From NCBI GenBank assembly GCA_002049455.2, contig KV918896.1:62001-126000 (forward strand): 64,000 nt of DNA, written 5' to 3'. The stretch's first letter is position 1. Every line of letters starts with the position of its first letter. Source of the stretch: Porphyra umbilicalis (taxonomy: Eukaryota; Rhodophyta; Bangiophyceae; Bangiales; Bangiaceae). A model generated the notes under the pieces. The model saw only the letters and a program-made list of their open reading frames with translations. It was not told the origin of the DNA and made no database searches. Both the position numbers and the translations under genes were made by a program. Below are positions 1-64,000 of the stretch, piece by piece.

Positions 1-627
1 GTCAATGCGTCGTCCAGCGCGCCACCGCCCTGAAGGCCAGGGTATTGCACGCACGTGCCTGGAATCCAAATGCTGAGACGATGCTCAGCTCGTGCTGTTC
101 TTCTGCTGTACGCTAGTATAACTCCTAGGAGGCGCGGATTTATCTCGTTTCCACCAATAGGAAGCCGTTATCGTCATTCTGCAGCAGACTTGATGCTGAA
201 TACATGCGCTGCAAGTGCAGCCCAGTTGCAGGTTTCCGCAGACCCTTCACAGAAAATGTGCGCTGCAACAGGGGTCCGGCAGCGACCTGCAACATTTTAC
301 CAGCAGATTTCCTGCAGGTCAAAAACAATAAAGGCTTATCGTGGGCAGAAAAAAACGGGGGATCACGCTGGAACTTTTTGGCACAAGATCCTCGCACCGT
401 CACGGTGCTTTCCATGAAAGAAAAGCACCGGTCCTCCGTTTTTTTTTGCATAAATGAACGACAATCAGCTGCTCCGCAGATCTCTGCTGCAGGAAATCAT
501 GCTGCTCGTGGCTCACGCGGCCACTTTTCAAGACCTGCAAGCAGTCAGTCTGCAACACGCCATTGCAGAGGATTCGCAGATGTGTAAGGTATATACACGG
601 TCTAAGCCCCACTGCGCCGCCACCGCC
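1..627. other. No gene recognised; left flank
   Basis: This stretch holds only short open frames without family motifs. Its AT content is more moderate than in the island downstream. Several short CTGCAG-containing words recur but form no clear array. I see no RNA gene or promoter that I would defend. Confidence 0.4.
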
Positions 628-1943
628 GCGCAGTGGTGCTTATCGTGTGTTCACGCGCAAACCCTATCTGCTTGTAAAACGCTCCGAAACCCCCTCCGTA
701 AGGCCCTCCGCAAGGGCGTCGATTTGTGCAAGAACTGTGGAAGAACTGCTGGACAGGCCGCAAGAGTTGGTGGCTTACATTTTACAGAGTGACCCACAAG
801 CCGGTACAAAGAAAATCCCCAGCTGTCAAAAGCGACAGGGAGCCAATCGCCATGACGACTAAGGGTCTCCATGATCCAATCGTCAATCAATATCGACCGC
901 ATCACCGCATGTGTGGCTGTTGTTGGCCAGCTGCACGGGCTGTTGACTGTGGGGAGATTGTCAATGCCTACGGCGTATGCGACCTGGTCGTTCTGTAGTT
1001 CGGCCCCCTCCGTGAGATGCTGACGTCGCAACTTTTTGTGAAGCGCAAGCAAGCGGCGTCCGGACTGAGGGAAGGCTATGGCCGTTCTCAGAGCTAGGGT
1101 TGGGAAGAGCGCCCGGGGCGCTATTGAGGGGCGTTGTTAAGGCGCTGTTAGGGCGCTGTTAGGGCGCCGTTAACGCCCCGCGCCCCTCGACGCCGAGGCG
1201 CGGATAGGGCGCGCATCGAGCATGGATAATTCCACTATTTCAAGTTCATGATTGCCTGGTGCCCAGCACGCAGCTCCGGGTGATGGAGCTGGGAGTGGAA
1301 CACGTTGTCAAGGGGCCACAGCCTCTACAGGGGATCCGACGGGGGATGGCGGTGCCCACCGCTACCGCCGCGTCTCGCAGCGCAAGGCCGTGGGGCTGGG
1401 TGATGTCTTTGACGTGGTGTGGTACCTTGCGGCAGCAGAGCGTCTGTATGGTGAAGGGTGCTGTTGTAGGCGTGGTGGTGGTTGGGCTTGAATGCGAAGG
1501 AAACAAAGGCTGACGGGGAACCGGCAGGAGCGACCCCAGACTGTCATCATTAAATAGACAATTGGATCAACTAGCGGCTGCGATCACAGAAGAATCACGG
1601 AACAATAGGGTGCTACCTGTGCTAATTCAGTGTTTATGGGTGCTACTTGGGGCGTTTTGGGGGCGTCGTTAGCCTTCAGAAGGGCGCTGCTAGGGCGCCA
1701 TTAGGGCGCGGTTACGCCCCACGCCCCTCACATAGGGGCGCTACTGCGAACCCTACTCAGAGCGGCGAGGCTCTTAGGATGGTGTAAAGGTAACAGTCCG
1801 GACGAAACGCAGTTCCGCTGCGCAAATTGTTGTGGGCGAAATCTCCGTTTACGGCTACAAGCAGGCCGGTCCGCAAGATTGTTACGGGTCTTTTTACAAG
1901 AAAAACGCGTTTGCGCGTGAACACACGATAAGCACCACTGCGC
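628..1943. mobile_element. 1.3-kb element with 33-bp perfect inverted repeats
   Basis: Bases 628-660 and 1911-1943 are perfect inverted repeats, starting GCGCAGTGGTGCTTATCG and reading inward to CACGCGCAA. They bracket about 1.3 kb without a credible coding frame, most of it occupied by a nested hAT-like MITE (1095-1755). The arrangement suggests a non-autonomous DNA transposon. No convincing target-site duplication is visible because both flanks are GC-rich low-complexity sequence. The GCGCAGTG start is shared with another inverted-repeat family here (7468, 26110, 27606), so the two may be related. Superfamily unknown. Confidence 0.55.
1095..1755. mobile_element. hAT-like MITE, 661 bp, 8-bp target duplication
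   Basis: The element begins TAGGGTT and ends AACCCTA, so its ends are inverted. It is flanked by the perfect 8-bp direct repeat CTCAGAGC (1087-1094 and 1756-1763). TA/CAGGG-type ends with 8-bp duplications are the hallmark of the hAT superfamily. The subterminal regions repeat GGGCGC/TTAACGCCCC words in inverted order, as in the shorter copies at 41968-42349 and 48373-48755. An internal block (TGCTACTTGGGGCG) matches those copies in reverse orientation. There is no transposase ORF, so it would be moved in trans. It sits inside the 628-1943 inverted-repeat element. Confidence 0.85.
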
Positions 1944-4296
1944 CGCTGCCGCCGTCGGCACACTTGGCCAGCACAGGCGGCCGCGGCGCCGACGCGCCGC
2001 CCCGCCGTCCTTGCACAGCAGTGCCCCCCGGCCGCTCCCTCGCGGCCGTCGGCTCCCTTCTTGCCAGGGGTTGTCCCGTCACGCCCCCTCCCTCCCCCGC
2101 GCGAGGGCGCACCCCCGTGCACGGCCATCCGTGTCCCCGCTACCACCACCGACAGCTGACGCGGGGTGCGCCCCCGCCGCCCCGCGCTCTTTTGTCTGTG
2201 GCGGTAGGGTCCCGCCGCCGCCACCCGTTGCCCCCCCGCCCTCCCCCCCACCGTGCAGGTGCGCTGACGCGGCTGCCTGCGTTTGCGCCGCGGGACGCGA
2301 CTGGCTGGCTGCGCCCGCCGCCGCTGCCGCGGAGCGGTCGGATTTCACCTCCGCGGTCAGCCGGGTGGCTCTCGCAGCGGCCACCGACGCGCGCCGCTCG
2401 CTACCGACCGCCGCCGCGACCGTGGCGCGGCCGGTCGGCCTGCGTTTTTCTTGTGGTTTTTTTTTTTTCCAAGCCTCGGCGGTCACTGCCGACAGACGGT
2501 CTGTCGTCCGCGGCGTGTGCGGGTGGCTGGGGGTGGAAGGGCGTCGCGCGGGTGGGGTGGCCGTGCGCGCGGCGGTCGGCGGTCGTCGACCCCACGCCTC
2601 GTCTCGCCTGTAACTGGGCGCGTCGCGTCGAGCGGGGCCCCCGGCATTGACTCGTTCGCACGCCCAGCGGGGCGGGGTCGCTGCGTGCGTGCTAGCTAGT
2701 GCCCAACCGACCGACGGCAGACACGTGCGTGGGGCGGAGGAGTGGCGGGGGGCGGGGTCGCTGGGGCGGGCCTGCGCGCCCGCCGCGGTCCCAGTGTGGT
2801 CACGCCCCGCGGTTGGGCGGCTGCAAGCAAGCGGCGGGTGACCTCCCGCACCCCCCCGCGCCCCGCGCCCGCCTCGTCCCCACTGGGTTCCCCCCGTGGC
2901 CGTACCGTGCACCCCCCGCGCCGAGCGCGGCGCACACCGAGGCGCGGCGTGAACGACTGCCACGCGGCCCGCGGGGGGGTGTCTCCCTCTTTTTCTTTTT
3001 TTTTTTCCGTCTCTGGTGGGGGGGGGGGGAGGTGGACGACCCCGCAACGTGCACGGCTCCTCCTTGTCGGCGGCGCTTGCACCGCGGCGTGCGGGCGGGC
3101 GCACCGCCGGGCGCCTCGACGGCGGCGGCTGCCGACCAGCCCCCGCCGACACGGTCCGTGCGCGGCCGCCGCCCCTGGGCGCCCCCCGCCCAGCGTTGCG
3201 TTGGCTGTTTTGCTTGCCGGCCGTTGCCGGCGCCGCTGCCCCCGCCCCGCCCGCCCGCCCCTGACCGACGCGGCCCGCCCACGCGGCGGCGGGGGGCGCC
3301 CACGGCCCCGCCCGTGCGCGCCATCGTCGGGTCGGCGGTGACGGCGGCGCCGACGCGCGGACCCCCCTCCCCCCTCCCCCGCCTTGCGCACCCCCGGCGC
3401 CCCCCGCGCGGTTCGTGAGGCGGCGATCCGTGCCCGCGCCCTCACCCCCCCCGCCGTGACGGGCGGCCGTGACGCCGCGGCGGCAGCGGCAACGTCTGGC
3501 GGGCGGCGGGTATCCCCCCCACACCCCCCTACCCTACCCCCAGCCCCCCCCCCCTCCCACTTCCCCGCCTCGCTGACGCGGGCGAGCGTCCTCCCCCCCC
3601 CCCCCCCGCCGCCGCCGCCGCCGCCGCCGCTCGAGGCGCGGCCGCGCCGTTGCCCGCCATCCCGCGCCCGTGCGGGCGTGGCGGCCGCCGACGCGGCGGC
3701 GCCTCCACGGCGGGCGTTGTTTGGTGTGTGTGCTTTTTTGATTTTTTTTTTTTTTGGGTGGCCTACTCGCCGCGGCGGCCCCCCGCCGCCGCCGCCGCCG
3801 CCGCCGCCGCTGGCGGGCGCGCCGACGCGGCCGTGCCGACGGCCCGCGCGTGCCGCGGCGCACCCCACCGACAGCCGGGGCGGGGCGCCCGGGCGGCGCC
3901 GCCCCGCCACGCCGGCCGCCGGTTGCTCGTCGGGGGGGGGTTCCCGCGCGCGCGCGCGCGCGCGCGCTGCCGGCGGCCGCCGGCGGCAGCCCCGCTCGTC
4001 CGTGGCGCGCGCCCGCGCGCCCGTGGGGCGGCGTCGGCGGGCCTGTTGCGTTGCGTGCGATTTTTGTCTGTTTTTTTGTGCCGCTACCCCCCGTGGTCCC
4101 CGCGCGTCGACCGGCGCCCGTTTTTACGGGCGCTGCCGCTGCGGCGGCCGGCGTGCGGGCGGCCCCCGCCGCCGACAACCGCCCCGGCCCCGCCGTCGGC
4201 AGCGGCGTGCAGCAGCGGCGGCGGCGGGCGGTTAGGTTGCGCGCGTCCCCCCCCCCCCCCCCCCGCCGTGTCCCCTCCCCCCCCGCGCCCGCCGCC
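1944..4296. other. Extreme GC island with interrupted poly-T tracts
   Basis: This is a low-complexity GC and CpG-rich stretch with G, C and GCC/GGC runs. All six frames stay open for long distances, which is expected from composition and is not evidence of genes. It is broken by T-rich tracts near 2445-2470, 2990-3007, 3733-3756 and 4060-4078. I see no conserved motif. It could be a promoter-type CpG island or 5' untranslated or intronic sequence of the candidate gene at 4297. Confidence 0.5.
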
Positions 4297-6465
4297 ATGG
4301 GCGCCCTCGTCTCGTTGGAGGCGTTTGACAATAACCACGGCAATGGGGCGGGCGGCGGTGGTGGCGGCGGCGGCGGTGGCGGCGGTGGCGGCGGCGGCGG
4401 TGGCGGCGGTGGTGGCGGCAGTGGGGGTGGCGCCGCCGCCCCCCGCCCGTCCCGCCCGTACGTGGGCGGGCCGAGCCAAGTCGATTGGCGGCAGCGGCCG
4501 CAGGCGGCCAAGCGCCCGCCGCCGCGCGGCGGCGGCGCGGGCGCGCCCCCGCCGCGCGGGGGGGGGGGGGGCGGCGGCACCCCCTCGCCGCCTGCCCCGG
4601 TTGGCGGCGCCCCCCCCGCCCACGGCGGCGCCGCCGCCGGCGCGGGCGCCCCCCGCCGCCCCTCGCGCGAAGGGGTGCGGGTGCCTGCCGCCGGCGGGCG
4701 GCGGCCCATGGCAGGCGGCGCGCCGCGGCGTGGTGGCGCGACCGCCCCCGCCCCCGCAGGCGGTGGCGGCGGCGGCGGCGGCGGCGTCGGCGGCGGGGGG
4801 GTGGGGGCGGGGGCGGCTCGTCGCCGCGCCCCCCCATCCCCCCCACGGGGGGGGCGGCACCCCCCCCCCGCCCCCCGCCGCCCCCCCGCCGAAGCCGTGA
4901 CGCGGCGCAACACGCGGCGCAACCGATCGGCCACGTCCGTGCAGCACCACCTGCGGATGGCGCGGCAGGGGTGGCACGACGGCTGGGGCGGCGTCGGCGG
5001 CGCGCCGGCGGGGCGCCCGGCGGGAGGCGGCGCGGCGGCCAGGGGGGGGAGGCGGCGGCGGCGGTGGCGGCGGCGGCGGCGGCGGGCGCGCCGCCCGCCG
5101 CTGCCGGCGGCCGCCGCTCGAGTGATGGTATGCGCGAGCTGGTCGCCGCCGCCGGCGTGTGGGCGGGCGGCGGCGTGCCGCCGCCGGCGGCAGAGGGTGG
5201 GGGGGGGGGGGTGTCGACACCCCCGCCGGTCGCTCTAAATCCATGGCGAGCCCGCGGGATGAAGCGTACGTTGGGGGGTGCCGCCCGTGGGGGGGGTGGG
5301 GGGGGGGGGCTGCCCGCGCGTGCGCGTGGGTGGGTGGGGGGGGAGGGGGCGGCGTGCCTGCCTTCGGCGTGTCTGCGTGCGGCTGCGGTGGGGGGGGTGT
5401 CGGGCGCGCGGCGTCCGCGGCCGCGCCCCGCGCGTACGTCTGGGGGCGGATTTGCTGACGGCCTGCCGCGTGTGTTTGCGCCCTCTGCTGCTGCGCCCCG
5501 CCGCTGCTGTGTTGGGTGCGCGGTGGTGTCTGCGCCGCTGCCGCGTGGGTGCGCTCGCGCCGCCCCCCCCCCCGACAGACAACGGCACGTGCGCTTTTCC
5601 CGGCGTGCCACCCTCCGCCTCTACCAGCGCACCGCCCACACGTTTAGCAGCTTTGTGTCGGCGACGGCGGCGCCGCCCGCGTCGCCCGCGTCGTCCGCGC
5701 CGCCGGCGTCGCCCGCGTCGCCGTCGATGCCCGCGTCGCCGGCGCCGCCGCCACCGCCGGTGCGCGCGGCGGGGCTCCCCACGTCGCCCGTCACGCCCGT
5801 GGCGCCACGCAGCGGCTCGTCCCCGGCGCTGTCCTTTACCTCCACCCTCACCCCGTCGTCGTCGGGCGCCGCCGACGGTGGCGACGGCGGCGGCGGCGGC
5901 GGCAGCGACGGCAGTGGCGGCGGCGGCAGTGGCGGCGACCGCGGCGACACGCCGCCCTTGTCGCCGCTGGTGCAGCGCCCCGCCCACCGCCGCAAGCCTT
6001 CGGTCTACGTGCCGCTGTCGATCGTGTCGGACGAGAGCGACAGCGAGAGCGGGGGGGGGGTCGGCTGCGCCCCCGCCTCGCCGCGCCGCGGCGGGGCGGC
6101 GGCGGCAGCGGCGGCAGCGTCCGTCGCCGCCGCCGCCGCCCGCTTTGACTTGGACGTTGGCGCGGACCGGATGGTGGACGATGGCGCCGACACGGCCGAC
6201 GAGGGCGGCGGCGACGGGGGCGTTGGCGACATCCGCCCCACCGGCGCCGGCGCCGGCGCCGGCGCCGGCGCGCGGGCGGCGGCGCGGTCGGCGGTGTGTG
6301 GGGGCTCCCCGCCGGCGGTGCCCGCCCTCAAACTCCCGTCGGCGGCCGCCGCGGCAGCGGCTGCCGCCGTGGCCGCCGCGCGCATGGAGGCGGTGGCGGC
6401 GGTGGCGGCGGTGGCGGCCATTGCGGCGGGGCCCCTGCCCGTCTACGCGGCAGCCGTGGCGGTCG

Positions 6466-6519
<54 letters not shown>

Positions 6520-6722
6520 GCGCGTCGGTGGCGGGAGCGGCGGCCGTGACCGCCGCCGCCCCCCCATTGGCGGCGCGGCTGCCGGCCGACTTTGCGCTGC
6601 CGCCGTGGCCGCTGCCGGCGGTGGCGGCGGCGGACGCGGCGCCGCGGCCGCCCCGCCACAGGCGGCGGCCGAGCGTGTGGGTGCCGCCGCAATCGTCGGC
6701 GTCGGACGAGGAGCTCGCGTGA
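4297..6722 (+). CDS. Candidate spliced gene for Gly/Ala/Arg-rich low-complexity protein
   Basis: No known family is recognised. An ATG in a good eukaryotic context (GCCGCCATGG at 4291-4300) opens a frame starting MGALVSLEAFDNNHGNG, followed by a long Gly run and Arg/Pro/Gly-rich sequence to about 5127. There GTATGC could be a splice donor. A C-tract ending GACAG at 5578 is a plausible acceptor, after which another frame is open to TGA at 6720-6722. That exact donor and acceptor pair does not preserve the favoured downstream frame, so the splice sites are unresolved. The downstream part looks more protein-like. It carries VRFSRRATLRLYQR, Ser/Thr/Pro-rich sequence, and two copies of a motif RRKPSVYVP...SDE / RRRPSVWVP...SDE near 5990-6030 and 6660-6715. 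The protein may be a disordered nuclear protein, or the frame may be open by composition alone. Confidence 0.35.
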
Positions 6723-7467
6723 GGGCCGTGGGGTTGGGTGGGATGGGGGGGGGGGGTCACGCCGGGGGCGGTGCGGCCATCCGTTTGTGTCTTGCTTTTG
6801 TTTGGTTTTTTGTTCTTGCCTGCCTTGCTTGCACTACTTTTTATATCTGCACCCCGCATGTCCGCCTTGTGTGTGTTGAGTGGGGATTGGGCACGCCTGG
6901 GGCGTAGCGGCAGGGGTGGCCTCAGTCGGCGCACTTGCTCCTCTTTCTCGCTATTTTTGTTGATTTGTTGCCTCGTCTCCCCTTCGCGGCTGTGGTTGGT
7001 TCTGTCTAGTCGTACGTGGCAGCAGTCGTCAACATGGTTTTTTCACTGGGCGCGCGTGCGTGATGTTGTGGCGCCGCTGGGTGCGCGGGTGGGGCACACT
7101 TTGAGAACCTTTTTCAAGCCCGCGGCGTGCGCCGCACGCCGAGTGGACCCGCTCGGGTGATGCTTGGCTCCTCGGATGGGCTGCGCCACCGCCCCGCCGC
7201 GACCGCCAGGTGTTTGACGTGGGGCGCGTCTGGCAGCAGGCCAGCGTCAACACCCGCTGCTGCCGCGGGGGCGGTCGCTGCGAAACATCTTTGTCGCGGA
7301 GCGCGCCATGCCCCGTGGAGTGGGCGTGTAGAGACGGCGGCCCGAGAGCCACCTGGCGGTGTGCGGCCGGTGGTGCACCGGTGTTGCAGCAAACGACGCC
7401 CGTTGCGCCCGGGGCTGCCCCTCTTCATTGGCCAACACGCGACGGTGCATATAGCTGAGGACGACCA
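6723..7467. other. No gene recognised; possible 3' region
   Basis: After the TGA at 6720-6722 the sequence becomes T-richer with TTTGT/TTGCTT tracts, as expected of a 3' untranslated region. No AATAAA is obvious. The remainder to 7467 has only short frames without motifs. Confidence 0.35.
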
Positions 7468-7795
7468 GCGCAGTGCACCTCGTCGCTGGATCCACCACGA
7501 GCCTCGTTTTCCCCAAAATCGCTCGTACAAAAACTTGCACGCCCCTCATAAGCACCTGTACGAGGCGATTTTTTTGCAAAAACATGTTGAAACATGCATA
7601 CGTTTGCATGACTGCATTTTTCAATGACTTCTTGGATGCACCAGAAGCCTCTTTGAGAGCCGCTTTCTATGATCTTGAGCGACATAGTGAAAATGCGCAT
7701 GTGCAATCGCACACATGTGCTCAACAAGTGCGTGCGAGCGCTCCCATCCTTCCAACGAGGTGTTTTCGATTTTCTTGTACGCTTCATTAAAACAC
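7468..7795. repeat. Dispersed repeat homologous to 27285-27606 (inverted)
   Basis: It starts GCGCAGTGCACCTCGTCGCT and continues with GGATCCACCACGAGC. The whole 330 bp aligns by eye, imperfectly, to the reverse complement of 27285-27606, including the shared inner block TGCTCAACAAGTGCGT near 7722 and 27340. A third copy of the first 35 bases lies at 26110-26144. It is the terminal region of a non-autonomous transposon family, here apparently a single end. Confidence 0.6.
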
Positions 7796-7954
7796 CGTGT
7801 TCGAGGGGTACGTCCCGTTATATAAAGCTCGCGGTGGGCCACATGTCAGTATGTATGTCTGTATATCTGTGCAGCCCACCAATGGGATGGCCGCGAACGG
7901 GTATCGCACACGGGCTACATTGGCAAACAAATGGATTGCGCGAACACCCAGAGT

Positions 7955-8290
7955 TTCAGCGCATTCCGACCATAAACATTCAAAGGACCTGCATGCACGC
8001 CCGGATCAACTCCACCCAGATCCGCGAGCGGCGCAGCGCGAGGCCGTCGAAATGATCGCCAGCCTTACAGTTTCCCGAATTGGAATAAACAGAGGAGCGT
8101 CGGGACGGCCCAGAGTTTCGGCGAGCAGCGCAGCGCGAGGGCGTCGAAATGAACGCGTGACTTACAGTCCGCCAAGTTGGTGCAATCAGAGGATTTTCCG
8201 GACGGCCCAGAGTTTCGGCGAGCAGCGCAGCGCGAGGGCGTCGGAATGAACGCCAGGGCTACGGCGAGCGGCGCAGCGCGAGGGCGTCTT
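7955..8290. repeat. Degenerate tandem repeat, about 85-bp unit
   Basis: The words CCCAGAGTTTCGGCGAG and CAGCGCAGCGCGAGGGCGTC recur about every 85-90 bp near 8030, 8115, 8220 and 8265. Spacers between copies differ. No coding signal is seen. The array leads directly into the GC minisatellite that follows. Confidence 0.6.
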
Positions 8291-8625
8291 CCCACCGGCT
8301 GCTGGGTGGCGGGGTGCGGGGATCGCCGGGTGGCGGGGTGGGGGGGTCCGGGGGGGAGGGCCGCCTCCCCCCCGGCCGCCGGGTGGCGAGGTGGGGGGGT
8401 GTGGCCGGGTGGAAGGGTCCGGGGGGGGTTCCGGGGGGGAGGGCCGCCTCGCCCCCGGCCGCCGGGTGGCGGGGTGGGGGGGGTCCAGGGGGGAGGGCCG
8501 CCTCGCCCCCGGCCGCCGGTCGGTGGGGTGGGGGGGTCCGGGGGGGAGGGCCGCCTCCCCCCCGGCCGCCGGGTGGTGGGTGGGGGGGGTCCGGGGGCAT
8601 GGGCCGCCCCTCCCCCTGGCATTTA
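8290..8625. repeat. GC-rich minisatellite, about 52-bp unit, roughly six copies
   Basis: A unit of the form GGGTGGCGGGGTGGGGGG-GTCC followed by GGGGGAGGGCCGCCTC and CCGGCCGCC repeats about six times with small length changes in the G and C runs. Its strand asymmetry would allow G-quadruplex or hairpin structures. Open frames across it are compositional. Confidence 0.8.
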
Positions 8626-8937
8626 AGGCCGCACGACAATCATCTATCCTCAGAATGGAGAACGAAGTTTTCTCTCTCTGGAAAAGTAGCCGATTCTATC
8701 GGCCTGGAGGCACTTTTTCTCTTTCTTCGGGGCTCTGTATCTCCGGAACGGCTGCCCTACGGACAAATCTGAGCAGCGCAAACGGGGGATGGGGGGAGGC
8801 ATGGGCAAATGTTTGCAAGCTATTGAATGAGCTGGGTCGCGCAGTCGTCTGGCGATTTCATGAAAACGCGTCTGTGGGGCATGTGAGAGCTTGCGCCTCG
8901 ATTTACAGTGGACTCTCAGAGCCCGCGCGGGTCCTAC

Positions 8938-8969
8938 CTAAAGGTCGATTCCACGCATTAAGGCGCATG
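8938..8969 (+). repeat. Left inverted repeat of segment 1
   Basis: Begins CTAAAGGTCGATTCC and ends AAGGCGCATG. It matches the reverse complement of 25252-25283 at 31 of 32 positions; the only difference is the seventh base. Similarity stops sharply on both sides. Confidence 0.75.
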
Positions 8970-9587
8970 GGCGCCACCCATATTGCGGCCCCCAGAACTC
9001 AGCAATGGCTCAAGCGTTTTTGCTCATCATGGACGCATCCTGGAGCGTACTTCATCAGCTTTTTTATGGCACACTTTCAGGCGGCTACGACAATCGGCTG
9101 GGGAGATAGAGGTTTTTTCTTGCATCCCACCGTAGTAATAAACGGCATTTTCTGCAATAAGGTGCCCGCTGGTGACGCTGCAGGCTGTAACTCGACGTGG
9201 CCTGGCGACAAAATGCGTTTCATAGGTACTGCGGGGATATGTGGACGACATTCGTGGCCGTTGGAGCGCATGGGCCGTGGTGGTGGGGGGCTGGTGATGC
9301 TCGTAGCCAGCCGAGAAGAAGCGTATTTCCATGCGATGCCATATCGGATTAATCGGAAATTGGATAGGGGGGCTACAAGTCCGGCAGTGATTCTTTGCTC
9401 GTGTGTCGGGTGGCGCCCTTTTTTTGATCCGAGGGCGGATTCCAGTCCCACTCAGTCGAACGTGGCGCCTTTTTGATCCGAGCAGGCCGACTGACGTACG
9501 GCGCTTCTCGCCTGGCTTGGCGGGCGCACGCTGCCGCGGCTCACGCACCGGGTCACTGCCCACCGGAGTTAGGAATTAGACATTGCA

Positions 9588-9613
9588 GCTTTCGCTCAAA
9601 TCTGGGCGAAAGC
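9588..9613. repeat. Hairpin repeat GCTTTCGC...GGGCGAAAGC, left copy
   Basis: An 8-bp stem (GCTTTCGC / GCGAAAGC) with a short AAAT-containing loop. A near-identical hairpin lies at 24301-24325, on the far side of the three-gene cluster. It could be a transposase-binding site; that role is inferred from position only. Confidence 0.55.
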
Positions 9614-9637
9614 AGTGTGCGAAACCCAAACTCGAGA

Positions 9638-9695
9638 CCGCACGGGGGGGGGGGGGGGGGGGGGCCCGCGCTTCGCGCGGGGGGGGGGGGGGCGC
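9638..9695. repeat. Poly-G tract with GC hairpin
   Basis: Two G runs of more than ten bases flank a perfect hairpin CCCGCGC-TTC-GCGCGGG. The tract lies between the left hairpin repeat and the first gene of segment 1. G-quadruplex or hairpin formation is plausible. No further role is evident. Confidence 0.6.
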
Positions 9696-10020
9696 CTGCG
9701 GCGCTTTGCGGCGTGCCTGCCGGATATGAACCGGAAACAGTTGACATGCCAGGCCGTAGCGAACCGGTTGCAATGACGTGTTGTGTCATGCAAGGTCGTG
9801 AAGCGTCGATCTCGTTACTGGACCATAGATCGTCCGGTAGTGGGCCCCGACAATACCGGGCCCCGGGGTCCTCGGCGCGCTCATGCGGCGTGCTGGGCGT
9901 GTACGGGATGCCCACTTCCAACCCTTCCCCCACCGACCTCCATCCCCACCCCCCCATCTCCCCACTGCTACTGCGCTTTGATGCGTCTCCGCGACCCCCC
10001 ACGCCGCTGTGCGATAGGCA

Positions 10021-12738
10021 ATGACCACCATTGCACCCCCTCTCCCTGTCGGTGTTTGTGGAGGAGCGGACGCGCCGGCCTCGCACGATGACGTCGGCGC
10101 TGCATGGGTGCCGTCTCGGACCGTTGGGGACATGGAGGTGGGGGCTCCTGCTGGTGGCAGTGACGCGACGCCGTCGGCGCCGCTGGTGAGCGTCGGTGGG
10201 GAAGAGTTTTTGTCTCCCTCTCGCAGTCGCGATCGGGGGGAGAGCGCGACTCCATTCGATGCTGGACGTGCTGGGGGAGGGGTGTCGATGCTGGCTGAGG
10301 GTGCGTCTGTTGCGGCAGTCGTGCCACACCCGGCGAGTGGCGGCGGTACGGACGGGGCAACGACTCTACCAAACGGCGGCGGGGTTGGAAGGCCGGTCAT
10401 CCAAGGCGTCGACGCGGGCAGTGGTGCGGCCGCGGTAGGGGGTGTCGACCGCGCCGCTGCCGACTCCGATATCGGCGGCCGCCGCCGGTACCGAGAGCGC
10501 AACCGAGACCGTGACTTCATCCAATTTTTTGCGGATCTCGGCGTCACCGACCGCCCGAACGCGCCATTCCTCGCCGGGTTGTTGCGTGACTTCCGAGATG
10601 CGGCTGCCCGCCTCGACAAGCACTTGGCCGGCTACTCCGCGTGCGTGCACGCGGCGGTCAGCCGGTTGGCGCCAGCGGCGAGCCCCTCCGCCTCCCCCGA
10701 GCACCTTTGGAAACGGGTCCACGACCGGCTGGGCTTTTTCCACGACCGCGACGCCCATGCCCAACGTCTCGTCAACATGGGCTTGTCGTTTGCCTACCGT
10801 CACTTGGAGCTGGACGCACTTGCCGTCGCCAATGCTCACCTGCTTCAGGACCGGCGACTCAAGCCTGACGTGGCCGCGACGGTGGTGCTCACGGACGACG
10901 TCCGCCGCATTCCGCAGTCGCAGTTGACGTCAGAAGGACCGGTGGAGGCGGCGGCGGCGGGGGCGGCTGAGGCGGGGGCGGCGGCCGAGGCGGCGGCGGC
11001 GGCGGCGGCGGCTGCCGTGGTGGCGGCGGCCGACTCGGACTCGGAGCTGCCGGGCGGCCATTCCGATGACGGCGACGGGTCGAGGCAGACCAGTGCGGCG
11101 CACGCCAATCAAGACGCCGCCCAGGCAACTCTCGGTGCGGCGGTTGGGCAGGTGGGTGCTGGTCGTGGCGTGGATTGCAGCGCTTTCTCGGGTGTGCGTC
11201 CCCCGACAGGGATTCCCACGGCAGGTGACTCGGCGGATGCAGCAGACCCGGATCTGGAGGTGAAGGGCACTTTCCAAGGGCTGCACAACAACCAGCCGGG
11301 GGAAGGTGCTGCGTCGACAATGTACGAACGGCAACCGGTTCTGCGCCCTGTGGGCGATGCGCTGGTGGCAGTCAAAACGGCGTTGGCTCCCCTCGTCACG
11401 CGGCTCGACATCGATGACGCAAGCCGGCAGCTCTTCAATGACTCCCTGCTTCTCTTTGCTCGCCACTCCGCGGCCCGATCGGGCGCCTACAATGACGTGT
11501 CCGCCATGACCATCGACAACTGCTGGACTGTCATCAACAAGGCATTGATGGTGTGGTGGCCAATGTGGCATGCGGCGGGCGGCGGGTGGTCGCTCCCTAT
11601 TGATGGTACGTGTGCATTCAAGCGCAAGCCGGGCAGGCAGACGCAGCAGTCCAAGTGGATGTACCAAGTGGAGCTCACCGCCATGCATGAGGACCTGAAA
11701 AAGGTCACGCGGCCATCCACGCGCTACTTCAACAAGCAGAAGCTACCCTCCCATGCCACCGTGGAGCGCATCAACGGCAAGGACCAGCCCATGCTTCTGG
11801 TGGTGGTGGCCGCGATGCTGCTGATGTGCACCAAGGAGGAGCTCTTCCTGTCCGCTTTGACGGAGCTTTCTTCCACTGGGGTTGGGCGACAGAGCAGAGA
11901 GCAGCCCCTTGCCGACGCCAAGTGCCAGAGTTTCTTCTCTGCCGGGCTGACGGTGCCAACGTACGGGACGGCAGTGCAGCAGGGCCCCGCTATCTCCCAG
12001 CGCGCCCGGTCACTGCTGGCTGCCGCGTCGAGTCCCTCATCTGCCAGAGCCGGAAACGCCACGCCTGACTCATTTTTCCCGTCGGCTGACGGCGAGGACC
12101 TGGGCGACGCGTACGCGGACATGGACGCCGCCCGGGCCCGCGACAGGTCGGACGGTGCAAGAGCAAGTCGAGCCCAGCGCGCTGAGATGATCAAGCGCAA
12201 GCGCCAGTCGGTCGCCAACGAGGTGGACTGTTCCGTGGCTCCAAGCTCCGCGGCCGCAAGGTCGCCGGCAGCAAGCTCGCCCGCCTCAACCGCGCGCGCG
12301 GGGCTGGACATGCGACCAGCGCCGCCGCCTTCCTCGGCTCCAGCGGCTCAAGGTTCTCTTGCAAATGGAACAGCAATCGCTCGTCCACGACCCACTGCTG
12401 CTGCTGCCGCAAGTCCATCTGGCACACGGGCTGCATCATCTGCGGCTGGGCGGGCTGCACGACCTCCAACTCCGCGGAAGCCCCGACCTTCACCACCACC
12501 GCGCCGCCGACCTGCAGCTGGTCAAGCACCGTCAACGTCTGCAGCACGGCCTCCACCATCTGCTCCACCTCCACAACCACCGTCATACCCACAAGTTACA
12601 AGCCCCTCGGTTGGCAGCGATCATGCCGGGACAGTAGAGCCAAGACCTAAGCGCGCGCGACTGGACACGCCGTCCCCGGTCGTGCACTCCGCCGGTAGTA
12701 CGACCGGGGTAGCACTCGTACCAGCTGATCTCCACTAA
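10021..12738 (+). CDS. Unknown 905-residue protein of KDZ-type segment 1
   Basis: I do not recognise a family. The ORF starts at ATG 10021 and ends at TAA 12736-12738. Residues 1-160 are Gly/Ala/Ser-rich and probably disordered. Residues about 165-290 are ordered and helical-looking (RRYRERNRDRDFIQFF onward). A poly-Ala/Glu tract follows near 305-335. A second ordered block at about 470-640 contains CWTVINKALMVWWPMWHAAG and a basic stretch CAFKRKPGRQTQQSKW. The C-terminal quarter is Ser/Pro/Ala-rich with a basic RSDGARASRAQRAEMIKRKR-like segment. The same frame stays open beyond the TAA for 68 codons to TAG at 12943-12945. It is convergent with the helicase gene, 363 bp away. It may be a DNA-binding accessory protein, but that is only inferred from context. 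Confidence 0.7.
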   Translation: MTTIAPPLPVGVCGGADAPASHDDVGAAWVPSRTVGDMEVGAPAGGSDATPSAPLVSVGGEEFLSPSRSRDRGESATPFDAGRAGGGVSMLAEGASVAAVVPHPASGGGTDGATTLPNGGGVGRPVIQGVDAGSGAAAVGGVDRAAADSDIGGRRRYRERNRDRDFIQFFADLGVTDRPNAPFLAGLLRDFRDAAARLDKHLAGYSACVHAAVSRLAPAASPSASPEHLWKRVHDRLGFFHDRDAHAQRLVNMGLSFAYRHLELDALAVANAHLLQDRRLKPDVAATVVLTDDVRRIPQSQLTSEGPVEAAAAGAAEAGAAAEAAAAAAAAAVVAAADSDSELPGGHSDDGDGSRQTSAAHANQDAAQATLGAAVGQVGAGRGVDCSAFSGVRPPTGIPTAGDSADAADPDLEVKGTFQGLHNNQPGEGAASTMYERQPVLRPVGDALVAVKTALAPLVTRLDIDDASRQLFNDSLLLFARHSAARSGAYNDVSAMTIDNCWTVINKALMVWWPMWHAAGGGWSLPIDGTCAFKRKPGRQTQQSKWMYQVELTAMHEDLKKVTRPSTRYFNKQKLPSHATVERINGKDQPMLLVVVAAMLLMCTKEELFLSALTELSSTGVGRQSREQPLADAKCQSFFSAGLTVPTYGTAVQQGPAISQRARSLLAAASSPSSARAGNATPDSFFPSADGEDLGDAYADMDAARARDRSDGARASRAQRAEMIKRKRQSVANEVDCSVAPSSAAARSPAASSPASTARAGLDMRPAPPPSSAPAAQGSLANGTAIARPRPTAAAAASPSGTRAASSAAGRAARPPTPRKPRPSPPPRRRPAAGQAPSTSAARPPPSAPPPQPPSYPQVTSPSVGSDHAGTVEPRPKRARLDTPSPVVHSAGSTTGVALVPADLH

Positions 12739-12989
12739 GAAGGTGAACGCTGCCCTTTGCCACCAGCCAGTCAAACGTTGTCTGCTTTTGACGATTTGCC
12801 CTTGTCTCAACTGCCTGGCGGCACGCTCCCTTCTCTATCCCAGTTTTCGGCGTCGGATGTGCATGGCCTGGCTCCGACGTACCGCGCAGAGTTGAGCGAT
12901 GCAGATCCAGCAGTGGACATGCCAAGTAGAGGCAATGGGCCGTAGGGGGTGGACGTGGATTGATGGCAGAAACGACGCGTGCACTATGT

Positions 12990-12995
12990 AATAAA
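12990..12995 (+). promoter_or_regulatory. Polyadenylation signal AATAAA
   Basis: A canonical AATAAA lies 45 bp beyond the TAG that ends the extended plus-strand frame and about 250 bp beyond its first stop. It is well placed to end transcripts of the 10021 gene before the convergent helicase gene. Confidence 0.5.
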
Positions 12996-13101
12996 TGACT
13001 ATAGCATCTCATCAGACCCCTATGTGAAAAGAAATGAAGGATATGACAAAAAAGAAACATGGACAAAGAGCAACCCCGCGTCTACCTCCACAGGTTCATG
13101 C

Positions 13102-15765
13102 TCATAGCCGATGCCATACACTCAAGTAGCGCCTCTTGGCGTCGTTTTCCGCGTACAAACGCCCCGGAGAGAACGACTTGACGTACAGTTTGGTCTTGTC
13201 CGTGACTCGGCTCACCGCCGCATGGACCATCCCAGCCTCAAAGGACCGCCGCAGGTCGACGACAGCCTCGTGCAAAGTTAAACTCTGCGACCGATGGATC
13301 GTAATCGCCCATCCCATCACGAAGGGCACTTGCTTGCGCACAGCAATCAAACCGGGCTTGGAGAGCAACGGCGCCTCAAACTCAATCATGGGGCACTCCA
13401 CCTCAATCCAAGTGTCCCCTGCCCCGCGGACGCCGAGGGAGTTGAGCCGCACGCCGTCAGGTAGCGGGGTGTCCACAAAATGGACGACGGGCGTCCCGCT
13501 CGGCAGGTAGTCGCAGATGTAGCCCATGCTCCCGTGGCACAGCCCCAACTGCTTCTTGGCGTTGGATGTATACATTACCCGAGCCCCCTTGCAATGTGGG
13601 ACAACGCGAGGAGCGACGCACTCGGCTAGGGCGGCTTGCACAGCGGGCTTGAGAACGGCGGTGGGGTCAACGACGGCCGCCGCGGTGTCGCGGTCGTTGG
13701 GCAATGCTGCCCGGTCTTGACACACAAAGGGAGGCGGCTGCCCCGCGGGGCACAGGCGCTTGAAGCACTTTACGTTGTGCGCGATGACTTCCTCGTGGGT
13801 GGGCATGAGGTGCAATACGTTTACCTCCACCGAGCGGTACTCGTCCGCCGAGACGGTCCGCTCCGCAAAGAGGCCGAGCAGGGCCGGCGAGAGCAGCCCG
13901 AACCGCGCGTCGCGGATAGCCTCGATGAAGTGCGGGTCGCACTGGCGGTGGACCCGCCGCAGGTCAAGGAAGTAGTTGGAAAACAGCAGGGACCAGCACA
14001 CCGCGTGATACGCCATGTCGCCGTCGTGCGGGCGCAGCTGCATAAAGTCCCCAAAGGCGTAGAGCACGCACTCCCGGTCGGTTGTTCGCCGCGACTGGAC
14101 AAGCAGCTGCCACATGATGTCCAGCCGGTTCGCCGGGATCATGGAGATCTCATCGAGGAAGAGCACGCGTACGCGGGCGAGTCGACGACGGATGGGCGCG
14201 TACCTCTTGGTATTCAGCAACCGCGCTGCCTCGACCACGGCACTGGGTGACGACGGCGTGTACCCCATGCCGAATCCAAAGAAGGAGTGGTACGTGTCAC
14301 CCTTGGCCGTCTGGGCAGCGCTCCCAGTCGGCGCGCATACAACAACCGCCCCGTCGTCAGGAAGCATTGTGCGCAGGAGGGCATTGTACTTGCGCAGAAA
14401 GAAGGTCTTGCCGACGCCCGGACCACCCGACACGAAAGTGCTCTTGAGGAGCTGCGCCATGCGGTCGCAAAGCGCGTCGTAGTTGCCGGTGGAGGCCAAG
14501 AGGCTGAGCGGCCCCAGCTCCACATCCCTGTCATGCATCTTGGGGGCGGGGGCTGCAGCACGCGAGGGCGTGCCTCTTGGGTACGCCGTGCTCGTTGGCC
14601 GGCTTGATGTTGACGGCGGAGCGGCACTCGGGCCGGCGTTGCTTTCCGACGCGGGGAGCGACGAGGGGCCCTTGTTGGTCGCCGCGCCTCCCGCGGCGGC
14701 GGAGGCGGGCGCCGTCGACACGACCACCCCTGCTGACGGATTCGGGTCGCAGGGCACCGACTCCGATAGACCTCCAGTGCAGCTACGCGCCTCGACGCCC
14801 GCGCCTGCTTCCGGCGCCGTCCCGTACAGCTGGTTGTAGACAGTCGAAAACTGGCGCAACAGGACGTGCATGTCGCTGTTCGAAAACACCGTCTCGGCCT
14901 GGTCACGCGTCGTGTAGGCGGGGTTGAGCGCCGGGGGTGGACCACCCGCCGTCACTAGCTGCGGCTTTGACGACTTGACGACGGACTCGCCGCGCTCCAT
15001 GCCATAGACGTCGGTGGGGGCACGACCAGAAGCGCACGACACGGGAGGTGCCGTTGGCACCATCGCCCACGAGTTCGCTGCACCCACCTTTCTCCGCTTT
15101 GCTGGAGAAGAGCCGTCCTTGCCCTCTACGGCACAGCACGATGACGCAAGTCGCTGCGTTCCCGCGCCACGCGTGACCAGCGAGGAAGTGGGAGGCGGTT
15201 GCAGCCCGTCGGGTCCATCTTGATGACCAGCAAAAGCCTCCACCGGGTCGGCGTCGTAGCTCGTCGCCACAAGGTGGGGCTCCGACACCTCCTCCTCGCT
15301 TCCGAGAACCTCCAGCAGATCACGGGGCTGCCGACAGGCGAGCCACGACAGCGCCGCAGCCGCGGTAGCAACGCGACAAACCACCGAGACCCCGGCGCCA
15401 CGCGGGGACAGCAGAGACAATGCGCGCTCCGCTCCTGGCTTACGTGCATCAAAGGAGGAAGACAAAGATGGGTTGTAGACTGCAAACCAGCCGTCGTCCG
15501 AACTGGCCGCCGACTCCAACTGCGCAGCGTCCTCGTTGGCATTGGTGACCGCCTCCAGCCGCATCGGGTCCGTCAACCAGCAAAGCGCCTCTGCGTCCGT
15601 GGAGAACACGCCAACGACCAGCAAGCTGCCGAGCGGCATGTTGGGGAGGTAGTGGCCAATGCAATCCGCGGCGGAGGCCGCGGACAGGTCATGGAACATG
15701 CACAGGTCCGATGAAAGGACGCCGACATAGTGCCCGTGGCCGCCGGGAGATGGTGGAGAATCCAT
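13102..15765 (-). CDS. PIF1-like superfamily 1B DNA helicase
   Basis: An 887-codon frame from ATG at 15765-15763 to TGA at 13104-13102. This start follows a less protein-like upstream extension of the same open frame. Helicase motifs appear in order: Walker A SGGPGVGKTFF (about residue 444), Walker B VRVLFLDEISMI (about 535), motif III YAFGDFMQLRP (about 571), GWAITIHRSQSLTL (about 820) and HAAVSRVTDKTKLYV (about 847). These are characteristic of PIF1/RRM3-type 5'-3' helicases. The roughly 440-residue N-terminal part is acidic and Ser/Pro-rich. It holds two loosely similar stretches (VVGVFSTDAEALCWL and VVCRVATAAAALSWL) that I cannot assign. PIF1 helicases also occur in Helitrons, but no HUH/Rep nuclease motif is present here. 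It lies between the unknown ORF and the KDZ transposase, so a role in transposition is plausible. The frame is intact. Confidence 0.88.
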   Translation of the reverse strand: MDSPPSPGGHGHYVGVLSSDLCMFHDLSAASAADCIGHYLPNMPLGSLLVVGVFSTDAEALCWLTDPMRLEAVTNANEDAAQLESAASSDDGWFAVYNPSLSSSFDARKPGAERALSLLSPRGAGVSVVCRVATAAAALSWLACRQPRDLLEVLGSEEEVSEPHLVATSYDADPVEAFAGHQDGPDGLQPPPTSSLVTRGAGTQRLASSCCAVEGKDGSSPAKRRKVGAANSWAMVPTAPPVSCASGRAPTDVYGMERGESVVKSSKPQLVTAGGPPPALNPAYTTRDQAETVFSNSDMHVLLRQFSTVYNQLYGTAPEAGAGVEARSCTGGLSESVPCDPNPSAGVVVSTAPASAAAGGAATNKGPSSLPASESNAGPSAAPPSTSSRPTSTAYPRGTPSRAAAPAPKMHDRDVELGPLSLLASTGNYDALCDRMAQLLKSTFVSGGPGVGKTFFLRKYNALLRTMLPDDGAVVVCAPTGSAAQTAKGDTYHSFFGFGMGYTPSSPSAVVEAARLLNTKRYAPIRRRLARVRVLFLDEISMIPANRLDIMWQLLVQSRRTTDRECVLYAFGDFMQLRPHDGDMAYHAVCWSLLFSNYFLDLRRVHRQCDPHFIEAIRDARFGLLSPALLGLFAERTVSADEYRSVEVNVLHLMPTHEEVIAHNVKCFKRLCPAGQPPPFVCQDRAALPNDRDTAAAVVDPTAVLKPAVQAALAECVAPRVVPHCKGARVMYTSNAKKQLGLCHGSMGYICDYLPSGTPVVHFVDTPLPDGVRLNSLGVRGAGDTWIEVECPMIEFEAPLLSKPGLIAVRKQVPFVMGWAITIHRSQSLTLHEAVVDLRRSFEAGMVHAAVSRVTDKTKLYVKSFSPGRLYAENDAKRRYLSVWHRL

Positions 15766-16428
15766 ACGTAGAGTAGTAGGGTGGGAGGTGGGAGCTCGAA
15801 GGAGCGCAAGAACAGGTGGATGAAGACGCAGGTAACGGGGTGGCGGCGGTGGGGGGGGAAATGTGGGGGGGGAACGTAGAGGCGAAGAAAGCGGTTGGTA
15901 CCGGTATCGAAAGAGAAACGCAAGCACGTGGGCGGCACAGGGTACAAGCAAAGCCTGTTGCTGGCTCCCCCGACTCGTAAGGACCAGAATACAAGGCAGG
16001 TTGCACCTCCCGCCCCCCCACGCAGACAACCAGGTGGCGCCCGTACACCCCGCCCCCAAGGCGGTGGACCCCACACGGCGCGTGGGACGAGTCGAGCGGT
16101 GTCGGAAGGGCGCCCACGGCAGTGTACGCACATAATGAGGGCATAGCCGCGCACCCGCCTCACAGCGGAACAGTACCCGGTGGACCGGGCGGGCTCCCCA
16201 CCCGCCCGCCCGCGCGAAAAGGATCAATGAGCCTCGCAAAGTGGGCTGTTTGGAGGGGGGGGGGAAAGCGCGGGCACAACGGTCGCAGCAGCTGGGTGGT
16301 TCCCTGTGGCGTGTCAGCTGAATCAGAGGGATCACAGAATATTCCCACATCTGGATCACGAATGGAGGGCCACTTGCTTTTGCACCATCGATTTGCACAC
16401 AAAGTACATACATGCAATTCAGCACGCT

Positions 16429-16475
16429 AGGGTTAGCGTCAGAGCTATTAGGGTTATCAGGGTTGTTAGGGTTAA
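16429..16475 (+). repeat. Short cluster of telomere-like TTAGGGTTA words
   Basis: Four imperfect copies of TAGGGTTA / TTAGGGTTA / TCAGGGTTG / TTAGGGTTA occur within 47 bp. TTAGGG is a common eukaryotic telomere unit, so this may be interstitial telomeric sequence. It also resembles the TAGGGTT ends of the hAT-like MITEs in this window. The cluster is too short to decide. Confidence 0.5.
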
Positions 16476-16855
16476 GGCCATGGAGTCAGCGTTGGACGGG
16501 CTCTGGTCCATGGACTCAGAAACGTTGGTCGAGGCGCTCCCGAGCAGATACGGCCAAGGCTCTCCGCACGAACCATAAACTGCCCAACCCCGCGATACTG
16601 GACAGCTCCCCTGGGCAACCGCGAGGCACAAAGCAGACCTGGTCCTGATATGAGGTCGCTGCCCAAGCGCTGCCATGGCCGACACAGGACTGATTGCCTC
16701 CAGGGTGCATTCGTGGAGGCATCGTGAAAGCCATCTGTTTCTCGTTTGCATGAATGGCGAGTGCACGTCTTCGCTCAGAGTTGTAGGTAGTCCCCTCATG
16801 TGCAGCACCATAGGTGCTCCCCGACAGTGCAGTCGCATGTTCTGACAAGCTGGTA

Positions 16856-17105
16856 TCAAGCCGAACGTGGGCACTTCGTTCTGTGTTTCGGGCGGCTGGG
16901 TAGTATTTCCATCAGTCTCATCTTCTGCCAGGTCCGTTCGCATCTCCGACCCGGCAGATGTAGTGGTGCTCACCCTCACTTCAAGCCGAACGTGGGCACT
17001 TCGTTCTGTGTTTCGGGCGGCTGGGTAGTATGTCCATCAGTCTCATCTTCTGCCGGGTCCGTTCGCATCTCCGACCCGGCAGATGTAGTGGTGCTCACCT
17101 TCACT
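16856..17105. repeat. Tandem duplication, 2 x 125 bp
   Basis: Two head-to-tail copies (16856-16980 and 16981-17105), each starting TCAAGCCGAACGTGGGCACT, differ at about three positions. The high identity implies a recent duplication. The unit is non-coding as far as I can see. Confidence 0.9.
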
Positions 17106-18467
17106 TCAGGACTGTGTATCGGTGCGCAAGCTGCGCGTGTCCCATGGTCAGCATGGCAAGTACTGCACCAGGTGGTGGTTGCCTACATTGATTTGGATAG
17201 GATGGCTTCGTTGCTCATGCCTGGCCGGGTTTCGTGAGAGTCTGCTACTGCCATCGGATGGGCACGAAGGCAGGTTGCCTACATGCGGCCTCCCCACATA
17301 CCAGCGTTTCACCTTCTATACAACCACCATCGGAACGCGGTTGTGGGCCGTTCAGCAGATTGATGTGGTGGACTGAGAGTGTTGGGAGTGGAATCCACGG
17401 TGGCTCGTATGGTGCATCCAGTGTCAGAGGGCAACCCCTCAGCGCGTTGATGAGCTGCGCCACCACATGCAGCTGTCTGCCGTCGCTTACGCTGTGCAGT
17501 CTCACCGCTGGGTCTGGCGATCCCTAAGCACACTTGCACCGCGGTGCTCGCAGCCCATCCCGAGCCCTCTAGTTTGGTATGGAAGTTGGCGGTAGTAAGG
17601 CCTCGTACCACGTCAAGTACAGGCAGCTTCTGCCTGCATCAGCCTCATTTTTCCTACTCCACATCATAGTAGCACACCACAACTGAGGGCCGAATTTTGA
17701 ATGTTGGACGTCACCTTCCCGCCAGTCGGGGAGGAAGAGCGTTCTTGCCCGACGTAACAGGCACGGCATGCCCTCTTTCTGCGGCTTACCACCCCTTCTG
17801 CTTCCTGCCATGACAGCGTTGCAAAGAGCTGGGTTCCCAGCTGGGCGCTGGGTAAGAGGGACGGACCTGCTGTCTGGAAGCTGACAGCGTGGCCGGCGGC
17901 TGCCTGCGCGGAGAGCTGTGGAAGCGGCTTGCCGGGCCGTGTCGTGCGACGGCGGTATACGTGCCGATGCTGAGCGGTGGAGGTGGCGGTGGGTTGCGCA
18001 CCCCGGGAGCTGCCGGCGCTATGGTGGCCCGCCTCCAGCCTGCTGGTATTCTGCAGACGACTGAGCTCATGCAGCAGTCGGCCGCCACGACGGCTGGTGG
18101 GCAGTGGAGACGGCCGCGGCGGCTCGGTTTCCTCGACGGCTGTCGGGCATTGGGGACGGCGGCGGTGCTGGAGAAGGCTGGCGCCGCGGCCACGGCGGAG
18201 AAGGCGGAGGGTGCCGCTGTAACCGTGTGGTGAAAAAAGCTTGTTTCTGGGTGCCAATGACTATGGGTGCCTCTGTGACGCTGTGGTGGGGGAGCTCGTG
18301 CTGGAGGCCAGTGAAGGGTGGTTGCTATGGCCGTGACGCTTCTATCTCTGTGTGCGTGTCATATCCCGCAGGACAATGAATTCCTTGTTCCTTTCTGTAC
18401 ATCTTCTCCTTGGCTCAAAGACACGCTGCGTGGTCGTAGGCATCAGTGGGATGATGAAGGGACCAGT

Positions 18468-21400
18468 TTACAACGAGCACACCAAGTCATCAACAAACAA
18501 ATCGATAGCAACGCGCTCCCTCAACGTATCCATGTCATCTTGCGTGTGACTCAATGGCACCCCAGCGGCAAAGCACTCAGCAGCCGCGAGCGCAAAGACC
18601 CCACAGCTGCTCCCGTCGAACTGCTCAGGCAGGTCCTCGTTTTCCACCAGCGGCCAGTCGTCGATGTGCATTGCGTCAGCTGCGTCTTGACCGAGCTGGT
18701 GGTGCACCTCGTCCTTGAGCCAGGCTCGCAGGTGCGGCACCGCGCCGGTCTTGTCCCCGTCCAGGAACGAGTCACAATACTTGAAGACGCGGTCGGCCAC
18801 GTCGATGACAACCAACACCCAGTGCACACGCCCGAGGTTGAGCGGGACGACAATCATGTCCACCGCGGCCAAGTCGAGGCCCACCGTCCTCACCCACGAG
18901 CGCACGCTGCGGAAGTCGCGGCCCATGCGCGGCGAGAACATGCGGTTGTAAAAGTACGTGTTGAGGCAGCGGGTCCGCCGCCAGGTCGACCCGGCCGCGT
19001 CGGCCGCCTCGCTCGCGCCGCCGACGGACGCCCGCATCTGGTCGTCGTGGTAGTTGATGAGCTTGAAGAACGAGTTCATGATCTTGTCGTTGAGCCAGTT
19101 GTCACCGCGCAGCAAGGCAAAGTCGGCGACCGACAGGTCGATGTTGGCGCGGTTGCGTGGCCGGACGACCTCGTCGCCATCTTGCTCTGCCGTCAAGCTC
19201 GCGACTAGAAGCTTCTCCTCCTTGGAGAGAGGACGGCAGTTGGGACCGCTCGACCGCGTGACACAGGCGCGCAGCCAGGCAGGGACCTCAATGTAGCGCC
19301 CGACCGCCGGTTGCGGGTCTTGGCGTGGATGCTCGCGCACCACTCCATCCCCACCTTGACGCCTAAGACACACTTGTCCCGCCGCTGGGGGAGCATCGAC
19401 GCCGTCTTGATCTCGGAGAGGACGCAAAGGTTGGGCACGGTCAACGTCAACAGCAGGAGCGACATCGTCTGCAGGGAGGGGGGTCACTGCACCTCGGCCG
19501 TCACACCCGCACGACGGGCCCCTCTGGCACGAGTGCGAGATCCGCCGGTGGAAGAAGGAGGCGAGGGGGATGTGGTCGTTCTCTGCGCGCGGCTTGCCGG
19601 AGAAGAGCTTGGCCAGCTTTCTCAGGTTCATGTGCGCCACCTGAAGCATGCGGTGGACCATGTAGGTATCGGGCGCCATGTACGCCAAGCTGGTACGATT
19701 GCCGACCGAGATGGAGTGGGAGACCTCCGCCGCCTGGGTGGCCACGCCCGACGTGGCGCCCAAGCTCTGGTCGGGCATGTAGACAGGTGAGCACGAGTGG
19801 GTGATCGAGTGCGGTCGGTCCAATATGCACCGCACACCGTGGTTGCGCAGGATAGGACGGACCCGCCGCATCGCGTTCTTATCGATTTTACAAGCGACGT
19901 CGTAAAATATCACCTTGGGCAGCTCCGGGAAGCGCTCGAGCACGATAGAGAGAGCCTCCCCGACGCTCTCCGCGTTGAACAGCACCCGGAAGCCGAGCGT
20001 GATGACGTGGGGGCATACCACATTGAATACCCCCTGGGTCAAACCGGCCATGACGGAGAAGGCCTTGTTGCACGAGTCCTCGTCGCCCTCCTTGTCCGCG
20101 GCGTGCCGCTTCTTGCCCTTGTACTGGCGCCGCCGCTCCGCCGCGACCGAGTCGGAAATGCCAGGGCGAACGCGCGGTAGACTGGCAAGAAACTCATACG
20201 ACACCAGCGGGTCGTCCGAGTCCGTGTCACGGTACGTCGGGTGCGACGCCCGCCATCGAGCAAAAGCAGAGGCAGTCGGTCGGCCACCCCACGTTGAGCA
20301 GTAGCCCATATTCACCCACTGGCGCTCCTTGGTGCGGTTGCTGCTGGCCTCCTTGGCGAACTCGGCATCAATCACCTTCTCGAGCTCCACTGCGTGCCCG
20401 AGTAGAGTCCCGACCGCCACACGGAAGTTCTTGTCCCCGTCCAGGTCGTCGTCGAAAAGGCCGATGAAGCTGGACACGAACCCAACCCCGTCCGCCGCCC
20501 TTGTCATCATCCGCCACGTCTCCTTTCCCTTGAGTCTCAGCCCGTCGGCCAGAAGCGCGACCGCCTTCTCGTCGTGCGCTTGAAACATACCTGTTGCCGT
20601 CTCGGCCAGCATGGCCTTGAGGAAGGGGCGGATGCAAAGCCAGGCCCCGTCATCATCCCGGGCATGTGAAGCGAAGTTGGGAGCACAGATGCCCACGCGG
20701 TCACGCCACGTCTCGGCCGGCAGCTTGACCCGCTTGCCCTTCTTACCCAGCACCAGGTTGCCATCTTCGTCCTGGCGCAGAGACGCCTCCAGGCCGCGAT
20801 CACCCCGCTCGACGCGGTGTGCCTTCCGCGCGCGCGCCGACGCTCCGTCGCTGTCTCCGGCTTGCGAGGAGCCGCTGCTAGCGTCGTCACCGACCCCGTC
20901 CTTGACTACCACCTCGTCCTTGACCGCGTCGCTGGCATCAACGGGCGAGGATGAGCCGAGCGGGAAAGAACGGAAAAAGACGTTGGCAGCTGCTGCTTCC
21001 ACCGACGGCCGGGCGTTCGTCGTGCGGGTCGCGTCCCATTCCCGCAGGTGCTGCTCCTGTGTCGGCGTCAGCGGCTTGGAGGAGCTCAACACTTTGTCCA
21101 CTGCAACGCGCAGGGCGGCATTCTGCAAAATGCACAGCTTGGAGGCGTCGATGGGCAAGACCGGGCAGTTCTCCGTGGGGCGCAGAGGGTGAACGTTGTC
21201 CGTGTCGGTGCACCCAATGGATTGGGCGTCGATCACAATGAAGGCGGGGTTGGGGCCGCATATGGGGCACCTTGCCGACTCGGGCGGTATCGCGATGGCG
21301 CGCGCCGCGGCGGTCCCCAACTTGACAACGTCCTGCCGCCGTGACCGGAAGCAGGCGATGGTGTTGGCCAAATGGCGGGTTGCGGCTGTGTAGGTGGAGC

Positions 21401-23252
21401 GCGATGAGATGATGAACGACAACAACTGGTCGACAATCCCACGGGTGAAGACCATCCACTGCTTCTGCTTGTTGCGGCGACGGAAGGAGAACAAGCCATC
21501 GTCGCTGCCGTCATACTCCACGACTCGCTGACACGCACCGGCATCGCATGTCCATCTCCCCACAGTCAGCTGTCGACAGGGCCATTTGTGGAAGCGAAAC
21601 AAACACAAACACAAGAAAAATGAGATGAGTTAGAGAATGTCCAGGAACGCGTGCGTGTTGGCACCCTCTAGGACAGGCGCGAGGTGGACGTGATCGAAAA
21701 GGAAAGAGCAAAGATAGAAAAAGAGTAAGCAATGACGACGTACCCGAAGAGCAGGAGCTGTAGGATGGTGCGTGAAGACGACAGCCTCCTCGGCGGTCAC
21801 GGCGTGCCTGCTGCCACGAGCTTGGCCGCAGCTCCCGCAGCGCGACTCGACCAACGTGCTGCGCGTGTCCACCACGAGTTGCCGACGGAGAGCCGCACAG
21901 AAGGCGCCCATCATGGCGTTGAGGTCCTGGACAGCATCCTCGTCCCCCCGCCGCGAGCACGACGCCAACACAGACTGCATGTCCGCAGTACGACACCACA
22001 CGGAGCCGAGCTCAAGCTCGCTGGTGCACGGCATCATGTTCCGCATCAAGCGGTCGGAGAGGGTCGACTCGGGCGGGTCGGTGGTCGACCTCTGCGTGTC
22101 GGACGGCAGCTTCTCCAACCCGTCGTCCTCGTCTTCACTCGTCAAAAATTGAGGGCGGCGGCCGGCAGAGGACGACTTGGGCTTGACCTTCGCCTGCTCA
22201 TCATCACTGGGATCAACCGGGCTCACGGAGAGGTTGGCACGCACGCGGCGCGCCACTGCCACATGACCACAGCGACGGGAGAAGGAGCGGCACCCAGGCG
22301 CTACGCACGTCGCGTACTTGCCCGTGAACGTGACGATGGAGTACACCTTCCGGTACAGCACAAAGAGCACCACGTTGTTGCCGACCTGCCGCGGCACCGC
22401 GAAGTCGGCCGCGTCCACCGTGAGGCGCATCCGGCGACGAAACCGAGCATACTCGACGCCAGAGACCGGAAGACACCGGTTGACGAGCTCCGTGTGCATG
22501 CACTCGGCGCTGCGGGATGAGGAAGACAAGAAGCTGGCATTCTGCGTGCCGGAGAAGCACGAACAGAGCAAGCCGCCCCGGCTCGACACCCACAGGATCG
22601 CGCTCTCGTCGCGCCGCGTCCCGTCCTGCAAAACAATGGCGCGGAAGCGTGAAGATGGATCGCCCGTGATGGTCGCGGTCACCCTAGCCGAGTCCTTGCC
22701 ACAGGCAGAAGAAGATGGCAGGCCGACGACACGCTGTAGACATGGCACCAGCGCCTCCTCCAGCTGGTCTGTGAGGGAGAGCTCGCCGGGGGCTCGCCGG
22801 TAGCGCTTGGGGATGACTTCCACGCCGGGGGAGCCATGCACTGCGTGTGCCGCATCATCGACCTCCATCCCGTCGTCACCGTGTGAGTAGCCTCCGGCCG
22901 TACCCCCACGCGTTGAGGAAGGACGCGCTGCACGCTCAAGCCGACGGTGTTGTTGACGGCTGTGAGACGGCGTGACCTCCGGTCGCCCCCCATCACGTCC
23001 TTGCCGCGTGGAGAGGTAATCTGGCTCGTCCTCGCTACCGCCCGGTAGGTCTTGGGAGGCTATGCGGTCCGCCCAGCCGTGGCCCACGCTGCGACCGCCA
23101 GAGCCACTGGCGGGCCCACGTACGAGGGTGCCCAAAGCTTGGTCGGATGGCGCCGTTGCCAGGGCGTGCCCGATGACACTCAACGACGCATCGCTGCCGA
23201 CAAAACGAGAAGACACCACAGGCCCAAAAAGCGGGGGATCCTCCTCCTCCAT
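18468..23252 (-). CDS. SWIM-KDZ transposase with C-terminal Ulp1 protease domain (spliced)
   Basis: Two exons, 23252-21744 and 21569-18468, joined across a 174-nt GT-AG intron, give about 1,536 residues from ATG 23252-23250 to TAA 18470-18468. Exon 1 has a disordered start and then a SWIM-like zinc finger (CVAPGC...CGH, about residues 315-331). Exon 2 opens with a Cys-rich segment (WTCDAGAC...VEYDG). It then carries the transposase core: C..AFSVMAGLTQGVF..CPH, IFYDVACK (about 1059), DRPHSITHSC (about 1088) and a Glu in ATQAAEVSHS (about 1118), which together could form a D-D-E site. The C-terminus is a C48/Ulp1 peptidase: VHWVLVVID (His, about 1417), YCDSF (Asp), and QFDGSSCGVFAL (Gln and Cys, about 1486). 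KDZ proteins with Ulp1 modules are known. Around 19290-19465 the more protein-like frame shifts by one and then returns, so a small extra intron or paired indels may exist there. Confidence 0.85.
21570..21743 (-). other. Intron, 174 nt, GT-AG, phase 0
   Basis: On the minus strand the donor is CGG|GTACGT and the acceptor CTGTCGACAG|CTG, with a T-rich interior. The length is divisible by three and both flanking exons are in the same frame. Read through, it contains a TAA at 21632-21630. Removing it joins a SWIM-bearing exon to the KDZ exon at a sensible place, just before the WTCDAGAC Cys-rich segment. Confidence 0.8.
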
Positions 23253-23329
23253 GACATTCCCCGCAATCCAGCAAGCGGCGGTGACCACCGAGCCCCAAAA
23301 CCGCCGTGGCCGCCCGACAGGCCCAGGTG

Positions 23330-23915
23330 CACAGCACCTCCAGCCGGCACAGTGGCACCGCGGGCACCCACACGACGGCAACGGTTGTACTGGCGAGGGC
23401 GGGGTGAAGACGACGAGAGGGTAGCGGGGCGCCGGCGGCAGCGCCGGTGGCGACGCGCAGCTGCGGCAGCACCCCGGCAGCCATTCAGCCCCAGCCCGCC
23501 AAGCGACACCGCGGGCACCCACACGACGTCAATGGTTGTAGGAGGGGGGAAGCGGGAAGGCATCGACGCGAGGGGGAGGGGCGCCGACGGCGACGCCGGT
23601 GGCGGCCGCCGCCGCGGCAGCGGCACCCTGACCGACGGCGACGACCACAAACCCCGCGGTCGCCGGCCCGGTCAGGCAACAGTACACTCCCAGCCGGCAC
23701 AGCGACACCGCGGGCACCCGCACGACGTCAATGGCTGTACGGGCGAGGGAGCGATGACAATGAAGGGGGGCAGCGGGGGCGCCGGCGGCTGCGCCTGTGG
23801 CGAGGCGCCGCCGCGGCGGCACCCCAGCAGCGGCGCAGCCCCAGCACGCACGGCGGCAAAGCGGGCGCTCCACACGTCAACGGTTGTACGGGGGAGGGCG
23901 GGGTGGCGACGACGG
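23330..23915. repeat. Diverged tandem repeat, about 180-bp unit
   Basis: The core ACACCGCGGGCACCCACACG followed by ACGTCAATGG/CTGTACGGGCGAGGG recurs near 23360, 23505, 23705 and 23870. GC-rich triplet runs of variable length lie between the cores. It sits immediately upstream of the transposase start at 23252, so it could hold promoter or transposase-binding sequence. Frames across it are compositional. Confidence 0.7.
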
Positions 23916-25251
23916 GGGGGGGACGGGGACGGCCGCGGCGACCGCCGCGACGGCGGTGGCTGCAGCGGTGGCGGCGGCGGGGGTGGCGGCGCAGCGGCGG
24001 TGGTGGCAGGAGAGCGTGACGCAGTGACCGTCGTCAGGGCCCCGATTGAGCGCGCCGCATGAGCGCGCGGGCGGCACGCAGCGTTGCGCACAGGTCCACC
24101 AGATCGGCCCAAACGGCATGCCGGATGCACCTGTGTGGCCCACTGCGTCGAATTATCCGGTGGAAAGACGCCCTCGTGTGATCCATCCGGCCATCTCGTG
24201 ACGCGACCCAGTCTCGATATCGTCCCGCAAGGGTGTGCCAGGGTGCGCCCGCTTTCGTTTCAGGGAGTGATCTGATTGGCTGGCCTGCTTTCGCCATCTA
24301 GCTTTCGCGGAAATTGGGCGAAAGCACGCATCTTGGTTTCCTTCATGGCCCACCGACATGGCTCCCCGCGTGCGCCGCTCTGCTCGTGGTATGGTGGCGG
24401 CCGCCCATGGCGTGACGGCGGCCGCAGCCGCCCGAGTCGGCGCGGCTGAAGTTCGCGGTATGACTGCTACCGCGCGCGCGCGCGTCGTGCGGGAGCTCAC
24501 AGATGGTTTTGTTCGTGCGACGCGTGCGGCGGATTGCGCCTGCCCAAGCCCGGAGGAGGCAGTTGACACGCGATTGCAGGGCTCTGGGTGGAAGCGTCCC
24601 GCCCGCCAGAAGGGCTCGTAGAACGTCAGATTGTCCTGTCCGTTGGCGGTTCTGGGGACACCTGCCTGGTGGGGTCCCAGGCGAGTGAATAATGGGCTGG
24701 ATACATCAGTGGGGGGTGTGGGGGGGTGGGGGGGGGGAGGGGGGAACGGCACGCCGCTGCTCGCGCAGCCTGGCCACCGTCAAACCCCCCCCCCCCCCCC
24801 CCCCAGCGTCACCACAGCATTGCATCAGAGGCGGGCCCCGGATGCGGATTCGTGGGTCAGGTGGCGCCAGTCGTAACGAAATACAGGAGGGGGAGGGAGG
24901 CACGCCGGGCGTCAATCTGTGGCCGGCAGCCACGAAGAGAACGGACTCGTTTCCATCGCGAGACAGACGAGTTCCAGGCACAAGATCTGGACAGCGACTC
25001 AAGTAGCACCGCTAATCCAAGTACACTAATTCGGTGTCAGTATCCCAAATTGGTCAGGATCCGTTCCGGATCGGCAGAGACGGAGAAAACGGGGAGATTC
25101 TCGAGGCACAGAGAAACACCGAGGCGTATCTCAGCTCTACAGGACCCTTTGAGCACCTCTTTTTCTTCTCTGAGTACCCATGCCACAGAGACCAGTTCTG
25201 TAGCTTCTCATTGCCAAACAATGCCTGGAACAGCAGGGACAAATATTTCTT
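23916..25251. other. Right subterminal region of segment 1; no firm gene
   Basis: It contains the right hairpin repeat (24301-24325), an 87-codon Ala/Arg-rich frame (24358-24621, plus strand) that lacks motifs, and opposed G and C runs near 24717-24805. A short inverted GGATCCG..CCGGATC word lies near 25067. I would not call a gene here. Confidence 0.45.
24301..24325. repeat. Hairpin repeat GCTTTCGC...GGGCGAAAGC, right copy
   Basis: Same stem and nearly the same loop as 9588-9613. A further half-stem GCTTTCGCCA lies 13 bp to its left. Its position mirrors the left copy relative to the three-gene cluster. Confidence 0.55.
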
Positions 25252-25283
25252 CATGCGCCTTAATGCGTGGAATCGAGCTTTAG
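25252..25283 (-). repeat. Right inverted repeat of segment 1
   Basis: Reverse complement begins CTAAAGCTCGATTCC and ends AAGGCGCATG, matching 8938-8969 at 31 of 32 positions. It is the proposed right end of the 16.3-kb element. No matching target duplication is visible outside it. Confidence 0.75.
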
Positions 25284-25594
25284 TCTACACTCTTAAAGAC
25301 GCTTGTAGGCTACTTTGTCCGTCCGCGACCACCCCGGATTGCTGATCATTCAACAGTGTCAGTTTTCACACCCGATTCCAGCCACTGGGCCAGTGTTCAC
25401 AGGAACTAGAGAAATTCATGACACGGCATGCACATGAAGTGCGGGTCGGTCGGAATTTCAGCCCCCATGACAGAATTATTTCGTCCAAAAGTAGTCTCAG
25501 CGGTGGTCGTCGTTGGTGGGTGGGGTGGGGGGCATGGGTCGGGTGGGGTGCCGTTATCGCGGCGGGGTCGGGTGGGTGCGGGTCGGGTGGGGGG

Positions 25595-25712
25595 GTGTGG
25601 GGTGGGAGGGGTGTGGGGTGGGAGGGGTGTGGGGTGGGAGAGGTGTGGGGTGGGAGGGGTGTGGGGTGGGAGGGGTGTGGGGTGGGAGGGGTGTGGGGTG
25701 GGAGGGGTGTGG
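25595..25712. repeat. G-rich minisatellite, 16-bp unit, about seven copies
   Basis: The unit GTGGGGTGGGAGGGGT repeats about seven times. It then degenerates into longer GTGGGGTG/GGGG tracts up to about 25880. One strand is almost pure purine plus T, favouring G-quadruplexes. Confidence 0.9.
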
Positions 25713-26109
25713 AGTCGGGGGTGTGTGGGGTGGGGGGTGCGTTGGGTGGGGGGTGTGTGGGGTGGGGGGGGTGTGGCGTGGAGGGGGTGTGTGGTGGGGG
25801 GGGTGTGGGGTGATGTGGGGGGGGGTGGGGTGGGGGGGTGGGGGGGGGGTGGGGTGGGGGGGGTGGGGGTGTGGGGGGCGTAGGAGGCGGCGCGGGGTGG
25901 GTTGGGGTGGTGTGCGTGTGCGTAGGGCGGGGTCGGTAGGGTGTGCAGTGTGTAAGAGGCGAGGCGAGGCGGGTTCGGATGGCGTGGATGTGGGTAGGGT
26001 CCGGTGGTTGGATTGTATGGGGTGGGGCATGTGCGGTTGTTGTAGTGGGGTGAGCTGTTCTCGGACATACAGGTGGGCTGGGCTGGGATGAACCGGAAAG
26101 AGTACACCA

Positions 26110-27606
26110 GCGCAGTGCACCTCGTTGCTGGATCCACCACGAGCCCGTTTTTCCCTCACGTTCCTCGTAAACGCTCGTTGAAAATGGGTGTTTCCTCGCA
26201 CGCTAAGAGTGTTTGCTCGTATCCCGTCCAAAAAACTCGTTCAGGCGTGTTGGCCACATGATTAGGACGTCATTACGAGCGTCATGAAGGCCGTTCAAAT
26301 GCTTCCAAGTGCGACTTGATGCGCTAACCGGGTGCCTTGTTCAATACGACAGCAGAGCCGATTACGACAAGAAATACGCAAAAGGACACCCTACTCCCCC
26401 AACCCGTCGCACTAATGCTTCTGTCTGTTCTCGTGGAAGCAGCTACTGCGAGAGCTGGCGGTTACCGTGCGCGGCGGGCTGACGGCGGGGGCAGCCCCGC
26501 GGTGTTTGTCGAAAGGATACAGCAAGGGGGCCCTGCGGTGGTGGCGGCGGGCAGGGAGACGGCGGGGTCAGCCCCGTGGTGGTGCTAGTAGGCCGTACAC
26601 GGCGGGGGGAGCCCGGAGGTGGTGGCGGTGGGCAGGGTGACGGCGGGGGCAACCCCGCGGTGGTGCTGGGCAGGGTTTCGACGGTAGTTAGGTAGGGCCC
26701 TTGGGCGTTGAGGTGACGAGTCCCACCCGCGTATCTCGCCGCTTTCCGACAACCCCAAGTGGGGCGGACTGTGACGGCGACGTTGGCGGTGGTAGCAGAG
26801 GGCGAAGGGGGGGTGGAGCATACAAGGGGGGCAAAGGGCGGGGGACAAGCGTCAAGGGCGGAAGCGGGGCGGCGGCGGGGGTACTGTGGCCGCGTGGGAG
26901 GTGGCCAGTGTCGAGGGCGGCCGCGGAGGAGGCGGCGATGCGGCGGGCAGGCGCAGCAGCGGGCAACCAGCGCTAAGTCGACGGATCCGCTGAGTGATGC
27001 GGATCGTGTCGCATCACCCCGGGATGGGGCGCGTCCGTGAGCCGCTTTTTCCGCACGGGATGCACAGTTCTTTGGCACTCCTCGAAGAACTTGGTGAAAT
27101 GGGCAATCGCAATACCGCAACCATTCTCCATCGCTGTTCACTGAAGGTCAGATGTCGATCAGGTGGATGGCAATAACTATCGTCAACTCGCACGCACGAA
27201 GAAGCTAAGTTCAAAAACCGGCACTTGCGCAGCACCTCGATGCCCCGTACGCGACTTGATACGCACGCCTCGAGAACGGTCTCCTAATGCAGCGTGCAGA
27301 ATTCTCGTAACCACCTCGTTGGGAAGGAGGGAGAGCTTGTACGCACTTGTTGAGCATATGCATACGTTGGCATCCGGGCATTCACACCATGGTGCTCTAC
27401 ACCACAGGAGGCATTCTCAGAGACGCTTCTGATGCTTCCAAAAAGTCGGTGCAAAATGCCCGGATGTGAATGCATACATGTTTTAACAAGTTTTTGACAA
27501 GAAAAACGCTCCACAGAGGTCATTACGAGGGGTCGTGCAAGAATCGTGCGAGGAATTCGAGTGAAAAACGAGCTCGTGGTGGATCCAGCAACGAGGTGCA
27601 CTGCGC
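26110..27606. mobile_element. 1.5-kb non-autonomous element with 35-bp or longer inverted repeats
   Basis: Bases 26110-26144 and 27572-27606 are inverted repeats starting GCGCAGTGCACCTCGTTGCT and continuing GGATCCACCACGAGC. Weaker similarity extends a further 20 bp inward (CGTTTTTC..CTC). The interior has no transposase. It holds a GC minisatellite near 26455-26690 in which GACGGCGGGG-CAGCCCCGCGG recurs about every 80-90 bp. A related single end lies at 7468-7795. No target duplication is clear (AGTACACCA versus AGGGTGCTG). Superfamily unknown. Confidence 0.6.
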
Positions 27607-28604
27607 AGGGTGCTGTGTCGGTATTGACATCACTGCACATCGCGAAAACATCTAGCGACCTTGTAAACGCTCCGCCAACTGGCAGATGATTGTGGAAGGA
27701 AAATGTTGTGTGCACAAGAGGCATTGGGAGAACTCTGGTGAGCGAAGCGCTGGGTGTCAAATTAAACCTGGTGTCGGGATCTGTTTTTTGCTGCATGGTT
27801 CACGGCAAGAAAAGAAGTCTTGATCCACCATATCCCGTTCACTCCCTCACAACAGGAAGAGTAGGAAGTCGCTACATGACCTCCTAGACCGTAATTTGTC
27901 TCTCCCGGATCCACCTGGAGGAGCCTCTGATGCGTCGACAGGGGGGGGAGGGGCAGGGGGGGTGGTTGAGGGGGAGGCGCTGGGGGGGCGCGGGGGGAGG
28001 CGGTCGCTGACGCGCCACAGTACGGCGTGCTGTCCGCCACGGGCGCCGCCGCCGCCGCGGACGGTTGCGCGTCGCCGCCCGAGCACGTCGTCTTCCCCCC
28101 CCCCCCCCCCCCGCAGCGACAATCACCTCGGCCTCTCTCGCCGGCAGGCCATGGCCGCCGGGGTCGGCCCTGCACACACCCAGTTAATATCAAATTTTCC
28201 TGGGCTTCTGGCTCCGAGGCCGTGAGGTGGAGTGAGGCGGTGGGCTTCCAGGACAGAAAAAAAACATGAAAACGTAGAAGAAGAAAAGGCGCATCTTTTG
28301 GGCTTGGGGGTCCCTTCGTCTTTTTCCTGGAAGGTCTCCGTCCTTGCCTCTCTGTACGACAAAGAAATAGAAGAATAACCGTCTCCTGGCACTCTCGACC
28401 AATCGAAAGCCTGCCTCACGATCCATAAGACCGGCCTGAACTGGGGGTGTGCAGGGCCGCCCCCTTTGCATGCAAATAGCGCCGCTCGAGCGGCGCCTCA
28501 AGCCAAGCGTTGGCGTGTTCCCACAGCCAGGTAAATTACGCACTGTCTCGAGACAATCTGAAAGGCACCCCTCAGCCGGGGCTTCCGAGCATGCAATAAC
28601 ACAT
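27607..28604. other. No gene recognised between two elements
   Basis: It contains GC-rich low complexity at 27920-28110, including a long C run near 28092-28110, and an A-rich patch near 28255-28290. No motif-bearing frame was seen on either strand. Confidence 0.4.
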
Positions 28605-28705
28605 GAAAATCCCGCATGCTCTCACAGTGCCTGTGCGCGTCCCTCATGCTCAAGGGCACCCGGGCCCAGGCCACCACTGGTGGCGGTTGACAGAGCATGA
28701 GGGAT
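28605..28705 (+). repeat. Left terminal region of segment 2
   Basis: Two conserved blocks are separated by about 67 bp. The left copy also contains CCCTCATGCTC (28641-28651), which can pair with GAGCATGAGGG (28693-28703) to make a hairpin. The block order mirrors the right end at 40740-40830. Confidence 0.65.
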
Positions 28706-29455
28706 CCGCACCGCCCCCGATTACACCTCCTGGCGGCCCGTTCATGGGCGGGGGCACTCGAGAGCGCGGGCTTCAAGATTGGCTGGCCCATATTTTCAGC
28801 TTCTCGGTAGGTAAGTTTTCGTTCATCGATTTCTTGTGAGCCGCGCAGCGGCCCCCGCACCCTGTTTGGCACCCTGCCACGGCGTGCCTGGGTGGCCAGA
28901 TCGGGCCTGCTTCTGGGCTCTGCCTGAGGGTTGCCCTGAGACGTCGTCCGCGGGGTTTGCCCGCGTCGCTGGGCCGGCCGCGGGGGCCTGCTCACGCCGT
29001 CCCCCGCAGCGCTCGCTGCGCTTCCCGCGGTTTCCGGGCGCCGGGCGCGGGCTCCGCTACGCATCCCGCGCTTCTTCGACGCTTCCCGCGGGCGGCGATG
29101 CGCGTCCCGCCTCTTTCGTTTACCGGCCTCTTTGCACTGCCCGCACGCACGATGCCGTACCGGCTGCCTGCTGACGGGGGGGGCGGCGGCGGCAGCTCGC
29201 GGCGGGCTCCGGCGGTGCGCTGCGGCGGGCTGCCGCCGGGTGCTTCCTTTCTTCTGCAGCCACGGTGACGCGGCCGGACAGTGGTGCGTAGATGCTTGCT
29301 CTCTTTTCTTTGGTTGCTCTTTTCCACCTGCCGTCCCCGCGCCACCCCCCCCTCCCCCCGGTCGACGCCTTGATTTTGCATGTGTCGCGTGCTGGGAGCG
29401 CTTGCCCACCTCGAGGGCGGGTGCCGTTCGAGCGTGGCTTGCGACAGCCACCCGC

Positions 29456-32400
29456 ATGGGTGACGACCGACCGGGTGCCGATGGCGTCGGCGGCTTTGAT
29501 TGCTCCTTTGACTCACAACCGCCACCCCCACTGCAGTTTTCTCAGCTTGGATCCAAGGCTGCATTGCCTGGCGTGTCGCAACTGCTTGGTTGCGCCGTCT
29601 CTTCCCGCGGTGCCTGGTCACAGTGCGAGCATCTTTATTCCGGGATTGCTCTCGCGGCGCCGCGCGCGGATGGTCCGCCCCTGGCGCCCGTCCCGTCGTC
29701 GTGCTTGCCGCCACTCGGCACTTCCTTGGAGTATGCGGGCAGCCAAGGACGTGGCACGTGCCCTATGGGGGAAGAAGGGAAAGCTACTGGGGTCGGAGAA
29801 CCCTGGACGATGGCGGGACGCGCGTGTCCCGCCACGGATGCCCCCGCCATCGGCTTCTCACAGCCAGTCACTTTTCCTGGGCTGGTGCGGACGGCGTTGG
29901 CCAAATCCCGGGACTTGCGCTTCTTCACGCCACCAGCGACACCCCCTCCGCCGTCTATTGGGTCGCCGTCGGCCGCGTCGTTTGACGTATCACTTCCCCC
30001 CACCGCTGGTTCTCCTCCGACACACGCCATCGCGCCGCCGACGACGGGTACCGTCACGACACGAGCGCCGACGCCGGACAACGAGGCACCAACGCCGTCA
30101 ACCTTCACCGCGCCGGCCGCAACCATGACACCTCCATCACCGGCCGCGCCTGGTGCACCCTCCTCTTCTTCTCCCGCGACGCTTTCAACCCGCGCCCGGT
30201 CAACGCCGGCGTCACCGTCCCCATCTTTGGTGGGCACCGAAGTCAAGGAGGTCGTCCCAGTCTCTTTGGGCCCCAGCGGCACGGGGCTCACGCAAGCTAT
30301 CGCGTCGCTTGCCCGGCAGCTGATCGACGGCCACCGCGGCCCCGCCAAGCTGACGGGCTTTTACGCGGTACTGCAAACCTCGACCGGTGTCGACGGCGAC
30401 AGCGCCAAGAACACCATCATCGACTGCTACGGGGCCGGCAGGTCGGTAGAAGAGAAGGCCATGATTATGGAGGAGTGGAGGCAGAGGCGGGCTGGGATTG
30501 ACGGCGGCGGCAGCAGCTACGGCCAGGGCGCCAGGCGCAAGGAGCCGGCCACGCCATCGGCCCAGGCGGACAAGGACGCGGAGAGGAGCGGCAGCGATGT
30601 CAAGAACGACCAAGACGGAGACGCGGCCAGTGGCAGCAGCGTGGCGGGGGAGGACGACGCCTACCCGATCATGACCATGAGCGACCCGAATGTGGTGCCG
30701 CTGCTGTCGACGATCCAGATGGGGTTCAAGGCGCTGAAGCAGGCAGAACTCAACTTGCTGCTCAGCATTTGCGGCCTCCGGACCTACAAGCAGCTGACGT
30801 ACAACCTGGTCAGGGGCGTCTTCCGCCTGGGCTTTCAGGCGCTCAAGGTGCAGGGCGTGCGCAAGGGCTCCTTTTCGTGGGCGCTGGCGACCCCCCCTGA
30901 GCTCCTCTTCAACATGTGGAGCCTGGAAGGCGCAACGGTGAAAGCAGACGGAGAGGGATTCTTCGCACCCGGCCACACCAACGCCAGACACCAGGGCGGC
31001 ATCGATAAGAAGCGGTTTGCCCTTTGCGTCGCCGCCCACCTCTGCCCATTCTGGAGTTTTACCCTGCGCAAGTTCTTCATTGACAACCCCATCAACAAGG
31101 TCGCAGTCTCCAAGCGCTTCCGCGGCGCAGACGACGCCTTTGGCAAGGCGAAGAGGAAGCGCGGGCGGCAGAATGGGGGGTTCAAGCTGAACAACGGCAA
31201 CCAAGACCCGCCCGAGGATTCTGGCGGAGACCACCCTCCAAAGCTGCCCTCCCCACCCAAGCCACCTGCCGCGGATGGGCCGCTGCCGCTGACCACCGGC
31301 ACGATCCTCGAGCTGGCGCGCGCCACCGAGGTGTAACCCATTTCGGACCTGCTGTTGGTGGACCCGTCCCCAGTCCTCCCCACCTCAACGTGTATCTCTA
31401 TCGTGTCGCTCACCGCTGAAGAGTTTGAGAGCATGCAGCGTGCCGAGGCCGAGCTGCGCGTGCTGCTGCCACGCGACCTGCTGAAGGACGCGTTCCGCAT
31501 GCTCGGGACGGCCGGTAGTTCGGGCAGCGCGGGCTGCTCGGTGGATGTGGACCCGCCACAGGCGCCAAGTGCATCTGCTGGCGACGCACCGTCGGGTGCC
31601 TCCACTGCAGCAGGCGGGTCGGCGGTGGGACGACAGCCGGTGCTGTATATCACGGTCGGCAAGCACGCGCCGATGATGTGCTCGACCCCGACGCTCGTCA
31701 CCATGTCGGGGGTGCATTACCTCAACCAGCAGCTGGTGCTGTGCCCCGCATTTGAGAGCTGGGTGAAAGAGCTGACGGAGAGCACCGCAAAGTTCCCTTG
31801 GGAGCTTGAGTTTTTGGTCGGCGTCACGCTGTCCGTGGCGGCCGCTGCAGACTACGTGTCGGCGTCCTGCTCCAAGCGCCGCGTAGGCGACTCGGCGGGG
31901 CGCTACTTCCTCGTGGGCGCTGGCTCTATCGGCGATGTGGTCGGTTCGCGGCTGTACGGTGGCTGCACGGTGGCTTTTTACGACGTGGTGTACGGCGGGC
32001 AACGCAAGTACATGACCAACGGCGTGCTCGACGCCGCCCTCGTCGAGATGCGCTTGCACAGCGCGGTCCGCATGCACGCCTCGTTTGTGCTCATGACGGG
32101 GCAGTCAGCGTCCCTCACGGTGTGCACCGGCGAGGTGGTCGGCGAGGCCGTGGCCATCGACCGCATCAAGAAGATCTACGACGCCATGCCGAACGCCCGC
32201 TAACAACGATTTGTCATGCTCCTCAACCTCGGCCAGCACCACTGGATATCGGCGGAGGTGGTGCCCGGCGCGCCCGTCGGCAAGATCAACGTGTTCGACT
32301 CGTTGGCCGGGGGCTACCCCAAGGAGAAGGAATTGGCCGTTTCGCGCGTCAAGCTTTTTGCCAGGGAGGTGGACCGGTTGTGGCGGCTGGGGAACTCGCG

Positions 32401-32659
32401 GGCGCCTGTCGTGGAGCGGTAGGACGTCTCCTTCATTAACTCACCCTCTCAGGGCGACGGGTATAACTGTGGCCCTTTTGCTTTGGCTCATCTTTGGTGT
32501 GCTGTGAATGGGCATGTGTTGGGGGAGATATCGGGGCTGGTCGGTGACCATCCACGACTTGCCATTTTGCTCACTCTGTTGCAATGTGGAAAGCGCTACG
32601 ACGACGCGCGGCAGAGGGAGTTGGCTTCAGCGAGCAATTGGGCCGGCGCCAAGATATAA
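29456..32659 (+). pseudogene. Unknown-domain plus Ulp1/C48 protease gene with three in-frame stops
   Basis: From ATG 29456 one frame runs to TAA 32657-32659, interrupted by TAA 31334-31336, TAA 32201-32203 and TAG 32420-32422. Frame and protein character continue across every stop. Residues 1-270 are Ser/Pro/Thr-rich. An ordered region at about 270-330 (LTQAIASLARQLIDGHRG) and another at about 410-600 (PELLFNMWSLEG, HLCPFWSFTLRKFFIDN) match nothing I know. The C-terminal part is a Ulp1-type cysteine protease: GQHHWIS (His), INVFDS (Asp), and SQGDGYNCGPFAL (Gln and Cys). This would cleave SUMO or a SUMO-like modifier. Two stops fall inside the protease domain. Explanations are decay by CAA/CAG-to-TAA/TAG changes, short unrecognised introns, or non-standard stop decoding. 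Confidence 0.75.
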
Positions 32660-35600
32660 AATGTGTCGCGTCTTTCCTTCTATCTCATGGCCGCTTCACA
32701 CTACTACAGTCAAAAAGGGCAACTGGGAGCGGTCCAGTGACTGCAGTCACGCACATGCTTGTCGATAGAGCAACAGGAGCCACAGGAAAAACGAGTAATG
32801 AGAGCAAAGCGGTCACACACAGGTCCGCCCAACATGAAACAAGCACGAGAGAAAAACCACCACACCCAGCAGCATGCACCACGCGCCCCAACCGTGCTCT
32901 CCCCTCCATGAGCAGGCACACCACAGGAAACATTCGCGGGCTGCTCCACGTCCATGCCTTCGCTGCGGGATCGCTCGGCCTGCACAGGTAGCGGCAACGG
33001 TCTCACGCGCCACAGGGAGCGGACCACGCAACAGCAGTCGACGGAGGCGCCGTCGCCGTGGGGGTGACTGGCCCGACCGTAGGACCAAAACAGGGCGTCG
33101 CCTCTGTCAGGCGCACAGCAGCTGACGAAAACAGCGGCAGAGTGGTGGCGAGGAGCCAGACGGCCAGGCGGACAGCGGCGGGAGAGAGGGAGGGGGGAGG
33201 TGGACGGCCAGCCATGCGGGCATGCCAGACTCCCAGCAGCCAGGAGGCTTGAGGGGGACCGAGGCAGTTGTTTGGTGTGGGGGGCCGGGAGGAGCGGGGC
33301 GGTCGTGGCGGGGTTAGGGTAGCCGGAAAGAGCGCCCAGAGACGTTGAGGGGCGCGTGTTTGGCTGGGTCGGTCAGGCCGCGAGGACAGAGCACCAAAAA
33401 CGCACGTGCATCCAATCCCGATTGGTCACAGTGCTCTGAACTACACTTTCCACTGAACAGCACTTCCGATCATGGCATTTCAATAAACAAGCACAACAGC
33501 AATATGAACCTTGCAAAAATTGGGACAGACCATCGCTGGAACCATGCTCAGAGGGACGCCAAGCCTCATAACCAACAAACAATCAAATCAGAGTGAGGAT
33601 ATCCTCCGTTGTACATCGGAATAAAAACGTACATTATTTATATCATTCACATACTCTGTCAATACAGCCATACAATGCATGTTTCACGAACAGGAAAAAG
33701 TCGTGCGCCATGGGGGCTCCGCGAAGACTTTCTGAGTCATCCATTGAGACGCCTGGGGGCGCAAGATCGAACGATTCCGGGACACATGAAGTGAGGACTT
33801 CGGTAACAATGAAGCGGTCTCAGATATACTTCGGCATTGATGGAGTACCGAATACCTCTGGAAGAGCCCATCTTTCCGAGGCGCTCAGATGCCATGCAGC
33901 GCGTTCTTTTGAGGAGATGCAAGCCACAGTACTTTCGAGATGTTGAATGTGAGTTCGTTCCTCTCTTACTGGCGAAATGCGAACGCACGAGCTGTTGCTT
34001 CTCATGGCCCTGCCGGGGCAGGCTCTTGCCGCGTGCCCCCGTTCTGTAGACTGCCGTTTTGGCGCCCAGTTTTCCCCTTCCTTGCTGCCGCCCACCGCAG
34101 TAGCCATTGCGCCCACCTGATGGCGCGCCCTGACTACCAACGGCGCCGGTAGCGCCCTGCTACTGCGGGCTGGCGGCCGTCACGGCTGTCGAACCCGTCG
34201 GCGCCACCGGCTGCGGAGTCGGTGGCGCTGCGGATTGCTCTGCCAGTGGCCTCAGTCATCACACTGCGCCTTTTCTCCCTTCTCGCTCCCCTCCGCAGCC
34301 TTTCCTTCTCGCTGGGTTAAGCTCACCTCGGCTTGGGCTTGTTTCCCTCGCCGCCGCCTGGGTCCCCACCCTGGCTGCCTGCCTTTTGATACCCCCCCAC
34401 GCTGCGTCTCACTGCCTCGCCGCCACATTCCCCTCCGTGGCTGTCGCAGACTCTGCGGGCAGCTCATTCATGTTCGTTATTATAGCTCAGTAGAACGTCA
34501 TCAGCCTACCCAGAGTACCCCGCAGAAGGCCCGCTAAGAAAACACATTGACGAGCCAAGCCGTTCATAGACGGCACAATCTCAGTCCTCGGCCCCTTCTG
34601 CAGGCAGAAGGTGGTGGCCGTCCCGCTGGGCGGGGAAACCAGCGTGCTGCCGCCAACCCGCCAGTTACGCCACACAATGACACGCGCCGCATGCAGCACC
34701 CGTGGACGATGCGAGTTCCACCATCAGCTGCAGTGTCCAGAACAGGTCTGGGATGCACCGAAGGAGACAGAACAGCACGGTCGTTGGGTCACAGCACTTG
34801 CAGTGGTTGACAGATTTTGTTGGGTGCGGGTTGCTCGTCAAGGCCCCTGCAGCGGTCCGAGCGGGGGGTGCGGATGACACATTGCTCGAGACATGAGAAC
34901 GCCATCTGTTTTCTGGCTCGTTTACAGGCCTATCGAGGACGCTGAGAATGGTGATCTGGGTCGCTAAGAGCACAGGCTACTGCTTCAACTCTTCTTGTAC
35001 CCGTATACATGAACACGATGAGTAATGGAAATGGAGCCTCCTGCTGGATGAGTACAGGAGCCAGAGCAGCCGAAGAAAGTCTAAGTATATGTATGCGAGT
35101 CGCCAAGGCACAAAACTATCCCGATACAAGCTGCCCCACGCTCCCACTACGTCTCCGCGGTCGCTGCAGTCAGCCGACAGACGAAAGTGCCACCGACGAG
35201 AATGGCGGTAACCAGCGGGCACAGCTGGTCGACGCTGTTGCCGTAGGCGGGTGCGCGTGGTGGGTGCCACAGCCACCCGCACGGGCGTGCCCGCAAGCCC
35301 CCCACTGCCCAACCCCCGCCCCCACGGCTTCAAAGAGGGCAGGTACCCTGCACTGGGAGCGACGCCGGCGCCCACCTGCCGGCACCGTCGCCTCCACCCT
35401 GCGGAGTAGCCTGGCGTGTCCCCGTCGCCAAAGCCGACGCTGTGACCGCGACAAGAACGATTGCCGCCGCCGCCGCCGCGGCGGCCGCAACAGCCGCCGC
35501 TACCACCACCACCATCACCTGTGCCCGGGCGTCTCCCGCCCCCCCCTCCCCCTTCGACGGGGCGCTGTGTGCATGCCTGCAGGGCCCTGCGCCCTGCTCG

Positions 35601-36154
35601 GCGACGGCGCCCGCCCACTCCGCCCACCGCCATCCATCTACGGCCGCAGGCGCCGCTCGCTCACGCCGCCCGCTGCCACCCAAATACGGCCTCCTGCGCC
35701 GCCCGCCGCCACTCAGCAGCGGAGCACGCGTCCAGCTTTGTACCGCGGCCACCTCCACGGTCACCAGAAGAGGTGGCGGGGGGGTGGCAGGCAGCGGGGG
35801 GACGGGGCAGCAGAGGGGGCGGGCGGCGGAGAGCGACGCCCGGTTGAGCGGGACGGTGGGGTCTGGCGCCGCTGGGGTGGCCCCAATCGGGTGCGGATCA
35901 CGGTCCTGACCTGGGCCAGTGCGTGAAATTAGGCGGGGTGATCGGATCGCCGTTTCTGAGCCATCTGGGCGGTGGGGGCGGATGCCCACAATGGGAAATG
36001 AGCACCTCTGGGCAACAGGTGCGCACTGGGCCATTTGCATCGTTCGGGCGCATCGACTCTGTCACAGCAGCTGCGGCCGAGCGCACCCGCCCCTTTTCCC
36101 AAAGCAATGTGTTTACGCTGAGCAAGGTGATAACAAAGGGTACAGGCACCCATT
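32660..36154. other. Intergenic part of segment 2; no gene recognised
   Basis: About 3.5 kb of mixed composition lies between the 3' ends of the two convergent genes. It includes triplet-rich sequence (GCC and CAC runs near 35460-35520) and a TTAGGGTAGCC word near 33316. Many frames are open but none carries motifs. Confidence 0.45.
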
Positions 36155-39100
36155 TTATTTATCTTCGTTGTCAATGTCCACGTGCATACGGCGGTACCAC
36201 TCAGGCCACTTGATAGTGGTCTCCTTGGTGATGTTGTCGCGGTACATATCCACGACGTTGGAGACGGCCTGCTGGTAGACAGTGACGATGATGAACGCGT
36301 CCTGCTTCATCTGAAGTACGTGGTGCTGTTGCCGTCGCGACAGCGCGTTGCGCTCCTCGGAGGAGGACGTGTTGGTCCCATCCATTGACACGAAAGAGTC
36401 GGGTGACATGGCCTTGCTGCAGAGGGTGTGGTTCTTCCGCCAATGGAACCGGTCGACACGCAAGGACACCTCCTTGGCGACGTGAGGGAGGCGCACGAGA
36501 GCCGTCTTGAGGGTAGCGCAAGCAAAGTCGTAGATGATGACGTCGGGGAGCGTCGAAAACCGCTGCACCACGAACTCAATAGGCATTCTCAGGCTCTCCG
36601 ACTTGTCAAGCACGACCACGCCTAGGAACTTGGGGTGCTTGCACGAGCAGAAGGCCCCCAGCGTTCCCCGCGTGTGCGCCTTTTGCTTGCCCATCTCGTG
36701 CTGGCAGTTGGGGAAGTCCGTCTGGGCGGTCGACGCGCCAACAAATCCAGGGATGCTGCGGAGCGGCGGCAGCCCCGGCGCCCAAACACCCGTCCTTAAA
36801 AAGTCCTCTGCCGCCCCGACCGGCAGCCCGTGCGCCGTCACGTACGCCTCGGCGGTCGCCTCGGGCAGCAGCCATGTGCTGGTGTTCTGCTGCGCGGTGA
36901 AGGGTTGGTCGGGGTGGGCCAGCACCATCGCCTCCTTGGTGACGACCTCCTCGTCGCTGCCGTCGTCGTGGCCAGAGCCGCCGCTGCACGACTGCATGGA
37001 TTCAGTGTCGGAGTCGGTGGGCGGCGCGTTCTCCACATATTCCATGTAGTCCCCGCGCGTTTCGACCAGGCAGAGCAGCAGCTCCCCAAAGACACGACGC
37101 AGCTCCTCGCTGCGGCACAGCGTGGGCGCCAAACACGCAACCGCACCCCACAGGATCCGTAGCTCACTCACATCCGCCCGCGCCACGACGTCGGACAGAG
37201 TTGCGACCGTGAAGTCCTCCGAGAGCACACAGTCAAAGACGGCGTTGACGGCGGACCAGTCGTCACCGAGCGCCCACACGGTGAAGGGGTCCACCACAAC
37301 GGCGCGGACAAAGTCGAGAACCTTGAGAGCCGACGCGGCGGTGCACGGCGAGCCAACGCGCAAAGGCAGCACGAGCTTTCGGACCCGCTCCGCGGCGGCA
37401 TCGCCCCCGGTGTCGGCCAACGCCGGCTCGGAAAACTGCTCAGCGAAAAACCGCAGCGGCGCTGCGTCGTCCCACTTCCTCGCCGGCGGCTCGTAGGCAG
37501 GGCCGACGCCAAAGTCGTCGTCACCCATCGCCTGCTCGTAGGTGGTGACGGCCCCGTTGTCGAAAAGCTCCCCGTCACTCGCCCAGCCGACGTTGGCTGG
37601 GGCGCCGCCTATGCTCGCAGCCACGGAGCTGTCGCCCGGCGCCTCATCTTGCCCGTCTAGATGGCCCGACTGGTCCAATTCGGCAGCGTCCTCGTCCTCG
37701 TCGCCCGCATCGTCTAGTGGCGAGCCGCCGCTGACATCGTTGGCGTCGTCCGAAAAGTCGGCCGCGGCGGCCTTGACGGCCTCAATCAATGGTCGAGGTA
37801 CTCGACGGATGAGATCCAGCGGCGCGCCCAAGATGTCCATCTCCAAGGCGCGGCCCGCCCGGCCGCACACGAAAAACGCGCGGAGAAACTCAATCAGCTC
37901 CAGCTGCACGCCACCGTCCTCCACAGGATCCCACCCGCGCTCGTTCTTGCTCTTCTTCTGAGTGAACGTGCTGCCGGCAAAGGTCCGCTCGGCGCCGTCG
38001 ATCACGACGTAGCCCGCCAGCACAATGAAGGCCATGACGTTGCCGCGCATCGCGGTGAGGGTGGTGATGGAGTTTTTCTTCTCGGTCGTGGCGGAATAGA
38101 AGACACCGCCGAGCGCCTTGGACAGCGCCTCGTCCTTGACCACCCGCACGTACACAGACGCCCGCGCGATGGCCGACACCGGGGTGGACGGCCGCAAGAA
38201 CGGGACCATGAACTTGAGCCGGTAGCCCAGCTGGAGCCCATCAAAGCAAATGATGGTGTAGCTGCCATCGAGGCGCACGCACTTGGTGCAGTGCGAGACG
38301 GCTGCTGGCAGCCCCGCGATCACCAGCGTGAGGTAGAGCACAATCGCCTTGCGAATAGTCGTGACGGAGCTCAACTTCTCCTCGGCGTCGGGGTAGATGT
38401 GGGCGGAGCTCATCTCCCAGTAGGCCTCCCGCAGGTATACCGAGTGCCGCAAGGAGCTCCCGTTGCGCGAGAGCCTCACGGCCGTCTCAAACAAGAAGAC
38501 CTCGGAGAAGGCCGTGGAGGAGGACGAGAAGACAACGCCGTGGTCCCGGCCGTCGGGGATCACGCGGTAGTTGCACACGGGGCACCTCCACGTGTACACC
38601 ACGCCCGAGGTCACACCCTCCCCGCACTCGACGAACACCTCCCGCGGCTTGGGCTCGGATTCGCGGGCGACGTTGCAGTACGGGCAAACGTCCGCAGCCA
38701 GAAAGACAAGGACGAAGACGTCGGGGTTTTCAAGCGCCAGCAGGATGAGTGCTCGCTCTACTTGAGCAGAGCGCGGCGGCACTAAATGCCAAGGGAGCAT
38801 CGACTGGGGCGTCTGCTTGCCGCGATCCGAGCCGCTCGCCGCCGCGCCACTCGCGCCGGCACCACCCCCGGATCCGTCTCCTTGGGGATCAGCCGCAGCG
38901 CCGCTACCAGCCGCAGCGCCGTGACCAGCCGCAGTGCCGCGACCAGCCGCAGCATGCACACGGCTGCCATCGTGGTCATCCAATTCTGCATCGGTGTCGG
39001 AAGCATCCGCTGCTGCTTCTTTTGCAGCTGCAGTGGCGGCAGCAGCGTGATGACAGCTGCCGTCCGCCGCGCGACACGAGAAGCAGATCCAGTTGGCCGT

Positions 39101-39916
39101 CCTGTTCTTGCGAACCACCGCGTACGGCCAGCTCCCCCCCGGCATCCGCACGAAGCACGTGGATGGCCCGTACAACACCGCGCGCCCAACTACCCGCGAA
39201 CGCTTCCGCAAAGAGGCCCTCAAAATGGTAAAAGGATCGGCCATGGTCACGCCAAGTGTCGACCGCACCTTGTCGAGGGCGGCCTCCATGGTCTCCTGCA
39301 TCGAACAGCCACCAACTCCAAGGCACGACTCGGCCTCGCTGCACGTGCAGACGACGCTCTGCCCCGTGAAAGAGGCCTCCACGGCCACGGCGAGATGGCG
39401 ACCTTAATCGTCCCGCGACCCGCCGGTCCCGTACTTGACTACCACACCAACGGCGCCGCTGCGCGACAAGTCCCAGGCGCGCGTGCTCAGCGCCTTGTCC
39501 GTGAACGTTCTCAGCTTCTGGCGCATCTCACATAGCGCCTGCACGTTGACGTTGCGGAGCTCGGTGGGGTCGAAGAGCTCCGTCAGGTTGAGGTAAGCAC
39601 TCGTGGACAGCAACACGACGAGCACCTGTAGCAGGAAGATCCGCACGTCCAATCCCGACCCCTTCATCCGCCCGGGGCCCCGTCGCGGGTAGCCACCGGG
39701 CCGGTCCACAAATGGCAGGTAGAGTTGCGGCACGGCGGCGGCAGGCACCGAGGGCTTGAAGGCCTGCATGAGGTCGTCCGCGTCAAAGAAGACCACGTCC
39801 CCGTCCGTGGAGCGCTGCCACCGCGCCAGGAGAGTGTCTTTGCTCACCATGACAGTCGCCGCCAGCTCCCTCTGCAGGTCCTCCACCGTCGTGTACAACA
39901 CATTCTTGGATTCCAT
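36155..39916 (-). pseudogene. SWIM-KDZ-type transposase with one in-frame TAA
   Basis: ATG 39916-39914 opens a frame that continues to TAA 36157-36155 (about 1,252 residues), with a single TAA at 39406-39404 (codon 171). The protein has an unassigned N-terminal region, then a SWIM zinc finger WICFSC...CHH (about residues 274-289), acidic low complexity, and a long central region. The C-terminal transposase signatures are C..EMG..KAHTRGTLGAFCSCKH, IIYDFACA (about 1127), VDRFHWRKNHTLCS (about 1155) and SSSEERNALSR (about 1187). The order YDxAC, DRxH-HxxC, E is the same as in the 18468-23252 protein, so the two are distant relatives. There is no Ulp1 domain here. AATAAA overlaps the stop codon on the minus strand. 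It could be active only if the TAA is suppressed or spliced out. Confidence 0.75.
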
Positions 39917-40739
39917 TGCCGACCGCCCTAGCTCGCAGCAGCGGAAGGGAGGCCAAACGGGCGCACCGCGGAAGAGTAGAGCGGCCGTCGCGGCTCAGTC
40001 AGAGCCAATAAGGCCGCGAGGGAGGGCGGCGGCCGCCCCACGCCGGCGGCGGGGAGGTCGATAACGGCGGGGCGGAAAAAGGGTGCGGCGCCCGACCCAC
40101 GCCGGCCGCCGTGCGGCCGCCGGTGGCGGTAGCGCCAGCCGACGCCGGACCCCCGCCGCCGGTGGAATGCCCGCCGCAGGTCGGCCGGCGGCGGCAGAGC
40201 GGTGGGAGGGGAGGCGAGTAGCGGCCGCGGGGACGTGCAGCCGCCGCCCGCAGGCGGGCGGCGGCCGGGGAGGGGGGCAGCCGGCGGCCGCCCGGTGCCG
40301 GTGGCGGCACGGCACGGCCGGGGCCCGTCAGGAGGGGACGGGGGTAGCCGCCGGAGGAGGAGGAAGGCAGCAGTGGGGGTCGACGTCCGAGGGCAGCTGC
40401 GTCGTGAGGAAGTGAGGAGCTGCAGTGGCGCGCTGCAGACGGCCTTGCCAGTGCCGGACGCCGCGGTGGGGGCGGCGACGCATCGTGGGGCGTGCAGCAG
40501 CGGAACCGGGTGCAGCCGCGGCCGCGATCGGCGCGCCGCATCCGCCGCCCCCCCCACAAATCCACACCTCGTGGCCCTGGCTGCCTGCCTGCAGGGGTGC
40601 GCCCAGGCCACCGCCACCGAAAGCAGATTCCAACACCGCTCGTTGGGCGATATCCCCACAAATGTTGCGGACGACGGCGCGCGAGCGGTCCGATCGGAAG
40701 CACTCTCGCGATAGGCCCTGAACAGAGCAGGGACGCAGA
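39917..40739. other. GC-rich upstream region of transposase 2
   Basis: A CpG-rich, low-complexity stretch (CCGGCGGCC-type words) lies between the transposase start and the right terminal repeat. It probably contains the promoter. No TATA-like element stands out. Frames are open by composition. Confidence 0.4.
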
Positions 40740-40830
40740 ATCCCTCATGCTCATTAGAGCACCTGAGAGGGGGGCGTACAGTACCTTGCGTGATGCGTCT
40801 GCAGGCTCTGAGAGCATGCGGGATTTTGAG
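40740..40830 (-). repeat. Right terminal region of segment 2
   Basis: Inverted relative to 28605-28705, it has ATCCCTCATGCTC (inner) and TGAGAGCATGCGGGATTTT (outer), 56 bp apart. Similarity fades beyond 40838. Confidence 0.65.
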
Positions 40831-40929
40831 TGTTTTACCGTGTACCGTCTGGCGGCGCTCACAGCCGTTTTCGGGACCCTGCTCGATCACCCCCCTGGGA
40901 GCCGCAGCCCGACCAGCCGCTCCGTCCAC

Positions 40930-42586
40930 CGTCGCTGCAGGCGGCAGCCCAACAGAACGCCGAACAGAATCGCTGTTGGGCAACAGCCGAACAGAAGGCC
41001 ATCTGCTGGCCCGTCTGTTCCGGAACAGACGCCGAACAGAACGCCATTCTGTTCGGCGCCGCTATTGGTCTGTCTCGTGATCCGGTTACTCCACTGCCAG
41101 GAACTGGATCGAGTAACGGCTCTCTTTATGATGGTTAGTGAGTTTTTGAATGCCTAAGTCTGTTTCAGTCTTCAAAGAATGTATGTCTGCCATCCTGTCA
41201 TGCACTGCCGTGCGAGGAAGTGCCGCATCGTCGCTACTTCATGTTCAATAGGACTCAGCCAGCCCTGTCCGAATGTGTAGCTCGTTGGAGAAGGGCTGGT
41301 GCAATGTGTCCACTGGCCTTCCAGCGTGCAGACAGCCTTCCACCTCGTCTCCTTAACCACCCACGTGCCATTGGCCGATGGCTTTCCAGCTGGGCAACCG
41401 CTACCTTGGTCCGACTGCCACGAACACCACTCGTTCGACGAACTGCCCAGCTCAACTGCCTCTACCCTGACGTCAACGCCCTCCGTCAACCTTTTCACTT
41501 TCTCTGTGGGTGCATGGCCTCTGGGCGCGCTTCTCACTCGCCTGTGGAGCGTTACATGACGTTCTCCTTGCGCGCGGTTCCCCTGCCCCCAAGCCCCCTC
41601 CCCCCCCCCCACGACTTGCTGCGGACTGTTTCTGTGGCACGACCTCGGCTCTGCAGCTCTAGTGGCTCTGTCGGTGACCATGATCTGCATGCACTTTCAC
41701 TCACGCGGTCGTTTTGGGAACAGGCGCATTCACCTCCTCTGTCTTGGGCGTGTGCTTCACCGATTTACTGGGTCACTCTACTTCTCGTGGGGCTTCTCTG
41801 TCTTTGCTCGCACCAGGAAGGATTGGTGGTGCGTTGAGGCTCGCGTTTGTAGAAGCGAGTAAAGGAGTAGCTCCGTTTCTTGTGGGCATGACGCAAGAGC
41901 CTAGCTCAGACCGTCAGACCAGGAATTGTGCAGTTCAGATGTGATGGAACAGCAGCTGCGGTCTGCCTAGGATGGCACACGACGCCCCTATTTCGGGGGC
42001 GTCAGGGGCGCGCGACGGAAAAGGCGCCTTACTAACGCCCCATTAGGCAGCCAAAACGCCCTCACGACGCCCCAAGTAGCACCCTCAGTATTAGCGATAT
42101 CAGTCAAGTGGCACTCATATTTTTCTTTCTTATGTCATGTTTGTGTCAAGACCGGGTGCATGTCCTCAACCAAGGTGCACAGCCGCCACCTGCTGAATCA
42201 TGTAGACCCCCCTGAAATCCATCTCTTCGCGACGCCTTGCTGACGCCCTTTTGAGTTCCGGCGTTCGGGGCGCACGACGCCCAAATGACGCCCTGGTGAC
42301 GCCCTTAACTACGCCCTTAACGACGCCCCGGGCGTTCTGACCATCCCTAGGTCTGCCCACGTTGGACTGCAACTTGTATTCGCAAGCCTTCTCTCCAAAT
42401 AGCCCTAATCTGGAGCTACTGATCCAGTCCTCGATCACATGTGCTGCCCTATCCTGCCATAAAATCCCGAGATCCAGCGCCTAGCACCGAACAGGTCGGC
42501 AACAGAATCGCATTTGTTCGGCGTCTGTTCGGCGACAGACGCCCGAACAGAATGGCGTTCTGTTGAGGCTGCCGCCTGCAGCGACG
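40930..42586. mobile_element. 1.66-kb element with 32-bp inverted repeats and subterminal hairpins
   Basis: Bases 40930-40961 and 42554-42586 are inverted repeats (CGTCGCTGCAGGCGGCAGCC then CAACAGAACGCC), differing by one inserted base. Just inside each end is a cluster of palindromes built from CCGAACAGAA / TTCTGTTCGG words (40962-41075 and 42485-42553). The interior has no credible ORF and carries a nested hAT-like MITE at 41968-42349. Superfamily unknown. Terminal repeats plus clustered subterminal palindromes suggest a non-autonomous transposon of a single family. Confidence 0.65.
41968..42349. mobile_element. hAT-like MITE, 382 bp, 8-bp target duplication
   Basis: Ends are TAGGATGGCACACGACGCCC and the inverted GGGCGTTCTGACCATCCCTA. 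It is flanked by perfect 8-bp direct repeats GGTCTGCC (41960-41967 and 42350-42357). It is a close relative of 48373-48755, sharing nearly the whole length including TGACGCCCTGGTGACGCCCT. No coding capacity. Confidence 0.9.
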
Positions 42587-42699
42587 ACCCTCGCCACACT
42601 CCCTCCCCCCCCGCCAGCCCAACCACCTCCGCTACGCCCGCCGCCCCCGCCGACCCCATCACCCCTGCCGCCACCCCCACCGCTACTGGCTCCTCGGCC
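42587..42699. other. GC-rich target of the Ty3-type insertion, left part
   Basis: Ala/Pro-codon-rich sequence, open in several frames. The same frame continues on the other side of the retrotransposon (52136 onward), so the two parts were contiguous before insertion. Confidence 0.5.
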
Positions 42700-42704
42700 A
42701 TCGC

Positions 42705-43663
42705 TGTGGCGGTCGGGGGTCTTACAGTTGGAAGGGGCGTGGCCCCTCAGCTGTGGACAGCACACCCCGGGGGGCCGTCCCAAAATATTCCGATCCGGGC
42801 CAGCAAAGGAATGATCTTTCAGATCTCGGGGAGATCGGATTCGGTCGGGGGCGGGGCTTTTCCCCAGTGGTTTTCTCAACCCCCCTACTACTTGTTTGAA
42901 CTTTTTGCTTTGGAGGGATTTATCTGTTTGGCGCATTTCGGGTGGCTACCATGGCCACCGTCGTTCGAGTTGGAGAGGGGTTTATTGACAGCGGGGACGC
43001 CGTCCCCGTCGCCGTTTGATAAAACCAACTGTGCTTTGGTCTACGATTCCCCCCTGCGCAGCGGGCACAGAACCGTCGTCAAAAGCACGTCTGTTTTTGC
43101 CTGTTTTGAGCCTCTTGGAGGTGCGTGTCCCTGTTTGAAGAAACAGAATTCCTGTGAAAAAAACAGATCGACCCCCCTTGAAAGACTCTCAGAGGCCATC
43201 CCATGCAAGGTCCTTGCATATTTGTGTTTGCGAGAACAGGAATCGTTCCTCACACCACACATTGCGCCTGCTAGCAGGGCCATAGATGCTCCTCCGCCTC
43301 TCTCTCTTTCTGGAAGGGTGAAGTGTTTACGTCTTATGCTGTGTCTCTCTATTTACGAGTGAAGATGCATCTATCCCGGCGAACAGATGACCTTGGCGCC
43401 TTTTCTGAAAAAAACCAGCCTTGACAGAGCCCCAGGGCGGTTTGCAGACAATCTGTTCGCCTCAAAACACGCAAAAGCAGACGTGCTCTTGACGACGATT
43501 TTGGGCCCGCTGCGCTGGGCTTTGCCGTGATCCTCTCCTCTCGTCGGGGGAAGGCTGGGCTGTTGGTCGATTTCCGGGGTAGTTTCCTTCGATGGACCGA
43601 GCTGATCAAGAGGTCACTTCTGAAAGACGACAAACCAATGTGGTGGTGCCTAGAACCGCCACA
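42705..43663 (+). repeat. 5' LTR, 499 bp plus nested 460-bp insertion
   Basis: Matches the 3' LTR (51639-52135) over its whole length with scattered substitutions. It is split at 43055/43516 by an inverted-repeat element. It begins TG and ends CA (43662-43663). I could not recognise a tRNA primer-binding site with confidence just downstream. Confidence 0.9.
43056..43515. mobile_element. 460-bp element with about 45-bp inverted repeats in the 5' LTR
   Basis: The ends GCGCAGCGGGCACAGAACCG and the inverse of GGGCCCGCTGCGC continue as inverted repeats for about 45 bp (GTCGTCAA.AGCACGTCTG). The 3' LTR lacks the segment, which proves insertion and fixes its limits to within one or two bases. Any target duplication is at most one or two bases, so the superfamily is uncertain. 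No ORF. Confidence 0.85.
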
Positions 43664-43806
43664 ATTTCTGTCGGAGCAGCAGGGGAGAGCGGCCGCTGCC
43701 ATGCCCGTACCGGGTCGCCGGTTCCCCGATCGTCTGTTGGTTGGTGGATATAAGGCGACGTGGATCTCCGCGTCGGTCTGTCGTCGATTATCGTTCGGCC
43801 CCTACG

Positions 43807-45482
43807 ATGGCGTCGCCGCCCGACATCCGCAAGTCGGACGCAATCGTTAGCGGCATGCCGGCGAGTACATCCGTGGTGACCCCAGAGTTCGCTGCAACAG
43901 GGGGATCCGCGGCTGGATCAGGGATTCTCTTCACTCCGCCTCGGCCACTGACGGAACTCGTGGGCGAAACGGTACGGCGGGTCCCGCCGGGGGCCGATGC
44001 TTTTCTCCCTCGACGTCACGACGAACGGACGGGATTGGTGAATCGAGATCGTGGTTTGGCGACGCCTTTGGCGATAGCAAATCTGGATACGGCGCTGTCG
44101 ACGTTCCGCGAGTCGTTACTGGCCGAAGTTTCTCGGGTCATCGCGGCGAGCCCCGCGGGCTCTGCTCAAGATGCCCTCCGCCGAGATTCTCCCGTGGACA
44201 TGCGGAAGAGCCGCAGCAAAGGCAAGTCACGGCGTCACCGTAGTCCCTCGTCGTCATCGTCGTCTACATTTTCCTCGCCGTCACCGGCGACAACCGATAA
44301 CGACGACGACCACGTGGGGTGCAAGGTCGGGTCCGGCAAGCTGGCGGTCCTTGAGTGCCCGGACGATCGCTTCGCGGGCGTCCTGGACTACCGATCGTCC
44401 CGCCTACGGAACCGTCACTCGACCTACGGGGCGTCGCAGGCCCGCAAGATGGGACGGATGGCCAAGAACATGAAGTTCTCCTTCGGGATTTTCCCGGTGT
44501 TCAACGGAAAGGAACCCCTCAAGGTCTCTCGTGGCTGCGGAAGTTCGTCAAGGCCTGCGATGACAACGACGTGTCCGAGGGGATGGGCTTGTACATAATT
44601 CCCAACTTCCTCGCGGGCGACGCTGAGACGCGGTTCACTCGGAACCTACCGGGATCGGATATCGCGGGCGGAAGGGGCTCGTTTGGATCCTTTCCCTCGG
44701 CGGTTAATTGTTTGTTGTCGAGCTACGCGGAGCCGCACGCTTTAGGGCTGCCACATGGCAAGTTTAGCCGGGCGGCGCTCGTGGACAACGAGGGGGTGGA
44801 CGCCTTCGCGGCACGTCTACGGGGCCTCGCAAAGTTTTGCGGCAACATCCACTCCAAGGGGACGATGAAACAGCAGCTGATCCGACGCCTACCTGAGTAT
44901 CTACGGACGGATGCCTTCGTGTACAACTCGGCGCAACGAAGCTGTCAGCAGTTGTCGACCTACGTGGCAGGCAAGTATCGGGCCGCCAAGGACGTCATGG
45001 CGTTGGCCAGCCGGGGGTCACCCGAGGGATCCTCGCGGAAGGGACAGACGTAGACGGGGCCCCGAGGACTCTCGGTCAACCAACCCGAATCCCCGTGGGA
45101 GGAGGACGACACGGCGACGCACGAGACGGTCGCGGTGCTGCCGTCGGGTACCCCGGGGTTCCGCACGGCCGGAGGAGCGCCCTACGCTCAGCGGGAGGCA
45201 TCCACGGGTCCCCTGCTGTGCTATATGAGTTGCACGCGGGGACACCGGGTCCGTGATTGCAAGATTCTGAGGGACAAACAGCGGGACCTCGTGAAAGCCG
45301 CGCGGAGCACCTTCCTTCGACAGAGGAACGCGGGGGTGGGCGCCGTCGCTGATCGCACCCCCGTCGTGGCCCTGGTGTGGGACGACCTTTTGGGCGGCGC
45401 GGAGTCAACGAAGACGAAATGGGGGGACGCCGCACCCGTGGAAACCCCGGCCAAGGGGCTCCGCGGGGCAGGAAACGCCTAG
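43807..45482 (+). pseudogene. gag of the Ty3-type element
   Basis: ATG at 43807 follows the 5' LTR by 143 bp. The frame shifts by one near 44525 and then contains a TAG at 45051-45053 before ending at TAG 45480-45482. A Ser/Arg-rich N-terminal part precedes a capsid-like region with FVKACDDNDVSEGMGLYIIP and KFCGNIHSKGTMKQQLIRRL. The same signatures occur in the gag genes at 58373 and 62304. The nucleocapsid zinc knuckle near 45219-45260 should be CX2CX4HX4C, but its second Cys is Ser (CYMSC..GH....C). Non-functional as read. Confidence 0.85.
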
Positions 45483-46545
45483 GGGGGGTGGCTTCGCCAT
45501 CCCCCTCCATCCCCCCTGTTCGCCCCAACTCCCGGGTTGCCCCCTGTCACGTCACGTTTGCCTCCCCGGGGGTAACTGCGACGTGGCCTGTCCCGGAACG
45601 ATGCCCGTGCCGTCGTGGGCGATACCGCCCGCGGTTCAAGGGGACGCTGTTGCTGTTACGGAAAGAGAATTTCCAGATCAGCGCGTCGTACCAGTTGGCG
45701 CCGTGGCAGACCCCGACCCTTACGAGGGCGGTGGTCGACACTGGCGCCGGGCCAAGCGTGATCCGCGCGGATATGTTTCCCGAAGGGTGGACCGAGTATG
45801 CACCGCGGGTGCTGCCCCGAACCCAAGTGCGTGACGCCTCGGGGCAGCTTCTCAAGGTGTACGCGGAGGTGTCTTTGACGATCTACGTCGGGGGGGCCGC
45901 TATGGAGTATGAGCTCCTCGTGGTCAAGGCACTGTCGGTACCGCTCATCCTCGGGCGGGACTTCCAGCGCAACTACGTGGGAACCATCTGCCCCAAGACG
46001 CAGACGATCAAGAGTGACGACGACATGTCCACGGTGGCGATGCGGAGCTTGACGGGGAACACGCGGCCCACGCCCTCACGCCGAGAAAACAAGCCGAAGG
46101 CCCGAGCTGCGGCTATCCGGCTTCGGCAAGGGGTACCCGTTGGCCCGCGATGCATCCAGGCGGTCCAAGTGTGATGCAACGTCAAGGGGGTCCACCTGGT
46201 ACGGGAACGCCCCGTCAAAATGAGCCGACGGAACGTACTGTTGCACAACGCCGTCGCGGAGTTGTCCCCCCACACCCCGCGGTCCTTCTTCTGACGAACG
46301 TCGGGGACATGCCGGTGCACCTAGCGAAGGGGCATGTCATCGGAAGCGCGACGGCCTACAATGGACCGCTACACGTTGTCGAGGAAGAGGAGAAACCGGA
46401 AGCGGTCCTAACGGGGGGGGCAGATCCCCGTGACAAGCCCGACGGGGAGGTCAAGACGGGCCAACAAGCTGAAGACGGGATCGACGAGGGACAACCTACA
46501 CCCCACCCGCCGGACAAGACGTGTCCCAAGCCGGAGGGCCACTGA
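45377..46545 (+). pseudogene. Aspartic protease region of the Ty3-type element
   Basis: The frame beginning near 45377 contains VVDTGAGPSVI (catalytic Asp codon at 45737) and the C-terminal LILGRDF signature of retropepsins. It hits TGA at 46172-46174, continues protein-like to about 46260, then shifts into the 46150-46545 frame. That frame carries LLTNVGDMPVHLAKGHVIG, a linker typical of Ty3 polyproteins. It overlaps the end of gag in another frame, suggesting frameshift expression in the ancestor. Confidence 0.82.
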
Positions 46546-46575
46546 GATGGTGTCCCCGGTACGCTCCGCGGTGTC

Positions 46576-49500
46576 GTGGACGACCTCCTCGAGGAATACA
46601 AGGAGCTATGGGCGGGGAAACTCGGCAAGGTCGACGTCACCCCGCACCGGATCGAGGTAACCCCCGGGGCACGGCCACGCCGGGCCCAACATTATCGGGC
46701 GAGCCACGCTTCGAGGGACATCATCACCAAGGAGGTGCAACGCCAACGGACCTCGGTGAAATCGAGCCCTCGAGTGCCGAGTGGGCCTTCTCTGTGGTCC
46801 TGGTCCCGAAATCCGACGGGATGATGCCGTTCTGCGTGGATTACCGCAGACTCAACGAGGGAACAGTGCGGGATGTGTACCTGTTGCCACGTATGGACGA
46901 TTGTATTAACTTCCTCGGGGACGCCAAGGTGTTTTCGACGCTGGACTTCTACCCGGGGTATTGGCAGATCCCCGTGGCGGACGAGGACCGGGACAAGACG
47001 ACCTTCGTTTGCCACGAGGGGGCCTATCGCTACATCCGCCTTCCCTTCGGTCTGTCCAATGCCCCGGCGACCTTCCAATGGGCCATCGACATGATCCTCG
47101 GAGGACTCAACTGGAAGAGCTTCCTCGTGTACCTCGACGACATCATCGTCTTTTCGCAGTCGGCGAGGGAACACGTGTAACACCTCCGGGAGGTCTTCAC
47201 GGCGCTGCGCGGCGCGGGTCTCTCCCTGAAGGCCAAGAAGTGCCACTTGTTCCAAGAGGAGGTGGAGCATTTAGGCCATATCGTGGGCCGGGGGGAGCTG
47301 AAGGCTCAAGACAATAACATCCGCGAACTCAAGGAGGCGTCTCCCCCGCGGTGCAAGAAGGACCTACGTAGCTTCCTCGGGATGTGTAACGTGTTTCGGA
47401 GGCTCGTCAAGGACTACGCCCAAGTGGCGCGGCCGTTGGCCGCGATGATGAGTTTCAAGAGGCCCGATGGGTGGGGGACGATGTCCGACGAGGCCCTAGG
47501 GGCATTCGAAGAACTCAAGAGGCGAATCACGGAGGCTCTCATCCTCGCCCTGCCGAGGCCACAAGGGACCTTCACGTTGGACACGGACGCAAGTGCGGAG
47601 CAGGTCGGCGCGGTCCTTCTACAAGAGCAACCTGACCAATCCACGCGGCCCGTGGGCTCTTGGAGCCGCTCCCTCAACGCGGCGGAGTGGAATTACGGCA
47701 CGACGGAGCGGGAGTGCCTCGCGAAGGTGTGGGCGTCCCTCCTTCTCCGCCCCTACGTCGAAGGGACCCGCTTCACGGTACGCACGGACCACGCCGCGCT
47801 CAAGTGGATGCTGCACATGGACGGGGCCCACGGGAGGCTGGCGCGGTGGCGGTTGCGGCTGGCGGAGTTCGACAACGTTGTACAGACACGGCCCGGGGCG
47901 TCACACCACGCGGCGGACACGATGTCACGCATCTCATCACCCACGGGAGACGAGGGGGCGATACCCGACGCGGTACCCTGTCTGGCTTTGCCCAACTCGT
48001 CGGCCGCGTGGCAGTTACCGCCGGATATTAAAGGGGGACTCCTAGCTTCCCTGACGCTCGCCGAGCTCCTCGAGGAGAAAGCGGAGGACAAACGGTGCAA
48101 GGAGGTCCGCGCGGCAATGGACGGCAACGACAAGTGGCGGTTCCACGAGGACCCGAATGGCCTCTTGGTGCGTACGGTGCCGTTAGATGGGGCCGCGCAA
48201 GTATACGTGCCGACTCACATGCGCTACGGGGTGATGATGCGGGAGCACTACCATCCGCAAGCCGGGCACCCGGGGGCGAACAAGCTCTACACGTCGATGC
48301 GACGGTGGTTTTATTGGGAATCAATGGTGGTGGACGTCTACGCCTTCGTGGCCAACTGCACGCAGTGCGCGATAGGGTTGCACACGACGCCCCTATTTGG
48401 GGGGCGCCAGGGGCGCGCGACGGATAAGACGCCTTACTGACGCCCCATTAGGCAGCCAAAACGCCCCAACGTCGCCCCAAGTGGCACCCTACGTATTCAT
48501 CATAAGATCAAAGTGGCACTCATACTGTGCACTCATATGTCATTTTCTGTTTCAAGACTGGGTGCCTGTCCCCAACCAAGGTGCACAGCCGCCACCTGCT
48601 GAATGTTGTAGACCCCCCTGAAATCTATCTCTTCGCGACGCCTTGCTGACGCCCTTTTGAGTTCCGGCGTTCGGGGCGCACGACGCCCAAATGACGCCCT
48701 GGTGACGCCCTTAACGACGCCCTTAACGACGCCCTGGGCGTTCTGAGCAACCCTAGTGCGCGAGGAACCGCGTCGGCAAGCGTCGCAAGACAAACTACCT
48801 CAAGAATTTTCCCCCGACGCAACCGCTGAAGGATCTGTGCATGGACCTGCTCGGCCCCCTCCCCCGGACGACGGCGGGAAACTAACACCTGTTGGTCATC
48901 GTGGACCGCTTCTCCAAGATGACGCGGGCCATCCCCCTCCAGAGGATTGACGCGGAGACCATCGCGGAACCCTTTTTGGACAACTGGGTGGCAGCATACG
49001 GACCCCCGGCGACGGTGTTATCGGAAAATGGCACCCAGCTCCGCTCCACGTTCTTTCAAGGGGTTTGCTCGCTCCTCGGGATCTCCAACCGGTACTCCAC
49101 GCCGTACCACCAGCAGACGAAAGGCCGAGTGGAGCGGTACGACCCAACCATCGTGAGGCAGTTGCGGAAGCACGTCGAGGACCACCAAGACCGATGGGAC
49201 GAGCTGTTGCCGATGCTGACGTTGGTCTACAACAGTCGGCCGCAGAAGAGCACCGGGGTGGCGCCCCTCGAGTTCGTCACCCCCGAGAGTGTGCGGAGTC
49301 TCTCCGTGGAACGCATGGTCGGCTCCCCGACACCCGGGGAGACGGACGGTAGCCCACGACCCGTCCACGAGGGCATCCGAGCGGGGCTGCGGAACCTGAT
49401 CCACAAGGTACGGAAGTCCCCCACGTTGGCACAGCGGCGGTACAAGAGGAACTACGACGCCCGCGTACGACCGGTAAACAAGAGAGTCCAAGCAGGGGAC

Positions 49501-49949
49501 TGGGCGTTCGTCGATGGCCACACGCGGACCAAGTATAAGCTCGGGACCCGCGCGGCCTGGCCGTACAAGGTGTTGTCCCGCGGAGAGGGCACGTTCTCGA
49601 TGGACATCTGTGGGAATCCTGAGACCGTGAGCAGGGACCGCGTGACGGCGGCGCTGGGCCCAAGGGGGATCCGCAGACGCTCCTGCAGAACCTCGGGGTA
49701 CCGCAAGACATCGTGGTCCCCGAGGGGCATCACTACACGGGCAAGGCGCTCGTCTGGGAGGCCTTCGTGGGCCACGAGGTCGCTGACGATGGCACGCTAC
49801 GCCTGTGGACCCGCTGGTGTGGGTACCATCCCGAAGAGGACACCCTCGAGTTGGCCAGTCGGTTCGAGCTACGTAAGGTGTACCAGTACATGCGGCGTGT
49901 TGGCCTACGAGTCGAAGAAGCGGGGTCGGTCGTCGACTTTCTCGCCTAA
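46576..49949 (+). pseudogene. Reverse transcriptase, RNase H, integrase and chromodomain (broken)
   Basis: RT begins near 46576 (LLEEYKELWAGKLG), shifts frame near 46745 and reaches the active-site YLDD near 47130-47141. A TAA follows at 47178-47180, beyond which the same frame resumes. RNase H shows LDTDASAEQ (near 47578) and RTDHAALKWM (near 47785). Integrase has its HHCC zinc domain at about 48235-48370, cut by a nested MITE at 48373-48755. The catalytic core resumes (MDLLG; a TAA at 48885-48887; VDRFSK) but has SENGTQ where family members have SDNGTQ, and then GRVERY for the last Glu. After a further frameshift near 49655 the tail WTRWCGYHPEEDTLE (near 49795-49850) is chromodomain-like. 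Clearly inactive. Confidence 0.92.
48373..48755. mobile_element. hAT-like MITE, 383 bp, inserted in integrase
   Basis: Ends TAGGGTTGCACACGACGCCC and the inverted GGGCGTTCTGAGCAACCCTA. Perfect 8-bp direct repeats GTGCGCGA flank it (48365-48372 and 48756-48763). Taking away the element and one repeat would rejoin the integrase zinc-finger and core in one frame. This shows both the precise limits and that it arrived after the retrotransposon. Nearly the same sequence as 41968-42349. Confidence 0.95.
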
Positions 49950-51638
49950 GACAATTCCCATGCGGGACACGTGGTTTTCAAGTCTCGAATCGTGACCGAT
50001 TTTCGATCACCCCACGTGTTCCGGTCAGAGCCACGTGGCCGTGGGGGTAACCATCACTGTCGTACGGCGGGATCGTGGCCCTCTCCGTAGCTGTGGATTC
50101 GGGGCAAATCGATGGGGCATCGTGGACGTGTCCGGAGGGGGCGGATCGGGACGGCTGGCCCGTGCGGATCTGTCAGGAGGCGGATCGCAAGGTGGGATCG
50201 GGATTCAGTTCGCCGTACAAGGGGCGCTCTCGTGAGGGGTCAGCAAATGACCTACGCGGGGTTTACTGGTCGCTGACGTGCCGACCGGCACCGTCGACGC
50301 AACGACATTCCCTACACTCTGAGCTCCTACAACCCCATGGGATAGTCCCCTCTCTCCTGTCGTGTTTCTTCCCTCCGTTGTTCAGCGGCGCCTCGAGGCA
50401 GGCCCACTCGCTGCGGAAGATGGCCCACGGGGTATGCCGCCCCGCGTGGAGGTCGTCCGTCGTGTCCGCGGGGATCCACGGGAGTTCCGCCATGCTGCCG
50501 TATGGGACTTCCACCCCGTAGCACCACGCGGGAGTCGACAGGTTCAAGCGCGAGCGGGTCGCCGTGGCACAACTTAGGTACTCCGCTCAGTGACGGGCTA
50601 CGAGGCGGCCTGTGAGCCCGCCCCAACGGTGGTTGCGGGTGGTCGTCGACTGGACCGTCTTGGGGTCTTCTTTGTCGGACGCCTCGATGAACGGGGGAGA
50701 CGTCAAGATGTAGGCGAAGGTCGGAACCAACGGCGAGTCCCCGGGGGCGTCGTCCATGAAGCCGACGTAAGAATGACGGTACCCCGCCTCGCAGCTGCGC
50801 CGCACCACGGTGATCGACGAGGCTCGGTCGTCGAGGGACAGTACGAGGGCGTGCGGCTTGGCGTCAGTCTTCTTGGCGAACGGGTTGGTGGGTCGCACCG
50901 AGTCGATGCCCCGGACCGTCGCGCGAGCCAGCGTGTCCGATATGCCTATGCGGGCCTCCTCGTGCTCCCACGCCGCCGCCCACGTCGACGGGTCGGACAA
51001 CACGGGTAGGGGGCCTACGGCAGTCGAGGATGCCATCCAATCTTCTTGTCGGCCATCGCGGAGGACGACGCAGACGCGGACACCTTGTGGTCGGGGGGGC
51101 CGCCGGGTCCTCGGTCCGAAGAGGGTGGTAAGGGCAACCACGTGGTGAAGGAGGGGGGGGGGGGGGATATTCAAGTGCGCACAGAAGCAAGAAGCAAGAA
51201 GCGACGGGCACCACGGGGGGGGGTGGAAGGCACGTCGTGGGGTGGAAGGAGGAACGAGTCGGCGAACACCGCGTCGTGACCAGCGCGGATAGGTTACGTC
51301 GCGCGGGGGTGTGAAGAAGCCCCGGAGTTGCACGTGGTGGGGGGGGGTGAGACCGGGGTGTGCGTGTGGGCCCACGGGGAGGGGTGGGGCCAACGTGCGT
51401 CACGGGGGGTGTGGGGGCCACAAGACACCGGTGCGGGCCGCGCGCCACGCCACGCCGGTGTGGCATGGGGCCGATCCAGTCCGCGGACAGACCTCGACAA
51501 CCCCTTTGGGGCGAGGATCGGTGGGCGGCGGGAATGGCGGTTGTGGCCGGCACCAGGCCAGGGGGCCGGGCCGGAACCCCCTCCCAAGGGGTCGTCGCGG
51601 GACGGGCAGGGACGCCATGTCACGCGATAGGGGGGCTG
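49950..51638. other. Non-coding (sense) stretch between pol and 3' LTR
   Basis: About 1.7 kb with no sense-strand gene. It holds an antisense ORF (50263-51036) and then G-rich sequence. A purine run AGGGGGGC just before 51639 may be the polypurine tract. Confidence 0.6.
50263..51036 (-). CDS. Antisense ORF of the Ty3-type element, one in-frame TGA
   Basis: ATG 51036-51034 opens a minus-strand frame of 149 codons to TGA 50589-50587. The same frame then stays open and protein-like to a stop at 50265-50263. It reads MASSTAVGPLPVLSDPSTWA at the start and contains ITVVRRSCEAGYRHSYVGFM and, after the TGA, WAIFRSEWACLEAPLNNGG. Balanced, non-repetitive composition in a GC-rich context suggests past coding. 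I do not recognise the family. Antisense ORFs between integrase and the 3' LTR are known in some plant Ty3/Gypsy lineages, so this could be an accessory or captured gene. The TGA may be decay of TGG or CGA. Confidence 0.5.
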
Positions 51639-52135
51639 TGTGGCGGTCGGGGATCTTACAGTTGGAAGGGGCGTGGCCCCTCAGCTGTGGACAGCACACC
51701 CCCGGGGGCCGTCCCAAAATATTCCGATCCGCGCCAGCAAAGGAATGTTCTTTCAGATCTTGGGGAGATCGGATTCGGTCGGGGGCGGGGCTTTTCCCCA
51801 GTGGTTTTCCCAACCCCCCTACTACTTGTTTGAACTTTTTGCTTTGGAGGGATTTATCTGTTTGGCGCATTTCGGGTGGCTACCATGGCCACCGTCGTTC
51901 GAGTTGGAGAGGGGTTTATTGACAGCGGGGACGCCGTCCCCGTCGCCGTTTGATAAAACCAACTGTGATTTGGACTACGATTCCCCACTGGGCTTTGCCG
52001 TCATCCTCTCCTCCCGTCGGGGGAAGGCTGGGCTGTGGGTCGATTTCCGGGGCAATTCTTTCGACGTACCGAGCTGATCAAGAGGTCACTTCTGCAAGAC
52101 GAAGAACCAGCGTGGTGGTGCCTAGAACCGCTACT
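51639..52135 (+). repeat. 3' LTR, 497 bp
   Basis: Starts TGTGGCGGTCGGG and ends CCGCTACT, followed by the ATCGC target duplication. The terminal CA of the 5' LTR is CT here. It lacks the 460-bp insertion and so represents the ancestral LTR structure. Scattered differences from the 5' LTR indicate an old insertion. Confidence 0.92.
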
Positions 52136-52660
52136 ATCGCCCTGGGTGCCGTTGCCGGCGCCGTCGCCGGGACGGCAGTCGTAGCTTCGGCGTCACCCCC
52201 GCCCCCGCCGCCGACGCTGCCGCCGCCGCCGTGGCCAAGCCGCCGCTTCAGTGCCACTCCTGACCCCCGCCACCAACACCGCCGCCTCCCACGCCACCGT
52301 GGCTCGGCCGCCGCTGCGGAGCCGCCCTCGCCCCCGGCACGGCCACTGCCAACGCCGCCGCCGCTGCCGCCGCCGCCGCCGCCACCGCCGCCGCCGCTGC
52401 CGCCGCCGCCGCCGCACGCCTGTGCGTCACTGTGGCGGCCGCCGCCGCACCCCACATTGCCGTGGCTTGGCCGCCGCTGCGGCGCTGCGCCTGTCCCCGG
52501 CACCGCTTTCTCCGCCGCCGCCGCAACGGTCGCTCAGCCGCTGCTTCGGCGCCTTCCTGTCGCCACCGCCCCGGGTGTCGCGCGGACTGCCGATGCAGTC
52601 GTGGTGGGGTTGACGCCGCCGCTGCCCCCGTGGCCACCCGTGCCACCGCCGCCCCGTTGA
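52136..52660 (+). other. Ala/Pro-rich open frame continuing across the retrotransposon
   Basis: The frame here (LGAVAGAVAGTAVV, then Pro-rich and Ala-rich sequence to TGA 52658-52660) is in register with the frame ending at 42704 once the retrotransposon and one ATCGC copy are disregarded. It may be a disrupted low-complexity gene. The block CGGCCGCCGCTGCGG recurs twice about 150 bp apart, so it may simply be GC repeat DNA. Confidence 0.3.
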
Positions 52661-53037
52661 TCCTGCCTCCGCCGCCTCTGCGGTGGCTCTGGCTACCGTC
52701 TCCATCGCCGCGGCAGCGGTCGCCGCTACGGCAGGCCTAGCGTGCGCCACCCACGCGCCGCCGTACGGGGACCTGTGTCGCAGGCCCGTCGGCGGCGGTG
52801 ACGGCGCCGTGCCGTGGCGATCAGAACGGTCCTGGTGGTGGTGGGGAGGCGCCTGCTACGGTAGATGCTGTGTCTGTTACTAAAGGGTGTGCGGCGGTTC
52901 TTGTGGGAGTGTCTGGTCTCGTCGAGGAAGCGTGGCGCTGCTGCGGTGGGCTCCTGGTGGACAGCTGCGTGACCTGTCATGAAGTGTTTTCGGGGTATAG
53001 AAAACAACAGGAAGGAAGTGTTTCCGACCTTAGCCAG

Positions 53038-53440
53038 TATTGCTGATCCTCGAATTTTGTCCTGGAGGACAGAGACAGAGACAGACTCTGATCAAGAGCA
53101 CTGTATTTGTTTATAACGACAGTAAGAAGGCATCGAAGCCAATAGAAAGCCCGTATTCTGTGCCAGGAACTTGCATCGAGCAGAACTCACTGTTTGTTGC
53201 TGCTTGATCCGCTTTTCTTGGCACGGAGCGAGCTGCCCACGCGAGATCTTGAGATTTCCTACTGTCTCCTCGCCAGAAGTGCAGAAAAGAAGAGGAGCTG
53301 ATGTTGATTTCCAGGCTGCGTGGGCACATGTAAGCAATCAGGAGCACCAAGTCAGTCCCAGGGGCGCATATGATTGGTGGAGAGAGTCGGGTCCGCAAGT
53401 CAGTCTCTGTCCACCAGGACAAAATTCGGGATCAGCAATA
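53038..53440. mobile_element. 0.4-kb inverted-repeat element
   Basis: Bases 53038-53076 and 53403-53440 are inverted repeats reading TATTGCTGATCC(T)CGAATTT then TGTCCTGG(A/T)GGACAGAGAC, with one indel and one mismatch. The 330-bp interior is non-coding. The flanks show no convincing duplication. A MITE-like element is the likely explanation. Confidence 0.6.
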
Positions 53441-54683
53441 CCATTATCGTTCTCAGCACCCTCAATAGGTCCTGACAGGACTGGGAGAAAAATGTACAAG
53501 ACCCATGTGTCACCATGATATGTCGTGCGAACCAACGTATGTCCATTCCAGATTGCTCTCCCAGGGTCCCCAAATCAGTCCAGACGGAAAGTACGGACGA
53601 CAATTCTTCACAATACATGAGTAGCGCCATTTTTTTTTCTCCGTCGTTCCTGAATCTATCGATGGCGCTATGAACAGTGGTATAGGTGGCTAAGCACACA
53701 GACCACTTTTTCGTGTTCATTTGTTCTCCTCAACATGACAGAATCTGAAAACACCCTCCCAACCTCTTGCAGCCCACAACCTGCTGCCAAGCATCTGAGA
53801 GTCGGTCCCTACACCCCCCAGGTCCCTTAGCAAGCACACAAAGTAATACAATCCCCGAAGCAGATGGTGGGCAACAGGAGCAGAAACAGCGAGCGGGAGG
53901 AGCAGCACTCGGCCAGCGGAAGCAGCAGGGCAGCCGCTGAAGGGGGGAGGGGGCTGGCGCCAGTGGCGACCGCGGGGTGGCGGCGGCGGGGATGACGGGC
54001 GCTGAAACTAGTGGCAGCAGGGGGAAGCAGGCAGCAGCGGGGGCGACCGGGCGTCGGCCCGGAAGCGGTAGCGACGTGGAAGGGGCACCCCGGCTGTGCC
54101 AGCGGCCGAGCAGCGGCGGAAGCTGGGGAGAGAGGCTACTGGCAGAGGCAACTGACAGCATGAAGTAGCGACGGCAGCGGCGGTGGCGGTGGCGTCGGCG
54201 GTGGCCCGGCCAGGACAGGATAGGCCAGGCGGGTGCCTGAAGCAGGGGGCTGGGTGGCCCTGACAGGCAGCGGTTGCAGCCAGGGGGGGGAGAGCAGCGC
54301 CGCGGGTTGCAGGCGGCGACGTAGAGGGCAAGTGGGAGGGGGAGCAGGCGGCGGGGGGGGTGGGTGATGGGCGGGGGCCGGTGGCGGGGGGGGGCGGGTG
54401 GCGTGGGGGGGCGGGTGGCGTGGGGGGGCGGGTGGCGGGGGTGGCGGCAGCGGGGGGTGCAGGCGGCAAGGAAGGGAGTGCCTTTCTTCGTACTTCGACG
54501 GGCGCCTGGATGGTCCGGTCCCCCCCGCAGTGGGGCTGAAAACGAGGGTGCATATACATATGAAATCAGAGGCTCTCATTGGTCAAGGAAGCTGCCACTG
54601 CGTTTACTCTTCCGGTCCACTTCAATATTCTAGTTAGCTTTGATGAAGCTTTGATGGACCCTGATCAATGCTAGTATTACCAA
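53441..54683. other. No gene recognised; GC minisatellite
   Basis: Mixed sequence with a purine-rich segment (53880-54180) and a short array GGGGCGGGTGGCGTGG repeated about three times at 54393-54445. No motif-bearing frame. Confidence 0.5.
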
Positions 54684-55487
54684 AGTTCTCCAAACCGGCC
54701 TGTTTGGAGCGGCGCTGCCGTTCTAGGTCCAAAAGAAGAGCAATCACGCGAGACGACCGCGAGATGCATTAAGGGTTTAGAAAATGCGAACTGGTCTATT
54801 GAGAGCATCTCCACCAATAGAGCCAACCGTCCAACCTAACGGACACGTGTGCACAACGTGTGGTGCTGTCACTGGCTCTCCAAACGCAGAGCCAGAACTA
54901 AGCAGATCACGTCTCAAAATTGGGATCGCCTCGACGTCTGTGGCGGTGGGCCTCTTTTGTGGCACGCCAGTATTCCCACAGATGCACGCCAGAGAATCTC
55001 CATGACTGCCAGATCGTCTCGCAACTGTCGGCGAGTTACGGGTCACTCGTTTTATTGGCTTTCGTAGACCGAACAGGGAACCAGGGGTTGGCCAAACGAC
55101 TCGGGGCGTCTCCAAACAGACCTGTTTGGAGTGGCGCTGCCGTTCAAGTTCTTAAAGAAGGGCGATCCCGCGAGGCCACCCCGAGAGGTACTACGGGATT
55201 AGAAAATGTGAACCGGTCTATTTATGGTCCGTTTCAGCCCCGACACATCCTAGGATTGGAGCTGATCCCAGCCACCAGTGCTCCAACCATCCAAACGGCC
55301 AAACGGTGCCGCGTTCGACTGTGCGGACGGTTGGAGCCATCGGTGGAGACTCTCTGAAGGGTCGTCACAGCTCCGTCACACCCTAGGTTTGGAGCGGATC
55401 CCAGCCACCAGTGCTGTAACCTTTCAAAAGGCAAAACGGTGCCACGTTTGGCTGTTGGGACGGTTGGAGCCATTGGTGGAGATGCTC
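54684..55487. mobile_element. Outer PIF/Harbinger-like MITE, left-truncated, split by its own kind
   Basis: Its left fragment (54684-54802) contains CTGTTTGGAGCGGCGCTGCC and its right fragment (55358-55487) ends in GCCATTGGTGGAGATGCTC. Both match the corresponding parts of complete 552-bp copies. A complete copy sits between them with a TGA duplication on each side. The outer left terminus is missing; TCA follows the right terminus. Confidence 0.7.
54803..55354. mobile_element. Complete 552-bp PIF/Harbinger-like MITE
   Basis: Begins GAGCATCTCCACCAATAGAG and ends with the inverse, GGTGGAGACTCTC. It is flanked by the perfect 3-bp direct repeat TGA (54800-54802 and 55355-55357). A GAGCATCTCC-type terminus with a 3-bp TNA duplication suggests PIF/Harbinger. 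It has the same length as the copy at 56954-57505 and no ORF for a transposase. It has inserted into an older member of the family. Confidence 0.8.
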
Positions 55488-56874
55488 TCAGAGCGGTACC
55501 GACGACGCCCGCATCGAGCCAGCCTCACATTAATTATGAGCGCCACGCATGTCATTGTGTACGCCTGTGATTGGGTGTCAAGCCACGGCGAGCTCTTTAA
55601 AAAAGGGTTCCACAAAGGTTCTGGCAGACTTAATGTATTTGATGGAAAACGGGGGCTATTGTATAAATCGGCTTCAGGAATGCGAAGGCGACGTTCGTGG
55701 GTGCGACCGTCCGTAATCACGCAATCAGGCCCTTTCTTAGCGTTTCCCTCGTTCATGTGCCGCTTCGTGTGACGAGCTCTCGGCTCAGAAAGGTGGCAGT
55801 GGGTTGTCCCTTCGTGTGACAGTGTGAGGCGGTCTATTATAGATGAATTTAATGTAAGTGACTGTCGGTCCAAGGGCTGACCTCAAGCGCTCGGTTGCTG
55901 GGCTCGGCACGGACGCAAACCGATACTTTAAAACAACGTGGTTCAACATATGCCATGAGGGCAACGCCATCGTCGCCCTGCCCTCGTTGCCGGCGCCTCG
56001 TTGCCGAGCCAGACAGGCTGAAATTGAACCCTCGGCGCCACGTTCGGCGAACCAGGATAGCCTCCGTGGATGGCCCATGCAACAGGCTGTGCAGAGCCGG
56101 AGAAGAAGTCAGTTGGGGGCGCAGGTTGGGCCCACCTTAATACCCGCAGCGTGTGCTTGTATCGCCATCTGCCACAGGGCAGCGTAGGGTGCCAGCTGGT
56201 CATTCGGACAAGGCTTGGGAGCGTGTGGGGCTTCGCCGTCGATGGGGGCAGATATGGCCTGACCCGAATGTGTCGTCGCTTTCGGCTGCAGCCAGCAGGA
56301 GGCGACGGACTCGAATGTCCATCACACCAGTCGAATTGAAATTGATTGTTTCCAAGTTTGCACTTGAAATTGTTCGACACGACCAGCACGCCGCGAGGTC
56401 GATGTGATCACATGAAGCAACGTCGGAAAGCTCTTTGCCGACGTTGCTTCGTATGATCACATTGTTTCGCGTTGCAGCCAATAGCTGGCCGCCCAACATC
56501 GTCACATGAACCGTCACACGAACCAAGCCGCAGCTGAGAAAGGACCTCAGACGTCTCGCATCACCGTGAGAGGGGCGCTGCGTTTCCCCCGTCAGACGTC
56601 ATCATTTGAGCGGCCGATCGTCCTTCAATCGTCCTTAACAGCATGACACAGATCAGGATTACATGACCACTCTAGCGTGAATACGCAGTCGTTCCGGCGA
56701 TCATCAGTCATGAGACAAACATGTTTCCGGTCACCACGTGCCTCAAAGTGCTCGAAGCGCCGTCATCTGATCAGATTTCCGTTTTCTTCGGGTCGCCTCG
56801 ATTCCAAAGGCGACCGCGACACCTAAGTCGTGGGGCCAGCCGTAACGAAATGGATGAGCCAGAGAACGTCCTTC
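55488..56874. other. No gene recognised between MITE cluster and LTR
   Basis: Less GC-rich sequence with only short frames. It contains a strong hairpin at 56402-56462. No RNA-gene signature was found. Confidence 0.45.
56402..56462. repeat. Perfect-looking hairpin with about 29-bp arms
   Basis: The arm ATGTGATCACATGAAGCAAC continuing GTCGGAAAG pairs with its inverse around a 2-base centre, with about three mismatches. It could be a foldback element core or a structured RNA. No loop or flanking motif identifies it. Confidence 0.7.
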
Positions 56875-58198
56875 TGTGGGGGAAACCCGCTATCCTCTGG
56901 TGACGCAATCCCCCCGGTATGCGCCGGGGAAGGGGCCGCGAGCACACACGTAGGAGCATCTCCACCAATAGAGCCAACCATCCAACCTGACGGCCACGTG
57001 TGCACAACGTGTGGTGCTGTCACTGGCTCTCCAAACGCAGAGCCAAAACTAAGCAGATCACGTCTCAAACGTGGGCTTGTCTCGATGTCTCTGGCGGTTG
57101 GCCTCTTGTGTGGCACGCCAGTATTTTCACAGATGCACGCCAGAGAATCTCCATGACTGCCAGATCGTCTCGCAACTGTCGGCAAGTTACGGGTCACGCG
57201 TTTTATTGGCTTTCGTAGACCGAACAGGGAACCAGGGGTTGGCCAAACGACTCGGGGCGTCTCCAAACAGACCTGTTTGGAGTGGCGCTGCCGTTCATGC
57301 TCTTAAAGAAGGGCGATCCCGCTAGGCCATCACACGATGTATGACGGGATACGAAATTGTGAACCCGTCTTCTTATGGGCCCTCACAGCCCCGGCACATC
57401 CTAGGATTGGAGCTGATCCCAGCCACCAGTGCTCCAACCATCCAAACGGCCAAACGGTGCCGCGTTTGACTGTGCGGACGGTTGGAGCCATCGGTGGAGA
57501 CGCTCTAATGCCCCCGGAGGAAGCGGCGTGCGGCGCCTCTTTGAGGAGCATGCCAGGTGGGGCTCAGGGCCGCCAAAGAGTCTCACATCCCTCTCTTTCA
57601 GGGCCCGAGTGGGGGAAGGGCCTGACACGGACGAGGGGACACGCGACCCCTCGATCCGGGCCCCCCTGAGGTGCCTGAAATCTTGTGGATGCTTCTTTGA
57701 CCGAGGAAAATCCCGGGTGGGAGATTAAATTTCGGCCACGGTCGATGTCCCGCGAGGACTGCGATCGAGGACTTGAAAATCTGGGGATAAGTCTATAGTG
57801 ATGAATTGGGCAATTACAGTCCAAGCTGGCCTCAATCCAGGCGCCAGATCTCTCTTCTAGTGGAAGGGGGTCCCTTGATCCGTGAATGGGGCCACCAGGA
57901 CCCCGCGTCAGGGACCGTGGCCCGTTGGGCATCGGTCCTCCTATGACCGTCTCTTCCTGGGTCGGGATTGTTCACGTGCTGCCTCTTGTTTCTGAGGGTT
58001 TATGAGTGTATGCTTTTGGGTCATCGTGCGTGTTCGAATAAATCAGCGTTGCGCTTGCGTTAGTTCCGGCGTTCTGGTGCGCTTCGCGCCCTGTGATCCA
58101 GGCGTTCGTGTTCTTCCTCCTTTGTGTCGCTCCGCATCCTGTGCTGGGTCTTCTGACGGGGCCGTGCCCCGTCGCCTGTGCGGGCAGAAGCCACTACA
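56875..58198 (+). repeat. LTR 1 of the second family, 769 bp plus nested MITE
   Basis: Starts TGTGGGGGAAACC and ends CCACTACA. It contains an AATAAA at 58037-58042 and is interrupted by the 552-bp MITE at 56954-57505. Matches 61361-62128. A primer-binding-like TGGTGGATCAGC follows at 58201. Confidence 0.87.
56954..57505. mobile_element. 552-bp PIF/Harbinger-like MITE in LTR 1
   Basis: Begins GAGCATCTCCACC and ends GGTGGAGACGCTC. The flanking triplets are TAG and TAA, one mismatch from a TAA duplication. The second LTR reads ACACGCAATGCCCC across the same site, confirming insertion. Same length as the copy at 54803-55354 and very similar throughout. Confidence 0.85.
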
Positions 58199-58372
58199 TT
58201 TGGTGGATCAGCTCAGCACAGGGTTTGGCTCTTCTTGATCAGTCGAGTCTACCCTGTGTCAGTTCTCACGGTGGTCTTTCTGCTGTGCTTTGTCTTACCC
58301 TTCGGTGTGACTGCTCTGTTGAGGTTGTCTTTGAGGACTGATGTTTTCGCAGGAGGACGTCGTTTTATCGCA

Positions 58373-60469
58373 ATGGAAACCACTGAGGTGACGGAGATTG
58401 GCTCCCCGGGCGCCGGCAGCACGTCACGGGGCGACTGTGACTGAGCCAGTGAGGGCTCGGGGTCGCAGGACCCCGGAGGGATCCCTCCTCGGCGGGAGCG
58501 TCGCGCCGACTCGACAATGCCAGAGCGTGGCGTGCCTAGCGACGGGGGTGGAGATTGAATGGTATTCCCGTCTCTCCCCCCCCATGGTGTGGGGCGCACA
58601 GGCAGAGAAGCACTCCCGTCTCTTCCCCCCCAAGGAGCGGGGGGTGTAGAGGAAAGAACATTCCCGTCTGGCCCCCCCGAAGGTGCGGGGGACGTAGGTG
58701 GAAGGGAATTCCCACCTCCTCGCTTCCAAGGTGTGGAGGGTGGAGCCGAAGGGGCATTCTCGCCTTCTCCTCCTCAACCCCCGGGTGGGTGGGACCAAGC
58801 GGTCCCCCATTTACCATGGGGACCGTATGACGGGCGGGCGAAAGCCGCCGGCCCACCCCGAACACCGCCTCGTGGAGGTTTTGACCGGGCCCCAGCGGGG
58901 GCCCAAGATGCGGCTGCCATATCGGTAGCCCTACAGGATTCGTTGGACACTTTGATTAGCCCCTGACACGATCGACCGTCTCTTATAGACATAGCCATCG
59001 GGACCACACGACGGTCCCGGCGTCGGCGTCGGCGCATGAGTTTCTCCTCCTCGGACGCAGAGTACTCCGGGGGAAATGCGGGCCGCCATGTGCCCAGTCG
59101 ATCGGTCATCCGTACCGTAGAGCACGAGCTGGAAGGGGAAACCCACAGTCGGATTCCCCCTAAGACCGTCCTAGCTGAAGATTGCTAAGCAGCAGTCTTA
59201 GATTGCGCAACTTACGCTTTGGCGAATACCGACATCCGGTACGACCGGACCATGGCGCACGGCCTACGCGGTCTGCGTAAGGACGTATCGGCCACTTTTT
59301 TCCGTGACACAGAGTGGGATGGGACGCCCGCCGTAGGCGTCTTCGAGTTCCTTAGCCGCTTCGTGAAAGCGGGTTACGACAATGATGTCTCGGAGGGCCG
59401 GGCCCTTTATCTCCTTCCCGAGTTCACTAAGGGTGACCTCAAGCGGGAGTTGTATACGTTCATGCCGTGTCTCCAAGGAGGGCGGTGTGGAGAGGTCAGC
59501 TCCTACTTGGAACTGATCAACTGGCTCCTCCGCAAATATGCGGATGAGCAGTCGCTAAGCGATCAAGATGCCTTTTTCCATGGGGCCGCCCAAGAGGCGG
59601 ACGAGACAGAGAATGCTTTCTACGTACGCCTTCGGGGGTAACGTCGCCTGTGTGGCTATATTCACACGTAACGACAAATAAAAAGCCGCTTTATGCAGGG
59701 GCTTGGCTCAGAGATTCGCGCGGATGTGCGGGAACGAAATACCCCTAACATGCCAATGGATTTGCTGGTGCCATATGCCCAGCGGAAGGGGAACATCTGT
59801 CGTGGACGCCACCAGGAACAAAAGGATGAAGAGGACCGACGGGCCGAGGCCCGTCGTGTACGTGGCGCTGCCCGCCCAGCGCCGCGGAAATACGTAACCG
59901 CGGCAGTAACAGCCCCACCTCAGGTGGGGAAAGTTCCTCCGGGTCCTTCCTGATGGGGCCCACCTAAGGTGGGGGAGGCAGATCCCTCCCGCAGGGACCT
60001 CCCGAAGGTTGGTGAAGCGGGTCCATCCCGATGGGGCCCTTCTAATGTGAAGTAGGCCCTTCACGGTCAGGCCCAAGGGGCTTCCGCTAAGGTGGGGGAA
60101 GGACCTCGAGGGCCTTCCCCACGGACTTCCACCAAGGCGACGGAAGCGCCACCTGGTCCTCCCAGGGGGGCTGCGGGTCGTTTCGAGCGACCTTGGACTA
60201 AGAATTGTCTCGCATGTAACATGCGGGGGCATTACTTCAGAGAGTGTGCCCGCCTTGACGCGAGGACAAAGGCTTTGTTAACAAAAGCCTTTTTGGAGCG
60301 GTGCGAAGAGCGCCGCAAGACGGCGGCGGAGGTCCGAAAAGGACAACCGGTCGCGGCGGTGAGGGAACATTATCGTCGCCCGTGGTCCCCTTCGGACGAC
60401 TCGCCCTCTCTAGGGAGAGACGAGGCCGAGCAGGACCAGGAGGATAACTCCCCCTTGAGAAACGAGTAG
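58373..60469 (+). pseudogene. gag of second-family unit 1
   Basis: ATG 58373 corresponds to ATG 62304 of unit 2. The reading frame is broken repeatedly: TGA 58442-58444, stops near 58965, 59186 and 59639, and several shifts. A minisatellite-encoded Pro/Gly-rich stretch (58560-58790) is followed by the capsid region (NTDIRYDRTMAHGL; GYDNDVSEGRALYLLPEF), Arg-rich sequence, and a good CX2CX4HX4C zinc knuckle (CLACNMRGHYFREC near 60210-60250) before TAG 60467-60469. Non-functional. Confidence 0.85.
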
Positions 60470-60602
60470 CGGGTGGGTTTGTCCCACCGTCCCGGAAGAC
60501 GAGCGGGGTAGACCGCAGATGCAAGTCATCCCGGAGGGCCGGGAGGAATCGGCCTAGTCGAGTTGTGGGGGCATCCCAAGGGAGACCCCCAAAGGGCACG
60601 CC

Positions 60603-61360
60603 TTGCGCTTTCAGGCCCTGCTCCAAAAGCATTCCTCCTTTTGGGAGGGGAAGCTAGGCTTCATCCGAGGTGTGGGACACCGGATCCGACTGCACCCTGG
60701 GGCTGTTCCCATTAGACAGCACCCATACAAGGCCGGGCCAATGGCCCAGGAGAGAGAGAAAGGGGAAATCGAGCGTGTGCGCTCGGTGGAAGTGATTGAA
60801 CCCACAAGCGGGAAATGCGCTAGCCCCGTGGTGATGGTACAGAAGCTTGATGGCTCGGCACGCATCTGTATCGATGACAGAAAGCTCAACTTGATGACTA
60901 TCAAGGATGCGTACCCCATCCTCCGGATGGATGAGTGAATTGACTCCCTAGGGGACGCCAGGGTGTTCTCCACCCGGGACTGTATTGTGGGTTCCTGGAA
61001 AATACCAGTAGCCGAGGAGGACGAACACCTCCCGGCTTTCACGTGCGACTCAGGCGCGTGGCAATGCGTGCGCCTTCTCTTTTAGTTTTGCAACGCCCCT
61101 GCGACTTTCCGACGCGCCAAAGATATGATCCTGGTCAATGTGCAGTGGGAGATATATTTAGTGTATTTAGATGATGTGATTGTTCTTTCAGGGTCCCCCA
61201 AGGAGCACTTACAGCACCTTGACGAGGTGCTAACCCTGCTTGGGAAAGCAGTGGTCACCTTGAACGCGTCTAAGTGCTGATTCTTTCAGGAGGAAGTGAA
61301 ATACCTCGGTCATGTGATCCGACCAGGGCGGGTAAATGTCCTGGAGAAGAATCTCCTGGC
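60603..61360 (+). pseudogene. Truncated Ty3-type reverse transcriptase
   Basis: Contains HRIRLHPGAVPIRQHPYK, SPVVMVQKLDG, DDRKLNLMTIKDAYPILRMD, FCNAPATF and the active-site YLDDVIVLS (near 61165-61190). Stops occur at 60936-60938 (TGA), near 61083 (TAG) and near 61278 (TGA). The sequence ends at YLGHVIRPGR...LEKNLL, where LTR 2 begins. No protease is visible between gag and RT. Confidence 0.87.
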
Positions 61361-62128
61361 TGTGGGGGAAACCCCCTCTCCCCTGATGACGCGATCCCCC
61401 CGGTATGAGCCGGGGGAGGGGCCGCGAGCACACACGCAATGCCCCTAGAGGGAGCGGTGTGCGGTGCCCCTTCGGATCGCATGCCAGGTGGCGCTCAGGG
61501 CCACCCCCGAGTCTGACATCCCCCTTGCCCAGAGGCAGAGGGGGACAGGGTCTGACGCGGACGAGGGGCCACGCGACCCCTCGATCCTGGCCCCCTAGAG
61601 GGGCCTGGAAGCTTGTGGAAGCTCCTTTGGCTGGGGAGAAGCCCGGGGCCGAGATTAAATATCGGCCACTGTCGATATCCCACGAGGACTTCGATCGGAG
61701 AGTTGAAAATCTGGGGATAAGTCCCTAGTGATGTATTGGGCAATTTCAGTCCAAGCTGGCTTAAATCCAGGGACCATATCTCTCTTCCAGTGGTAGGGGG
61801 TCCCTTGATCCGTGAATGGGGCCACCAGGACCCCTCATCAGGGACCGTGGCCCATCGGGCCCCGGCCCCCCTACGACCGTCTTTTCCTGGGTCGGGATTG
61901 TGCACGTCCTGCGTCTTGTTTCTGAGGGTATATGAGTGTATGCTTTGGGGTCATCGTGCGTGTTCGAATAAATCAGCGTTGCGCTTGCGTTAGTTCCGGC
62001 GTTCTGGTGCGATCCGCGCCCTGTGATCCAGGCGTTCGTGTTCTTCCTCCTTTGTGTCGCTCCGCATCCTGTGCTGGGTCTTCTGACGGGGCCATGCCCC
62101 GTCGGCCTTGCGGGCAGAAACCACTACA
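61361..62128 (+). repeat. LTR 2 of the second family, 768 bp
   Basis: Same ends and length as LTR 1 without its MITE. AATAAA at 61967-61972. It abuts the truncated RT on the left and a primer-binding-like TGGTGGATCAGCGC (62131) on the right. Confidence 0.88.
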
Positions 62129-62303
62129 TTTGGTGGATCAGCGCTGGACAGGGTCTGGCCCTTCTTGATCAGTCGAGTCTACCCTGTGTCAGTTCTCACG
62201 GTGGTCTTTCTGCTGCGCTTTGTCTTGCCCTTGGGTGTGACTGTTCTGTTGAGATCGTCTTTGAGGATTGATTGTTTCCGCAGGAGGACGAAGTCATCCC
62301 GCC

Positions 62304-64000
62304 ATGGACACCACTGGGGTGGCGGAGATCGGCGCTTCGGGCGCCGGCAACCCGTCACGGGGCGACCGTGACGGAGCCAGCGAGGACTCGGGGTCTCAGG
62401 ACCCCGGAGGGATCCCTCCTCGGCGGGAGCGTCAAGCCGGCACCGCCACGCCGGAGCGTGGCGCGCCGGGCGACGGAGGTAAAGACGGAAGGGTATTCCC
62501 GTCTCTTCCCCCCCATGGGGTGGGGGGCACAGGCGGAAGGGTATTCCCGTCTCTCCCCCCCCAAGGAGCGGGTGATGTAGACGGAGGGGTATTCCTGTCT
62601 CTTTCCCCCCAAGGTGCGGGGGGCGTAGGTGGAAGGGAATTCCCACCTCCTCCCCTCCAAGGTGTGGAGGGTGGAGCCGGAAGGGAATTCCCGCCTCCAC
62701 CTCCTCTCACCCCGGGTTGGCGGGACCAAGCGGTCCCCCGTTTACCATGCGGCCCTGATGACGGGCTGGCGAGAGCCGCCGGCCGACCCCGAACACCGCT
62801 TCGTGGACGTGGTGACCGGGCCCCAACGGGGGCCCAAAGCGCGGCTGCCATATCGGCAGCCCTACGGGATTCGTTGGACGCTTTGATTAGCCCGCTACAC
62901 GATCGACTGTCTCTCATCGAGACAGCCCTCGGGACCACTAGACGGTCCCGGCGCCGACGTCGGCGCATGCGTTCCTCCTCCACGGACGAGGAGTACTCCG
63001 GGGGAGACTGGGGTCGCCATGTACCCCGTCGATCGGTCACCCGTGCCCTGGGGCACGAGCTGAAAGGGGAATCCCAGAGTCGGATTCCCCCTAAGATCGT
63101 CCCCGCGGACGACCGCTATGCCGCAGTCTTAGACTGCGCAACTTTTTCTTTGGCGAATACCGACATCCGGTACGACCGGACTATGGCGCACGGCCTAGGC
63201 CGTCTGCGTAAGGATATATCGGCCACTTTTGACCGTGATGCAGAGTGGGATGATACGCCCGCCTGAGGCGTCCTCGAGTTCCTCAGCCGCTTCGTAAAAG
63301 CGGGTGACGACAATGACGTCTCGGAGGGCCGAGCCCTGTATCTCCTTCCCGAGTTCACTAAGGGTGATCTCAAACGGGAGTTGTATACGATCATGCCGTC
63401 CCTCCAAGGAGGGCGGAGTGGAAACGTCAGCTCCTACTTGGAACTGATCAACTGGCTCCTCCGCAAATATGCGGATGAGCAGTCGCTAAGCGACCAAGAT
63501 GCCATGTTTCATGGGGCCGCCCAAGAGGCGGAGGGAACAGAGAATGCTTTCTACGTACGCCTTCGGGCGTAACGTCGCCTGTGTGGCTATATTCACACGG
63601 AAGGACAGATGAAAAGTCGCTTTATGCAGAGGCTGGGTTGGGAGATTCGCGCCGATGTGCGCGAACATAATACCCCCAACACGCCAATGGACCTGCTGGT
63701 GCAATGTGCCCAGCGAAAGGGGGACGTCTGTCGTAGGCGCCTCCAGGAGCAGAAGGATGAAGAGGACCGACGGGCCGAGGCCCGTCGGGTGCGTCGCGCT
63801 GCTCGACCAGCGCCGCGGAAATACGTAACCGCAGCCGTAACAGCCCCACCTCAGGTGGGGGAAGTTCCTCCGGGTCCTTCCCGATGGGGCCCACCTAAGG
63901 TGGGGGAGGTGTATCCCTCCCGAAGGGACCTCCCGAAGGTTGGTGAAGCAGGTCCATCCCGATGGCGCCCCCCTAAGATGAAGGAGGTCCCTCAAGGACA
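62304..64000 (+). pseudogene. gag of second-family unit 2, runs off the window
   Basis: ATG 62304 opens a frame better preserved than unit 1, interrupted only by TGA 63264-63266 and TAA 63570-63572, and still open at 64000. It encodes a Pro/Gly-rich region made of tandem repeats (about 62490-62720), RRRRRR and acidic segments, then NTDIRYDRTMAHGLGRLRKD, DDNDVSEGRALYLLPEF and YVRLRA. The downstream Arg-rich and GP/PKVGE-repeat region (63770-64000) precedes where the zinc knuckle should lie. The TAA at 63570 is also present in unit 1 (59639-59641). Confidence 0.85.
62490..62720 (+). repeat. gag-internal minisatellite, about 48-60-bp unit
   Basis: A unit of the type GGAAGGGTATTCCCGTCTCT followed by CCCCCCA and GGNGCGGGG repeats about five times in frame, coding for GRVFPSLPPQGAG-like peptides. 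The equivalent array in unit 1 is at about 58560-58790. Confidence 0.8.

Follow-up and report, generated by a model that had tools for sequence, protein, structure and literature searches.

Transposons of the Kyakuja-Dileera-Zisupton (KDZ) superfamily are generally longer than 10 kb and include many giant families with extra genes, among them elements of up to 30.3 kb in Ectocarpus and a moving KDZ element of 31.7 kb in Chlamydomonas, as set out in sections of one survey (PMC12477816). The main text of the same survey does not contain the word PIF1 and calls most accessory genes unknown (PMC12477816). Extracts of a second paper give the target duplication as 8 bp for Zisupton and a Dileera element and as 7 bp for Kyakuja, and name a TET/JBP dioxygenase as the accessory gene of fungal KDZ elements (PMC12730594). 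A helicase borne by a transposon is a feature of Helitrons, where it is fused to a Rep nuclease (described in part of PMC6431247).

Here we analyse a 64,000-nucleotide stretch of the Porphyra umbilicalis genome (C136:62001-126000, hereafter the window; the assembly comprises 83.8 Mb in 665 contigs). The assembly has 11 phycobiliprotein-family matches (ten on contig C665, one on C128), which most likely reflect a red algal host, although phycobiliproteins also occur in a few other algae. We conclude that positions 9566 to 24347 are very probably a complete KDZ-superfamily DNA transposon, that its target was an older Tc1/mariner-like copy, and that it made a Zisupton-like 8-bp target duplication. 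It has in common with Zisupton and its relatives the KDZ transposase domain and the 8-bp duplication, and accessory genes are known elsewhere in the superfamily; it differs from them in its conserved PIF1 helicase and ORF905 and in having no long terminal inverted repeat. The length of the duplication speaks against Kyakuja.

Results

The element lies inside a disrupted Tc1/mariner-like copy

The boundaries and their surroundings are as follows.

9566..24347, unstranded: KDZ-type element, 14,782 bp, termini 5'-GAGTTAGGAATT...TTCCTTCATG-3', supported by the alignment of L063 to both flanks, by the start of similarity to C178 and by the same two termini in C541
9558..9565, unstranded: left copy of the target-site duplication, GCCCACCG, from the 8-bp overlap in L063
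24348..24355, unstranded: right copy of the target-site duplication, GCCCACCG, from the same overlap
8938..9565, unstranded: left part of the interrupted Tc1/mariner-like copy (terminal inverted repeat at 8938-8969), outside the KDZ element
24356..25283, unstranded: right part of the interrupted Tc1/mariner-like copy (terminal inverted repeat at 25252-25283), outside the KDZ element

An earlier note on this DNA had taken a pair of 32-bp inverted repeats for the ends of a single KDZ transposon of 16.3 kb. The repeats are present at 8938-8969 and 25252-25283 (31 of 32 bp paired, 16,282 nt between them) and they do enclose the genes, but they belong to a different and far more numerous family. 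The 32-bp arm is found at 137 genomic sites with up to three mismatches (the reversed-pattern control gave none), and among the 30 arm loci that were retrieved, all of them exact matches, 21 have an arm pair less than 1.5 kb apart (21 of the 25 pairs other than that of the window), 19 of these being elements of 669-681 bp. Two longer members, L061 and L062, share 92.6% and 95.2% of their bases with the window across 631 bp, an open reading frame of L062 matches DDE_3 at 2.1e-4, below the cut-off of that model, and none of L061 to L065 matches the proteins of the KDZ element, so the repeats recur without the genes. We refer to the family as Tc1/mariner-like, a putative assignment.

The comparison that fixes the true ends, of a kind that the note had proposed, is with L063, a 1,555-bp Tc1/mariner-like copy that aligns to the window at 99.4% over 8929-9565 and at 98.8% over 24348-25283. 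The two alignments share exactly 8 bases of L063, GCCCACCG. L063 thus serves as a naturally occurring empty version of the target, and the overlap places the insert at 9566-24347 (14,782 bp), flanked by a target-site duplication of 8 bp. The duplication lies inside the 32-bp repeats, which refutes their role as the ends of the KDZ element; that reading is now very improbable. A search of 30 KDZ loci for the same genes between the same repeats (1.5-kb flanks, up to 8 mismatches) found none, a weak test because the flanks stop short of the ends.

Two relatives bear on the same boundaries. DNA similarity to C178, the nearest relative, amounts to 73.9% over 272 bp and begins at 9565, one base off the element end; the 60 bases upstream of this start do not align to the window (26 of 60 identical), and a search for the right end of C178, carried as far as 52200, did not find it. 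C541 is a second three-gene copy of 15,451 bp with the same two end types (CATGAAGGAAC... and GAGTTAGGAATT...) and is flanked on both sides by GCAGATGA, its own 8-bp duplication. The left-end 17-mer, searched with up to two mismatches, is exact only in the window and in C178 and occurs with two mismatches in five more places. The ends of the element have AGGAA in common at positions 6-10 and a motif array at 25-59; they show no long inverted repeat and do not form a plain inverted pair, a point against the KDZ reading.

These observations also dispose of a cluster of host genes (a transposase-derived gene, a helicase and an open reading frame) in place of a mobile element. Purifying selection on all three genes, described below, would suit such a cluster; the 8-bp duplication made where the element entered another transposon refutes it, as does the second copy in C541 with a duplication of its own, and copies are dispersed over many contigs. 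We give a host cluster next to no credence and treat the locus as a transposon in what follows.

The outer repeat of the Tc1/mariner-like family reads C-TA-AAGG...CCTT-TA-G, with TA on both sides in 16 of the 21 close pairs, and no longer duplication recurs. A TA duplication within a CTAG target is weakly indicated, because TA is self-complementary and is expected with an inverted repeat anyway. Several flanks of this family recur or are palindromic (in L030, for example, tagaatagaca/tgtctattcta), a hint that certain target sequences are preferred. Within one copy, L064:3266-4804 (+) encodes a Harbinger-type transposase (DDE_Tnp_4, 1.5e-21), and that copy aligns to the window in broken pieces. 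Elsewhere in the window, 47184-49992 (+) holds pieces of a Gypsy-type retrotransposon, namely the RNase H of a reverse transcriptase, an integrase zinc-binding domain and an integrase core just under its cut-off.

Transposase gene

18468..21569, minus strand: transposase exon 2, encoding the KDZ core and, at the C terminus, an Ulp1/C48 peptidase
18501..18986, minus strand: Ulp1/C48 peptidase match, His-Asp-Cys present
21570..21743, minus strand: predicted 174-nt GT..AG intron, at a position consistent with where the two parts separate in other copies
21744..23252, minus strand: predicted transposase exon 1 from the chosen ATG, with the SWIM-like and a second Cys/His motif
22494..22565, minus strand: SWIM-like CxCx18CxH motif

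The joined exons would encode a protein of 1536 residues with no internal stop. The note had described this gene as a SWIM-KDZ-Ulp1 fusion, and the assignment holds for the peptidase and the KDZ core. Peptidase_C48 (PF02902) is matched at 1.4e-23, and the His and Cys, presumably catalytic together with the Asp, are found in all 28 loci that have letters there (the window included), the Asp in 96%. The KDZ model (PF18758) is matched in the window copy at 2.1e-4 with 21.5 bits (25.0 bits in the genome search), below the cut-off of 26.6. In the genome as a whole, this model gives 34 matches, 19 of them above the curated cut-off (two of these only with neighbouring pieces), C178 reaches 28.1 bits and is thus above it, 13 of 15 aligned transposase copies match at E 0.01, and the model matched in none of 14 control genomes.

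The SWIM part of the description stands as a conserved motif and falls as a Pfam match. SWIM zinc fingers follow the pattern CxCx(n)CxH. Here, the first Cys of CxCx18CxH is present in 24 of 25 loci (L043 differs) and the remaining three positions are conserved in all 26; the motif is invariant in a 14-copy alignment that excludes L043, and the Pfam SWIM model finds no match in those 14 copies at E 0.1. A model with a short intron between KDZ core and peptidase was rejected, as the alternative frame is not conserved. No relatives of the transposase were confirmed in viral contigs. The window holds a second, divergent KDZ-like transposase reading frame of 1082 codons (36158-39403, minus strand), with 28% identity to the first over 164 residues (4e-12) and no Pfam match at E 0.01.

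PIF1-like helicase and ORF905

13102..15765, minus strand: PIF1-like helicase, 887 residues from the chosen ATG
10021..12738, plus strand: ORF905, a protein of 905 residues, with residues 426-625 the conserved part used in searches

Both frames are open, as the note had said. The helicase matches the PIF1 family (PF05970) at 5.4e-10 in Pfam and PDB chains named PIF1 at 3.8e-22 at best; its start is uncertain because the frame is open upstream to 16485, and residues 1-400 contain no Pfam domain. ORF905 matches no Pfam family, in line with its earlier description as unrecognised, and a single-sequence structure prediction of its conserved part (pLDDT 36) is too low for use. No relatives of ORF905 were confirmed in viral contigs. 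Between the transposase and PIF1 genes, 16856-17105 is a 125-bp tandem duplication with 98% identity.

The three genes recur together

Genome searches, which scored 44 of 333 candidates for transposase exon 2, 91 of 147 for the PIF1 core and 48 of 48 for the conserved part of ORF905, returned at least 61, at least 104 and 44 matches, respectively. The count of gene trios used 61 transposase rows, 86 of the 104 PIF1 rows and 42 of the 44 ORF rows, the rows left out being second pieces of listed loci. Merging gives at least 43 KDZ loci in the genome. In 33 of the 43, a same-strand PIF1 match follows downstream at a distance of at most 9 kb, and the full trio, in the same order and orientation with the ORF on the opposite strand beyond PIF1, is present in 30. 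When either strand is allowed within 25 kb, PIF1 accompanies 41 of the 43 loci (the exceptions are C104 and C312), against a chance expectation of roughly two, calculated for about 80 PIF1 loci spread evenly over 83.8 Mb. From the side of the ORF, an opposite-strand PIF1 lies within 4 kb in 37 of 42 loci. The association extends to divergent KDZ loci (36-40% identity), where distance and orientation vary and PIF1 lies within 25 kb in six of seven (all but C104); one of them, C172, also has the ORF. With the 8-bp duplication and the matched ends, this recurrence upholds the content proposed in the earlier note, a KDZ-type transposon with PIF1 and a further open reading frame; only its boundaries had to be redrawn.

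It is conceivable that PIF1 and ORF905 go back to captured cargo, or to another mobile element with no relation to the first, which was fixed in an ancestral KDZ transposon and has been carried passively since. A study of Ectocarpus giant transposons reports nested insertions that have become fixed in many copies (PMC12477816). Within our own data, the two KDZ loci without PIF1 point the same way, as do the ten of 42 ORF loci that have no KDZ match within 25 kb, five of them with PIF1 and five without. Against passive carriage, the trio persists in 30 of 43 loci even though identity to the window drops as low as about 41% (PIF1) and 27% (the ORF), PIF1 is present at nearly all the divergent KDZ loci, and 22 of the 30 closest PIF1 rows are free of stops over the matched part. 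The dN/dS ratios against C178 (PIF1, 0.27; ORF905, 0.24; transposase exons, 0.15 and 0.18) are likewise unfavourable to it; they are rough figures because dS lies between 0.9 and 1.5, in the range of saturation. The codon comparison with C178, whose transposase and PIF1 matches contain stops, indicates that all three genes are under purifying selection. We consider passive cargo improbable. As the trio recurs in about thirty diverged copies, the helicase looks like a working part of the element.

Subterminal motifs and short relatives

9590..9624, plus strand: left subterminal motif array, TTTCGC at 25-30, GCGAAA at 41-46 and GCGAAA at 54-59 from the end
9644..9692, plus strand: G-tracts (G21, G14) just inside the left end, a possible G-quadruplex site
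24289..24323, minus strand: right subterminal motif array, same layout inward from the right end

Five ends (left and right of the window element, left of C178, left and right of C541) share a layout that reads, inward, TTTCNC at 25-30, a first GYGAA at 40 or 41 and a second at 53 or 54. Run as a regular expression over 709,496 start positions in the retrieved DNA, both strands included, it matched only those five ends (six matches, one end being present twice); this measures specificity only, because the rule was derived from the same ends. Genome-wide, the layout gives 23 matches against three for a reversed control; these are the five known ends, three left ends near further KDZ modules, 14 matches in a family of short elements, and C262. 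The three left ends are GAGATAGGAAATG in C223, 1.7 kb beyond the ORF905 match, GAGTAAGGAATTT in C400, which has no ORF match, and GAGATAGGAATTG in C135, where the distance beyond the ORF905 match, 6.5 kb compared with 1.7-2.0 kb in the window and C541, counts against the assignment.

The 14 matches of the short family, with ends GAGGTAGGAATC and CGTGAAGGAAAC, comprise five pairs at a spacing of 2.4-2.5 kb, a further pair in C218 with 26 kb between its ends, and single ends in C43 and C100. Among the genomic matches listed, this 2.4-kb family has none to the three genes of the element. Four or five further insertions with ends of the same kind show 8-bp duplications. C9b and C40 are both flanked by CGGCTCCG and, because their flanks are identical, perhaps represent one event; C184 has GGAGTGTC; the duplications of C23 (CCGGTGGT) and C218 (CACTTGAT) can, with the ends shifted, also be read as 9 and 10 bp, respectively. 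C9a has no duplication, and its right flank is common to C9b. The near-identity of the ends in several copies suggests recent movement.

On C9, the 2.4-kb elements at 584564-587004 and 601556-603986 have the same right flank, one of them without the duplication at the left, which looks like recombination or segmental duplication. At C218:7178-33319, the matched KDZ-type ends are 26 kb apart with no listed match to the three genes between them, and the locus is either one giant element or a short element enlarged by nested insertions.

A subterminal hairpin is not supported as a feature of all the ends: folding z-scores over the five ends were -3.1, -2.2, -1.7, 0.0 and +0.6, the strict-spelling pattern occurs in one place only, and it is the motif layout that is supported. 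Each of the three left ends that were read far enough has a run of G17-G22 starting 62-79 bases inward. Runs of at least 12 G or C number 16 in 296 kb of loci compared with 12 in the 64-kb window, and the pairing of G-run and PIF1 is suggestive only, because GC content is high here and a run of this kind is also present in the disrupted mariner copy.

Discussion

A KDZ transposase that leaves an 8-bp stagger implies, from what is known of the family, cut-and-paste transposition. We suggest that the transposase would bind the subterminal GYGAA array at both ends, that the KDZ core would cut, and that joining would take place at the 8-bp stagger. Through its fused Ulp1 peptidase, the transposase could deSUMOylate either the transpososome or silencing factors of the host. 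PIF1 helicases are described as unwinding G-quadruplexes, and the PIF1 encoded here may open DNA that is structured or rich in G while the element is being excised, repaired or replicated, with ORF905 as an accessory protein that perhaps binds DNA. A more specific version, in which the G-quadruplex-prone run at the left end and the element's own PIF1 together gate mobility in a helicase-assisted cut-and-paste reaction, with ORF905 as the partner of PIF1 at the ends, is possible and in our judgement doubtful.

Helitrons also carry a transposon-borne helicase, and Helitron helicases are akin to PIF1. In contrast to Helitrons, which are recognised by a Rep/HUH nuclease and by the lack of a target duplication, this element makes 8-bp duplications and its proteins have no Pfam match to Rep/HUH. 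With the giant elements of Ectocarpus and Chlamydomonas it has the KDZ superfamily in common. In extracts of the literature searched, the words Zisupton and PIF1 co-occur only in unrelated places (PMC11258239, PMC12411881), and the papers matching a search for KDZ with Ulp1, SWIM and transposase do not deal with KDZ. The KDZ superfamily was already known; what is new, within that literature, is a conserved PIF1 helicase and ORF905 in a KDZ transposon.

A helicase and a third protein have been kept beside a SUMO-protease transposase in about thirty diverged copies, and they may be parts that the transposition reaction, or escape from host control, needs. The defined ends, the target duplication and the short relatives with the same ends make this element a concrete system in which to test these roles.
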